Below the pieces are notes generated by a model that was not told the origin of the DNA, made no database searches, and was given only the letters and a program-made list of their open reading frames with translations. DNA of 47,250 nucleotides from an uncultured Barnesiella sp. (GTDB lineage: Bacteria > Bacteroidota > Bacteroidia > Bacteroidales > Barnesiellaceae): positions 1 through 47,250 of the forward strand of contig CALUFO010000021.1 of the NCBI GenBank assembly GCA_944320015.1, in the 5' to 3' direction. Of the stretch, positions 1-47,250 are shown in pieces (the stretch's first letter is position 1; each line of letters begins with the position of its first letter). Position numbers and translations under genes: made by a program.

Positions 1-230
1 AACCCCTCCGTCACTGCGTGCCACCTCCCCTATATTTTGCTTCGCAAAACACAGAGGAGGAGTTTAAATGTATTCCTGTCATTAGTTAACCAAAGGGAAG
101 GAGGAGTGTAAATGTACCGCCTGTCAGTTGAAAGCCAAAGGGGAGGAGGAGTTTTGCGCCACTCTTTTTTCATGAGGTTTTGCAGGTGGGACCGAAAGTA
201 TTTTGCATGTTCGTTTTGTCCTGTACTCGT
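1..230. repeat. Non-coding left edge with imperfect ~44-45 bp direct repeats
   Basis: No credible ORF lies here. Two imperfect direct repeat units are visible at 55-98 (44 bp) and 99-143 (45 bp). Each starts AGGAGGAGT and runs through a TAAATGTA...CCTGTCA...CCAAAGGG pattern. A third copy is cut short at 144-160. Before them, at about 36-50, TTTTGC and GCAAAA arms flank a TTC loop, and CCTCC motifs upstream are inverted relative to the AGGAGG units. Degenerate intergenic repeats of this kind are common in Bacteroidales; whether this one is a decayed MITE or a processing element is unknown. Confidence 0.5.
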
Positions 231-245
231 CTTATGCTATCTTTG
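216..245 (+). promoter_or_regulatory. Bacteroidales-type promoter of the RyR/channel/MutS-like cassette
   Basis: TTG at 216-218 is followed after 19 bases by TATCTTTG at 238-245, an exact match to the TAnnTTTG -7 element of the Bacteroidetes housekeeping sigma factor. Transcription would begin near 252, about 25 bases upstream of the first plausible ATG at 276. Confidence 0.75.
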
Positions 246-275
246 TAATATGAAACGGATAATCCTTTGACCGCC

Positions 276-578
276 ATGACAATGAAAGGTGAACATTATA
301 TACCGGCACCGCTGGATACTTCGGGTGAGAAGTTGCCCGAGGAGTTGATGCCGTTGGTGGAGGCTCTCTCCAAGAATGTGCATGAGGTGTGGGCGCAATC
401 GCGCCTGTCCGAGGGCTGGACCTACGGCGAGTGCCGTGACGATGTGGCGAAGACCCACCCGTGCCTCGTGCCTTACGAGGAATTGCCCGAGATAGAAAAA
501 GCATATGACCGCAACACCGCATTGGGAACCCTGCGGTTTATCCAAGCGGCCGGATTTGAAATCGTGAAACGGAAATGA
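276..578 (+). CDS. Stand-alone RyR-domain protein
   Basis: A 100-residue soluble protein made of almost nothing but a RyR (ryanodine-receptor repeat) domain. The hallmarks in order are a YIPAPLDTS segment, a LPEEL helix, a KNVHEVWAQSR segment, EGWTYGECRDD, KTHPCLVPYEEL and a final EKAYDRNTALGTL helix. There is no signal peptide or membrane segment. A TTG at 267 would extend it, but ATG 276 or ATG 282 fits better with a promoter -7 box at 238-245; I chose 276. Its stop overlaps the next start by 4 bases (ATGA at 575-578), so translation is probably coupled. The next gene ends in a second RyR-like domain, so I infer that this is a partner or regulator of that channel. The ligand of bacterial RyR domains is not established to my knowledge. 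Confidence 0.9.
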   Translation: MTMKGEHYIPAPLDTSGEKLPEELMPLVEALSKNVHEVWAQSRLSEGWTYGECRDDVAKTHPCLVPYEELPEIEKAYDRNTALGTLRFIQAAGFEIVKRK

Positions 579-2740
579 AACGGTTGAAAGAATTTTTCCG
601 TTACCCCGTTATCGGCATCGACCGCATTCTGTCGTCGGGCATTCGCTGGCAATTGCTTTTTTTGCTGGGGGTCATTGTGTTTTTCATATTCTTTTTTATC
701 CTCATCGAATGGCTCACCGGCAGCACCCTCACCATCAAGGAAAACGAGTCGCGCAATGTCCTGCTCGATGTTTATTACCACTTTGCCGATCCCGGCAACC
801 AGTATGTGGTCGAGGGCGTGGGCAATCAAATCTTGGCGTTTCTCGTGTCGTTCACCGGGTCGGCATTGATGGGCGGCTTGCTTATCTCTATCTTCTCGAA
901 TATCATCGACCGTCGGGTGGAACGGGCGAGAGAGGGGCAGATAAGCTATAAGTTCAAAGACCACTATGTCATCATCGGATTTGACAAAATGGCGATAGGT
1001 CTCATCAAACAACTTTACCAGAAATGTATCGAAGAACGGTCGGTCAAGGAGCCCTATCTGTTTGTGATACAAACGACGAGCGATGTGGAGAGTGTGAGGC
1101 ACGAACTGCTCTCCAAACTCGACGCCGCTATCGATTGCCGCACTATTATTCTCCACGGCGGCCGCGATTCGTGTGAAGACTTGTCGCTGCTGCGGCTCCC
1201 CCAATGTAGGGAAATATTCCTGTTGGGCGAAGAGAATGAAACCGACCACGACTCGATCAATATCGAGTGTGCCACACTCATCAACCGCATTTTGCGGGAG
1301 AACAACCGAATGACCAAGCGACCGAAGGATATACGGGAGTTTGAAAATCTTGTCGAGCGGGCGCAGGACAAAAGCAAGTCGTGCAATGTGCTTTTCGAAG
1401 CCCAGTCGACTTTTGCCGTATTTCAAAGGAACGATATAGAGAGTGTATTCGGGCTTTCGGAGAAAACCGACGATGCGTGGTTCACGCAGCTGCAAGAGAA
1501 ATACAAGGGGAGTGAACCCGAGGAGAAAAAGTTGTTGAGGCTGAAAGCCTCGTGGGACAGGCTTACCGAGCGGCTTATCAATTTCCTGCCTTTCAATTTC
1601 TATGAAACTTGGGCCGAGAAAGTGCTGGTGAGCGGGCAGTATAGCGCCCGTGACCGTAGCGGGGAGACTTTGAAATATATTCCTATCGACGGCCAAGGCA
1701 TCGACTATGACAGCGAGAAATATGTGCATTTCGTTGTTGTGGGAATGACCAGCATGGGTGTCGCTTTGGGTATGAAGGTCGCCCATATCGCCCACTATCC
1801 CAACTTCCTGCGGGATAGACGCAAACGCACGCGCATCACTTTTATCGACTTGCACGCCGATGCCGAGTTCGATATGTTGCGGGGACGGTACGGCGCCCTG
1901 TTTTCCCTGTGCGACTATCGGGTGGTCGATACGGAAGACCCGTCCAAGAGCTATGCCAATGCCGATACCGGCGAGAAATTTACCGACATCGAATTTGAGT
2001 TTGTGAAAGGGGCGATCGAAAGCCGCCCGGTGCAGGACATGCTGTGCCGGTGGGCCAAGGACGATAGCAACCGGTTGCTCACCCTCGCCATTTGTTTCGA
2101 AATCCCCCAAAAGAGTATCGCGACAGCCCTCTATATGCCTCGTGTCGTGTATGACAAGGCGCTCTCGATACTGGTGCGGCAAAATATATCTTGCTCGACT
2201 ATCGAGTTGGTCCGCAAGGCTTATCAGTATCAGAAATTGAGGGCATTCGGCATGCTGGACGAGTGCTACGATATCAATAGCGGTTGTTTGCGTCAGGCTC
2301 AACGCATAAACTACATTTATAATCATATCTCTCCCGAGCAGCCGTTTCCTCAGGCGCTGGACGACATCGAGGCCGAAAGGTTGTGGAAAGAGCTCTCTAC
2401 CGTGCACCGTTGGTCCAACCTCTACAACGCCCATTCCATTCCTTTCAAACTGCGCAGTTTCGGCGCCACGGAGCCCGATTTGCAGGAAAAAGAAAGCGCG
2501 CCTTTGATCGAGTTGATGGCTCGTGTGGAGCACAACCGGTGGAATATCGAGAAGCTCATCATGGGATACCGTCCCACGACGCCCGAGGAAGACGAGGAGA
2601 TACAGCGGTTGGGTAGGGAACAGAAAAGAAAGATAGAGCGGGAATCGTTTGCCCATACTTGTATCAAACCCTATGAAGCGTTGGACGAATCGACAAAAGA
2701 GTATGACCGCTTGATCATGAAATACCTGTGGCGCATGTGA
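575..2740 (+). CDS. CASTOR/POLLUX-like ion channel with RCK-like Rossmann domains and C-terminal RyR domain
   Basis: A 721-residue inner-membrane protein. Hydrophobic helices at about 24-46 and 84-109 flank a pore-loop-like stretch containing ADPGNQ (71-76). The following G-x-G, S-x-x-G, R-x-G and H-x-x-I-x-G spacing resembles the plant nuclear channels CASTOR and POLLUX, whose filter motifs are of the form AD(A/S)GNH. A first Rossmann (TrkA-N/RCK-like) domain starts at about 129 (VIIGFDKMA) and a second at about 383 (VVVGMTSMG). The C-terminus (644-721) carries a RyR-like domain (ARVEHNRWN, an insert, then CIKPYEALDE...YDR). It is translationally coupled to the stand-alone RyR gene upstream and followed at 12 bases by a MutS-like ATPase gene. 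A ligand-gated cation channel is inferred; ion selectivity and ligand are unknown. Confidence 0.85.
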   Translation: MKRLKEFFRYPVIGIDRILSSGIRWQLLFLLGVIVFFIFFFILIEWLTGSTLTIKENESRNVLLDVYYHFADPGNQYVVEGVGNQILAFLVSFTGSALMGGLLISIFSNIIDRRVERAREGQISYKFKDHYVIIGFDKMAIGLIKQLYQKCIEERSVKEPYLFVIQTTSDVESVRHELLSKLDAAIDCRTIILHGGRDSCEDLSLLRLPQCREIFLLGEENETDHDSINIECATLINRILRENNRMTKRPKDIREFENLVERAQDKSKSCNVLFEAQSTFAVFQRNDIESVFGLSEKTDDAWFTQLQEKYKGSEPEEKKLLRLKASWDRLTERLINFLPFNFYETWAEKVLVSGQYSARDRSGETLKYIPIDGQGIDYDSEKYVHFVVVGMTSMGVALGMKVAHIAHYPNFLRDRRKRTRITFIDLHADAEFDMLRGRYGALFSLCDYRVVDTEDPSKSYANADTGEKFTDIEFEFVKGAIESRPVQDMLCRWAKDDSNRLLTLAICFEIPQKSIATALYMPRVVYDKALSILVRQNISCSTIELVRKAYQYQKLRAFGMLDECYDINSGCLRQAQRINYIYNHISPEQPFPQALDDIEAERLWKELSTVHRWSNLYNAHSIPFKLRSFGATEPDLQEKESAPLIELMARVEHNRWNIEKLIMGYRPTTPEEDEEIQRLGREQKRKIERESFAHTCIKPYEALDESTKEYDRLIMKYLWRM

Positions 2741-2751
2741 TCGATAGATGT

Positions 2752-4569
2752 ATGGAAGAGATACGACACGATTACCGCATTCGTCTCGAAACCAACGCCC
2801 GGGAGACGCAGCGGATAAAGAGATACATACAGCTCGTCGGGCTGCTTCGCCTTGTGGTTTTTGTGGCAGCCGTGTGGGCGGTCTATGCGTTGCGTGGGGC
2901 GGGTGCCGCGGCATGGGGCTCGGCTGCATTGGCGGGAATTGTCCTGTTTTTGCTGTTGGCTCGGGTTCACGATCGATGGTTTCGGAAGAAAGATTTCGTC
3001 GACAGTCGCGAGCGGGTCATACGCCGGGAGTTGGCGTTACTCGATTATCGATTCGAGGGTGTCGACGGCGGTGACGAGTTTATCGACCCTTCGCACGAAT
3101 ATAGCTTCGACCTCGATCTTTTCGGCGGGAAATCTTTTTTTGCCTATCTCAACCGCAGCGCGACGATGGCCGGCCGGAGGGCTTTGGCCAAGGAATTGCT
3201 CGCCCCGAGCCTCGACAGGAATACGATTCGGCAAAAACAAGAAGCTGTCGAAGAGTTGAGCCGGGATACCGATTTCAGAATCGATTTCCAGTCGAGCGGA
3301 ACATGCTCGGGAGAGGTTCGTGGCGACGCGGCTACGGCCGACGCGCTTGCCGGGTTGCCCCGTTGCGGTACCGGCCGAATCGTGCGCTGGTTCGTCTTTT
3401 TGCTGCCGGGACTTTATCTGCTGTTGTTCCTTTTGTGGGGAGTGGGTGTGCTTCCCGGCTTTTACATAGGCGCTCTTTTCGTGGCGTTGCTGGTCGTGGC
3501 GGGCGCGTGCGCCAAGCGGGTGTCCCGCCTCCAAGAGGAGCTCAACCGGTCGCTTCAATCCCTGTCGCATTATTCCCGGCTGTTCGCCCAGATAGAGCAA
3601 GGCCAGTTTGAGAGCGCGAGGTTGCGGCAGTTGCAAAGGGAGTGTGCCGACGGGTCGGGCTCTGTTTCCCGACAGATCGCCCGGTTGCGCCGCCTGCTCG
3701 GCAACCTCGACCAACGGTGTAATTTCGTAGGTTTCGCCTTGCTCAATGGATTTTTGTTGTGGGATTTGCGCCAACTGAACGCTATCGATCGGTGGGTCGA
3801 CGAGAACCGTGGGCAGCTGCCTTGTTGGCTCGACGTGCTGGCACAGTTCGATCTTTGTTGTACGTTGGCCACGTTCCGGCACAACCACCCCGGCTACACC
3901 TATCCCGAGGTGTGCGATAGCCGTCGTCCCGTGATGCGGGCTTTGGCGTTGGGGCACCCCCTTATCCCTCGGGAACGCTGTGTTTGCAACGACATGGCAC
4001 CCGTGGACGAGGGAACCTTTCAGGTTATCACCGGCGCCAATATGGCGGGGAAGAGCACCTACCTGCGCACGATAGGGATTAATTACCTGTTGGGCTGTAT
4101 GGGGGCTCCCGTCTGTGCGGGGCACATGGCATTCACCCCGCTGCCCCTCTTTACCGGGTTGCGGGCGTCGGACTCTCTCGCCGACAACGAGTCATATTTC
4201 TTCGCCGAGTTGAAACGTCTGCGACAAATCGTCTTGCGGCTGCGGGGCGGGGAGAAACTTTTTGTCATTCTCGACGAGATACTCCGGGGAACCAATTCGG
4301 TCGACAAGCAGGCCGGTTCGCTGGCTCTTGTGCGACAACTGGTCGAAGCCGGGGCGGCCGGGATCATCGCCACGCACGACTTGACGTTGGGCACACTGGC
4401 CGAGAGTATGCCCGGGCAGATAAGCAATTATCGCTTCGAGGCCACTATCGCCGGCGATGAACTCACCTTCTCCTACCGTCTGCAACCCGGCATCGCCCAA
4501 AATATGAACGCTTGCTTCCTCATGAAAAAGATGGGCATCATTCCCCCCGATTCGGCGGTGGAACCGTAA
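2752..4569 (+). CDS. Membrane-anchored MutS-like ATPase
   Basis: About 605 residues from ATG 2752; GTG codons at 2728 and 2737 could extend it into the preceding gene. The C-terminal third is a MutS domain V ATPase: Walker A GANMAGKST (about 428-436), Walker B FVILDE (about 504-509) followed by a ...RGTNS signature loop, and a late ATHDL segment. The N-terminal half differs from true MutS: it lacks the mismatch-recognition domain and has two hydrophobic helix pairs (about 28-71 and 212-253), so it is predicted to sit in the inner membrane. Similar MutS-like proteins in Bacteroidetes are routinely named mismatch-repair proteins, but membrane anchoring and operon position argue for another role. 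It is third in the RyR/channel cassette. Confidence 0.85.
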   Translation: MEEIRHDYRIRLETNARETQRIKRYIQLVGLLRLVVFVAAVWAVYALRGAGAAAWGSAALAGIVLFLLLARVHDRWFRKKDFVDSRERVIRRELALLDYRFEGVDGGDEFIDPSHEYSFDLDLFGGKSFFAYLNRSATMAGRRALAKELLAPSLDRNTIRQKQEAVEELSRDTDFRIDFQSSGTCSGEVRGDAATADALAGLPRCGTGRIVRWFVFLLPGLYLLLFLLWGVGVLPGFYIGALFVALLVVAGACAKRVSRLQEELNRSLQSLSHYSRLFAQIEQGQFESARLRQLQRECADGSGSVSRQIARLRRLLGNLDQRCNFVGFALLNGFLLWDLRQLNAIDRWVDENRGQLPCWLDVLAQFDLCCTLATFRHNHPGYTYPEVCDSRRPVMRALALGHPLIPRERCVCNDMAPVDEGTFQVITGANMAGKSTYLRTIGINYLLGCMGAPVCAGHMAFTPLPLFTGLRASDSLADNESYFFAELKRLRQIVLRLRGGEKLFVILDEILRGTNSVDKQAGSLALVRQLVEAGAAGIIATHDLTLGTLAESMPGQISNYRFEATIAGDELTFSYRLQPGIAQNMNACFLMKKMGIIPPDSAVEP

Positions 4570-4639
4570 AGCCCGAAAGGGGTTGGCAGATTCGCCGGAG
4601 CCCTGTCGCACATTTAAGCGATTGCCGACGAATTTGCTA

Positions 4640-4670
4640 TTGTTTACATGAAGAAAAAGCCCTATCTTTG
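4640..4670 (+). promoter_or_regulatory. Bacteroidales-type promoter of the Fe-S scaffold/GGGtGRT operon
   Basis: TTG at 4640-4642, a 20-base spacer and TATCTTTG at 4663-4670 match the TTG...TAnnTTTG consensus. The start codon at 4720 leaves a leader of about 40 bases. Confidence 0.75.
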
Positions 4671-4719
4671 TACCGCTGAAAAGCGTAAAAAAATACTCAT
4701 CAAATAAAACGAGCAAATT

Positions 4720-5421
4720 ATGGTTTATTCACACGAAGTAGAACACATGTGTGTTGTAAAAAAAGGTCCTAATCACGGACCGGCTCCTATCCCCGAAGAG
4801 GGTAAATGGGTAAAGGCAAAAGAAGTGATTGATATCTCGGGCTTGACCCACGGTATCGGTTGGTGCGCTCCGCAACAAGGTGCTTGCAAACTGACGTTGA
4901 ATGTAAAGAACGGTGTTATCCAAGAAGCTCTGGTAGAGACGATCGGATGCTCGGGTATGACCCACTCGGCCGCTATGGCCTCGGAAATCCTCCCGGGTAA
5001 AACCATTCTCGAGGCCTTGAATACCGACCTCGTTTGCGACGCTATCAACACGGCCATGCGCGAGCTCTTCCTGCAAATCGTTTACGGTCGTACTCAGTCG
5101 GCTTTCTCCGAAGGCGGTCTGATGATCGGTGCCGGTCTCGAAGACCTCGGTAAAGGTCTGCGCAGCCAGGTAGGTACCCTCTACGGTACGCTGGCCAAAG
5201 GTCCCCGCTACCTCGAAATGGCCGAGGGCTACATCAAAACGCTGGCTCTCGACGAAAACGACGAAATCTGCGGATATGAATTTGTGCATCTGGGCAAGTT
5301 CATGGACGAGATCAAGAAAGGAACCGATGCCAACGAGGCTCTCAAGAAAGTAACCGGAACTTACGGACGTTTCTCCAAAGAGGCCGGCGCAGTGAAATAT
5401 ATAGATCCCCGTCACGAATAA
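4720..5421 (+). CDS. Iron-sulfur cluster assembly scaffold-like (IscU/NifU-type) protein
   Basis: 233 residues, cytosolic. The body resembles the IscU/NifU N-terminal scaffold fold: cysteines at about 11, 49, 56 and 77, with GWCAPQQGAC and TIGCSGMTHSA around the likely cluster ligands. It is longer than housekeeping IscU (about 130 residues) because of an extension after residue 130. It is the first gene of a pair with the GGGtGRT-family gene 18 bases downstream; the two commonly travel together. It has its own promoter (4640-4670). No iscS or suf gene is nearby, so it is probably a dedicated scaffold rather than the general ISC system; that is inference. Confidence 0.8.
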   Translation: MVYSHEVEHMCVVKKGPNHGPAPIPEEGKWVKAKEVIDISGLTHGIGWCAPQQGACKLTLNVKNGVIQEALVETIGCSGMTHSAAMASEILPGKTILEALNTDLVCDAINTAMRELFLQIVYGRTQSAFSEGGLMIGAGLEDLGKGLRSQVGTLYGTLAKGPRYLEMAEGYIKTLALDENDEICGYEFVHLGKFMDEIKKGTDANEALKKVTGTYGRFSKEAGAVKYIDPRHE

Positions 5422-5424
5422 AAT

Positions 5425-5431
5425 AAGGAGG
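5425..5431 (+). promoter_or_regulatory. Strong Shine-Dalgarno site before the GGGtGRT gene
   Basis: AAGGAGG lies 8 bases before ATG 5440. A perfect Shine-Dalgarno is unusual in Bacteroidales, where most genes here lack one, so it fixes this start and suggests high translation of the second gene of the operon. Confidence 0.7.
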
Positions 5432-5439
5432 AAGTTACT

Positions 5440-6450
5440 ATGATTAGAGAAGTGAAATTTGAAAGTCAAGACCGTCGTATCAAGCAAATTCTTGCCGCTT
5501 TGAACGCCAACGGCATCAAAGATATTGAAGAGGCCAACGCTATCTGCGAATCTTACGGACTCGATCCTTATAAAACTTGTGAGGAGACGCAACCTATCTG
5601 CTTCGAAAATGCCAAATGGGCTTATGTGGTAGGTGCCGCTATCGCCTTGAAAAAAGGCTGCAAAAACGCTGCCGACGCTGCCGAGGCTATCGGTATCGGT
5701 CTGCAATCGTTCTGTATCCCCGGCTCGGTAGCCGACGACCGCAAGGTAGGTCTCGGCCATGGAAACCTCGCCGCCCGTCTGCTCCGCGAAGAGACCAAAT
5801 GCTTCGCTTTCTTGGCCGGTCACGAGTCGTTCGCCGCTGCCGAAGGCGCTATCAAAATTGCCGCCAAAGCCGACAAAGTGCGTAAAGAGCCCCTCCGCTG
5901 TATCCTCAACGGTCTGGGTAAAGACGCCGCACAAATCATCTCGCGTATCAACGGGTTCACCTATGTGCAAACTCAATTCGACTACTTCACGGGCGAATTG
6001 AAAGTGGTTCGTGAAATTGCCTATTCCAAAGGCGAACGCGCCAAAGTAAAATGCTACGGTGCCGACGACGTGCGCGAAGGTGTAGCCATCATGTGGCACG
6101 AAGGCGTAGACGTATCGATCACGGGTAACTCGACGAACCCCACGCGGTTCCAACACCCCGTAGCCGGTACTTATAAGAAAGAGTGCGTAGAAAGAGGTAA
6201 AAAATACTTCTCCGTAGCATCGGGTGGTGGTACGGGTCGTACCCTGCACCCCGACAACATGGCCGCCGGCCCCGCCTCCTACGGTATGACCGACACCATG
6301 GGCCGTATGCACAGCGACGCCCAGTTCGCCGGGTCTTCGTCGGTACCTGCCCATGTGGAAATGATGGGCTTCCTCGGTATCGGTAACAACCCTATGGTAG
6401 GTTGCACCGTTGCTTGCGCCGTTGACGTAGCCCAAGCCTTGAACAAGTAA
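5440..6450 (+). CDS. GGGtGRT-family protein
   Basis: 336 residues, no signal peptide. It contains the name-giving glycine motif GGGTGRT (262-268) and many conserved cysteines, including CESYG, ETQPICF and a C-terminal GCTVACAVD. The family has no known biochemical function; its cysteine content and constant pairing with an IscU-like scaffold suggest an Fe-S or metal-linked protein. It is co-transcribed with the scaffold gene, has a perfect Shine-Dalgarno site, and is followed at once by a strong rho-independent terminator at 6475-6503. It resembles a well-expressed housekeeping protein (regular codon use, conserved length). Confidence 0.85.
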   Translation: MIREVKFESQDRRIKQILAALNANGIKDIEEANAICESYGLDPYKTCEETQPICFENAKWAYVVGAAIALKKGCKNAADAAEAIGIGLQSFCIPGSVADDRKVGLGHGNLAARLLREETKCFAFLAGHESFAAAEGAIKIAAKADKVRKEPLRCILNGLGKDAAQIISRINGFTYVQTQFDYFTGELKVVREIAYSKGERAKVKCYGADDVREGVAIMWHEGVDVSITGNSTNPTRFQHPVAGTYKKECVERGKKYFSVASGGGTGRTLHPDNMAAGPASYGMTDTMGRMHSDAQFAGSSSVPAHVEMMGFLGIGNNPMVGCTVACAVDVAQALNK

Positions 6451-6474
6451 TCATTACTTAATCGAGATAAAATG

Positions 6475-6503
6475 CCCCCGCAACAGGAGTTGCGGGGGTT
6501 TTT
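6475..6503 (+). terminator. Rho-independent terminator of the scaffold/GGGtGRT operon
   Basis: Perfect 10-bp stem CCCCCGCAAC (6475-6484) / GTTGCGGGGG (6489-6498) with an AGGA loop and a following run of T (6499-6503). Confidence 0.9.
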
Positions 6504-6896
6504 GTGTTTGTGGGGGCATTCCGCACTACGGCGCGGAATCCATGATGGAGGTGAAAGAAAAATCGGGCATAGCGATTGCCGCCTCCTCCATGAAAATACA
6601 AAATGGGGGTATGTTTTTTTTATACTGAATAAATAATTATTTTTGTCATAATAGAAAACGGACCCATTTAAATAAAACGATAAACAATGACATAGCGAAT
6701 CCATTCTACATATAAAGGATATTAGAGCTTTTAGCTTTTATTCTCTCAATCTGAAAACCGCCAATTTTTAAGTTCACGAGAATAAGAAGGTGAAAGTTCA
6801 TGCCCATAGGGCGTGGACTGTTCTTGCTTATTTGTGAACAGGGTGCTTGGCGGTACCTCGGATTGAAAGTAAGCAACGAATGGTCCCGCTTTTTTT
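6504..6896. other. Intergenic region of about 390 bp with hairpins
   Basis: No convincing gene. A perfect 7-bp inverted repeat ATTCCGC (6518-6524) / GCGGAAT (6533-6539) and a looser GGAGG/CCTCC pairing at about 6544-6594 follow the terminator. TATTTTTG at 6638-6645 matches the -7 consensus but has no good TTG partner. Short ORFs on both strands have no recognisable content. Confidence 0.4.
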
Positions 6897-7133
6897 ATGG
6901 CTATGATACACATCGGGAAATTGATAGAGGAGGAAGTCCGGCGGCAGGAGCGCTCGGTAGCGTGGTTTGCCCGAAAGTTGTGTTGCGAACGCACCAACGT
7001 GTACAGTATTTTTAAACGAGAAAGTATCGATACGGCATTGTTGCACCGAATTTCCCTCGTGCTTCATCGAAATTTCTTCGAGGAGCTATCCCAGTCGATC
7101 GATGAGTGTGAAAATAATTCAACAGAAGCGTGA
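6897..7133 (+). CDS. Small helix-turn-helix (XRE-like) protein
   Basis: 78 residues. The central part IGKLIEEEVRRQERSVAW, AWFARKLCCERTNVYSIF and LLHRISLVLHRNFF has the helix spacing of a short lambda-repressor-like HTH, of the type seen in many Bacteroidales next to envelope genes. The start may be ATG 6897 or ATG 6903. It stands alone between a terminator and the promoter at 7157. It is probably a DNA-binding regulator; its targets are not visible from sequence. Confidence 0.7.
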   Translation: MAMIHIGKLIEEEVRRQERSVAWFARKLCCERTNVYSIFKRESIDTALLHRISLVLHRNFFEELSQSIDECENNSTEA

Positions 7134-7156
7134 TTTATTGATTATTTTATGGGCTT

Positions 7157-7185
7157 TTGGGGGACAAGGCATCGTGTTACTTTTG
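7157..7185 (+). promoter_or_regulatory. Promoter of the LPP20-like/BACON lipoprotein operon
   Basis: TTG (7157-7159), 18-base spacer, TACTTTTG (7178-7185). A second -7-like TATTTTTG at 7195-7202 overlaps the predicted start. The leader to ATG 7276 is about 80 bases. Confidence 0.65.
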
Positions 7186-7275
7186 TGATTAAAATATTTT
7201 TGGTTAAAGAGGATTGAAAATCTACTAAGTAAAATACAAAAATATACCGGTGCTACCGGGTAAAAAAAGACTCGT

Positions 7276-7929
7276 ATGAAACAGACATTTTTCGGTGTTG
7301 CTGCAATCGTATTGATTGGGGCAACCATGACAGGCTGTAAATCTTCACAGACTGTTGTTCCTAATGATTATCAGGCTTATGTAGCCTATCAACAACAAAT
7401 GCAAAAGGGTGAGGCTACTCCGCAATGGGAGACCAACCGGCCGATGCGTAAAAAGCGGGAAGTAGAGGAATGTATTCTCCTTGCACAGGATACAACGAAG
7501 ATAAGAGCTTTTGGAACGTCTACAAGTTATGACGAGGCTGCGGCTTTGGAGTTTGCCGAAGCTGAGGCTGTTCGGCAAATGACTACAATGATGGAAACAG
7601 CTTCCGAAGGAGCCCGCCAAACATACCGAGGCACGGCTTCTAAGAATGCTTCGCAAGCGTCTGAGAGCCGTATGGAGTCGATGGTGACTCAATTTTTTGC
7701 TCAACGGATAAAGAACTATCGTATCATCAGAACCAATATGTACGATTTGTCAGATGGCTCGATACAGGTTTATGTGTGTATCGAATTGCCCGGCGGTATA
7801 GAAAAAACGGCCGAGGAGTTGGCTAATACTTTGTCGGAAGATGAAATCCTCGGAATAGATTTCAATCGCCAGAAATTTATCGACTCCATGAAAGAGGGGC
7901 TTTCGGACTATAAAAACCGTCAGCAGTAA
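7276..7929 (+). CDS. LPP20-like lipoprotein
   Basis: 217 residues. It has a lipoprotein signal peptide with lipobox ending TG|C at Cys21. The body (about 75-185) has the alternating pattern of an LPP20/SIMPL-like domain: a segment beginning IRAFGTSTSYDEAAALEFAE, a long helix, then a strand around YRIIRTNMYDLSDGSIQVYVCIE (split by the helix end). Ala-Glu-rich helices flank this domain. It lies 4 bases upstream of the next gene, which carries a related domain (LGRGQTLEAAQADCFAQLAQ), so the two probably act together at the outer membrane or in the periplasm. Exact function unknown. Confidence 0.75.
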   Translation: MKQTFFGVAAIVLIGATMTGCKSSQTVVPNDYQAYVAYQQQMQKGEATPQWETNRPMRKKREVEECILLAQDTTKIRAFGTSTSYDEAAALEFAEAEAVRQMTTMMETASEGARQTYRGTASKNASQASESRMESMVTQFFAQRIKNYRIIRTNMYDLSDGSIQVYVCIELPGGIEKTAEELANTLSEDEILGIDFNRQKFIDSMKEGLSDYKNRQQ

Positions 7930-7933
7930 TGTT

Positions 7934-8836
7934 ATGAACAGGGGACTCCTTATTCTTTGTTTTTTTGTTGCGATAATTTTCTATCCTGTCGCTGCACAAG
8001 GAGGGGAAAAGATTCTTTCCCGGTCGGAAAAGATGAAACCTCGTTGGCTGTCGCATAAGCCTGTACCCACCAATCCGTCGTTTGTTTATGTCGATGTATT
8101 GGGCCGGGGGCAGACATTGGAAGCTGCACAAGCCGATTGTTTCGCCCAGTTGGCTCAAAACGAGGATCTGAAATCGACTGTCGACGTTTCGGTCGATCGG
8201 AATCTCTCGAAAGAGGTGGATCAGCAGCGTGTGAATGGGGTTTTTATGGAGCAGATTCACACTCAGGGACAAATCGTATTCGAGGTAAAAGGGAAACAAG
8301 TGGCATTGACCGCCAATTTGATAGACCAATATTGGGAGTTGGTAGCGGTAGGAGGTGTGACCGAGTATCGTTGCCGCAGGTTGTATGCGGTGGCTGTTTC
8401 GCCTACGCTTCCCCCGTTGTTTGATCATGTATCTTTTTCCTGCAAATATGGCATGCGAGGCATGCTCCGGTCGCTGGTTATTCCCGGTTGGGGACAAATG
8501 TACAAAGGCAGTATTGTAAAGGGGATCTCTATATTGTCGGCCGAGGCGGTAGCCGTTTCGGGTATTTTGGTGTCCGAAAATTTGCGGGCTTCGTATGTTA
8601 AAAAAATGAAGGAACAACCCCAATTCCTCAAAACATACAATGCCAAAGCCGACAATTGGGAGAATATACGCAACGGATTTATTGGTGTGGCGGCTGCCAT
8701 ATATGTATATAATCTGGTCGATGCCCTTGTAACCGATGGGGCCAAGCGCACGATTGTCAAGAAAAATACGGCCTTCAAATTTGCGCCTGTTGCGTTTGAG
8801 AATGGAGTGGGTTTATCGGCAGTATATGAATTTTAG
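7934..8836 (+). CDS. Envelope protein with LPP20-like domain and PGWGQ membrane segment
   Basis: 300 residues. A signal peptide (1-21) is followed by an LPP20-like region (about 50-155; VYVDVLGRGQTLEAAQADCF). Then comes PGWGQMYKG (184-192) with hydrophobic helices at about 195-214 and 246-264. The PGWGQ(M/L)YxG motif is typical of the Bacteroidetes DUF5683 membrane module. It starts 4 bases after the LPP20-like lipoprotein and runs into the BACON lipoprotein, which suggests one operon of envelope proteins. The combination of the two modules in one chain is noteworthy. Function unknown. Confidence 0.7.
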   Translation: MNRGLLILCFFVAIIFYPVAAQGGEKILSRSEKMKPRWLSHKPVPTNPSFVYVDVLGRGQTLEAAQADCFAQLAQNEDLKSTVDVSVDRNLSKEVDQQRVNGVFMEQIHTQGQIVFEVKGKQVALTANLIDQYWELVAVGGVTEYRCRRLYAVAVSPTLPPLFDHVSFSCKYGMRGMLRSLVIPGWGQMYKGSIVKGISILSAEAVAVSGILVSENLRASYVKKMKEQPQFLKTYNAKADNWENIRNGFIGVAAAIYVYNLVDALVTDGAKRTIVKKNTAFKFAPVAFENGVGLSAVYEF

Positions 8837-8867
8837 GAAATATAGATAGTAAAATAATATGGTTATT

Positions 8868-10553
8868 ATGAGAAGAATTTATCAGTATTTGTGTGTGGTT
8901 ATATTCGCCTTGTTGGCAGTCTCTTGCGCCAAAGACGAGGTAGAAGTAACCGGTTCGATAAACGGGATTGTAACCGACGCCACGTCGAAAGGGACTCCTA
9001 TACAGGGGGCAACAGTCACGTTGAATCCTACGGGATTGAAAACGACGACCGGATCGGACGGGCGGTATGAATTTCAAGACTTGGAGGTAGGGCAATATAC
9101 CGTACAGATTCTGGCCTCCGGTTATGAATCGGGCACTATGAAAGTCGATGTCGTAGCCGGGAAGAAATCGATAGGAGATATTTCGCTTAACCCCATACAG
9201 ACGTCCTCGAAAGTAAGCCTCTCGCCAACTTCACTCAACTTCGGATTGTCAACGAGTTCGTTGACATTTACCATGAAAAATACAGGCGATAAAGCAACTT
9301 CGTGGAATATATCGGGATTGGAATCGTGGCTTTCGGTTTCGCCTTCCATGGGAACCTTGAATGCCGGGAAAAGTCAAGTTGTGAAGGTGATGGTCGATAG
9401 GAGTTTGTTGGATAGGACTACTTCTACCTTGATTGTAATCAATGTCGATGAAGAGTCTTTGTCGTTGCCCATTACGGTGGAGGTGGAAAGCGAAAATTCG
9501 TTGCTGAAGCTGAACACGTCGCGACTCGATTTCGGCACAGATTATAACGAACTTTCTTTCCAAATACAGAATAAAGGCAATGTGGGAGCCGTGAATTGGA
9601 AAATTACCGAGGTATCGGCTCCGTGGGTAACTGTTTCGCCGTTGACCGGGACTACCGAGATGGGTAAATCATCTTCGGTAAAAGTCATTGTAGATCGCAC
9701 CCAGATTACCGAAGCAACCACAACTACTATTTTTGTTTCGGCCGAAGGTGAATCGCTGCCGCTTGTTATCGCGGTGGAACCGAACCTCGGTGGAAGTCGT
9801 TCGGTTCGTGTTTATCCTGAACAAATTGATTTTGGGGAGGATAAAAATTCGGATCAATTCTCGCTTTATTCCTATGGAGGTTCTACCGATTACCAGCTTT
9901 ATACCGAAGGCGATGCTTCGTGGCTCTCTTTTTCGGAGGAAAATGGCACGATACCCGAGTATGATTCTTCGTTGGGAACTGATGGCTATACGGCTATTGA
10001 GGTTCATGCAGATCGGTCGGATTTAGCTGTTGGAAATTATTCTTGCACAATTGTTGTTCGTACCGATTTGGGCGATTATAGAATTCCTGTGACAATGACT
10101 GTGCCTTCGAGTGGTACTGGTGGTGGCGATGAGCCGGTATCGGGTACGATAGAGAGTTGCGATAGCCGCGTGGATATGAAGCTCTTGTCGGTACGCCGGT
10201 CGGGGTCGACTGTGGTCTGCGAGTTCTCGATGACCAATAATGGTCCTGATTTATCTAATGTCGATTTGTCTAACTCTACAAATACTTATGCCTACGACAA
10301 TGAAGGTGGATATTATACATACGGCATGGGCACCTATAATATGACCCTTACGTTAGCAGGCTCGACTAAGGGTGGTGGTACCTTTATTCGTAAACCTTTC
10401 CCCAATGGCGTTACTTTGAAATGTGAGATCAAATTCTTGGACGTACCTACCTCGGTAACTTCGTTTACCAATATTACGATGTATATCGGAACGTATGCTT
10501 CGAGCTGGGAATTTGACAATGAGCATATCGTGATTAAGAATTTGGAAATATAA
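8868..10553 (+). CDS. BACON-repeat surface lipoprotein
   Basis: About 561 residues from ATG 8868; ATG 8859 would add three residues. Lipobox AVSC with Cys20. Then a carboxypeptidase-regulatory/PEGA-like beta sandwich (about 27-110; GIVTDATSKGTPIQGATV, DGRYEFQDLEVGQYTV). Next are three BACON-type repeats (about 117-205, 210-300, 305-405), each with an L-x-F-G strand and a W(L/V)(S/T)VSP or similar motif. A TG-rich linker and a C-terminal beta domain (about 420-561) follow. BACON domains occur in Bacteroidetes surface proteins and are thought to bind glycans or mucin; here no enzyme domain is attached. It is third in the operon with the two LPP20-like proteins. Confidence 0.8.
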   Translation: MRRIYQYLCVVIFALLAVSCAKDEVEVTGSINGIVTDATSKGTPIQGATVTLNPTGLKTTTGSDGRYEFQDLEVGQYTVQILASGYESGTMKVDVVAGKKSIGDISLNPIQTSSKVSLSPTSLNFGLSTSSLTFTMKNTGDKATSWNISGLESWLSVSPSMGTLNAGKSQVVKVMVDRSLLDRTTSTLIVINVDEESLSLPITVEVESENSLLKLNTSRLDFGTDYNELSFQIQNKGNVGAVNWKITEVSAPWVTVSPLTGTTEMGKSSSVKVIVDRTQITEATTTTIFVSAEGESLPLVIAVEPNLGGSRSVRVYPEQIDFGEDKNSDQFSLYSYGGSTDYQLYTEGDASWLSFSEENGTIPEYDSSLGTDGYTAIEVHADRSDLAVGNYSCTIVVRTDLGDYRIPVTMTVPSSGTGGGDEPVSGTIESCDSRVDMKLLSVRRSGSTVVCEFSMTNNGPDLSNVDLSNSTNTYAYDNEGGYYTYGMGTYNMTLTLAGSTKGGGTFIRKPFPNGVTLKCEIKFLDVPTSVTSFTNITMYIGTYASSWEFDNEHIVIKNLEI

Positions 10554-10583
10554 AAGTTGCATTTTATTAATCCAAACAGACCT

Positions 10584-10620
10584 AAGGGGCTGCGCCAAAA
10601 GGCACAGTCCCTTCTTCTTT
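10584..10620 (+). terminator. Hairpin/terminator after BACON operon (AAGGGGCTGCGCC element)
   Basis: Left arm 10584-10596 and right arm 10601-10613 pair over 13 positions (one C-A mismatch and one G-U), with an AAAA loop and a pyrimidine-rich CTTCTTCTTTTGG tail. The left arm has the same sequence as the one at 19957-19969. Confidence 0.75.
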
Positions 10621-10802
10621 TGGTTTGTATGGATCGAGGGGGGCTGCCAAAATGTCCATATTGGCAGTCGGACAATATTGCGGGTCGGGTGCCGACACGG
10701 CATGAAATGGGGGAGCGGACAGTGTGGTGGCAGGTTGGTACGATTATTGTAATATGTTCAATGGTTTTGAAAATAAAATATGAACTTAAAAAATATAATG
10801 TT

Positions 10803-11285
10803 ATGATTTCACAGAAATTACAAGAAGCTATCAATGTACAGATTACGGCCGAGATGTGGTCGTCGAACCTTTATTTGTCGATGTCGTTTTACTTCAAGAA
10901 ATTGGGTTACGACGGGTTTGCCAATTGGATGAGAAAACAATCTCAGGAAGAACTGGAACATGCCTATGATTTGGCCGACTATGTGGCTAAACGTGGCGGT
11001 GTGGCTCGGGTCGACAAAATCGACGTGGTTCCTCAGGAGTGGGAGAGTGTGCTCGACGCTTTTGAGAATGTGTACAAACACGAGTGCCATGTGTCGTCGT
11101 TGATCGACGAATTGGTGAATGTGGCTTCGGCTGAAAAGGACAAAGCTACGCAAGATTTCTTGTGGGGCTATGTGCGCGAGCAAGTCGAGGAGGAGGCTAC
11201 TGCCCTCGGTATCGTAGAGAAATTGCGTCGTTGCAAGGATGAGGCCGGAGTCTTGTTTATGGACGAGAAACTGGGACAACGGTAA
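10803..11285 (+). CDS. ftnA: Ferritin (bacterial non-haem ferritin)
   Basis: 160 residues from ATG 10803; an in-frame extension to 10557 runs through the terminator hairpin and is not used. It is a four-helix ferritin fold with all di-iron ferroxidase residues in the standard bacterial FtnA numbering: Glu17, Glu50, His53, Glu94, Gln127 and Glu130. It stores iron as a 24-mer in the cytosol. It is monocistronic, with a very strong terminator at 11310-11357. I see no clear -7 box or Fur-like operator upstream, so its regulation cannot be read. Confidence 0.95.
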   Translation: MISQKLQEAINVQITAEMWSSNLYLSMSFYFKKLGYDGFANWMRKQSQEELEHAYDLADYVAKRGGVARVDKIDVVPQEWESVLDAFENVYKHECHVSSLIDELVNVASAEKDKATQDFLWGYVREQVEEEATALGIVEKLRRCKDEAGVLFMDEKLGQR

Positions 11286-11309
11286 TCCCGTAGGATTTGA
11301 TGAAGAAAG

Positions 11310-11357
11310 GAAAGAGGCAGTGCCGGAATTTTGGTTTCGGTGCTGCCTCTTTCTTTT
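11310..11357 (+). terminator. Terminator between ferritin and the convergent M16 gene
   Basis: Left arm GAAAGAGGCAGTGCCGGAA (11310-11328) and right arm TTCGGTGCTGCCTCTTTC (11336-11353) form about 17 pairs, followed by TTTTG. The base of the stem ends in A/T runs on both strands, so it may serve both genes. Confidence 0.85.
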
Positions 11358-11455
11358 GTACTTTGTTCCCGTTGGGCCGCATGCCTTACCACTTTTTCGC
11401 CTGCTCTTTTCCCTGTGGGTGACTGGGCTTTCTCATCGTTTTTTTGCTGTGGAAG

Positions 11456-12772
11456 TTATCCCGGCAGTTCAATGTGGGGAATTTTGTTTTTGTCGCCGGC
11501 GATGGCGATGTAGAACCGCTCGGGGAGGAGGTATCGGCGGGCGACCGACAGCAGGCGGTCGGGGGTGAGTTGCCGTATGGCTTCGTCTTGCCGGGCAAAG
11601 TATTCGACGGGCAGGGCGTTGGCTTTCAGCGACAAATAGTAGTCGGCGATAGAGAAAGGCGAATCGAGCGCGCGGGCCAACTCGCCTCGCAGATAGTTCC
11701 TCACGATAGTCATCTCGTCGGCTGGTACAGGTTCGGTTCTGAGCCGGTCGATTTCGGAGAATACTTCGTCGATGAGGGGTCGGGTAAACTCGGTGCCCGT
11801 TTGGGTGGCTATCGACAGGTAGCTGCCGTGCCGCATGGCGGCGATAGTGGCGGTAATGCCATAGGTGTAGCCTTTTTCTTCGCGAATGTTCGACATGAGC
11901 CTGCTGCCGAAGTATCCGCCGAGTATGGCGCAGAGGTATTTCAAGGCGAAGAAGTCGGGGTGCTGCCGGTTTATGACGGGCAAACCCATGCGAATGCCCG
12001 ATTGCAGGGCGTTCTCTTTGTGGGTAATGACGATGTGCCTGTGCGAGGGTTGTATGGGGTGGCTGCCGGTCGTTTGCGGGGTTTGGCTGGTCGAGCGCCA
12101 AGACTTCCCGAAGTGTGTCTCCAAGCATTCGAGCAGCTTGCTGGTAATCTTCCCGGCGATGAATATGCGGCATTTGTCGGGTCGCATGTATTGGCGGTGG
12201 TAGGCTCGGAGGTCGTCGGTAGTCAGTTGTTCTATGTGGGCAGCCGTGAGGGTGCGGCCGTAGGGGTGTTTCTCGCCGAAAATCATGGAGAGGTATGTCT
12301 CGGAGGCGAGCACATCGACTTTCTCTCTTTGCACGAGCAGTTGTTGTATGCGCCGTTCTTTGAGCCGGTCGAACTCTTTTTGGGGGAAGTCGGGGCGGAT
12401 TACCATGTCGGCCAGCAGTGTCAGGCAGGTATCGAGATGCCTGTTGAGGGTGTAGAGTGTCACATACAGGTAGTGGCTCGACGCGGAGGTTTGCAGCCAA
12501 GCCCCGTGATAGTCGAGGGCCTCGGCTATCTCTTCCGAGGATTTCCCGGCGGCGCCCTCTTTGAGCATGAGCAAGGCGAGTGAGGCGGTGCCCGGTTTTT
12601 GTTCGACATAATACCCGCCGTCGAGCATGAGGTCGATGCGGCACACCTCTTCGTCGCCTCGGTCGCAGGCGGTGATTTCTATCCTGTTCGAGAGGCGATA
12701 GCTGTCGGGGGCGGGAAGGGCGAGCGGTGGAAACTCGCCTATGGGCGGGGTTTTCGTTCGGTCTAAAATCAT
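11456..12772 (-). CDS. M16 (insulinase-like) peptidase homologue lacking the zinc motif
   Basis: 438 residues, no signal peptide. It has the two-lobe M16 fold, including the C-lobe GLPVINRQHPDFFAL and YTYGI...RHGSY segments. At the position of the HxxEH zinc site (about 62-90, ASLALLMLKEGAAGKSS then ALDYHGAWLQ) there is no histidine pair or glutamate, so it should not be a peptidase by itself. M16 enzymes often work as an active/inactive pair, but no active partner is in this window. It starts 2 bases after kdsB and closes the NfeD-kdsB-M16 operon. It may be a partner subunit or a fold-only protein. Confidence 0.85.
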   Translation of the reverse strand: MILDRTKTPPIGEFPPLALPAPDSYRLSNRIEITACDRGDEEVCRIDLMLDGGYYVEQKPGTASLALLMLKEGAAGKSSEEIAEALDYHGAWLQTSASSHYLYVTLYTLNRHLDTCLTLLADMVIRPDFPQKEFDRLKERRIQQLLVQREKVDVLASETYLSMIFGEKHPYGRTLTAAHIEQLTTDDLRAYHRQYMRPDKCRIFIAGKITSKLLECLETHFGKSWRSTSQTPQTTGSHPIQPSHRHIVITHKENALQSGIRMGLPVINRQHPDFFALKYLCAILGGYFGSRLMSNIREEKGYTYGITATIAAMRHGSYLSIATQTGTEFTRPLIDEVFSEIDRLRTEPVPADEMTIVRNYLRGELARALDSPFSIADYYLSLKANALPVEYFARQDEAIRQLTPDRLLSVARRYLLPERFYIAIAGDKNKIPHIELPG

Positions 12773-12774
12773 GG

Positions 12775-13518
12775 TTATGGGAGTAGAGCGATAGCTTTTT
12801 GTAAATCGTCGGGAGTGTCTATGCCAATGGTTTCTTGTGTGGTGATGCCCACTTTGATTTTATAGCCGTTTTGGAGCCATCGGAGTTGCTCGAGCGACTC
12901 GGCCAGCTCGAGCGACGATTGTGGCAGGCGGGTGATTTGGGCCAATATGTCGATGCGGTATCCATACATGCCTATGTGCTTGTAATAGATGTGTTTGCCG
13001 AGCCATTCTTCGGGCGCTTCGTTGCGCAGGTAGGGAATCACCGAGCGGCTGAAATAGAGCGCTTCGTTTTTCTCGTTGAGAATCACTTTGGGCGAATTGG
13101 GATTGGACAAAGCCTCGTAGCCTTCGGCGGGTTCGAAGGGTCGCACGAGGGTCGCGATTTGGGTTTGCGGCGATTCGAAGCAGGCGATGAGGCTCTCGAT
13201 TTGCTCGGGCTTGATGAAGGGTTCGTCGCCTTGGATGTTGATGACCACCTCTTCGTTCCCGCCCAGCCGGTTGTAGGCTTCGAAACAGCGGTCGGTCCCG
13301 CTGCGGTGTTCGGGCGAGGTCATTACGACATTCCCGCCGAATGATTTCACGGCGTTGAAAATGCGCTCGTCGTCGGTGGCGACGCACAGGTTTTCGAGGA
13401 CTTTGGAGGCCTGTTCGTAGACGCGTTGAATCATGTATTTCCCTTTCATGTCGGCCAGCGGTTTTCCGGGGAACCGGGTCGAGGCGTAGCGAGCCGGAAT
13501 GATACCGATAAATTTCAT
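12775..13518 (-). CDS. kdsB: 3-deoxy-manno-octulosonate cytidylyltransferase (CMP-Kdo synthetase)
   Basis: 247 residues, a normal length for the family. It activates Kdo with CTP to CMP-Kdo for lipid A/LPS core synthesis in the cytosol. Visible motifs are IPARYASTRFPGKPL near the N-terminus (nucleotide binding), ATDDERI, a HRSGTDR loop and INIQGDEPFI. It lies 20 bases downstream of the NfeD gene and 2 bases upstream of the M16-like gene. No other Kdo gene is next to it. Confidence 0.95.
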   Translation of the reverse strand: MKFIGIIPARYASTRFPGKPLADMKGKYMIQRVYEQASKVLENLCVATDDERIFNAVKSFGGNVVMTSPEHRSGTDRCFEAYNRLGGNEEVVINIQGDEPFIKPEQIESLIACFESPQTQIATLVRPFEPAEGYEALSNPNSPKVILNEKNEALYFSRSVIPYLRNEAPEEWLGKHIYYKHIGMYGYRIDILAQITRLPQSSLELAESLEQLRWLQNGYKIKVGITTQETIGIDTPDDLQKAIALLP

Positions 13519-13538
13519 GTCGATAGTATTTTAGCGAG

Positions 13539-14906
13539 TTAGTTTTTGATTTCAATCACATAGAGTTGGGCATTTTCATACTTGACCACTTCGACTTTGG
13601 CTCCTTTTTCGATATATCCATAGAGCGCCACGGCGTCGAACTGTGAGTGGTCGATGAGAATCTTTCCCGAGGGGCGGAGTATGGTCGCCGCCTCACCGGT
13701 CTTGCCGATAAATTCTTGCAGGCCTGTGGGCACTCCTATGTAGCCCGACTCGGTGGTTTGGCTCGAATGCAAGGCCAGTTTCCCGATAGGACCTTTGCCG
13801 GTGAGTTTTTTGAAAAATACGAGTAGGAGTATGGCGTAAATGATAAAGCCCGAGGTGACAATGATAAGCCCTTTGCCTATTTCGGAGTCGGGGACGTACT
13901 CGAAGTTGAAATTGATATTCCCGACCAGCGCCAGCACGAGGGCGGCGAGTATGAGTATGAAGCCCGAAATGCCGGCGATGCCGAATCCCGGGATAACGAA
14001 TATCTCGAAGATGAGCAGAATGACGCCGATGACAAAGACGAGAATCTCCCAGTTGGCGGCCAGCCCGTCGATGTATAACGGGGTGAAATAGAGCACGGCA
14101 GCGGTGCAGGCGACGGCTGCGGGGAGTCCTATCCCCGGTGTTTTCAGCTCTATGAAGATACCGCCGAAGATGAGTGTGACCAAGAGGGCTTGCAAGGCGG
14201 GATTGGTGAGGAATCCGGCGATGTTGTCGAATAGCGACGGCTCGAATTTTTGCAGGGTGTAGCGCTCGTGTCGCAGGCGCTGGGTAATGATTTCGTCGAC
14301 GTTGTCGACAATGGCCTCGCAATACCGCTGTGCGATGGCTTCGTGGGCGGTGAGGGTAAGTACTTTGCCCGAGTCGCAGAGTTGAGGCACGACGATGCGT
14401 TCGTCGACCATGGCTTCGGCGATGCGAGGGTCGCGCCGCCAGTTCCCGGTGGAGTCTTTTCCATGAGCTTCGGCGGTGGCGCGCATGGTCGCCCGCATGT
14501 AGGACTGGTATTTGTCGGGCATTGCGGCGCCAGTCTCGTTGACTACCGTGGCGGCGCCCATACTTGCGCTGCTGCGCATATAGATGCTGTCGCAGGCGAT
14601 GGCGATGAGCGCGCCGGCCGAGGCGGCGTTGTTGTCGATAAAGGCATAGACGGGAATGGGTGCGTTGAGTATCGCCGTGCGCATGGAATCGGCGTGAACC
14701 ACGGTGCCGCCGTAGGTGTTCAACCGTAAAATGACGGCCTGCGCTTTGGCCTCTTGGGCTTGGTGCAACCCGGCTCGTAAATACCGCCAAGTGGTGCTTC
14801 CTATCTCCTTGTTTATATCTATTTGATAGATAGATGTTTGCCCGATAGCCACAAAGGCTTGGAAAAATAAAGCGATAAAAAAGATATGCAGGTGAAACTT
14901 TTTCAT
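13539..14906 (-). CDS. NfeD-family membrane-bound ClpP-class serine protease
   Basis: 455 residues. Signal peptide (about 1-22), then a ClpP-class protease domain (about 25-225) with the likely catalytic Ser96 in NNAASAGAL and Lys132 in PDKYQSY. Four to five transmembrane helices follow between about 235 and 372, and an OB-fold NfeD domain ends the protein (about 385-455; GYIGVPTGLQEF..GEAATIL). It therefore belongs to the long NfeD type, which cleaves membrane proteins such as stomatin partners in other organisms. No stomatin/SPFH gene is adjacent. It is the first gene of an operon with kdsB and the M16-like gene, suggesting envelope maintenance. Confidence 0.9.
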   Translation of the reverse strand: MKKFHLHIFFIALFFQAFVAIGQTSIYQIDINKEIGSTTWRYLRAGLHQAQEAKAQAVILRLNTYGGTVVHADSMRTAILNAPIPVYAFIDNNAASAGALIAIACDSIYMRSSASMGAATVVNETGAAMPDKYQSYMRATMRATAEAHGKDSTGNWRRDPRIAEAMVDERIVVPQLCDSGKVLTLTAHEAIAQRYCEAIVDNVDEIITQRLRHERYTLQKFEPSLFDNIAGFLTNPALQALLVTLIFGGIFIELKTPGIGLPAAVACTAAVLYFTPLYIDGLAANWEILVFVIGVILLIFEIFVIPGFGIAGISGFILILAALVLALVGNINFNFEYVPDSEIGKGLIIVTSGFIIYAILLLVFFKKLTGKGPIGKLALHSSQTTESGYIGVPTGLQEFIGKTGEAATILRPSGKILIDHSQFDAVALYGYIEKGAKVEVVKYENAQLYVIEIKN

Positions 14907-15174
14907 GAGATGAAGTGTTTAATACAAAGAAGCACAAATAAAAAAGATAATAAACATGTTACAAAGTAAATAAAAATAATTTATAGCATTGTATTTTGCG
15001 AAAATAGATTTTTTTGACCCCCTTTGATTTCGCCCTGCGATTCGAAGCCGATTAGGAGAATAAGGAATTTCATGTTGTAGTAGTTGATATAAGCAGATTT
15101 TCGATGAATTTTCGTAATACAAAGTAGTAGCCAAAGAATAAACAGGAATTACAAAAATCATCAAAAACTCAAGT

Positions 15175-15678
15175 ATGAACTCTTCAAAATTTCAGGATAG
15201 ATTGTTGGACTTGCAAGACAATTTATTAAACTTCGCCTATATGCTGACTTCTAATCGGGAGGAGGCAAAAGATTTGCTCCAAGATACCACGCTGAAAGCG
15301 TTGGACAATGAAGATAAATATATCGACAACGTCAATTTCAAGGGTTGGGTCTTTACCATCATGCGTAATATTTTTATCAATAATTATCGCAGGGTGGTGC
15401 GTAACCAGACTATAATCGACCAGACCGAGGATTTGTATCATCTCAATTTGCCGCAAGACTCGGGGTTTGCGTCGCCCGAAGGCTCGTTTACCGTCAAAGA
15501 GATTACCAAGGCTATCAATAGTTTCGGCGAGGAGTATCGCATACCGTTCTCGATGCATGTGGCCGGATATAAGTACCACGAGATCGCCGAGAAAATGGAT
15601 TTGCCGCTGGGCACGGTGAAAAGCCGTATCTTCTTTGCCCGCCAGCGATTGCAGGAGATTTTGAAAGATTATAAATAA
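15175..15678 (+). CDS. ECF-type RNA polymerase sigma factor
   Basis: 167 residues. Region 2 (FAYMLTSNREEAKDLLQDT, then FKGWVFTIMRNIFINNYRR) and region 4 (FSMHVAGYKYHEIAEKM, LPLGTVKSRIFFARQRL) are intact. It belongs to the short Bacteroidales ECF group that often has no adjacent anti-sigma factor; none is found here. It is divergent from the NfeD operon (268 bp apart) and convergent with the TonB/MORN gene. Target genes are not evident. Confidence 0.9.
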   Translation: MNSSKFQDRLLDLQDNLLNFAYMLTSNREEAKDLLQDTTLKALDNEDKYIDNVNFKGWVFTIMRNIFINNYRRVVRNQTIIDQTEDLYHLNLPQDSGFASPEGSFTVKEITKAINSFGEEYRIPFSMHVAGYKYHEIAEKMDLPLGTVKSRIFFARQRLQEILKDYK

Positions 15679-15727
15679 ACAGGTTCTTTTGGATTGTTTT
15701 TGAACACATTCGATGTGTTCGGCATGG

Positions 15728-15767
15728 AAAGAGAGTCCGCCTCAATAAACTTTGGGGCGGCCTCTTT
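15728..15767. terminator. Bidirectional terminator-like hairpin between sigma and TonB/MORN genes
   Basis: AAAGAGAGTCCGCC (15728-15741) pairs with GGGGCGGCCTCTTT (15754-15767) around an A/T-rich loop. Just upstream, at 15702-15720, is a perfect 8-bp hairpin GAACACAT-TCG-ATGTGTTC. The two genes converge here. Confidence 0.6.
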
Positions 15768-15775
15768 GAGTCCTA

Positions 15776-16999
15776 TCACATTAATTTGAATACCACCGGG
15801 AGCGTGTAATAAACCGGGACGCTGTTCCCGTTTTGTTTTCCCGGAATCCATTTGGGCATGCTCTTTATTAATCGAATGGCTTCCTCGTCGCAAGCGGGAT
15901 CCAAACTGCGCAGGACGGTGATGTTGTCGATAGCGCCTGTCTTCGTGACGACAAAACGCAATATGACACGCCCTTGAATGCCCTTATCTTGAGCTGTAAG
16001 CGGATATTTGAGGTTGCTACTGACAAACTTCATCAACTCGGCCTCTCCGCCGGGGAAGGTAGGCATCTGTTCCACCGCATCGTAGGGCTTTTCGGGTTCG
16101 GGCTCTTTGTATGTTTCCAACTGATAACAATTTTTGAAAGATGTAAATTGGGAGTCGTTGTCTATGTTATAATATAACTTTTTGTTAAAGTCTTTGATAT
16201 GATATTTATTCCCATCGATGATGATATTTCTGCTCCCTTTACGAATAGCTTGGACAATGGTATCACTGAGGAGTAAATCATCGGGGGCATTTTCAGGTTC
16301 TTTGTATTCAATCTTTCCAGTTTGGTTGTTTATCCTTATCGATTTGTAGCATATACCTTTATAGAAGGAGTGCTTACTTGTTGAATTGTACCCTTTTTCG
16401 ATCCATGTTCCAGTTGGGTATCCTTGGTTATCGAAATTCCCCGTCATTTTGTAGTCATCTTGGGAATATTCAAATGCCCCTACCAGTTTCCCCTCGTTAT
16501 AGGTGGCATTTATCGACATACCGCTCTCCTCTTCTCGTTTATATACACCGTGGAGTTTACCTTGTTTGTAATTTCTTATTTCTTTATGGAAAATCCTTTG
16601 TTTGGTTTCTCTGGTTAGTTTCCCTCTATATATGTTCGCATAGTAGATAAATTCCCATTTCCCATCTAAAATGCCATTGCTATAAGTTACAGTACACAGG
16701 GTAAAGAAAGGGTCGGAGGAATTTTTATAAGTCCATTTTCCGGACTTTTTATTATCAATAAAATTTCCTGTTACAGAGAAATTAGAATCTTGGCTTACAA
16801 AAGAAAATTTACCATGGTAGATTCGTTCTCCATCGCTTGATTCCTTGTAGGTATAGACTGCTCTTCCCGATGGGTCATAATGAAAATATCTTATAGAGCC
16901 GTCGTAGTATTCGTAATCGCCGGAATAGGTTTTTAGTTGGGCGGACAGATTGCCCCATATAGCCGACATGATTAAAATAAATAGATGTTTTTTCATCAT
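15776..16999 (-). CDS. Secreted MORN-repeat protein with C-terminal TonB domain
   Basis: 407 residues. Signal peptide (about 1-21). A long region of MORN-type repeats follows (about 30-250: YDGSIRYFHYDPSGRA, NGILDGKWEF, QGKLHGVYKR, QGYPTGTWIEKG). A TonB C-terminal domain lies at about 320-405, with a FPGGEAELMKFV start, KGIQGRVILRFVV and a WIPGKQNGNSVPVYYTLPV-type end. There is no N-terminal membrane anchor of a classical TonB, so it probably acts in the periplasm rather than as an ExbBD-energised TonB. It is 32 bases downstream of a lipoprotein gene and likely co-transcribed with it. Confidence 0.8.
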   Translation of the reverse strand: MMKKHLFILIMSAIWGNLSAQLKTYSGDYEYYDGSIRYFHYDPSGRAVYTYKESSDGERIYHGKFSFVSQDSNFSVTGNFIDNKKSGKWTYKNSSDPFFTLCTVTYSNGILDGKWEFIYYANIYRGKLTRETKQRIFHKEIRNYKQGKLHGVYKREEESGMSINATYNEGKLVGAFEYSQDDYKMTGNFDNQGYPTGTWIEKGYNSTSKHSFYKGICYKSIRINNQTGKIEYKEPENAPDDLLLSDTIVQAIRKGSRNIIIDGNKYHIKDFNKKLYYNIDNDSQFTSFKNCYQLETYKEPEPEKPYDAVEQMPTFPGGEAELMKFVSSNLKYPLTAQDKGIQGRVILRFVVTKTGAIDNITVLRSLDPACDEEAIRLIKSMPKWIPGKQNGNSVPVYYTLPVVFKLM

Positions 17000-17031
17000 G
17001 TATTTTTTGTTTTGTTGTGATTGATAAAATG

Positions 17032-17772
17032 TTATCGAATGATGTCGGTACGGGTTTTTAACAACTCCGCTAAATTTTCATCATAACCTTCGAACCATGC
17101 GCTCCATTTTCCATCATCGAATTCGATAAGATTGACGAGCGCATAGACGCTGTTTTCGGCGACTATCTCATAAATAATCAAGTAGCTTGTAAAAGTATCT
17201 CCTTGACCATTCCCGTTCAATTGGCAATCAATGACTTTCACCGTTTGATTGATCTTTTCCTGTATATATTCTTTGGAACGGGGAATCAATAATTCTTCGA
17301 TAGTTTTCTTGGCAGATTCTTCTTGAGAGTCGGCCCAACTTTTTTGTTTGTACATGGAATTGTTCATATCCAATTGATTCTCATCCCAACGGTTTCGATC
17401 GTAATAGTCATATTCATTATCATTGTAAAAATAGCCAATTGAGGAATAGGCACCAGACCGGCTATTTTCATATTCGATATCGTTTAAATTCTTGGGCGGA
17501 TAATCGACATTTTTCTCAAATCGCCAAAGAGTAAATTCATAGGCCGAATAGGGAACTTCGCCATCGGGTTCGAATCCTGTTATCGTTATCGAACCATTAC
17601 GGATTTCTTTAATAAAATCGGCTTTGAATTTAGAATTATCTCCTTGTCGGTAATATACCCCCGATTTTAAGATGTCACTTTCGGCAGATAGGGGTACAGA
17701 TAATTCATTGCAAGACGACATAGTTGATAGGACAAGGCTGCCTATCATGAATTTTGTAAATAATCTTTTCAT
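17032..17772 (-). CDS. Lipoprotein of unknown function
   Basis: 246 residues with a lipobox MSSC at Cys20. The rest is acidic and Tyr/Asn-rich, including a DNEYDYYDRNRWDEN stretch, and matches no family I recognise. It precedes the MORN/TonB protein by 32 bases, and a -7 box TATATTTG on the minus strand lies 88-95 bases upstream. It is probably a surface or periplasmic partner of the TonB-domain protein. Confidence 0.65.
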   Translation of the reverse strand: MKRLFTKFMIGSLVLSTMSSCNELSVPLSAESDILKSGVYYRQGDNSKFKADFIKEIRNGSITITGFEPDGEVPYSAYEFTLWRFEKNVDYPPKNLNDIEYENSRSGAYSSIGYFYNDNEYDYYDRNRWDENQLDMNNSMYKQKSWADSQEESAKKTIEELLIPRSKEYIQEKINQTVKVIDCQLNGNGQGDTFTSYLIIYEIVAENSVYALVNLIEFDDGKWSAWFEGYDENLAELLKTRTDIIR

Positions 17773-17859
17773 ATTTTATTTGTTTTGTGAGACTCCTGAT
17801 TTCCTTCTCGAAAGGCTGATTAAATTATATATCTCAAAATTGTAATTTATAATATTATA

Positions 17860-17867
17860 CAAATATA
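17860..17867 (-). promoter_or_regulatory. Candidate -7 box for the lipoprotein/TonB-MORN unit
   Basis: Read on the minus strand this is TATATTTG (17867 to 17860), matching TAnnTTTG. No TTG is correctly spaced upstream, so support is partial. Confidence 0.4.
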
Positions 17868-18012
17868 TAATAAAGAAACAAAATACGAATGATTTTTAAA
17901 TAATTTTATCGATTAAATCCAATTGGGCGGGATTTATCGAGATTCTTTCAACATTCCAGTCCTTGGAATGTCTCTTCTATGGAGAGGGGTTAACGGATTA
18001 TTTATTTGTGAT

Positions 18013-19161
18013 TTACATGAGTTCCTTTTCGAGGAGGTCGGAGAGAATATGGATATTCCGGGCGTTGTCGTATGGAGCGAGCGCCGCTATCCGTTGGGCT
18101 CGCTTCGCTTCGTCGAACGGGTGTTTCAGCCCGTTGTCTATGGCGCGAATCATGGCGGGGGGGGTATCGGCCACGGTGCAGGCCTTGTCGAGCCCTGTGC
18201 CGACCAGCATCTTGCTATTGACGATGCAGTGCCCGCCGTGGTAGAGGGCATGGAGCAGCTTCAACTTCAAACCTGTGGGCTGGGAAGTGACCATCACGTT
18301 GATGGCGGCTTTCTCGACGAGACGGTCCATCTCTTGTGCCGAGGGGTTGGCGACGAGTTGTGTGCCGGGAGTCTGCGCGATCAATCGGGCGAGCCGTTCG
18401 GCCGGGTCTTTCCCGGCGAATATCCAAGATACGCCCTGTGTGTGCGGGGCGACGTCGCGCAGCAGATATTCGGCCGCTTCGATGTTCTCCTCGACCGACA
18501 GGTTGCCGTGGTAAAGAATGTAATTCTCCTTGGGCGATAGCGGCGATACCGCTTGGTGCGCGTGGAATGCGGGAAGCCAGATGACCGATATCTGCGGGAA
18601 CTTAGAAGAGAAATAGCAGCGGTCGCTCTCGGTAATGGCCAGAATGGCGTCGGCATGCAGCAACCGGCGTTCGTAGCGTTGCAGCTTGGCGGCTTCGGTT
18701 CGATAATATAGTCTTTTCCAGCCCGAGGCCTTGCGAGCCAACTCGCGGTAATATTCCTGCTCGATGTTGTGCATGCGCACCAGCTTGATCCTGTTTTTCA
18801 GCCGCTTGTCGGCCAGCAAAGCGCAGCAGTGTATCCCCTCGAACAGGATAGGAGCCTCGTCGGCCAGCAGGTCGGTCAACAACCGGGAGGACTGTCGGCT
18901 GGAAACGATGTAGGGCTCGATAGAGAACTGGCGAATGAACGAGCACCGACGGGGATAATAGAACACCCGCTCGGCCACGTTATTCAGTTCGTCGGACTGT
19001 CCCCTCCCATATTGAAACGTGTGCAACCATACTTCGTAACCGGCCTCCTTCAAGGCTTTGAGCTTATAGTATATGTCGATGACTCCGCCGTAATCGGCCG
19101 GGAAAGGCACTTGCAAGGAGACGACATGGATACGTTGGCGAGGAGACGGCGGCAAGTCCAT
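18013..19161 (-). CDS. Glycosyltransferase (GT-B, GT4-like)
   Basis: 382 residues, no signal peptide. The N-terminal half opens with FPADYGGVIDIYYKLKAL, the glycine-rich start typical of GT-B enzymes. The C-terminal half has ILYHGNLSVEENIEAAEYLL, WIFAGKDPAERL and a GLKLKLLHALYHGGHCIV nucleotide-sugar site. Donor and acceptor cannot be read. It starts 4 bases after the small outer-membrane barrel gene. It probably builds a surface glycan, but no wzx/wzy or other capsule genes surround it. Confidence 0.85.
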   Translation of the reverse strand: MDLPPSPRQRIHVVSLQVPFPADYGGVIDIYYKLKALKEAGYEVWLHTFQYGRGQSDELNNVAERVFYYPRRCSFIRQFSIEPYIVSSRQSSRLLTDLLADEAPILFEGIHCCALLADKRLKNRIKLVRMHNIEQEYYRELARKASGWKRLYYRTEAAKLQRYERRLLHADAILAITESDRCYFSSKFPQISVIWLPAFHAHQAVSPLSPKENYILYHGNLSVEENIEAAEYLLRDVAPHTQGVSWIFAGKDPAERLARLIAQTPGTQLVANPSAQEMDRLVEKAAINVMVTSQPTGLKLKLLHALYHGGHCIVNSKMLVGTGLDKACTVADTPPAMIRAIDNGLKHPFDEAKRAQRIAALAPYDNARNIHILSDLLEKELM

Positions 19162-19165
19162 ACAT

Positions 19166-19660
19166 TCAGAATTTGTATCCCAACCCGAGAGAGATGTGGG
19201 CTTGGTTGAAATCGTTGATGAAAATGTATTTCCCTTCGAGGTGCAGGTTGAACCGGTGCGATAGGTTCACTTCGAGCCCGGCGCCGACGTTGATTCCGAA
19301 TTTGTTTCGGGTGTTGGACAACTCCTTGTCGCTTTGCAACGCATTCCCCCGCCAGCTTTGGAACGCGATTCCCGCCAATGGATAGAACGAGAACCTCCCC
19401 GCGAAAGGCACAAGGTAATGAATGTTCCCGTCGATTTCCCACTCGTTGAGGTCGTGGTGCGTGAACGCATAGTTGACCGAGGGCGCCACCCGCCAGTTTT
19501 TAGCGAAGGGGAGGTGCATGAAAATACCTATCTGGACATTCTCGGTATCGAACAAATATCCGGTAGACACCCCCAAACATTTGGTGTTGTGGGATTGAGC
19601 TTGGGCGACAATCCCCGGGAGGGATGCGGCGAGTATCAGTAGAGCGATTATTTTTTTCAT
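19166..19660 (-). CDS. Small outer-membrane beta-barrel protein
   Basis: 164 residues from ATG 19660; an upstream in-frame start at 19849 would precede the signal peptide and is rejected. Signal peptide 1-22 (SLPGIVAQAQ). Eight or so amphipathic strands alternate with tight turns, and the protein ends in a C-terminal Phe (SLGLGYKF), the normal barrel signal. It fits the OmpX/OmpW-like outer-membrane barrel superfamily. A -7 box lies just upstream (19679-19686). It is followed at 4 bases by a glycosyltransferase gene. Confidence 0.8.
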   Translation of the reverse strand: MKKIIALLILAASLPGIVAQAQSHNTKCLGVSTGYLFDTENVQIGIFMHLPFAKNWRVAPSVNYAFTHHDLNEWEIDGNIHYLVPFAGRFSFYPLAGIAFQSWRGNALQSDKELSNTRNKFGINVGAGLEVNLSHRFNLHLEGKYIFINDFNQAHISLGLGYKF

Positions 19661-19678
19661 ATCACAAAGTTTGGACAA

Positions 19679-19686
19679 CAAATATA
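19679..19686 (-). promoter_or_regulatory. Candidate -7 box for the barrel/glycosyltransferase unit
   Basis: TATATTTG on the minus strand (19686 to 19679), 19 bases before ATG 19660. No clear TTG partner was found, so this rests on the -7 box alone. Confidence 0.45.
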
Positions 19687-19950
19687 CGCTATCTTTCTGT
19701 GAATATGCACTCTCGAAAAAATTTTTTAGGATAGTATGACATTTAAATGAAAAAAATAATCTTTTTGGAGAATGAATCTCGATGCGGAGGCATGGACAGG
19801 TGGTCGCCGGGTTGTGGGTATAATCGAAGAAAAGGCGGTGTGTCATCATTGCAAACCGCTGCGTTATGATCGGGATTCGGGCTAAGTCATTTACGGGAGT
19901 AAACTTCTGTCGCCCTTACTCTCAATGCCTTGCATTTTATCAATTCTAAC
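19687..19950. other. Intergenic region without visible gene
   Basis: Apart from the promoter box at its left edge and the large hairpin at its right edge, I see no conserved ORF, repeat or RNA signature. Confidence 0.4.
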
Positions 19951-20005
19951 ACAGCGAAGGGGCTGCGCCAAAATTTATCATTTCGGCACACAGCCCCCTC
20001 GCTGT
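19951..20005 (-). terminator. Large hairpin at the 3' end of the PUL (second AAGGGGCTGCGCC element)
   Basis: Left arm 19951-19969 and right arm 19985-20005 pair over about 18 positions, with a 15-base A/T-rich loop. It lies 20 bases past the stop of the FAD/GH20 gene. The inner arm repeats the sequence of the hairpin at 10584-10596. It is a likely end point of the PUL transcript. Confidence 0.7.
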
Positions 20006-20024
20006 TGTATATAGGTTTGTGTCG

Positions 20025-23000
20025 CTACTTTTTGATAATACGGAAGACTTCGGCTTTTTGAGTGGTATTTATTTCTAAGAAATAGATACCGGGTTGTAAA
20101 TCGGACAAATCGATAGCCGAAGAGGTATAACGCCCTATTTTACTCCCCGACAGGGAATATAAATCGCATGAAAGAATAGGCCGTCCTTCTATGTGCAACA
20201 CATCGGTACAAGGTATCGGATAGACCGTTAACGATGGGTTTGAGCCGAAGTGGTTTATATCGGTATATACGTTCATAAACCACAGGGAGGGGTGATATTT
20301 CCCTTCTTCGATGAACCAAGGGGATTGCTCGTCGTTCCCGAATTGAAATCCGATATCGGTATATGTCGACTGTTGGGAAAGTTGGCGGGTCGTCATGGAG
20401 AGGCCGTCGGAAGAGGAGTGTCCCGAATCGATAATTTTATCGGCTACATTGGTGAAAAACACTTGATCGTTATCGGCTAAATTGTTGGATAAAGAGGCCA
20501 AGGGAGAACGGTTCTCGGCGATAATGCGGTTGAACCAATTGACCGTACCCGAACTGCCGAGTCTCTCGATTTCCAAGTTGGCGGCCACGATGCCCGAGAT
20601 AGAGACTCCGGCCGATTTGGAGATTGCGACTGCCGCCGCCGCTCTGTTGCTGGACAGGAGATGACCGTTTACGATGCAGTGATTTATCTCTGTTGGCATG
20701 GCGGTTACTCCAACCAAGCCGGCGGCACCTCCGAGAGAAGGTTCGAGATAAACATCTACATAGCAATTCGATATTTGGACTTTTGTGCTGGTAGCATCGC
20801 TCGATGTGAGTCCTACGAGCCCTCCGTAATTGGTGCTGGCATTCCCGTTGGCTACTACTTTACCGGTTACGGCACAGTTTGTGATAGTCCCTCCTATCAG
20901 ATACCCGGCAAGTCCACCGGCATAATCGCTGCTGGCTGTCACAGAAATATCTTTCAGGTAGAGATTTTTAATCGTACAGTCTTTGCATGTCCCGAAGAAT
21001 CCTACCCAGCCACCTCCGTTGATCTCGGCATTCGTAATGGAATAGCCATTACCGTCTAAGGAGCCGCTAAAATGCTGTCCGGTATTGATATTCCCAATGG
21101 GAGAGAAGGGGTAATATTTCAGGTCGATGTCATTCGCTAAGCGATAAGAGGCCGATAGCCCGTTGTGCATTTCGTCCAATTGGTAAGCGTTGGTTATTTC
21201 GTAGGGATTTTCGGGAGTCCCATCGCCTTTTTCAAACCGCCCCGGTAAAAAGAACGTATTGTTGCCGAACCATATTCCGCAAGTCTCCCCGACTTGTATT
21301 TCGCCTTCGAAACCCGCGGCTTTGATAACCGTTCCTTCGGGTAAAGTCAGAGGCCCGGTGTATATGGGCGATTCGGCCGTAGGTTCAGTTCCGTCGAGGG
21401 TGTAGTGAATATCGGCTTTCGGATAACCTAATGTGATTTCCAATCGTTTGGGATAAGTGTTGTCCCTGTCAAATATGAATACGGGCCGATAAAAAGCCTC
21501 ACCCGGGGTAAATCCTTTTGCTTCCAATCGGGGATAATCTTCGGCGACACGCTCCCTGAAAGAGTCGAAATCTTTGCGAGCCTTAGGCGTCCAGCCCAAC
21601 TCGGCGATTGCCAATCCTCGGGGGAATACTTGGTACATTACCTTTTCTTCGGTGTCGAGGGTTTCGGACCAGCAGTTGCCTTGTACGCCATAAATGTATC
21701 GGGCATCGTCGTTCGATAATCCTGCTGGGACAGGGTCGTATCCATAAACCTTTTGCAGGGGAGTGAATCCACCACAGCTCAAATGGTCGATTTTCTCTAT
21801 ATCTTCGCCCAATTGGTAATAATCCAAATAGACATACTCCCATGGAGTCATAATGACTTTATGTCCTTGTGAAGCCGCTTCGGCAGCTCCGCCGGTCCAA
21901 GACATGACAATCGCATTCTCGGGCAGCCCTGAGCCTCCTTTCAGGATTTCGTTCCACCCGATTATTTGTTTTCCTTTCGTATTCATGAATATGGCGATAC
22001 GGTTCATGAAATAGTTTTGGAGAGCCGTCTCATCGGCCAATCCCAAGTTTTTGATTAACTCTTGGCAGTGCTGGCATTTGCTCCACGACGAGGTGAGCGG
22101 GGAGCATTCGTCGCCGCCGATATGATAGTATGGGCTGGGGAAGAGTTCCAATAATTCGGTCAATACGTTTTCCAAGAAAGTGAATGTCGACTCTTTGGGG
22201 CACATCAGGTCGGTAAATATTCCGAAATTTTCTTGTACTTCGTGAGGCTGTTCCGGGAAGCAAGACAACTCGGGATATGCGGCCAGTGCCGCCGTAGCGT
22301 GTCCCGGCATTTCGATTTCGGGGACTACGGTGATGAATCGTTCGGCGGCGTAGGCTACGACTTCTTTTATCTGCTCTTGGGTGTAGTAACCGCTATGTGC
22401 TATGCCGTCGTATTTACCGGTAAAGCCAATGGCCGATTGTTCCCGGGTGGAGCCTATTTCTACCAGTCGGGGGTATTGTTTTATTTCGATGCGCCATCCT
22501 TGATCATCGGTCAGGTGCCAATGGAAGTGATTGATTTTGTGCAGCGCCAGAATGTCGATATATCGTTTGATGAAATCTACCGATTTGAAGAACCGGGCGA
22601 CATCCAAGTGCATGCCCCGGTATGCAAAACGGGGCTCGTCTTGAATGTCGACACATCGTATTTTTAGTTCCAAGCCTTCGATGAGTGTCGAGCCGCATAC
22701 GGCCGGAGGCAGCAGCTGGTAGAGGGTTTGTATGGCATAGAATGCTCCTTGTGCCGTAGAACTCTCGATCATAATCGACGACGGCGTCACTTGTAGATTA
22801 TATCCTTCGGGTGCGACCGATGGGTCGAGGCTGAATTGTATCGAGTTTTCGCTTGAAGTCGCATTCCCGGTCGTAACAGGCATGTATATTCCCGATGTGG
22901 TTTCAATTTGATTCGTAAAGTCCTCGACGACTTTATAGAGGTCGGCGTTTCCACCGGGAACAAATACGGTAACTTGTGAAGATAACTCGAAAGTTCCTTC

Positions 23001-25658
23001 GGAGGGGACAAGCGATAGTGGCATTGGGATTATGGCATATCCCGCGGTCTCGGCAGGTTTGGGCTCGGTCGGGTGTTCCCATTCGGGATTCATGTACCAA
23101 AGTACGGGGTATGATTGACCATCTTCCGATAGGAACCAAGGCTGGCCTATGTCGCTCCCGAATTTATATCCGATATTTACATAGGTGTCTTTCATTTTGA
23201 GTTCTTCGAGGGTCTGGGTCAATCCGTCTTTGGTGTCGAGACCCGATTGAATCGATTTGTTGTCTATGCCGTTGAATACGACAGTTGTAGAAGCGAGATT
23301 GTTGTTGTAGGTGCCCGAGGATCCATCGCCTATGATTCGGTTCATAGCGGTTCCATTCCCGGTTGAGCCCGAGTCGGTTATTACCAAATCGGTCGCTACG
23401 ATTCCCGAGAATGAACTTCCGGCATTGTTGGTCAGCGCCGTTGCCGCTCCTGCCCGGTTGGGTGAAAAAATTTCGCCTTTGACCAAGCAGCATTCTATAA
23501 GAGTGGGCGCCGTAGCTGCTCCTACAATGCCGCCTATTGTTTTATTACCCGAAACAGATGCTTCGACATAACAATTTGATATGGTCACTGCCGCACTTCC
23601 ACCCGAGCGACCCATAATCCCGCCGATATTGTTGTGAGTCCCTCCTATGACGGTTCCCTGTACAGCGCAGTTCTGTATGGTCGCCGATTCGCCGTAACCT
23701 GCCAAAAGGGCTACATCGTCGCCGGCGCCGGTGGTGGTTTGCGTGATAGTCATCTGTTTCAGCCATAGATTTTTGACTGTCCCTCCGACGATGGCTCCGA
23801 AGATTCCGGCGAATTGCCCTTGCACGGTCATATTGGCGTTGGTTATGGCGTAGCCGTTCCCGTCGAAGACACCTTTAAAAGGTTTCAGGATAGAGCCGAT
23901 GGGAGACAGGCTTATTCCCGAGAGGTCAATGTCGGACGTTAGTTTGAAATGGGCGTCCAGATGGTTGGAGACTTGGGAAAGTTGGTAGACATTGCCAATC
24001 AGATATGGGTCGGTTTCTGTTCCGGATCCAACGATTGTCTCGGGTCCGGAGCCGTCTAAATAGGGGTCGTTGTTTAATTTTTGTTGTAATGCCTGCACAT
24101 CGATATTCTGTACCGGGCTGTTGTCGTCGATAGCCATAGCGGCAGCGATACCGGCGGCTTGTCCGAGTTGCATAAAAACAGGTTCCATGCGTATGGAGCC
24201 GTATGCTATGTGCGATGAGGATACGCAGACCGGAACCAATAGATTGCTACATTCTTCCCTTTTGGGAGTGATGCTTCGATAGGAAATAGGGAACGGCGCA
24301 GGTAATGCAATTTCCACATCGCCTTCATTTTTGACCATTCCGTTATGTATGATCCGGCGACAGTTGTGGGAGTCCATCGCATACGAAGCCATACCGATGC
24401 CGTCGGTGACCACTTCGGTTCCCTCGCAATTTTTTTGGGTCATGATATATTCTCCTACCATTCTTCGGGCTTCGCGGATATAGATTTGATATGGGAAATA
24501 GTTGTTGTCGATAAATTCGTCTTTTGCCCAACCAAATTCGTTTATTTTATCTCTTAAAGCCTGAGGCACAGCTTCGTCGGTTGTGAGGAAATAGAACAAC
24601 CCCCGGATATATTCTTCTTGGTCTTTGCATATTTGCGCCCTTTCTTCGTAGGAGCCTTCGGGGTACCGGTGGTTCATGCCAATCATGTTGGTAGAAAAGG
24701 CTCCCCGGTTGTTTATGTCGTATTTGTTCCCCGGAATGGCATCGGCGGCGAAATAGCTATTGATGTCGAGTTGTTTCTCGGGGCTCATCTTTTGAATCGC
24801 TCTTGCCAATAATTCGTAGACTTCCCGATTGTATGATTCGGGACGGGAGAAGGGGACTTTGTTGTTTTCGTCTTTGGTCATACACAGCCTGTAATTGTAG
24901 GCTTGAATCGAATTGTCACCTTCGCCGGTTGTCCCCAGCGCTTCGTCCGATACACCCCAACACAGGCCGCTTGTAGGATCGCCTTCGATCTTGTAGGGGT
25001 CGACCCCGTCGGGGAATTGATGATAATAGGCCAGTTGAATACCGTTGCGGCTTTCTCCATAAGTCGAGTTGCTTTCTCGCCCTATGGCATAGGAGACTCC
25101 GGCCTTGGCCATCAAGTCGCCTTCATAGGAACAGTCGATAAATATTTTGGCCGATATTTGCAGTTGCGGAGATTGAGGTTCCTGCGAATCCTCTAATACA
25201 ATGGAGTTGATTTCCCCTTGATCGATAGTGGCAGCGATTATGCGACGTTGGTACTTTACATCGATTTCGCCTTCGGCTATGAATTCATCTATCACGGAAG
25301 AGGCTACACTGGGAGGAAAATACCATTCTTCAAACTTGTTATAGTGGTTGCCTATCTTTCGGTAGAATAGTCGGGCCAGTCCCGAGATAGACTCCTTTTG
25401 TCCAACGTCGGTGAAGCCTAATCCCGAGGTCGTCATGCCCCCGAGATGTTTCCCCGGTTCGATGAGTATTACGGTCTTGCCCATTTTTTTTGCCGAATAG
25501 GCTGCCATTACTCCTGATGCGGTTCCTCCGTAGACACAGACATCGACGTCGTGTGTGGTTATGGGTTCGGTTGCATTGCCTTGGAATCCCGACCCCATAA
25601 GAATCCCGACTATACTTAAAAGTAAAGAATGGGAAAAGAGATTTCTGGTGATTTTCAT
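20025..25658 (-). CDS. FAD-dependent oxidoreductase / GLUG / GH20 beta-N-acetylhexosaminidase / GLUG / T9SS fusion
   Basis: 1877 residues, exported. Signal peptide (about 1-29). An FAD_oxidored-type flavin domain (about 37-540) carries the Rossmann motif YGGTASG (43-49) and HLGGMTTSGLG. A GLUG region (about 550-860) comes next. Then a GH20 N-terminal alpha/beta domain (about 880-1010) and catalytic barrel (about 1010-1390), with the Asp-Glu pair Asp1183-Glu1184 in HIGGDE and the upstream HFHWHLTDDQGWR. A chitobiase-type C-domain (about 1400-1470), a second GLUG region (about 1490-1790) and a T9SS sorting tail (about 1800-1877; GIYFLEI, RIIKK) end it. The GH20 part should release terminal beta-GlcNAc/GalNAc. 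What the flavin domain oxidises is unknown. It is last in the PUL, 28 bases after lipoprotein B. Confidence 0.9.
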   Translation of the reverse strand: MKITRNLFSHSLLLSIVGILMGSGFQGNATEPITTHDVDVCVYGGTASGVMAAYSAKKMGKTVILIEPGKHLGGMTTSGLGFTDVGQKESISGLARLFYRKIGNHYNKFEEWYFPPSVASSVIDEFIAEGEIDVKYQRRIIAATIDQGEINSIVLEDSQEPQSPQLQISAKIFIDCSYEGDLMAKAGVSYAIGRESNSTYGESRNGIQLAYYHQFPDGVDPYKIEGDPTSGLCWGVSDEALGTTGEGDNSIQAYNYRLCMTKDENNKVPFSRPESYNREVYELLARAIQKMSPEKQLDINSYFAADAIPGNKYDINNRGAFSTNMIGMNHRYPEGSYEERAQICKDQEEYIRGLFYFLTTDEAVPQALRDKINEFGWAKDEFIDNNYFPYQIYIREARRMVGEYIMTQKNCEGTEVVTDGIGMASYAMDSHNCRRIIHNGMVKNEGDVEIALPAPFPISYRSITPKREECSNLLVPVCVSSSHIAYGSIRMEPVFMQLGQAAGIAAAMAIDDNSPVQNIDVQALQQKLNNDPYLDGSGPETIVGSGTETDPYLIGNVYQLSQVSNHLDAHFKLTSDIDLSGISLSPIGSILKPFKGVFDGNGYAITNANMTVQGQFAGIFGAIVGGTVKNLWLKQMTITQTTTGAGDDVALLAGYGESATIQNCAVQGTVIGGTHNNIGGIMGRSGGSAAVTISNCYVEASVSGNKTIGGIVGAATAPTLIECCLVKGEIFSPNRAGAATALTNNAGSSFSGIVATDLVITDSGSTGNGTAMNRIIGDGSSGTYNNNLASTTVVFNGIDNKSIQSGLDTKDGLTQTLEELKMKDTYVNIGYKFGSDIGQPWFLSEDGQSYPVLWYMNPEWEHPTEPKPAETAGYAIIPMPLSLVPSEGTFELSSQVTVFVPGGNADLYKVVEDFTNQIETTSGIYMPVTTGNATSSENSIQFSLDPSVAPEGYNLQVTPSSIMIESSTAQGAFYAIQTLYQLLPPAVCGSTLIEGLELKIRCVDIQDEPRFAYRGMHLDVARFFKSVDFIKRYIDILALHKINHFHWHLTDDQGWRIEIKQYPRLVEIGSTREQSAIGFTGKYDGIAHSGYYTQEQIKEVVAYAAERFITVVPEIEMPGHATAALAAYPELSCFPEQPHEVQENFGIFTDLMCPKESTFTFLENVLTELLELFPSPYYHIGGDECSPLTSSWSKCQHCQELIKNLGLADETALQNYFMNRIAIFMNTKGKQIIGWNEILKGGSGLPENAIVMSWTGGAAEAASQGHKVIMTPWEYVYLDYYQLGEDIEKIDHLSCGGFTPLQKVYGYDPVPAGLSNDDARYIYGVQGNCWSETLDTEEKVMYQVFPRGLAIAELGWTPKARKDFDSFRERVAEDYPRLEAKGFTPGEAFYRPVFIFDRDNTYPKRLEITLGYPKADIHYTLDGTEPTAESPIYTGPLTLPEGTVIKAAGFEGEIQVGETCGIWFGNNTFFLPGRFEKGDGTPENPYEITNAYQLDEMHNGLSASYRLANDIDLKYYPFSPIGNINTGQHFSGSLDGNGYSITNAEINGGGWVGFFGTCKDCTIKNLYLKDISVTASSDYAGGLAGYLIGGTITNCAVTGKVVANGNASTNYGGLVGLTSSDATSTKVQISNCYVDVYLEPSLGGAAGLVGVTAMPTEINHCIVNGHLLSSNRAAAAVAISKSAGVSISGIVAANLEIERLGSSGTVNWFNRIIAENRSPLASLSNNLADNDQVFFTNVADKIIDSGHSSSDGLSMTTRQLSQQSTYTDIGFQFGNDEQSPWFIEEGKYHPSLWFMNVYTDINHFGSNPSLTVYPIPCTDVLHIEGRPILSCDLYSLSGSKIGRYTSSAIDLSDLQPGIYFLEINTTQKAEVFRIIKK

Positions 25659-25686
25659 GTGAGTTAGTTTTTTGTGAATAATGTGA

Positions 25687-27411
25687 CTAAGGTGTTTTGT
25701 GGAACGAGATACCGGGCAACCGGGACGATACCCGAGCGATCTCGTCTATTGTGAGTGGCTGTGATTGCTCGACCGTTGTTTTGTACGACTCGATACCTAT
25801 GCGGTTTACAATATCGTTGGCAACGATTTCACAAGGGGCGTTTAGACCATCGGAAAGATCCCACACTTCCTCGATGTTATCGGCTCTCATGGTTATATGA
25901 GAGTAGTGATGTTCTTTTAGAATCTCGGCTAAATCGTATTTGCCGATGCGGGCGTTTAAGTGGACGTTCAGTTCTTTTACCCGGCTTTCGGGGAATACGC
26001 CTGTAATCGCGGTTGCGACATATTTGTCCAGCCTGTCTACGGTTAATGAAGCCGGGACGAATTGCCAATACAGGAGGGGAATATGACCGTTGCTCAATTC
26101 ATACATGGGTTCCGAAATGAGGTATTCGTTGAATGTTACGCATGTGGGAGATAAATGGTTTTTCTTGATATGTTCCAGCGCGACGTCGGTAGCCAAGTCA
26201 TACAGGTCTATCATATTTTCGGCCGCTGTCAAGGCATAGCAGTCTATATGCAGCCGGGCGAGTCGTTCCCCGAAAGCTTCGATTTGCTGCTCTAAAATAC
26301 CGCTTTCCCAATCGGCGATCATACATACTGTGTCGAGATTTTGTTTCTCGTAGTCGACAATGTTTGAGGTGATGGCTTGCATGTCTTTTTCGGAACCGTG
26401 ATTGGTATATTGCAGATAAATGCTTCCCGGGGCATATTCCTCTTTCTCCGATTTGTTTTTAAGGCGACGGGCATAGGATTCGCCATGTACGTTTTCGCCG
26501 ACTCCGGCTATGATTACGTTTTTCACCCGATGGTTCGCAATGAATCGTATGTATTCTTCGGGTATATCCAGCAGTTTGATCCAAGCTACTCCCACTCCCG
26601 ACATGGAGGCATCGTAACCCAATGTGGCATAGGTTTTATATCCTTTTTGCCGGGAATAGTCCATGATTGATTGTATCTCTTTGCAGGCATTGACCGAGAC
26701 AAGAAAATGGAGCGGTAGTACCGGAGCCTTCAAGGCGGCCGACAAGTAGGGTATACTGGGAGCTCCTGTCGAGATGATTACGGTTTCTATTTCTTTCTCT
26801 TCGCCTAACTCCCGATTGTACAAGTCGATGGTATATCGGAGCGATTTTTCAAGGAAATCGGGGGCTCCCCACACGGGCGAAGGCCCTCCTCCCGGGCCGA
26901 TGTCCCATGTTTGGCTTATGTTTCCGGTCAAGTTTGATAGGGATTTTTCTATGGCGTATTCGGCGCTCATACCACCGTTTAGGCGGTAGACCGTCAAATT
27001 GTCGAACGCTGTTTTATCGATGCGGTAGGTCGTTAGCGCCGAGTCTGCCGCAACACGAATGCAGGTTACATATTGGGGATTGCCTTGGAGGCTTTTGACA
27101 AAGATACCTATCGAGTATGTAGTGGTAGAATCGATTTTGGCGATCTCCCACGACAATTTATCGGTCGACTGGGTTAAGATGGGCTCGTTTCTCTGGGATA
27201 TGTTTTTCAATATGATCGTATGAGGGGTCGGTGTCTGAGGGGAAATCTCGATGGTAAGTTTGTCTCCCGGATTATAGACACATCGGGTCATTGCAAAATC
27301 CCAGCCTTCGGCTGTTCGGGTCAAACGTATCGGGCTTTCTTCGTGGGAGCACGAAGCCATTATAGCCGTGATGACGAAGGGAACTATATTTATAAGTAGT
27401 CTTTTGCTCAT
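25687..27411 (-). CDS. PUL lipoprotein B of unknown function, paralogue of the gene at 28931
   Basis: 574 residues. Lipobox ASC (Cys21), an Ig-like N-terminal part (about 25-130), then a large mixed alpha/beta region. Segments shared with the 604-residue protein at 28931-30745 include LNGGMSAE, YATLGYDAS, GVAWIKLLDIPEEY, GESYAR, IADWESGI and a C-terminal DGLNAPCEIVANDIVN. I do not recognise the family. The Trp-Glu-rich core, LYWQF strand and enzymatic neighbours suggest a barrel-like hydrolase or glycan-binding protein, but no catalytic signature is certain. It probably faces the cell surface. It lies directly before the FAD/GH20 gene. Confidence 0.7.
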   Translation of the reverse strand: MSKRLLINIVPFVITAIMASCSHEESPIRLTRTAEGWDFAMTRCVYNPGDKLTIEISPQTPTPHTIILKNISQRNEPILTQSTDKLSWEIAKIDSTTTYSIGIFVKSLQGNPQYVTCIRVAADSALTTYRIDKTAFDNLTVYRLNGGMSAEYAIEKSLSNLTGNISQTWDIGPGGGPSPVWGAPDFLEKSLRYTIDLYNRELGEEKEIETVIISTGAPSIPYLSAALKAPVLPLHFLVSVNACKEIQSIMDYSRQKGYKTYATLGYDASMSGVGVAWIKLLDIPEEYIRFIANHRVKNVIIAGVGENVHGESYARRLKNKSEKEEYAPGSIYLQYTNHGSEKDMQAITSNIVDYEKQNLDTVCMIADWESGILEQQIEAFGERLARLHIDCYALTAAENMIDLYDLATDVALEHIKKNHLSPTCVTFNEYLISEPMYELSNGHIPLLYWQFVPASLTVDRLDKYVATAITGVFPESRVKELNVHLNARIGKYDLAEILKEHHYSHITMRADNIEEVWDLSDGLNAPCEIVANDIVNRIGIESYKTTVEQSQPLTIDEIARVSSRLPGISFHKTP

Positions 27412-27481
27412 TTGTATCGGATTGATTGTTATTTGTTTGTGATGAATACAAGCCTTGAAATAGGTGTAATACTCCCTATTC

Positions 27482-27506
27482 CCGAGGAAACTATTAGTTT
27501 CCTCGG
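27482..27506 (-). other. Intergenic hairpin inside the PUL
   Basis: Perfect 10-bp stem CCGAGGAAAC (27482-27491) / GTTTCCTCGG (27497-27506) with a TATTA loop, in the 151-base gap between the GLUG protein and lipoprotein B. No T run follows on the minus strand, so it is more likely an mRNA-stability or processing element than a full terminator. Confidence 0.6.
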
Positions 27507-27562
27507 GGTAGAAGGGGGGGAGGGTTATTATATAAAAGGCTCTATACTTACTTCGGCGAGAT

Positions 27563-28828
27563 TTAGCGTTTTACGAATTTGTGAATGTAGGAATCTTTTC
27601 CCGAGAAGATTTTGATGAAATAGATTCCGGCCGGGAGATTAGAGACCTCGATAACCCGGTTCTTATGGCAGCTTACTAAATTGCCGGAGGCTGAATAAAT
27701 TTCGGCCGATTCGATATTGCCCGAGATTTGCAATTGGTCGCTCACGGGGTTGGGGAAGATTTTTATCGAAGTGAGTTTCTCGGTTTCACGCATGGAGGTC
27801 GGAGTCCCGTCGTAGTACCATAGGGTAGGAAATTCTTGGCCATCTTTGATTGTCCAAGGGGCGTTTTCGTTGTCGCCGAAGGCATATCCCAACGTCTCGT
27901 ATGTGGTTTGTTGCTTCAATTCGCTTTCGGTCTTGTCGATACCTCGTTTCTCGTCGGTAACCTGCTCGGGAACGACGTCGATAAACTCGAATTGTTCGGC
28001 CCAAACATAGTTGTTGGCGATTGTCCCGGCGGTGCCATTACGGGTTCCTATGATTCGGGAAAAATGTTCGGGGCCGGCCCATGAAGCCTGCCGGGTTACT
28101 TTCATGTCGAGGATAACGATACCGGTTACCGTGTTTTGAGGGGTGGCAACTTCGTCGCAACCGAAATATCCCATGGCGCCGGCACCTCTTCCGCCTACGC
28201 TTACAGAGCCTCGCGCAAGACAATTCTGAACGATTCCGTTGTCATTGCATTGGCCTACGATTGCGCCGGCCGTTAAACTTGCAGGGGCGGTTGTCACCGC
28301 TACGTTGGCGATGCAATTGATAACGGAGCCGCCTCCGTTATAGATACAGCCCACGATGCCTCCGGCCGTGTTGTCGAACGATGTGACTGTACCCTCGACG
28401 ATACAATTCTTGACAATGCCATTGTCGATTTGCCCCACCAAGCCTCCGACCACAGCGTTGCCGGTGAGCGAGAGATCCTTCAAATGGAGGTTTTTGATAG
28501 TGCCTTGGCTCATGTATCCGAAGAATCCACTCCAATAGCTTGCGCTTGAAGAGATAGTGGCTCCTGATATTTTGTGCCCGTTGCCATCGAATACACCCGA
28601 GAACGGCTGGTCGAATGACCCTATTTGATTCCAAGTTTCGCCGGTGAGGTCTATGTCGTTCATGAGTATAAAATGAGCCGATAGGTTGTTGGTCACTTCG
28701 GCCAATTGCTCTTTGTTTTGTATTTGAAACGGAGATTCCGATGTCCCGTCGCCTGCTGCGAATTGAGCAGATAGGGAGAATGAGCATAGGCATGCCCAAA
28801 ACGTGAGTTGTAGATTTAATGTTTTCAT
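27563..28828 (-). CDS. Secreted GLUG-repeat protein with T9SS sorting tail
   Basis: 421 residues. Signal peptide (about 1-21). A run of GLUG-type repeats follows (about 25-300: DIDLTGETWNQIGSF, FSGVFDGNGHKI, SGFFGYMSQGTIKNL, GGLVGQIDNGIVKNC, GGIVGCIYNGGG). A conserved end segment (YETLGYAFGDNENAPWTI) is also found after both GLUG regions of the FAD/GH20 protein. The C-terminus is a type A T9SS tail (PNPVSDQLQI, GIYFIKIF, ending KFVKR). There is no enzyme domain; a beta-solenoid adhesin or scaffold at the surface is inferred. It sits between the two paralogous lipoproteins. Confidence 0.8.
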   Translation of the reverse strand: MKTLNLQLTFWACLCSFSLSAQFAAGDGTSESPFQIQNKEQLAEVTNNLSAHFILMNDIDLTGETWNQIGSFDQPFSGVFDGNGHKISGATISSSASYWSGFFGYMSQGTIKNLHLKDLSLTGNAVVGGLVGQIDNGIVKNCIVEGTVTSFDNTAGGIVGCIYNGGGSVINCIANVAVTTAPASLTAGAIVGQCNDNGIVQNCLARGSVSVGGRGAGAMGYFGCDEVATPQNTVTGIVILDMKVTRQASWAGPEHFSRIIGTRNGTAGTIANNYVWAEQFEFIDVVPEQVTDEKRGIDKTESELKQQTTYETLGYAFGDNENAPWTIKDGQEFPTLWYYDGTPTSMRETEKLTSIKIFPNPVSDQLQISGNIESAEIYSASGNLVSCHKNRVIEVSNLPAGIYFIKIFSGKDSYIHKFVKR

Positions 28829-28930
28829 AAGTTGGAATTTTAGATTGTTAGTTAAAAATGATCGAAAATATGTGAGTTAAATGATTTTTGAGTTTGCGAA
28901 ATAGACGGAGATTCCATAATCGGTGAAGCG

Positions 28931-30745
28931 TCATAATGAGCTAAATTCCACACCCGAAATTTCTCCGGTCAGAGTGGCCAGTTCACCGATAGATAGCGGG
29001 ATTAGAGCCTGCTGTTTGGCCTTATAGTTGTCGACTCCTATGTTGTTCACTATATCTGTCGCGGCCATTTCGCAGGGAGCCGACATTCCGTCGGACGGAT
29101 TCCAAATTATTTGGTCCCCTCGTTGGTAGATATTGGCGGAGGGGATACCAAAATTGACAAGTCCCTCGTAGAAATTTTCTTTGTTGTATCCAGAGTTCAA
29201 GAAAAATTTCAGGCGGTTGAATGCGATGTCGGGGTAGTGTGCCGCTAATTCGTTTTTCAGCATTCCGGTAGCCCGTCCATTTGTATTGCTGGGTGAAGTG
29301 AATTGCCAATACAACAGGGGAACGAATCCTTTGATTGTCTCGTAGGCCGGCATACACACCAGATATTCGTTATAGCAGACCCCATTGACATAGGGAGCCG
29401 ACAGCAAAGATTTGTTTTTCTCGATGTAGTGAACCGAGAGGTAAGAGCCTAAATCGTACAGCGCTATCATGTCGGAAGAACAGGTGAGGAGGTAGGGCTG
29501 AGCCGAAGTCCCGGCTTTCAACGATTTTGTAAAGTTCTCGATTTGAGTGTCTATGATACCGCTTTCCCAGTCGGCGATAAGGCGGTTTTCGTCTAAATTC
29601 AAGGAGGTGAAATCGTATATTCTTGAAGTCAAAGCCGCGATGTCGTCGGCCGATCCATATTGGGTATATTGTAAATAAAGAGAGCGGGCTCCATATTCAG
29701 CGGTGCGGTGCTCGGTGAGGACTTTACGGGCATAGGATTCTCCGATTACTTCTTCGCCTACACCGAATAAAATGACATTCTTCACTTGATGATCGTTGAG
29801 GAATTGCTTGTATTCTTCGGGCAAATCCAGTAGCTTCACCCAAGCTACTCCAATATCGGCGATGGAGCCGTCATACCCTAATGTCGCATAGCTGGGGTGG
29901 TCGTTTTCGTTGGCATAGTCCAAGACCGACTGTACTTCTCTCGCTGTATTGGCTGCACCTAAAAAATGTATGGGGAGATATACCGCTTTCGTCGCATTGG
30001 TCAGATAATTCAACGCCGGCACGCCTGTCCCGATAACCACCGTTTCTATGGGGGTGTTTGCCCCCAGAGCCTCGTTATAGAGATCGACGGTCTTTTGTAA
30101 CGAGCGTTGGAGAAAGTCGGGAGTCATTAATACCGGTTCGGGGCCAGACCCGTTATCTTTGTTGTACCACGAGTGCGATATGCTTCCTGTCAAGGAGGCA
30201 AGCGATTTTTCTACTCCTAATTCGGCACTCATGCCACCCATTAGTTTCATCACGTCGAGCCCTTGATAATTCTCCTTGTCTATTTTATAGAGCGTGAGGG
30301 TGTTGTCGTCTACTATGCGGAAATAGGATCCGTTGATTGTGGTTTGTATGCCATCTTCAAAAATGCAAGAGAGTGTAATGCCGCATGAGGTTCCGGCCGC
30401 AATGTCTGCCGGGACGGTGAAAAAATCATTTGCCTCGACAACCTCCGATGAGTTTTTGTCTATGGTAATTGACCGGTTCAAAGAAGATTGCGATAATACC
30501 GGGGTAGAAGGTATTGATAAATCGATTACTTTGATGGTGATGTCGCTTATCGTCGAGGGTAAATCGGTATCGTTGTTCAGTGTGAACGAACAGGAAACTG
30601 ATTCTCCTTGCCGATATTCGCTTTGGTCGGTATTGAAATGGCTGGCTTTGATCATAGTTGTGGCGAATGGCGAGTCGACTATTTGTTCGTCGTCGCACCC
30701 CAGCAAGGCCAATGCCATGAAGGCGATGAATATATATTTTTTCAT
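28931..30745 (-). CDS. PUL lipoprotein A of unknown function, paralogue of the gene at 25687
   Basis: 604 residues. Lipobox LLGC (Cys17), then an Ig-like domain (about 35-145) and a C-terminal body matching lipoprotein B block by block: LMGGMSAELGVEKSL, YATLGYDGSIADIGVAW, HQVKNVILFGVGEEVIGE, IADWESGIIDTQIENF, LLYWQFTSPS and SDGMSAPCEMAATDIV. The two are diverged but collinear, which points to an old duplication rather than a recent one. Function unknown. It lies 19 bases downstream of the GH89 gene, so it is co-transcribed. Confidence 0.7.
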   Translation of the reverse strand: MKKYIFIAFMALALLGCDDEQIVDSPFATTMIKASHFNTDQSEYRQGESVSCSFTLNNDTDLPSTISDITIKVIDLSIPSTPVLSQSSLNRSITIDKNSSEVVEANDFFTVPADIAAGTSCGITLSCIFEDGIQTTINGSYFRIVDDNTLTLYKIDKENYQGLDVMKLMGGMSAELGVEKSLASLTGSISHSWYNKDNGSGPEPVLMTPDFLQRSLQKTVDLYNEALGANTPIETVVIGTGVPALNYLTNATKAVYLPIHFLGAANTAREVQSVLDYANENDHPSYATLGYDGSIADIGVAWVKLLDLPEEYKQFLNDHQVKNVILFGVGEEVIGESYARKVLTEHRTAEYGARSLYLQYTQYGSADDIAALTSRIYDFTSLNLDENRLIADWESGIIDTQIENFTKSLKAGTSAQPYLLTCSSDMIALYDLGSYLSVHYIEKNKSLLSAPYVNGVCYNEYLVCMPAYETIKGFVPLLYWQFTSPSNTNGRATGMLKNELAAHYPDIAFNRLKFFLNSGYNKENFYEGLVNFGIPSANIYQRGDQIIWNPSDGMSAPCEMAATDIVNNIGVDNYKAKQQALIPLSIGELATLTGEISGVEFSSL

Positions 30746-30764
30746 ATGATTGTTTTTTATAGTT

Positions 30765-32963
30765 TTACTTGATGATTTGAGGACGGTATTTCTGATACAG
30801 TTGTTTCGCCGTTTCTATGGGGCTTATTTGTGGGCAGTCGGGATAATCGCCGGTTTGTTTCGTGAACGAAAGTTCAAATTCTGTGACTTTCCGATAAAAG
30901 GCATCTTCGTCAAAATCTTTCCCTTCGTTTACCGCTGTCGTCACATCGTCGATGAACATTTTCCACCGAGTCAGATAATAATCCCGGACGAGTCCAGCCC
31001 ATGTGCGGTTGGCATAGTCATTTAAACTTTGGTCTTTGTCGCCCCAAGTAGTCAGCAAGGTACGGGCATTCAGCTCGTAATAGTCTTGTTCTGCTTTATT
31101 GTCCCCGATTTGGCGGGCTTTTTCGAGCCATCGCCCGAATGAGAATGCCGAATGGGTGGAGAGCACCGTGTCCAAATCGGTCAAGAGCTCTACCATTTGC
31201 TGTCCCGTAAGTTCCAATTCTTTCTTATCTCTGCGGTCGTAAGCGTGGGTAAATCGGTCCCGGAGCACCGAGAAATAATTTCCCAATACTTGTCGTCCCA
31301 GATTTACGACGTCGAAATGATATAGGTCGTTAGGTACAGGGTCGGCTTGCAACATCTCGCCCCATGCCTGTAACAGGGTTTTATTGTCGTAGGTTATAAA
31401 GGGCTGTGTTGTCCAGTTTCCGTGACCTTTGAAAGAGGGACGGGCGTTGGTCAAAGTGCCTTGCCCCAGTTGTGCCGGCTGGGTGTATATCGAGTCGTAT
31501 AATAGTTTCCATGCTTTGCGGGCGTGGCTGTCGACTTTGCCTGCCCGGCGGTCGGCCAAGTTCTCGATCCAGCGGCTGTCGGGGACAGCCGTGTCCCATG
31601 CTTTGTCAAAGACATATTCATACATAAAAGGATTTACGTCGAATCCTTCGAGGGTAGAGCCTATGCCGGCGAAGTTTTCGCCGCCCTCGTTGAATACATT
31701 TTCTATGCGTTTGCCGGTTTCTTGCATATTCCCTACCAGCATGGTATTCCCTCCGAAATTACCTAAATAGCACCATAGGAAAGGCTGCCCGAAGTATCGG
31801 TCGGTTATTCGCCATACCTCTTTGTTCTCGGCATAATAGTCGAGAAGAATCATTTTTCCTTTCGGCACAGCATTGACGAACGCGTCGACTCTGGGTTTGG
31901 TCCAGCTTGCCATGTCGATGTAAAACATCCAAGTCATTTGTATCCATACGGCTTGCGGGTCGACTCGGTTCATCGATTCGTAAATGGTTCGCGACACCGA
32001 GGCTAAATATTCGGGTTCCCAACTGGGAGGCACCAACTCGTTGAAGGGGTCGGCTCCGTAAATGTGATCCGAGCCGAACAGCCGGGTTTGCTCGGTGAGA
32101 AACTCTTTTTGAATGACAGTGAAGAGCGAATCCATGGGGTCGAGGAAATGGCTGCGGTATTTGTCTTGAAATTCGCCCCATTTACTCAACTGGGATATTT
32201 TGGCTTGGGGGAATACCCGGCTCAGTTCTTTGGGCACATGGCCGGCAAATGCCGGTAACACAGGTTTCATGTTTAATTCCCGCTCTCGTTGGAGAATTTG
32301 TTTTTGCAAGGCTTCTTGATTTTTTAGCCAAGAATGAGGCAGGGGGCCTTGCCAGTAATCGAGATTCGACATGCGGTGCCAAGGCAGGTGCGCCGGCCCG
32401 GTGAAATAGTTTCGTATTTCTTCGTCGGTGAGCCCCATTTTCTTCCAGACATTGTACCATACGGTCTCTTGTCCTGTGATGGCCAACGGAAGGTTGATTC
32501 CGTTTAGAGCCATCCAGTCGATAAATCGTTCCCAGTCGTGCCAGTCCCACCACGGCATGGTGTAGCCGAATGTACAGTAATTGAGGAAGAACCTGTTTTT
32601 GCAGCGCGCTTTCCCGTGAACTGTCGACGTGACGGGCGGCAGATCGGCCGGCATACAGATAGAGTCGGCGGCGTTCCAAGAAACGGTCGTGAGGCAGAAA
32701 TCTTTGAGGTATCGGTTTAGCCCTACGGCCATGGAGTTGTCGTTGTTGCCTCGGATAATAATTTTGTCGCCCTGCGATTCTATTTCGTAGAAATCGAGAC
32801 TGTCGCTCGATACTTTCTCCTCGAAGACGAAGCGGTCGGCAAATTGAGGAATGAGCCGTTGGGTCAATGCTTCGACAGGCCGTTTTGAAGGACTTGCGCA
32901 CGAGAAGAGCGCCGGCAAGAGTATGAGTGTGAATAGGGTCGATATTATGGTTGTCTTTTTCAT
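30765..32963 (-). CDS. Alpha-N-acetylglucosaminidase (GH89) lipoprotein
   Basis: 732 residues. Lipobox FSC (Cys22) marks it as membrane-anchored, probably surface-exposed or periplasmic. GH89 (human NAGLU family) enzymes remove terminal alpha-linked GlcNAc from heparan sulfate or from alpha1,4-GlcNAc-capped mucin O-glycans. Visible family hallmarks are MPWWDWHDWERFIDWMALNG, AITGQETVWY and PAHLPWHRMSN. The likely catalytic pair is Glu309 (GADPFNEL) and Glu439 (GSTLEGF). Length fits the bacterial family. It is the PUL's clearest substrate indicator together with GH20. Confidence 0.95.
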   Translation of the reverse strand: MKKTTIISTLFTLILLPALFSCASPSKRPVEALTQRLIPQFADRFVFEEKVSSDSLDFYEIESQGDKIIIRGNNDNSMAVGLNRYLKDFCLTTVSWNAADSICMPADLPPVTSTVHGKARCKNRFFLNYCTFGYTMPWWDWHDWERFIDWMALNGINLPLAITGQETVWYNVWKKMGLTDEEIRNYFTGPAHLPWHRMSNLDYWQGPLPHSWLKNQEALQKQILQRERELNMKPVLPAFAGHVPKELSRVFPQAKISQLSKWGEFQDKYRSHFLDPMDSLFTVIQKEFLTEQTRLFGSDHIYGADPFNELVPPSWEPEYLASVSRTIYESMNRVDPQAVWIQMTWMFYIDMASWTKPRVDAFVNAVPKGKMILLDYYAENKEVWRITDRYFGQPFLWCYLGNFGGNTMLVGNMQETGKRIENVFNEGGENFAGIGSTLEGFDVNPFMYEYVFDKAWDTAVPDSRWIENLADRRAGKVDSHARKAWKLLYDSIYTQPAQLGQGTLTNARPSFKGHGNWTTQPFITYDNKTLLQAWGEMLQADPVPNDLYHFDVVNLGRQVLGNYFSVLRDRFTHAYDRRDKKELELTGQQMVELLTDLDTVLSTHSAFSFGRWLEKARQIGDNKAEQDYYELNARTLLTTWGDKDQSLNDYANRTWAGLVRDYYLTRWKMFIDDVTTAVNEGKDFDEDAFYRKVTEFELSFTKQTGDYPDCPQISPIETAKQLYQKYRPQIIK

Positions 32964-32992
32964 AATAAAGTTTTTTTGAAGAGATAGATTGA

Positions 32993-34441
32993 TTATTCAA
33001 CGATGACCTCTACGCTGGCCGGAATGCCGGCTTTGCGGAACATATCCTCGGTTAGCTGAATCGCTGGACTGAGCGATATGGTTTCGAGCTGTTTCAGTTT
33101 AGTCAGGACTTTCAAATCGACATTGGTCGAGATAGTTTCTCCCGCGGAGAATTGCGAGCCCTCTTCGATGCGTAGTTTTTTCAGATTTATGCAAGGGAGA
33201 ATATCGACAAGGGTTTGTATGCCTCCGGCCAGTCGTAGTTCGGTAAACAGTTCCATGTCGCCGCATGTGGGGAGGTAGGCGGGATTGTTGAGCCAGCCAT
33301 TCCACCAATCGAAATATTCGTGGTTCAGCGGATTGTCCAGCCAAGCCGGGTCTCGTTCGGCCGCTTTCATATTGGCGTAGTTCATGGATAAAGAGTATTT
33401 CATATTTAAGTCGTGGAAGAACGGAATATTGGCGGGTCGTACTTTATCATCGGGTATGTAAGGTTCCGATAGTGCCTTTGTGGTTATATCGATTTTTTGA
33501 TCGGGACCTGTTGTTTCTGCGGCAATGAGGTTGACCTTTATGGAGGTGACACTTCCTTGCGGCAAGTTGGCGACATAGCTATAATCATTTATATCGAATA
33601 CGTCGACGACATTCGCCCCGTCTTTATCGGTGTAGGAAATTTTCACACTGTCAACTATGGGCGGGAACGACCATTGCAGGATCGAAGAGGTGGAACTTGT
33701 CGCACCTTGTTTCGCTTCTATGGGAATATCCGATATGTCGATAGTCCCGCTGTTGACAACTATTTGGTTGGAGTAATTCCAATAGTCGCCGGCCGAGGCC
33801 GTTTGCCCCAATGCTCTGAAATAGTAGGTCTTGTTGGGACTTAGGTAGAAAGTTTCGGTAAATTCTCCTTCCAAGTCAGAGACAGATTTGACACGTTTCC
33901 ATGTGTATGCGTTCGATACACTTTCGTCCATCGCATTTAATTGTCCGGGATAACGGGTGGTGCCATAAACGATTCCCACTTGTTGCGATTGGGAACCTAT
34001 GTCGTTTACTTGATACGAATAGGTTACATCGGCGATAATACCCTGCCGGATTACCAAATCGGTTATTTGTAGTTTTACATTAGGAACCACTTTCAGGTTC
34101 ATCTCCTTGAATTTGCGAATGTCGCCATAGATTGTGTCGAGGGCATAGAAAGGCCCGTCGGCCCAAACTTTATATTTGGAAGGGAATACTTTTGTGTTTT
34201 GGAATGTCCCGTCGGGCAGGGTGTTGTACACCAATGGCTGGGCCGCGCTACCGTATTCTATATCCAGTAATTTGAGTTTTGCCCCGTAGTATTCGGTATA
34301 TACGGTATCTCCTGTATTTTTATCGATAAACGCGCCGTGGTATCCGCCGGTGAGATCGTCGATACGGTCGTCTATTTCGCAACTGGGCAAGAGCATCGCC
34401 AAGGCGGCGCCCAATGATAGTATGATGATATTTTTGTTCAT
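32993..34441 (-). CDS. SusE-position lipoprotein (DUF3823-like)
   Basis: About 482 residues from ATG 34441, which gives a proper signal peptide with lipobox PSC; ATG 34465 adds eight residues without helping. The N-terminal part (about 25-125: GGYHGAFIDKNTGDTVYTE, LPDGTFQNTKVF) fits the DUF3823 family of lipoproteins encoded right after SusD. Middle fibronectin-like strands and a C-terminal part with LDNPLNHEYFDWWNGW follow; the latter I do not recognise. It probably binds glycan at the surface with SusC/SusD. It lies between SusD (39 bases upstream) and GH89. Confidence 0.75.
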   Translation of the reverse strand: MNKNIIILSLGAALAMLLPSCEIDDRIDDLTGGYHGAFIDKNTGDTVYTEYYGAKLKLLDIEYGSAAQPLVYNTLPDGTFQNTKVFPSKYKVWADGPFYALDTIYGDIRKFKEMNLKVVPNVKLQITDLVIRQGIIADVTYSYQVNDIGSQSQQVGIVYGTTRYPGQLNAMDESVSNAYTWKRVKSVSDLEGEFTETFYLSPNKTYYFRALGQTASAGDYWNYSNQIVVNSGTIDISDIPIEAKQGATSSTSSILQWSFPPIVDSVKISYTDKDGANVVDVFDINDYSYVANLPQGSVTSIKVNLIAAETTGPDQKIDITTKALSEPYIPDDKVRPANIPFFHDLNMKYSLSMNYANMKAAERDPAWLDNPLNHEYFDWWNGWLNNPAYLPTCGDMELFTELRLAGGIQTLVDILPCINLKKLRIEEGSQFSAGETISTNVDLKVLTKLKQLETISLSPAIQLTEDMFRKAGIPASVEVIVE

Positions 34442-34480
34442 TTCGTCTTTTTTTAGTTGATACATATATCGTGAGTTGAA

Positions 34481-36334
34481 TTAGTCCCAACCGTCATTTT
34501 GAATGATACCGGGGCTTTGGTCGGTGGGTATGGGGCAGTAATAGTCTCTTTCTTGAAACCATTTGGTCCGGGTTATCAAATAGTCGGGTGCGGGAACTCG
34601 TTCTATGGTGTAATAGATTGCCGCCGGAGACTGGGTTTCGTCGATATTGAGAATCGGATACAAGGCGTCGAATTGTTTGTTGTGCATCTCGGTACCGATG
34701 CGCCAGCGTTTCATATCCCAGTACCGGAATCCTTCGTAAAGGAGGTCTATTCGGCGCTCGTGCCGTACGATGTTGATCGACATGTTTTTCGAAGGAAGCC
34801 CTCCGTGAATGCTTCGCAGTTGGTCAAAAGCGGTTTGAGCGTCGGATAAGAATCGACTTTCTCCGTAGGACGTGGCCAGTTCTATGGCCGCCTCGGCGTA
34901 GTTGAGAATGACTTCGCCATAGCGGATAATAACGGCGTCTTGCTCATTTTCGGCAGAGAGATAGTCTTCGAGTTGTTTTACCGCATATAGTGTTTTTTTC
35001 AGGTAGAAGCCATAATTGGTGAATCCGCCACCCGAGGTGTTGGGGAATATCCCGTCGTAACCGCTCATCATATATGATTCGTGTCCGGGCACTTTGGCGG
35101 CGTTTGTCCAGTCTTCTTGGTTGGCATAGGAGTAGACTTGGGTTCCCGACGCGGTTTTTACACGGGTCTCCCGGTAGATGGAGTATCGCTCGCCCATAAA
35201 TTCGCCACCCGGATAAATGACGGTGGCGTCGAGCCGTTTGTCACGGCCGGTAAAGAAATCGGCCGGGTCGGAGTATTGAGCCGAGTAATCGAGCGGTTGA
35301 ATCGTGCCGTCGAGTTTTTCGAATTGTTCCACAATATCGAGCGTGGGAGACATGAAGGCCGTGTATCCGGCTTTCTTTACCCGATAGGGCATATTCCAGT
35401 AATCATGGAATACTTGTCTACCGGTTTTGGCGACATTGGAAAATCGGAAAATAATTTCGTTGTTGTTCTCGTCTGTCCCATTGAACAGATTGCCAAATTC
35501 GGAGGAGAGAGTATATTTGTTGCTTTTTACGATTTGTCCGGCCGCATCGGCAGCTTCGAGCAGATAGTCTCGAGCCGCGTCGGAGCGGATTCCCTGCAAC
35601 CCGTTGTTTATAACCTTGCCATACTTTGCGATTGTCCCGGCATATAGCATCGCTCTGGATTTCAGCGCCAGTGCGGTGTAGCGGTTGGCCCGGTCACGGT
35701 CTTCGGTAGCCACCTTTTGAGTCTCGGGCAGTCGTACGATAGCCGAGTCGAGACAGTCTCTTACATAATTCCACGAGGCTTCTTCGGTCGCCCGGTCGTT
35801 GATGGAGTTGATATTGTCGAGTGAGCCCGAGTATAAAGGAACCCCTCCGTACCGTTTCACCATTTCGAAATACATATAGGCTCGAATAAAATAGGCTTCA
35901 CCGACGAGGCTTTGCACATCGGCATTGTCGGAGTCTTTGTTTTCCAAAATGAATTTGTTGACTTTGTTGATTTCCTGATAGGGCCATACAGGGGTTAGGA
36001 TTTCGCCTTTGCTTTGTGAGAAAATCGAGGCGAACACCCGTCCCGGCGATATGTTGATAGACATGACACCTGCGTCCCACGGGGTATTGTTCGCGGCATC
36101 GTCGGTAAACGATGACAGGTGATGTTGCCTGAAAGAGAGAGCACCATCGCCTATCGCTTGGATACAGTTGCGCAGGTCGTCGTAACTCGACAGGAATTGA
36201 GTTTCCAATAGCTCGGGGTATTGGGCGATGTCCTCATCGGTGAGTATGGTCTTGGAGTCGACCGTGAGCCAGTCGTTGCACGAGGTTATGGCGAGGGCCA
36301 ATATGGATAAAGTAGCTAAATATTTCTTTTTCAT
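34481..36334 (-). CDS. SusD/RagB-family outer-membrane lipoprotein
   Basis: About 617 residues from ATG 36334. The upstream ATG 36340 overlaps the SusC stop (TGATG), so coupled initiation there is possible. Lipobox ITSC. TPR-rich SusD fold: NKVNKFILENKDS, AYFIRAYMYFEMVKRYGGVPL, DSAIVRLPE and RNVIINYAEA-like C-terminal segments (EVILNYAEAAIELA, HERRIDLLYEGFRYWDMKRW). It captures glycans on the cell surface and covers the SusC pore. The order SusC-SusD is conserved. Confidence 0.95.
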   Translation of the reverse strand: MKKKYLATLSILALAITSCNDWLTVDSKTILTDEDIAQYPELLETQFLSSYDDLRNCIQAIGDGALSFRQHHLSSFTDDAANNTPWDAGVMSINISPGRVFASIFSQSKGEILTPVWPYQEINKVNKFILENKDSDNADVQSLVGEAYFIRAYMYFEMVKRYGGVPLYSGSLDNINSINDRATEEASWNYVRDCLDSAIVRLPETQKVATEDRDRANRYTALALKSRAMLYAGTIAKYGKVINNGLQGIRSDAARDYLLEAADAAGQIVKSNKYTLSSEFGNLFNGTDENNNEIIFRFSNVAKTGRQVFHDYWNMPYRVKKAGYTAFMSPTLDIVEQFEKLDGTIQPLDYSAQYSDPADFFTGRDKRLDATVIYPGGEFMGERYSIYRETRVKTASGTQVYSYANQEDWTNAAKVPGHESYMMSGYDGIFPNTSGGGFTNYGFYLKKTLYAVKQLEDYLSAENEQDAVIIRYGEVILNYAEAAIELATSYGESRFLSDAQTAFDQLRSIHGGLPSKNMSINIVRHERRIDLLYEGFRYWDMKRWRIGTEMHNKQFDALYPILNIDETQSPAAIYYTIERVPAPDYLITRTKWFQERDYYCPIPTDQSPGIIQNDGWD

Positions 36335-36339
36335 GATCA

Positions 36340-39300
36340 TCAAAATTTAAGATTTAAGCCGGCGTTAAACGACATGAGCTGGGGATATGAGGCGAACGAC
36401 AATGAACTTTCTCGCTGCTCGGGATCGAAATATTTCTGAGCCGAGAATGTGAGGCAATTGTAAGCGCTTACATATACTCGTAAAGATTTCATTTTTATTT
36501 TGTGACAGATTTTCTCGGGGAGGGTATATCCCAATTCTATATTTTTCAGTCTTAAATAGTTTCCGTTCCACATCCAGAACGTGGAGGCCTGGGTGTTGAT
36601 CGTGGTGGTAAACATGTCGCGTATGGCCGGGAAATGGCCGGATATCCATGCGGAATTGGGGTCGGTATAGTCGGCTTTGTGCCAACTGTCTTTGAAATAG
36701 TCCCATGTGTTGTTGAAGGTTTTTCCCTCTTGAAAAGCGGCCATGTCGAAGGGACTGATTTGAAAGTTGGCTAAACCTCCTCCTTGCCAGAACATGGTGA
36801 AATCGATTCCTTTCCATGCGGCACCGATGGTGAACCCATACATGAGTTCGGGGTATGCGGTGCGCCCGATGGGTCGCTGGTCATATTCGTCGATATATCC
36901 GTCGCCGTTCCAGTCCTCGTATTTCAAATCGCCCGGCAGCAACACGCTGTTGTTATTCGAGTTGTCGTGCATGGGGGCGTTGGCGATTTCGTCGAACGAC
37001 TCATATTGCCCTATTTGGTTGAGCCCCCAACGAATGTTGCTCCAATGGTATTCGTTGTTCCATTTCCATTCGTCGTAGCCGCTGGTGTATTGGCCGTGTT
37101 CCAGATGCCCGTATTGCGTGCGAGACCACGATAGGTTGAAGTCGATATAGTACGAGAAATCGCCTATTTTATAACTATGGTTCACGGCGATTTCAAATCC
37201 GCGGGTATTGTCTTCGTTCAAGTTGTAGTAAGTGGCCAGCGCTCCGGCGTTGTCGTTGGCTTTTTGCGCTGGCAGTCCCCGGCGTTGACGGTAGAAGATA
37301 TCGGCGCTTCCGCCCAGCAGGCCGTTCCATAATTTGAAATCGACACCCCCGTTGATCATCGACGACGTGGCCCATGTGAAATCGGGATTGGCATTTACGG
37401 TTTCGGCCAGACCGTATAATGTGCGATCGCCGAATGTCATGGTCGCTCCGGGATATTTGTATCCGCTTTGGAAATAGTACATTTCGTTGTTATCGTAATA
37501 GCTTTTGGCCGAGGACAGGTCACCTAATTCTCCCCACGAGGCTCTTATCTTAAACTCGTTCAAGATGGGTTTGGCAGCGGCCATGAATTGTTCGTTGGTG
37601 AGCAGCCAGCCTACCGATACGGAGGGAAAGAATCCCCATTTTTTGGCAAAGTATTGCGCTCCGTCGTAACGGAAATTGAAATCGACAAAGTAGCGTGAGG
37701 CGTAGTCATAGGAGAAACGTCCGATTAAAGAGGCCGAACGGTATTCTCGTAACGACTCGCTGTTGTCGAGCAGTTTCCCGCTAAGGCCACCGGCCAACAT
37801 ATCGAGAACGGTTGAAGGGAAGTCGTTTCGGGAAGTTTGAAACCACCGATTTTTGGCTTCGTTTATTTCGAATACGAGCCCCGAGTTGATGTTGTGGTTG
37901 CCAAAACTGTTTTTGTAGTTCAAGAATCCTTGCCCTACGACATTCCAGTTGTTGCCGTCGTACAAGAGAAGGGCTGCCTTGTTGGTATTGCTGCCCGACA
38001 CGCTTTCGTAGTATTCGTTATCGCCTTCGCGGTAGCCCATATATACGATGTTTTTTGTCCAAGTCTTTCTCCAAGCATCGTTTACGGTGTATCCGATGTT
38101 GGCTTTTAGGGATAGTCCTTCGACAAAGGGTATTTTGTACTCCAAAGAAAAGTCTACATTGAGGTCTTTGTTCCGGATATGACGGTATCCGGCGGCATCG
38201 GTATCGGCCAGTGCCATGGGGTTGGTTGTTCCTTCACCTCCAAAGGCGTAGTAATCGGGATATTCGCTCCAGCGTACTGGGAAGTTGGGCGCTGCGATTT
38301 TGAGGTTGCCGGCGATGGTGCTCGATTCGGTGCTGCTGTAATTGATGTTGTTGATGATGGCGCCTACACCGACCGACATTTTCAAGTTGTCGAGAATATC
38401 GACATCGAGGTTGCTTCGGAAATTGATTCGGTTTTTGCTGGTCGAATTGGTCGACCAGATACCGTCTTGGTATAAATATCCACCCGAGACGAAATAGTTG
38501 ATTCGGTCGGTTCCTCCCGAGATGCTTATGTTGGATTGGGAGATAGGGGCGTTTTTGATGGTCTCGTTATACCAATTCGTGTCATATTTGTATGGGGTGG
38601 TTGCCATTTCTTCGGGCGAGATCGTGGCGTTGGGATTTGAGATGAGTTTTTCATTGGCGTAGTATTGGTTGACGAGGGTTTGCCAAGTTGCCGAAGACGC
38701 CGCTTCGGGATAGTTGTGAGGCATTTGTACTCCATATCGGGTGCTGACGTCGAGCGTAGCTTTTTTATTTTTGTTTCCTCGCCGGGTGGTGACGAGTATG
38801 ACCCCGTTGGCGCCTTGCATGCCATAGACCGCTGCGGCAGAAGCGTCTTTCAAAACCGAAATGCTTTCTATTTCAGAAGGATCCAATTCGCTGTATGATC
38901 TCCCGGGGATTCCGTCGACGACAACGAGGGCATTTCCAAATCCGCGTATTTGCAGGTTGGCGCCATCGGCACCGGGTTCTCCGGTCTCTTGACGGGAGAA
39001 TACTCCTGAAACTCTACCCGATAGGGCATTTTCAAGATTGGGTACAGTCGATTTTACCAAATCTTGGGTTTGTACGGTCGAGACGGCACTTATCAGTTTT
39101 TCCCGGGTACGAGTGGAATAACCCACTACGACGACCTCTTCTACGGTGCGCATATCTTCTCTCAACGTGACATGAGCGAGTTCTTCTGTGTCTTTGGCTG
39201 GAATTTCCAGTGTTTCGTAGCCAATATAGGAGAATACAACCGTCTGTTCGGGGCTGTCCGATTTCAGTTGATATACCCCGTTGATGTCCGAAATCACGCC

Positions 39301-39750
39301 TACCGACTCACCTTTTATCCTGATGTTTACTCCGGGGAGCGGTTCCCGGTTCTGATCATAGACGATTCCTTTCAATATCGTGGGATTTTTCTTTTGTGCC
39401 GGAGCTGTATCGTTTTTCTCGGTGATGGTTATTTGCCGGCCTACGACAGTATAGGTGAGGGTTGTAGCAGACAATGCTTGGTCCAAAATGGATTGAACGG
39501 TTTTGTCTTTGGCTACGATGTCGACTTTCAGTTGCGGGTCGATGATTTCTTCGTAGTAGAAAAAGATGTAGTGGCTTTTTTCTTCAATTTGTTTGAATAG
39601 TTCCGGCAAGGTTGCCTCTTTGAGATTTAAGGAAATTTTGGGTGATTGACTCTGGGAATAAGCTGCCAGAGGAATTAAAAAAAGACAGAATAAAATACTT
39701 TTATGAATAATTATATCATAAATAGTCTTTCGTGTTATTAGATTTTTCAT
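36340..39750 (-). CDS. SusC/RagA TonB-dependent transporter with N-terminal STN domain
   Basis: 1136 residues. Signal peptide (about 1-33). An STN signalling domain follows (about 38-112: LKEATLPELFKQIEEKS, VDIVAKDKTVQSILDQAL). A CarboxypepD_reg domain (about 125-200: LKGIVYDQNREPLPGVNI) comes next, then a TonB box/plug with VEEVVVVGY and GFGNALVVVDGIPG, and a 22-strand barrel ending in Phe (SFNAGLNLKF). The STN domain is the part that contacts the FecR anti-sigma protein encoded upstream, so substrate import should switch on the ECF sigma factor. It imports oligosaccharides across the outer membrane. Confidence 0.95.
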   Translation of the reverse strand: MKNLITRKTIYDIIIHKSILFCLFLIPLAAYSQSQSPKISLNLKEATLPELFKQIEEKSHYIFFYYEEIIDPQLKVDIVAKDKTVQSILDQALSATTLTYTVVGRQITITEKNDTAPAQKKNPTILKGIVYDQNREPLPGVNIRIKGESVGVISDINGVYQLKSDSPEQTVVFSYIGYETLEIPAKDTEELAHVTLREDMRTVEEVVVVGYSTRTREKLISAVSTVQTQDLVKSTVPNLENALSGRVSGVFSRQETGEPGADGANLQIRGFGNALVVVDGIPGRSYSELDPSEIESISVLKDASAAAVYGMQGANGVILVTTRRGNKNKKATLDVSTRYGVQMPHNYPEAASSATWQTLVNQYYANEKLISNPNATISPEEMATTPYKYDTNWYNETIKNAPISQSNISISGGTDRINYFVSGGYLYQDGIWSTNSTSKNRINFRSNLDVDILDNLKMSVGVGAIINNINYSSTESSTIAGNLKIAAPNFPVRWSEYPDYYAFGGEGTTNPMALADTDAAGYRHIRNKDLNVDFSLEYKIPFVEGLSLKANIGYTVNDAWRKTWTKNIVYMGYREGDNEYYESVSGSNTNKAALLLYDGNNWNVVGQGFLNYKNSFGNHNINSGLVFEINEAKNRWFQTSRNDFPSTVLDMLAGGLSGKLLDNSESLREYRSASLIGRFSYDYASRYFVDFNFRYDGAQYFAKKWGFFPSVSVGWLLTNEQFMAAAKPILNEFKIRASWGELGDLSSAKSYYDNNEMYYFQSGYKYPGATMTFGDRTLYGLAETVNANPDFTWATSSMINGGVDFKLWNGLLGGSADIFYRQRRGLPAQKANDNAGALATYYNLNEDNTRGFEIAVNHSYKIGDFSYYIDFNLSWSRTQYGHLEHGQYTSGYDEWKWNNEYHWSNIRWGLNQIGQYESFDEIANAPMHDNSNNNSVLLPGDLKYEDWNGDGYIDEYDQRPIGRTAYPELMYGFTIGAAWKGIDFTMFWQGGGLANFQISPFDMAAFQEGKTFNNTWDYFKDSWHKADYTDPNSAWISGHFPAIRDMFTTTINTQASTFWMWNGNYLRLKNIELGYTLPEKICHKIKMKSLRVYVSAYNCLTFSAQKYFDPEQRESSLSFASYPQLMSFNAGLNLKF

Positions 39751-39804
39751 ATTTTTGCGAAATAAGATGAATTTCTTAAAGTGCTTTCTTTGGGAAATTT
39801 AGTG

Positions 39805-39834
39805 GCGGATAACAGGTAGGGAATTGTTATCCGC
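39805..39834 (-). other. Hairpin between fecR and susC
   Basis: Perfect 10-bp stem GCGGATAACA (39805-39814) / TGTTATCCGC (39825-39834), loop of 10 bases. It lies in the 107-base gap upstream of susC, close to where the sigma-dependent promoter is expected. No T run follows on the minus strand. Confidence 0.65.
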
Positions 39835-39857
39835 TTTTATGTTGGGAATGTGCTATA

Positions 39858-41063
39858 TCATGGGGCCTCCTTTTTTATTCGTTCGACAATGAATCGGTTG
39901 TTTTCTTCCCGTATGGTTACCGGTGCGGTGGTTTGTATGGTGTTCAATACGAGTCGTATGTCTTGTGTCAGGTTCAACTTTCCGTTGCATTTCAGCATCA
40001 TGTCTTCTTGCTTGTCATATAGGATGGAGGCGTTGTAGTATCGAGAGAGACGTTTGAAGATGCTGTTCAGATATTCGCTGTCGACCTTCATCAGCCCATT
40101 GCGCCAGCAGATGTAATCGAGCGCATTTACGTTTTCCACGCCATAATTCCCGTTGTCGTTCAGTTTGTACCGTTGATTGGGGGATAAGGTTATTTCGTCG
40201 TGACGGTCATTTTTAATGGCCACTTTGCCCGATACGAGGGCTACGCTATACTCTGAGTCTTCGTTATAAGCCGAGATATTGAACGAAGTCCCCAGTACGG
40301 CGACGTCCATTCGGGTTGTCTTTACGATAAATTCCCGGTCTTTTTCGTGGGCGACTTCGAGGTATGCCTCACCGTTGATGAAGATTTCGCGTTTTTCCTT
40401 GCCGAATTCCGAGGGGTATATGATTGTGGTTCCCGAGTTGACCCATACATGAGTGCCGTCGCAGAGCGTCAGATTCATGCGTTTCCCGTATGGCACAATT
40501 AATTTGTTCAGGGTTTGAGTGGATTTCAAATCTTGTTCTTTGACCACCTCTTCTTCTTGGGTGATGATGACGTTGCCGTTTTGATATAAGACTTCTTCTT
40601 GCTCTGAGAGGCTCAATACTTCTTGATGATTTAAGTATAGTTGTATTTGTGGATTGGTGAGGAGTTCGCTCGATTCGGGGTCTAACATGGACAAGTAGTC
40701 TGGTTCGGTCTGTTCTTGCCGATGAAAGAATAGACCGACCATTAGGAGTATGGTGATCGATGCGGCTATGGCGCTCCAGCGGAAGGTCCGTTTTATCGTG
40801 ACGCGGGCTTTTTGTTTCCGGGTGATGGCCCGGTCGAGAGCTTCCCATTCGCTGTCTATGGTTTGAGCGTCGGGGAGAGGTTGTTTTATCTGTATTTTTT
40901 TGAGGATAGAACCGGCTTCCTCGATGTATGGGACGAGGTGAGGCTTTTGTGCCATCAAGTTTTTGAAAAACAGAGCGGCTTCCGGATCGTTCCTATATAT
41001 CCAATCCATAAAGAAAATATCGGTCAGGAAGTCCTGCGTGTGGTATTGGTCGTAGTCTTTCAT
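39858..41063 (-). CDS. FecR-family anti-sigma factor
   Basis: 401 residues. Cytoplasmic N-terminal part (about 1-90), one transmembrane helix (about 94-113, WSAIAASITILLMVGLFF), a periplasmic FecR domain (VPYGKRMNLTLCDGTHVWVN, VALVSGKVAIKN) and a C-terminal DUF4974 (LNSIFKRLSRYYNASILYD). It senses the STN domain of SusC and releases the sigma factor encoded 116 bases upstream. It is part of the PUL's own regulatory pair. Confidence 0.95.
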   Translation of the reverse strand: MKDYDQYHTQDFLTDIFFMDWIYRNDPEAALFFKNLMAQKPHLVPYIEEAGSILKKIQIKQPLPDAQTIDSEWEALDRAITRKQKARVTIKRTFRWSAIAASITILLMVGLFFHRQEQTEPDYLSMLDPESSELLTNPQIQLYLNHQEVLSLSEQEEVLYQNGNVIITQEEEVVKEQDLKSTQTLNKLIVPYGKRMNLTLCDGTHVWVNSGTTIIYPSEFGKEKREIFINGEAYLEVAHEKDREFIVKTTRMDVAVLGTSFNISAYNEDSEYSVALVSGKVAIKNDRHDEITLSPNQRYKLNDNGNYGVENVNALDYICWRNGLMKVDSEYLNSIFKRLSRYYNASILYDKQEDMMLKCNGKLNLTQDIRLVLNTIQTTAPVTIREENNRFIVERIKKEAP

Positions 41064-41178
41064 CGCATTTACAGTGTTTAATGTAAATACGAATGAAGGT
41101 GCATGGATATACTCGTTTTTTTGAAGAAAAAACGATCTTTTTTTTTAATGTGTTGATTCTTATGTGGATATAAGAGCC

Positions 41179-41769
41179 CTATGAGAGGGGATAAATGTGG
41201 AGGAAGGCGAAGAAATAGAGGTATTCGTCGGGGTTCAACGATTTGAGTTTGTCGACAGATTTATGGATAATATTACGAACCGACTGTACTTTCATATCCA
41301 TGAGTCGGGCGATTGTTTCGTAGTCCATCTCTTCGATATAGCGCAGGTACATAATTTCTTTTTGTCGATTGGTAAGCGTGCTTAACATCTCGGATACTCG
41401 TTTCTTGATGGAGGAGTATTCCTCATCTTCCATGATTTTATCTTCGATGGTGAAGTTGATTGTAAATGTGTATTCGCATTCCGAGATGTCGATGCTCTCT
41501 TTTTTCCCCCGCAGAATATCCAGCAGCTTGTTTTTTACCGCCCTCAATAAATAGAATTTCAAGGAATTGCCCACTATTTCTATTTTGTTATTGAAGTATA
41601 GATTCATGAATACCTCTTGAATGGCATCTTTTACATAGTCGGTATCGATGCTTAGGCTGCTTCCATAGGCGTACATAGCAGGGAAATAGCGTTTGTAAAG
41701 GATAGAAAACGCATTCCGGTCTCCGGCTTTAAAACGGGTCCATAATTCGCTGTCGGTGGGTATATTCAT
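41179..41769 (-). CDS. PUL ECF sigma factor (FecI-type, Bacteroidales family)
   Basis: 196 residues. Region 2 (FSILYKRYFPAMYAYGSSL, VKDAIQEVFMNLYFN) and region 4 (LTNRQKEIMYLRYIEEMDYE, MKVQSVRNIIHKSVDKL). Paired with FecR and an STN-type SusC, it should direct transcription of the PUL when the glycan is imported. No convincing TTG...TAnnTTTG promoter was found upstream; the leader holds only weak matches. Confidence 0.95.
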   Translation of the reverse strand: MNIPTDSELWTRFKAGDRNAFSILYKRYFPAMYAYGSSLSIDTDYVKDAIQEVFMNLYFNNKIEIVGNSLKFYLLRAVKNKLLDILRGKKESIDISECEYTFTINFTIEDKIMEDEEYSSIKKRVSEMLSTLTNRQKEIMYLRYIEEMDYETIARLMDMKVQSVRNIIHKSVDKLKSLNPDEYLYFFAFLHIYPLS

Positions 41770-41920
41770 GGTCGTTTCGTTCCTGAAATTTATCGTAATG
41801 GAGGAGCCATTTTATGAATAGAGCGTGTAAATGTAATAAAAAATTGTGATTATGGTTCCATTTTTTTATTGGGGTGGGATTTCCTTTTTCACGATATTCG
41901 TCATTTTGGTACAGGAATAC

Positions 41921-41967
41921 CCCCAAAAAAAAGAGGAGCACCGACGGGCGATGTTCCTCTTTTTGGG
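41921..41967 (-). terminator. Terminator of the amidase operon
   Basis: On the minus strand an AGAGGAAC...GCTCCTCT stem (arms within 41951-41967 and 41925-41940) is followed by a run of eight T and GGGGG. A shorter hairpin (CGGGA/TCCCG, about 41977-41990) lies just before it. The unit ends 40-90 bases past the amidase stop at 42010. Confidence 0.8.
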
Positions 41968-42009
41968 AGTGTGGAACGGGAGGCTTCCCGCTCATGTTAC
42001 ATGCATGTT

Positions 42010-45000
42010 TTATCGTTTGATTACTTTCACGGCTTTGCCCTTGTTTACTTTCACGAAGTAGATGCCGCTGGCGAGGTCGGCGAGGTCGACCGAGGCGGTG
42101 TTGGCACCGATGTGTGCCAAGTGCATTACTCGGGCGCCTGCGATGTCGTAGATTTCGACTGTTTCAATTTCGGCGGCGGCTGTGATGTGGATAAGCCCTG
42201 TCGTGGGGTTGGGCGCGATGCGGGTGATTACCTCGGCGTTCTCGATTCCTACATAGGTGTCGTTGAGGACGAGCGATTTCTTGGCCGGGGTTACGCAGCT
42301 GTTGTCGGAGGTGGGCATGGCCCATACCGACAGGCGCTCGCCGGAGTTGGAAACGGCGTAGAGGTTACCGGCATAGTCGAATTCGAAGTCGTTGACGTAG
42401 GTTCCCATTTCGGGCATCGTAATCTTGAATTCTTCGGTCACGGTGGGGATTCCTTCTTTCATCTTGTAGGAGTACACTGCGACTCCGCCGTTTACGCTCA
42501 GGGCGATGAGCGATTCTTTTTCATTCACGGCCAAGGCTCCGTTTTGCGACGATTCGCTGATGATGTTGGGCTCGGCGGAGTTGAATACGGCGTCGCCGTG
42601 CTGGTCGCTGTAATAGTACATACAGGGGTTGCCTGTGGAGTTAGCTCCGGCTCCGCGGTAGCTGGCTGCCCAGTATCCGGTGGAGACGGGGACTATGCTG
42701 CTGCCGTCGTTGCCCACATAGCTGCTCGGGGCTTTCGATTCGTTGGGGGCGGTGGTCCAAGTATCGGCTTCGCCGATGTTGTAGACGTTGACAAATTTTT
42801 TCCACGACGCACCCGATGCGGTTTTGTCTACGGCGTAGAGTTGTGTCGAGGCTCCTTCGCCACGGACTCCCACGGCGGTTATCTGACCGCACACATAGGT
42901 GCCGTCGATGGTGAGGCTACCGGCGTTGTTGGTGGCTCCGGGGAATATCGAGGTGATGTCGAATGTCTGGGGATCCATGAGGTAGATGCCTGCGTTCTCG
43001 GCACTGGCGTCGCACAGGAATACTCGTCCGTCGGCGGCTACGGCTGCCTTGCGGGGACCCATGCCGGTGGTTCCGGTCCACGAGATGGTGCCTTTATAGG
43101 CGGTGGATCCTTGCTCGGTGATGTCGCTGATGTCGGCGCCGAGCACATACACACCTATGGTCGAGGTTTGCGCTTGCGCGGGGTTACCGGCGGTTACGGT
43201 GCCTTCGGCGGTATTGGTTACATAGATGCGTCCGAAGTAGTCGCTTTCGGGCGATTTGTCAATGGCTACGCCGAAGGGGGCATAGTATTGATACAGGGCG
43301 CTGTCGTCGGAGAGTTTGGTGAATCGGGTCACATTGTCGGCCGTGGCCTTGATGCTCCAATTGAGTTGTTTCTTCGGCAGGTCGGCGCGCAGGATAGTCG
43401 TTTGGTTCTCGCCTTTTTCGAGGGCGCCCAACGCGATGGTCTCGACTACGTCGCCTGTCTCGGGATCGGTGAGGAGCAGGTCGACGGCCGTGGCGTTTTC
43501 ATTGAGTTTGAAGTTGATTGTATAGCCGCTTTCGTCCTCGGTGTAGGAGAGGTCATAGGCAAAGATGCGCGCCGGCGAGGCGGCTTGTTCCACGCCCTTG
43601 GTGGTGTAGCGCACGATGTCGTCGCCTACCATCAGGTAGAGGTCTATGTCGGCATTGTCGACTACTCCTGTGCTCGACATGGGCAACAGTTCGGTCGAGG
43701 TGACGAGGGCTTCGGTGTCGCCTATGTTATGGGCTTGGTCGATACCGTCGGTGATGTCGTACAGGCGTACTTTATAGGTGTAGGTGCCTTCGTTTTGCTC
43801 GCAGACGGGTGCGCTCATGTAAATCTTGTCGGCATAGCGGAAGTAGTTGGCACCGCTCGATTCGACGGGAATCTCGTCGGACAATTCGGCCACGATAGCT
43901 CCCGTTGTGCTCATCCAGTCTAAGATGAACTCTTGGGGGGCGGTGTTGTTACCGTCGACGATGAAGCGGTCTTTTGCCAGAGGCGAAAGGGTGATTCGCG
44001 CCGATTCGCCAATCTCGGGAGCCGAGAAAGGAGCGTCGTTGTATTGGTGTCCTATCAACTCGCCGTTCTTGAAGCTCCAGCATACATAGCGCATGTCGTA
44101 GTCGGTGACCCAATCGTTGCCGGGGTGCGAGTCTAAGTAGAGTTGGAACTCGTTGCTCGACCCGCTCACGGCGATGGTGTTGGCCATGAAGTTGGACTTG
44201 TTGTTGCCTGCCGCGGCCAAGCTGTTGCTGGTGTTGGTGGGCAGGGTGGCCACTATGACAGGCGTCGCGTCTTCGAGGGCGGTGCCGTCGGTGGCTTGCC
44301 ACTTGTAGACATAGAAGTCGCCGGTTTGGTAGGCGTTGTTTTCTTTGCCGATAACTGTCGAGTTGGTACCGATGAGGACTCCGTCGGTGGTGAATCCGAT
44401 GTCGGAGAGGACATAGGGCATGGTTTTGCCGTTATACCCTTCGGTCTGGATGCCCTCGGTGCTCATTTCTTTGATAAGCTCGCCCGTGGTGGGGTTCAAT
44501 ACCAGCAGTTTGGGCGCTTTGTCGGCGTCGACAGCCAGCACATAGTATTTGTTGTCGCGCAAGATGGCCCGGCGCACGGTGAGTCCGCTGAGGGCGGCCA
44601 TGTCGGAGATCTGGAGATCCTTGGTGAAGTTGTAGTAGCCGGCGGCGGCAATATCGCCGTCCTGTACGGGGTGCGGATAGTCGAGTACCTCGTCAATCTC
44701 TTCTTCGTCGGAGGGCTCGTCGTGCTCGAGGTCGGTCATTCTTTGATTGACAAAGGCGGTCTCGTTGGCTACCACTTCTACCGGGATAGTTTCTTTCCAG
44801 AATCCTTCGATGTCGAATAACAGATTGTAGTTTCCGGGTTCGAGCTCGTAGAATACAAACAGGCCGTTGTATTCGTTGTCGGTGGTGTAGCGGCTTATTT
44901 CTTCACCGTCCTCGTTTTGAAGAATCACGACTACGTTGTTGAGCGGCGCGTAGGCGTCGACCGAATTTACTTTGTATTTGTAGAGGTTGTGCTCGAGGGT

Positions 45001-45867
45001 GTTGTATTTATCCTTCACGGTACCCATGATGCTGCCCTTGGTCTCGGTGTCGTCGCCAAACCATGCGCGAATGGCACGGGCATAGCGCATACCTTCTTGC
45101 TTGCAATAGTCTTTGTTGAGCAGCCGTTGGCGTTCGGGCTGGTAGGTGTGGAAACAGCCTTCGCTGAGGAATCCGTCGCAGCCGTGTTTCAGCACGCCCA
45201 GATAGCCGGTATAGCCCATGCTATTGGTCGAGGAAGAGCCGTAGAACGAGATGTCGCCCCGGCTGTTGTTGGAGGTCTCGCTGGTGTAGGCCGATTTGTA
45301 GGTCACATCGTTTTTATTGATGTAGGGCCATGCGGCGCGTGCCATTTCGCGGGCATTGGTCAGGCCGTTGCCCGACGCGTCGTCGGTACCCCGGAAGAGG
45401 AGCAGCGGATAGTTGGTGCTGGTTCCTTCGGTGGCGGCGTTGCTGTGAATCGAGATGAAGTAGTCCATGTTGTTGGCCTCGACATCTTGTGTGATTACCG
45501 ATAGAGTGACCAACTGCTGGGTTCCGCTTTCGCCGGGTTGGGTCTCGGTGTATTGGTCGTTTGCGGTTTTATTGTCATCGTCGGCGGCCACAACCCCGTT
45601 TAGGGTGCGCGACATTCTCACATATCCTACGCCGGCTTTTTCAAGCTCGTCTCTCAGCGCAAGCGCTTTCACGAGGTTGGTGTTGGTCTCGAAAAATCCG
45701 AGGGTATCCATTTGCGCATAGTTGATGGTGGCCATGGGGCGGTCGTTGGGCCCCCAGCCTCCGTGCCCCGGATTGATATATATGCGGGCTTCGCCCAGAT
45801 CGTTCGCATTGGCCGAGAAAGCCAGCAGCACGCCTAAGCCTGCTCCAAGAATTTTTTTGAGTTTCAT
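42010..45867 (-). CDS. T9SS-exported zinc N-acetylmuramoyl-L-alanine amidase with long C-terminal region
   Basis: 1285 residues. Signal peptide (about 1-22). An Amidase_3 domain (about 27-275) has all key residues: His35 (INPGHGGW), Glu60 (FFETN), His141 (SIHSNA) and Glu236 (FLSEG). It should cut the amide between MurNAc and the stem peptide. A short Ig/carboxypeptidase-regulatory domain follows (about 280-375), then an acidic linker (DEPSDEEEIDE). A large beta-rich, possibly propeller region of about 800 residues comes next, and finally a T9SS tail (IAPNPTTGLIHI, GIYFVKV, ending VKVIKR). An exported amidase may act on other bacteria or on shed peptidoglycan; that is inference. It lies 8 bases after the PD40 gene. 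Confidence 0.9.
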   Translation of the reverse strand: MKLKKILGAGLGVLLAFSANANDLGEARIYINPGHGGWGPNDRPMATINYAQMDTLGFFETNTNLVKALALRDELEKAGVGYVRMSRTLNGVVAADDDNKTANDQYTETQPGESGTQQLVTLSVITQDVEANNMDYFISIHSNAATEGTSTNYPLLLFRGTDDASGNGLTNAREMARAAWPYINKNDVTYKSAYTSETSNNSRGDISFYGSSSTNSMGYTGYLGVLKHGCDGFLSEGCFHTYQPERQRLLNKDYCKQEGMRYARAIRAWFGDDTETKGSIMGTVKDKYNTLEHNLYKYKVNSVDAYAPLNNVVVILQNEDGEEISRYTTDNEYNGLFVFYELEPGNYNLLFDIEGFWKETIPVEVVANETAFVNQRMTDLEHDEPSDEEEIDEVLDYPHPVQDGDIAAAGYYNFTKDLQISDMAALSGLTVRRAILRDNKYYVLAVDADKAPKLLVLNPTTGELIKEMSTEGIQTEGYNGKTMPYVLSDIGFTTDGVLIGTNSTVIGKENNAYQTGDFYVYKWQATDGTALEDATPVIVATLPTNTSNSLAAAGNNKSNFMANTIAVSGSSNEFQLYLDSHPGNDWVTDYDMRYVCWSFKNGELIGHQYNDAPFSAPEIGESARITLSPLAKDRFIVDGNNTAPQEFILDWMSTTGAIVAELSDEIPVESSGANYFRYADKIYMSAPVCEQNEGTYTYKVRLYDITDGIDQAHNIGDTEALVTSTELLPMSSTGVVDNADIDLYLMVGDDIVRYTTKGVEQAASPARIFAYDLSYTEDESGYTINFKLNENATAVDLLLTDPETGDVVETIALGALEKGENQTTILRADLPKKQLNWSIKATADNVTRFTKLSDDSALYQYYAPFGVAIDKSPESDYFGRIYVTNTAEGTVTAGNPAQAQTSTIGVYVLGADISDITEQGSTAYKGTISWTGTTGMGPRKAAVAADGRVFLCDASAENAGIYLMDPQTFDITSIFPGATNNAGSLTIDGTYVCGQITAVGVRGEGASTQLYAVDKTASGASWKKFVNVYNIGEADTWTTAPNESKAPSSYVGNDGSSIVPVSTGYWAASYRGAGANSTGNPCMYYYSDQHGDAVFNSAEPNIISESSQNGALAVNEKESLIALSVNGGVAVYSYKMKEGIPTVTEEFKITMPEMGTYVNDFEFDYAGNLYAVSNSGERLSVWAMPTSDNSCVTPAKKSLVLNDTYVGIENAEVITRIAPNPTTGLIHITAAAEIETVEIYDIAGARVMHLAHIGANTASVDLADLASGIYFVKVNKGKAVKVIKR

Positions 45868-45875
45868 AGTAATGA

Positions 45876-46790
45876 TTATTTAGAAGTTGCTACATTCATT
45901 AAATAAATTTCTCCGTTTTGGGTGGTGTAGACGATTTTCGAGGCGTCGTTCGAAGCCGAGGGGTACATGCAGATTTGTGACTTGTCGGTCAAAGCCGTGC
46001 GGTGAGTGCCCTGAGCCGTTACCGCGAAAATTTGCGAGTAGGTGACAATCTCGCCGTTGTCATAGTCTACCATGCCGATTACCCAGTCGTTGCCCATCCA
46101 TACCGGAGCCCGCAGGGTGCCCAGCGAGACGGGGTTGGAGCCGTCGATGTCGCACACATAGGCTTTGGCTTCGTCGATGACATAGTAAAGCAGCTTGGTG
46201 CCGTCGGGCGAAACCGAGGGCCACAGGTAGCCTACGTTCGTGCCGTTGGGCGAGAGCTGGCTGGTCTTGCCGTTGACGGTGATGTAGAGCTGGCTGTTCT
46301 TGATGCTGGGAATGGCGGGCGTCGATTTCAGTTTCTCGCCCATGACTCTCTTGGTCACGAGTTTGCCATTGTTCACGGCGAGCACTGTGCCTCCTTGCAC
46401 GCTCACACCTTCGAGGTTGCGGGTGGGCTTGATCAATTGTTTGATTTTGCCGCTATTCACGTCGATGGTGTTGAGCGACGAGTAACGCAACCGCCCTTTG
46501 TATTCGCTTTTGCGATAGACGATGGTCGAGCCGTCGCCCACGAATTGGGCGTTGAAGCCCGCATTCCGGTCGTTGGTGATGGTGGTCAGTTCGCCGGTGG
46601 CGAGGTCGAATTTTCTCAGCCCGCTCATGTCGTCGCCGGTTACCAAGATGTAGTCGCCTTTGGGACTTATCTTCGGGAGAAAAGCTCCTTGCCCGTCGAG
46701 TTTGAGTGCTTGGGTACTGATTACCTCAATCCCTTGAGCGAAAATCAGTTGACTCATGAAAACGAGTACTCCTAAAAATGTTTTTCTCAT
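45876..46790 (-). CDS. Secreted PD40/TolB-like beta-propeller protein
   Basis: 304 residues. Signal peptide (1-19). TolB-like blades are visible: LPKISPKGDYILVTGDD, GLRKFDLATGELTTIT, WPSVSPDGTKLLYYV, AYVCDIDGSNPVSLG and MYPSASNDASKIVYT. There is no T9SS tail or lipobox, so it is probably periplasmic. It is the first gene of a two-gene unit with the T9SS amidase and has a good promoter at 46881-46912. Possible roles are as a chaperone or partner of the amidase or a peptidoglycan sensor; unproven. Confidence 0.8.
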   Translation of the reverse strand: MRKTFLGVLVFMSQLIFAQGIEVISTQALKLDGQGAFLPKISPKGDYILVTGDDMSGLRKFDLATGELTTITNDRNAGFNAQFVGDGSTIVYRKSEYKGRLRYSSLNTIDVNSGKIKQLIKPTRNLEGVSVQGGTVLAVNNGKLVTKRVMGEKLKSTPAIPSIKNSQLYITVNGKTSQLSPNGTNVGYLWPSVSPDGTKLLYYVIDEAKAYVCDIDGSNPVSLGTLRAPVWMGNDWVIGMVDYDNGEIVTYSQIFAVTAQGTHRTALTDKSQICMYPSASNDASKIVYTTQNGEIYLMNVATSK

Positions 46791-46880
46791 AATGATTAAA
46801 ATTACAGGGTTTGATTATAGATTTGTTATTAAGGTTCGTTCAGTGTCGTTTTGAGTCTTTGTGTTTAATTTTTAGATATT

Positions 46881-46912
46881 CAAAGATAATAATATAAATT
46901 TTATATATTCAA
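46881..46912 (-). promoter_or_regulatory. Promoter of the PD40/amidase operon
   Basis: On the minus strand: TTG (46912-46910), 21-base spacer, TATCTTTG (46888-46881). The predicted leader to ATG 46790 is about 85 bases. Confidence 0.75.
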
Positions 46913-46959
46913 TTTATAAATATAAAAAATGTTTCCGAAATAAAAATAAATTAAAAAGA

Positions 46960-47195
46960 ATAACTCCACTCGCCATTCCCGGCTGCGAGGCGATGGCGGT
47001 TTGCGTCTTGAACGGCTCAACCGGCCTTGGCGGTCGCGATTACCGAGTGAATGTGATTCCGGGGGATATACCCAGGAAATGGTGCGAGAGGTCGTTCCGA
47101 GGGGACGGAGCAACCGGGCAGGGCGTCGAGCCCGGGAATAAACGAGAGGGTGACCCAAAAGTCAAAGACTTTAAAGGGTCATCCTTTTTTGTTTG
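46960..47195 (+). ncRNA. Candidate structured non-coding RNA ending in a terminator-like hairpin
   Basis: A G+C-rich island in A/T-rich surroundings, without a convincing ORF. Successive hairpins can be drawn: CGCCAT/ATGGCG near 46970-46998; a C-rich/G-rich pair near 47060-47080; GGTCGTTCCG/CGGAGCAACC near 47092-47117; and CGGGC/GCCCG near 47116-47138. Then GGGTGACCC and GGGTCATCC arms around an AAAGTC/GACTTT inner stem end in TTTTTT (about 47149-47192). No known RNA family is recognised, and no -7 box was found close upstream on the plus strand. Strand is judged from the T run only. Confidence 0.35.
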
Positions 47196-47250
47196 GATTA
47201 CGCCAGATGGTCACAATGAGAGAATGAATGCGTGAGAGTGAGTGTGGAGG

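What the first reader, a model, noticed from the sequence alone, without database searches (positions are those of the whole stretch)
20025..25658. FAD oxidoreductase fused to a GH20 hexosaminidase, with two GLUG regions and a T9SS tail
A single 1877-residue exported protein combines an intact flavin-binding oxidoreductase (YGGTASG at 43-49), an intact GH20 active site (Asp1183-Glu1184), two GLUG blocks and a sorting tail. Known GH20 enzymes need no redox step. A coupled oxidation of the sugar or of a linked group before or after cleavage would be new for this family.
Basis: partly seen in the sequence, partly recalled or inferred. Interest (0 to 1): 0.85.

Follow-up and report, generated by a model that had tools for sequence, protein, structure and literature searches.

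The report
Flavoenzyme–hexosaminidase fusion in a sugar locus
A bacterium carries one very large, probably exported protein that joins a flavin enzyme of unknown activity to an ordinary sugar-cutting enzyme inside a glycan-eating gene cluster; the exact fusion was not met elsewhere, but it points to a widespread, little-studied family of flavin enzymes that sits with glycan uptake genes.

Summary
Window 20025-25658 is one open frame on the MINUS strand (1877 aa): leader, FAD_oxidored (PF12831, 39-528), GLUG-type block, complete GH20 (874-1453, Asp1183-Glu1184), second GLUG-type block, T9SS tail. It closes a polysaccharide utilization locus (ECF sigma, FecR, SusC, SusD, DUF3823, GH89). No repeat of 20 bp or more marks a join. 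The exact fusion was seen in none of 98, 394 and 374 other genomes (overlapping samples, capped lists) nor in 80 named loci of the nearest FAD relatives. Six of the seven proteins sister to the FAD half carry Golvesin_C instead. A PF12831 gene stands directly behind SusD in 39 of 91 loci, and other PF12831 proteins are fused to GH28, GH130 and a melibiase-like domain. Best reading: two sequential enzymes on one surface protein, not a new GH20 chemistry. Key residues are kept, but each half is the least conserved of its sample at near-invariant positions. Substrate and electron acceptor are unknown.

The parts
20025..25658 (-). FAD_oxidored-GLUG-GH20-GLUG-T9SS fusion protein, 1877 aa
   Evidence: single open frame; domains
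25572..25658 (-). N-terminal leader, residues 1-29, looks like a signal peptide without lipobox (read by eye, no predictor run)
   Evidence: sequence
24075..25544 (-). FAD_oxidored domain PF12831, residues 39-528
   Evidence: 368.7 bits, E 6.7e-110; AlphaFold2 model pLDDT 93.7
23061..24023 (-). first GLUG-type block, residues 546-866
   Evidence: M26_N-like hit at 562-668; 43% identical to the second block
22638..23039 (-). GH20 domain 2 (PF02838), residues 874-1007
   Evidence: 72.5 bits
21585..22628 (-). GH20 catalytic domain (PF00728), residues 1011-1358
   Evidence: 386.4 bits; best solved relative by sequence 6q63
22107..22112 (-). GH20 catalytic pair Asp1183-Glu1184
   Evidence: positions; D and E in 39 of 39 aligned GH20 relatives
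21300..21458 (-). chitobiase/hexosaminidase C-terminal domain (PF13290), residues 1401-1453
   Evidence: 52.4 bits
20244..21248 (-). second GLUG-type block, residues 1471-1805
   Evidence: Glug 24.6 bits; homologous to the first block and to 27563-28828
20046..20225 (-). T9SS sorting tail, residues 1812-1871
   Evidence: PF18962 28.9 bits, TIGR04183 29.1 bits
25687..27411 (-). lipoprotein-like protein, 574 aa, paralogue of 28931-30745; gap of 28 bp to the fusion gene
   Evidence: no Pfam family over the cut-off and no NCBIfam family; 46% to its paralogue
27563..28828 (-). GLUG + T9SS-tail protein, 421 aa, homologous to the fusion's GLUG blocks and tail
28931..30745 (-). lipoprotein-like protein, 604 aa, no known family
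30765..32963 (-). GH89 (NAGLU-type alpha-N-acetylglucosaminidase), 732 aa
   Evidence: PF05089 475.2 bits, PF12972 272.6 bits
32993..34465 (-). DUF3823 protein, 490 aa
34481..36343 (-). SusD, 620 aa
   Evidence: PF07980 117.1 bits
36340..39750 (-). SusC-type TonB-dependent receptor, 1136 aa
   Evidence: Plug, STN and CarbopepD_reg_2 domains
39858..41063 (-). FecR anti-sigma factor, 401 aa
41179..41769 (-). ECF sigma factor, 196 aa

Best explanation
It is a real, lineage-specific two-enzyme protein of a SusCD glycan-utilization locus. Shown: an FAD_oxidored domain whose nearest relatives are mostly SusD-linked FAD_oxidored+Golvesin_C proteins stands here without Golvesin_C and with a GLUG-GH20-GLUG-T9SS block behind it. 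Inferred: the protein is exported by the T9SS to the cell surface; the GLUG blocks are spacers; the GH20 half removes terminal beta-linked HexNAc from a glycan whose alpha-GlcNAc ends are removed by the neighbouring GH89; and the flavin half dehydrogenates a hydroxyl of a sugar that the hydrolases expose or release. The two reactions are sequential and held close together; the GH20 keeps its normal substrate-assisted hydrolysis. The oxidised sugar, the product and the electron acceptor are not known.
For: One frame with full-length PF12831 and GH20. Place in a complete SusCD locus with GH89, 28 bp behind the gene before it. FAD half sister (support 100/99) to seven Bacteroidales proteins; 6 of these 7 end in Golvesin_C. 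A PF12831 gene lies within 400 bp behind SusD on the same strand in 39 of 91 loci (32 the matched gene, 7 a second PF12831 paralogue); SusC-type receptor in 50, SusD in 45, FecR in 41, ECF sigma in 37 of 91 (one representative of each checked by Pfam). Other PF12831-glycosidase fusions: GH28, GH130, melibiase-like (28.8 vs 27 bits), all in one other genome. Catalytic DE kept; 84 of 88 columns that are at least 95% conserved kept in the FAD half. T9SS tails and SprA in the genome.
Against: No activity, flavin content or substrate is known for the FAD family: the profile search of solved structures gave only weak partial matches and the 50 listed Foldseek matches have query TM 0.24-0.33. PF12831 also matches in all 14 control genomes, so the family as a whole is not specific to glycan loci. 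52 of 91 loci show no SusD directly before a PF12831 gene (some are cut short). GH20 genes lie within the flanks in only 4 of 80 loci of the FAD family, so GH20 is not its usual partner. One of the seven sister proteins (L107, 516 aa) and a close one outside the tree (L112, 570 aa) have no Golvesin_C, so the ancestral arrangement is likely, not certain. Each half is the least conserved of its sample at near-invariant columns (FAD 142/152, lowest of 53 close rows; GH20 102/112, lowest of 40), including Asn324, where the other 63 rows have Asp.
Confidence: 0.45

Rival explanations
1. Coupled chemistry: the flavin half oxidises the HexNAc or the sugar linked to it, and this oxidation is needed for, or replaces, GH20 cleavage, as the transient C3 oxidation of NAD-dependent glycosidases does within one active site.
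For: Redox-assisted glycosidases exist (GH4, GH109, GH188: passages of PMC10755693); some loci of the FAD family also carry 3-keto-disaccharide hydrolase PF06439 (6 of 91 loci; Pfam on one member) or GMC oxidoreductase (4 of 91; Pfam on one member).
Against: GH20 has its own complete hydrolytic pair. Its -1 pocket binds the sugar hydroxyls tightly (recalled), so an oxidised terminal HexNAc is an unlikely GH20 substrate. The FAD domain is not of the Gfo/Idh/MocA or GMC families (no such hit at E up to 0.1).
Confidence: 0.12
2. Plain co-localisation: both halves are active but on different molecules; the fusion only fixes their ratio and their place on the cell surface.
For: FAD relatives usually stand without a neighbouring GH20 (GH20 in the flanks of 4 of 80 loci); PF12831 is also fused to a metallophosphoesterase.
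Against: Fusion to several glycosidase families and the SusD linkage point to glycan-related substrates.
Confidence: 0.22
3. One half has lost catalysis and serves as a binding or structural module.
For: Each half is the least conserved of its sample at near-invariant columns; FAD half has Leu260Met, Asp324Asn, His347Gln, Tyr456Phe against its family; GH20 half has ten departures, among them His1023Phe, Asp1236Asn and Tyr1333Thr.
Against: YGGTASG and the catalytic DE are kept; 84 of 88 and 102 of 112 conserved columns remain; Asp429, His431, His483, Arg490 and Glu492, the same in all 64 rows, are kept. Among all 64 FAD rows, distant paralogues included, eight rank lower than the window.
Confidence: 0.14
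4. Assembly artefact: two genes that each carried GLUG and a T9SS tail were joined through the GLUG repeat.
For: Two GLUG blocks and a third GLUG+tail gene nearby; the exact fusion was met nowhere else; no reads available; the genome is a 33-contig assembly.
Against: No direct repeat of 20 bp or more in 19800-29000; the blocks are only 34-43% identical as proteins and blastn finds no DNA match of the gene elsewhere in the window; GC 0.48-0.51 and GC3 0.53-0.56 from FAD half to second GLUG block (tail 0.41 and 0.42); no frame break.
Confidence: 0.05

Closest known systems
FAD_oxidored + Golvesin_C proteins of Bacteroidota SusCD loci (PF12831 + PF25275; no name or activity found)
   Same: FAD half 52-62% identical over its whole length; leader before the FAD domain (by eye); SusC/SusD neighbours
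   Different: They end in Golvesin_C (8 scanned stand-alone cases, plus L058 and L064 counted among them; L107, L112 and L132 lack it), and no FAD frame of the 80 named loci matches GH20, GLUG or the T9SS tail. By its name Golvesin_C is a carbohydrate-binding type: PMC9166713 (passages) lists xanthan lyase and golvesin under CBM6-CBM35-CBM36_like_2; the link to PF25275 is my inference
GH20 exo-beta-N-acetylhexosaminidases of Bacteroidota, nearest solved sequence 6q63
   Same: GH20b + GH20 + C-terminal chitobiase-type stretch, catalytic DE
   Different: 0 of 43 GH20 open frames from other genomes in the fetched loci also match the FAD half or a GLUG block
PF12831-glycosidase fusions in genome G761 (GH28, GH130, melibiase-like)
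   Same: FAD_oxidored N-terminal to a glycosidase in one frame
   Different: Other glycosidase families; the FAD domain of the GH28 fusion is 40% identical and branches far away, on a long branch
Redox-dependent glycosidases GH4, GH109, GH188
   Same: Idea of an oxidation linked to glycoside cleavage
   Different: NAD-dependent, one active site (PMC10755693 passages); here FAD and a separate hydrolase domain
Flavocytochrome c3 / fumarate reductase and urocanate reductase flavoproteins
   Same: Among the top Foldseek matches of the FAD model by E-value (best 1.5e-11)
   Different: Query TM 0.24-0.33 in the 50 listed rows: only the FAD-binding core is likely shared; the reaction cannot be transferred

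Membership tests
FAD_oxidored (PF12831) | score over the Pfam cut-off over the whole profile | tested here: met
   368.7 vs 27 bits, profile 1-416 of 416
FAD_oxidored (PF12831) | bound flavin | not testable with these tools
   only the motif YGGTASG at 43-49 was seen
FAD_oxidored + Golvesin_C subfamily | Golvesin_C module behind the FAD domain | tested here: not met
   no PF25275 hit in the fusion at E up to 0.1; present in 6 of 7 members of its sister group, absent in L107
GH20 | GH20b + GH20 domains and catalytic Asp-Glu | tested here: met
   72.5 and 386.4 bits; D1183-E1184 aligned with D and E of 39 of 39 relatives
GH20 | activity on beta-linked GlcNAc/GalNAc | not testable with these tools
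   no assay
T9SS type A cargo | C-terminal sorting domain | tested here: met
   PF18962 28.9 vs 27, TIGR04183 29.1 vs 23 bits
T9SS type A cargo | secretion machinery in the genome | tested here: met
   SprA_N 657.6 bits at C1; other machinery genes not looked for
SusCD polysaccharide utilization locus | SusC/SusD pair, regulator and carbohydrate-active enzymes in one run of genes | tested here: met
Redox-dependent glycosidases (GH4, GH109, GH188) | NAD-binding GH4 or Gfo/Idh/MocA domain | tested here: not met
   no such Pfam hit at E up to 0.1
GMC sugar/glycoside oxidases | GMC_oxred_N and GMC_oxred_C | tested here: not met
   no such Pfam hit at E up to 0.1
Fumarate/urocanate reductase flavoproteins | same overall fold | tested here: not met
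   query TM 0.24-0.33 in the 50 listed matches

The most novel reading that the evidence does not exclude
SusD-linked FAD_oxidored(+Golvesin_C) proteins are an unrecognised class of outer-membrane or surface flavin glycan oxidoreductases that start an oxidative route of glycan breakdown in Bacteroidota; this protein is a case in which such an enzyme has been hard-wired to a glycosidase, so that the sugar oxidised is one that GH20 exposes or releases.
Probability: 0.25. Interest if true: 0.8.

Novelty: new variant of a known kind. Interest (0 to 1): 0.5.

Why it matters
PF12831 matches turned up in every genome sampled (393 of 393 and 395 of 395; the weaker ones may only share the FAD-binding stretch), yet the accession is named in only 1 paper of the open library searched, and the subfamily here has no full-length relative among solved structures by sequence. 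Its regular place behind SusD, fusions to glycosidases, and a locus with four PF12831 genes suggest that Bacteroidota glycan loci hold a flavin step that glycan-degradation models leave out. The fusion names a testable substrate range (beta-HexNAc, next to a GH89) for that step. If the step does not exist, the protein is an ordinary multidomain PUL enzyme.

Tried and rejected
Exact fusion elsewhere: a genome-contig scan with the whole protein gave no relative; whole-genome searches with the protein in 98 other relatives, 394 other phylum genomes and 374 other class genomes (overlapping samples) list only matches to the FAD half, the GH20 half or a GLUG block (mostly 2-4 candidates per genome were scored and the lists were cut, but a full fusion should rank first). 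Plasmids: no place covers 80% of the query, in 348 records with a match of 72,556 searched. PF12831 in 392 other order genomes and 394 other phylum genomes: no listed open frame is as long as the window's 1906 codons (lists cut). Of the listed frames over 900 codons I read those of G761 (three), G621, G277 and G564. G277 is a 708-aa open frame with PF12831 at 178-681. For G564 the listed 980 codons are not borne out: the frames there are separate, 472 and 486 aa.

Repeat-mediated misassembly: looked for, not supported. Orthologous locus in the genus: 7 of 8 other genus genomes have a GH89 relative, at most 53% identical, and the 604-aa lipoprotein was found in none of 294 other genomes of the order, so no orthologous locus was found to compare. 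Structure of that lipoprotein: AlphaFold2 on two rows gave pLDDT 33.6, unusable. Fold search of the FAD model in PDB and in viral models: low TM throughout. Literature: ten searches (mostly listings) showed no paper on this fusion or on SusD-linked PF12831 enzymes as a family. Two hits were opened at the passage: PMC6987092 names an unrelated FAD-dependent oxidoreductase near a GH3 gene; PMC11345257 mentions a FAD-dependent oxidoreductase as a neighbour of a SusC/D pair in Maribacter, without more. Most subscription papers are not held and no bioRxiv preprints are.

Full report
WHAT IS THERE. The finding lies on the minus strand of a 47,250-base contig (G000:C21) of a 2.62-Mb, 33-contig genome, 95.3% complete. 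The frame 25658 to 20025 encodes 1877 aa without interruption. Pfam gives, in order, FAD_oxidored PF12831 at 39-528 (368.7 bits), an M26_N/GLUG-like stretch at 562-668, GH20b at 874-1007, GH20 at 1011-1358 (386.4 bits), CHB_HEX_C_1 at 1401-1453, a GLUG motif at 1579-1602 and the T9SS tail at 1812-1871. The GLUG label is secure only for the second block, but the two blocks share 43% identity over 326 columns, and a 421-aa GLUG+tail protein two genes upstream shares 34-36% with both.

IS IT A REAL GENE. GC content is 0.48-0.51 and GC3 0.53-0.56 from the FAD half to the second GLUG block; the short tail is lower (0.41, 0.42). No direct repeat of 20 bp or more was found in 19800-29000, and blastn finds no second copy of any part of the gene in the window, so a repeat-driven false join is unlikely. 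No reads were available to prove it. The gene starts 28 bp behind the preceding gene on the same strand.

SURROUNDINGS. The genes scanned from 41769 down to 20025 run on the minus strand: ECF sigma, FecR, SusC-type receptor, SusD, DUF3823, GH89 (NAGLU), a 604-aa lipoprotein-like protein, a GLUG+T9SS protein, a 574-aa paralogue of the 604-aa protein, and the fusion. This is a complete PUL. An outer-membrane barrel gene (19166-19849) and a glycosyltransferase gene (18013-19161) follow on the same strand; whether they belong is open. GH89 removes alpha-GlcNAc (family knowledge; a B. thetaiotaomicron GH89 that acts on heparosan oligosaccharides is the subject of PMC8225759, title and start of abstract only), so with GH20 the target is a HexNAc-containing glycan. 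Genus relatives carry only GH89s at most 53% identical, and the 604-aa protein was found in none of 294 other genomes of the order: the locus is not a shared genus locus.

OTHER GENOMES. The whole protein was searched in 99, 395 and 375 genomes, own genome included each time and samples overlapping: apart from the window, every listed match covers only the FAD half, the GH20 half or a GLUG block; the lists were cut. FAD-only matches reach 62% identity in open frames of about 670 codons, GH20-only matches up to 53%. In those 80 loci no FAD frame matches GH20, and a GH20 frame lies in the flanks of 4 (L114, L115, L127, L162). In one search, the main FAD cluster holds 127 frames from 90 loci, 718 aa at most.

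WHERE THE FAD HALF COMES FROM. Six of the seven (L060, L061, L081, L089, L090, L092) carry Golvesin_C; the seventh, L107, is a 516-aa frame without it. Outside the tree, L091 has it and L112 (59% identical) does not. So the ancestor was most likely FAD+Golvesin_C, and the fusion replaced that module by GLUG-GH20-GLUG-tail; loss first and fusion later is also possible. Golvesin_C is by its name a carbohydrate-binding type (PMC9166713, passages; the link is my inference).

WHAT THE FAD FAMILY TRAVELS WITH. Among 91 loci (80 named, 11 from whole genomes) a SusC-type cluster occurs in 50, SusD in 45, FecR in 41, ECF sigma in 37, an MFS transporter in 12, 3-keto-disaccharide hydrolase in 6, GMC oxidoreductase in 4 (one representative of each identified by Pfam). 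A PF12831 gene starts within 400 bp behind SusD on the same strand in 39 of 91 loci, 32 times the matched gene and 7 times a second PF12831 paralogue; the other 52 loci, some cut short by contig ends, do not show this. One locus (L112) holds four PF12831 genes with SusD and no glycosidase among the ten genes scanned. There is no matched control for these counts, but the SusD adjacency looks too regular to be chance. Other fusions: FAD_oxidored+Golvesin_C+GH28 and FAD_oxidored+GH130 in G761, metallophosphoesterase+FAD_oxidored in G621, FAD_oxidored+melibiase-like in G761 (28.8 vs 27 bits). Three of these four are thus from one genome.

STATE OF THE TWO HALVES. Of 88 columns at least 95% conserved in 63 relatives, the FAD half keeps 84; departures are L260M, D324N, H347Q and Y456F; at 324 all other 63 rows have Asp. 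The GH20 half keeps 102 of 112 such columns against 39 relatives, with DE intact and departures such as H1023F, D1236N, Y1333T. In leave-one-out ranking each half is the least conserved of its sample (142/152, lowest of 53 close FAD rows; 102/112, lowest of 40 GH20 rows). For the FAD figure I left out 11 distant rows; with them in, eight of 64 rows rank lower than the window. That speaks for changed specificity or relaxed constraint and against calling both halves simply intact.

FOLD. AlphaFold2 on 64 rows gives a confident FAD model (pLDDT 93.7, pTM 0.93). Its best PDB matches by E-value are flavocytochrome c3/fumarate reductase, with complex II and urocanate reductase close behind (E about 1e-11 to 1e-10), but query TM is 0.24-0.33 in the 50 listed rows, so only the FAD-binding core is likely shared. 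A profile search of PDB sequences gives only weak partial matches, most to the first 50-80 positions (FAD-binding stretch), a few elsewhere such as PylS and a dihydrolipoamide dehydrogenase. The reaction cannot be read from structure.

MECHANISM. I commit to sequential action: GH20 (and GH89) trim HexNAc, and the flavin half dehydrogenates a sugar exposed or released by them. Shown: domain integrity, locus, family linkage. Inferred: export, substrate, order of steps. The coupled variant is less likely because GH20 has its own complete catalytic pair and, from recalled structures, grips the hydroxyls of the terminal sugar, so prior oxidation of that sugar should hinder it. How flavin is loaded and where electrons go outside the cell is open and is the weakest point of any redox reading.

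NOVELTY. The combination was not met in any search here; the parts are known. It is a new domain arrangement of known kinds, and a pointer to an uncharacterised family: PF12831 is named in 1 paper of the library, on the Brucella ovis flavoproteome (listing and start of abstract). I rate it 0.5: a singleton with divergent halves, but with a regular and unexplained family behind it.

Noticed in passing
window 28931-30745 and 25687-27411 (minus strand): Two paralogous lipoprotein-like proteins (46% identical) in the locus match no Pfam family over a cut-off and no NCBIfam family, and the longer one was found in none of 294 other genomes of the order; AlphaFold2 on the pair failed (pLDDT 33.6).
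   Followed up: partly
L074:8652-11990, L075:3424-6354, L076:3699-7586 (genome G761): One Bacteroidales genome holds three PF12831-glycosidase fusions: with GH28 (and Golvesin_C), GH130 and a melibiase-like domain.
   Followed up: partly
L077:3465-6701 (genome G621): Calcineurin-like phosphoesterase with its MetallophosN/C domains fused N-terminal to FAD_oxidored.
   Followed up: no
L112:1565-17351: A SusD locus with four PF12831 genes and no glycosidase among the ten genes scanned; an AAA-ATPase/PDDEXK_9 gene stands between two of them.
   Followed up: no
L061, L080, L089, L090, L112: A protein of about 1000 aa with PF12831 in three pieces (scanned in L090 and L112; L090 has a weak TAT-signal match, 19.5 bits, under the cut-off) sits in five loci of the FAD family.
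   Followed up: no
L123 (PBYL01000095.1): Labelled Thalassovita (Pseudomonadota) but its FAD gene and SusC/SusD neighbours look like Bacteroidota; probably a mis-binned contig.
   Followed up: no
window 45281-45361: ARAGORN calls a tRNA-Lys on the plus strand inside the 1285-aa amidase/T9SS gene 42010-45867 of the minus strand; Rfam at gathering thresholds gives no match in the window, so it is probably false.
   Followed up: no
L179:730-4119 (genome G863): GH20 protein of 1129 aa with about 400 residues before GH20 that match no Pfam family.
   Followed up: no
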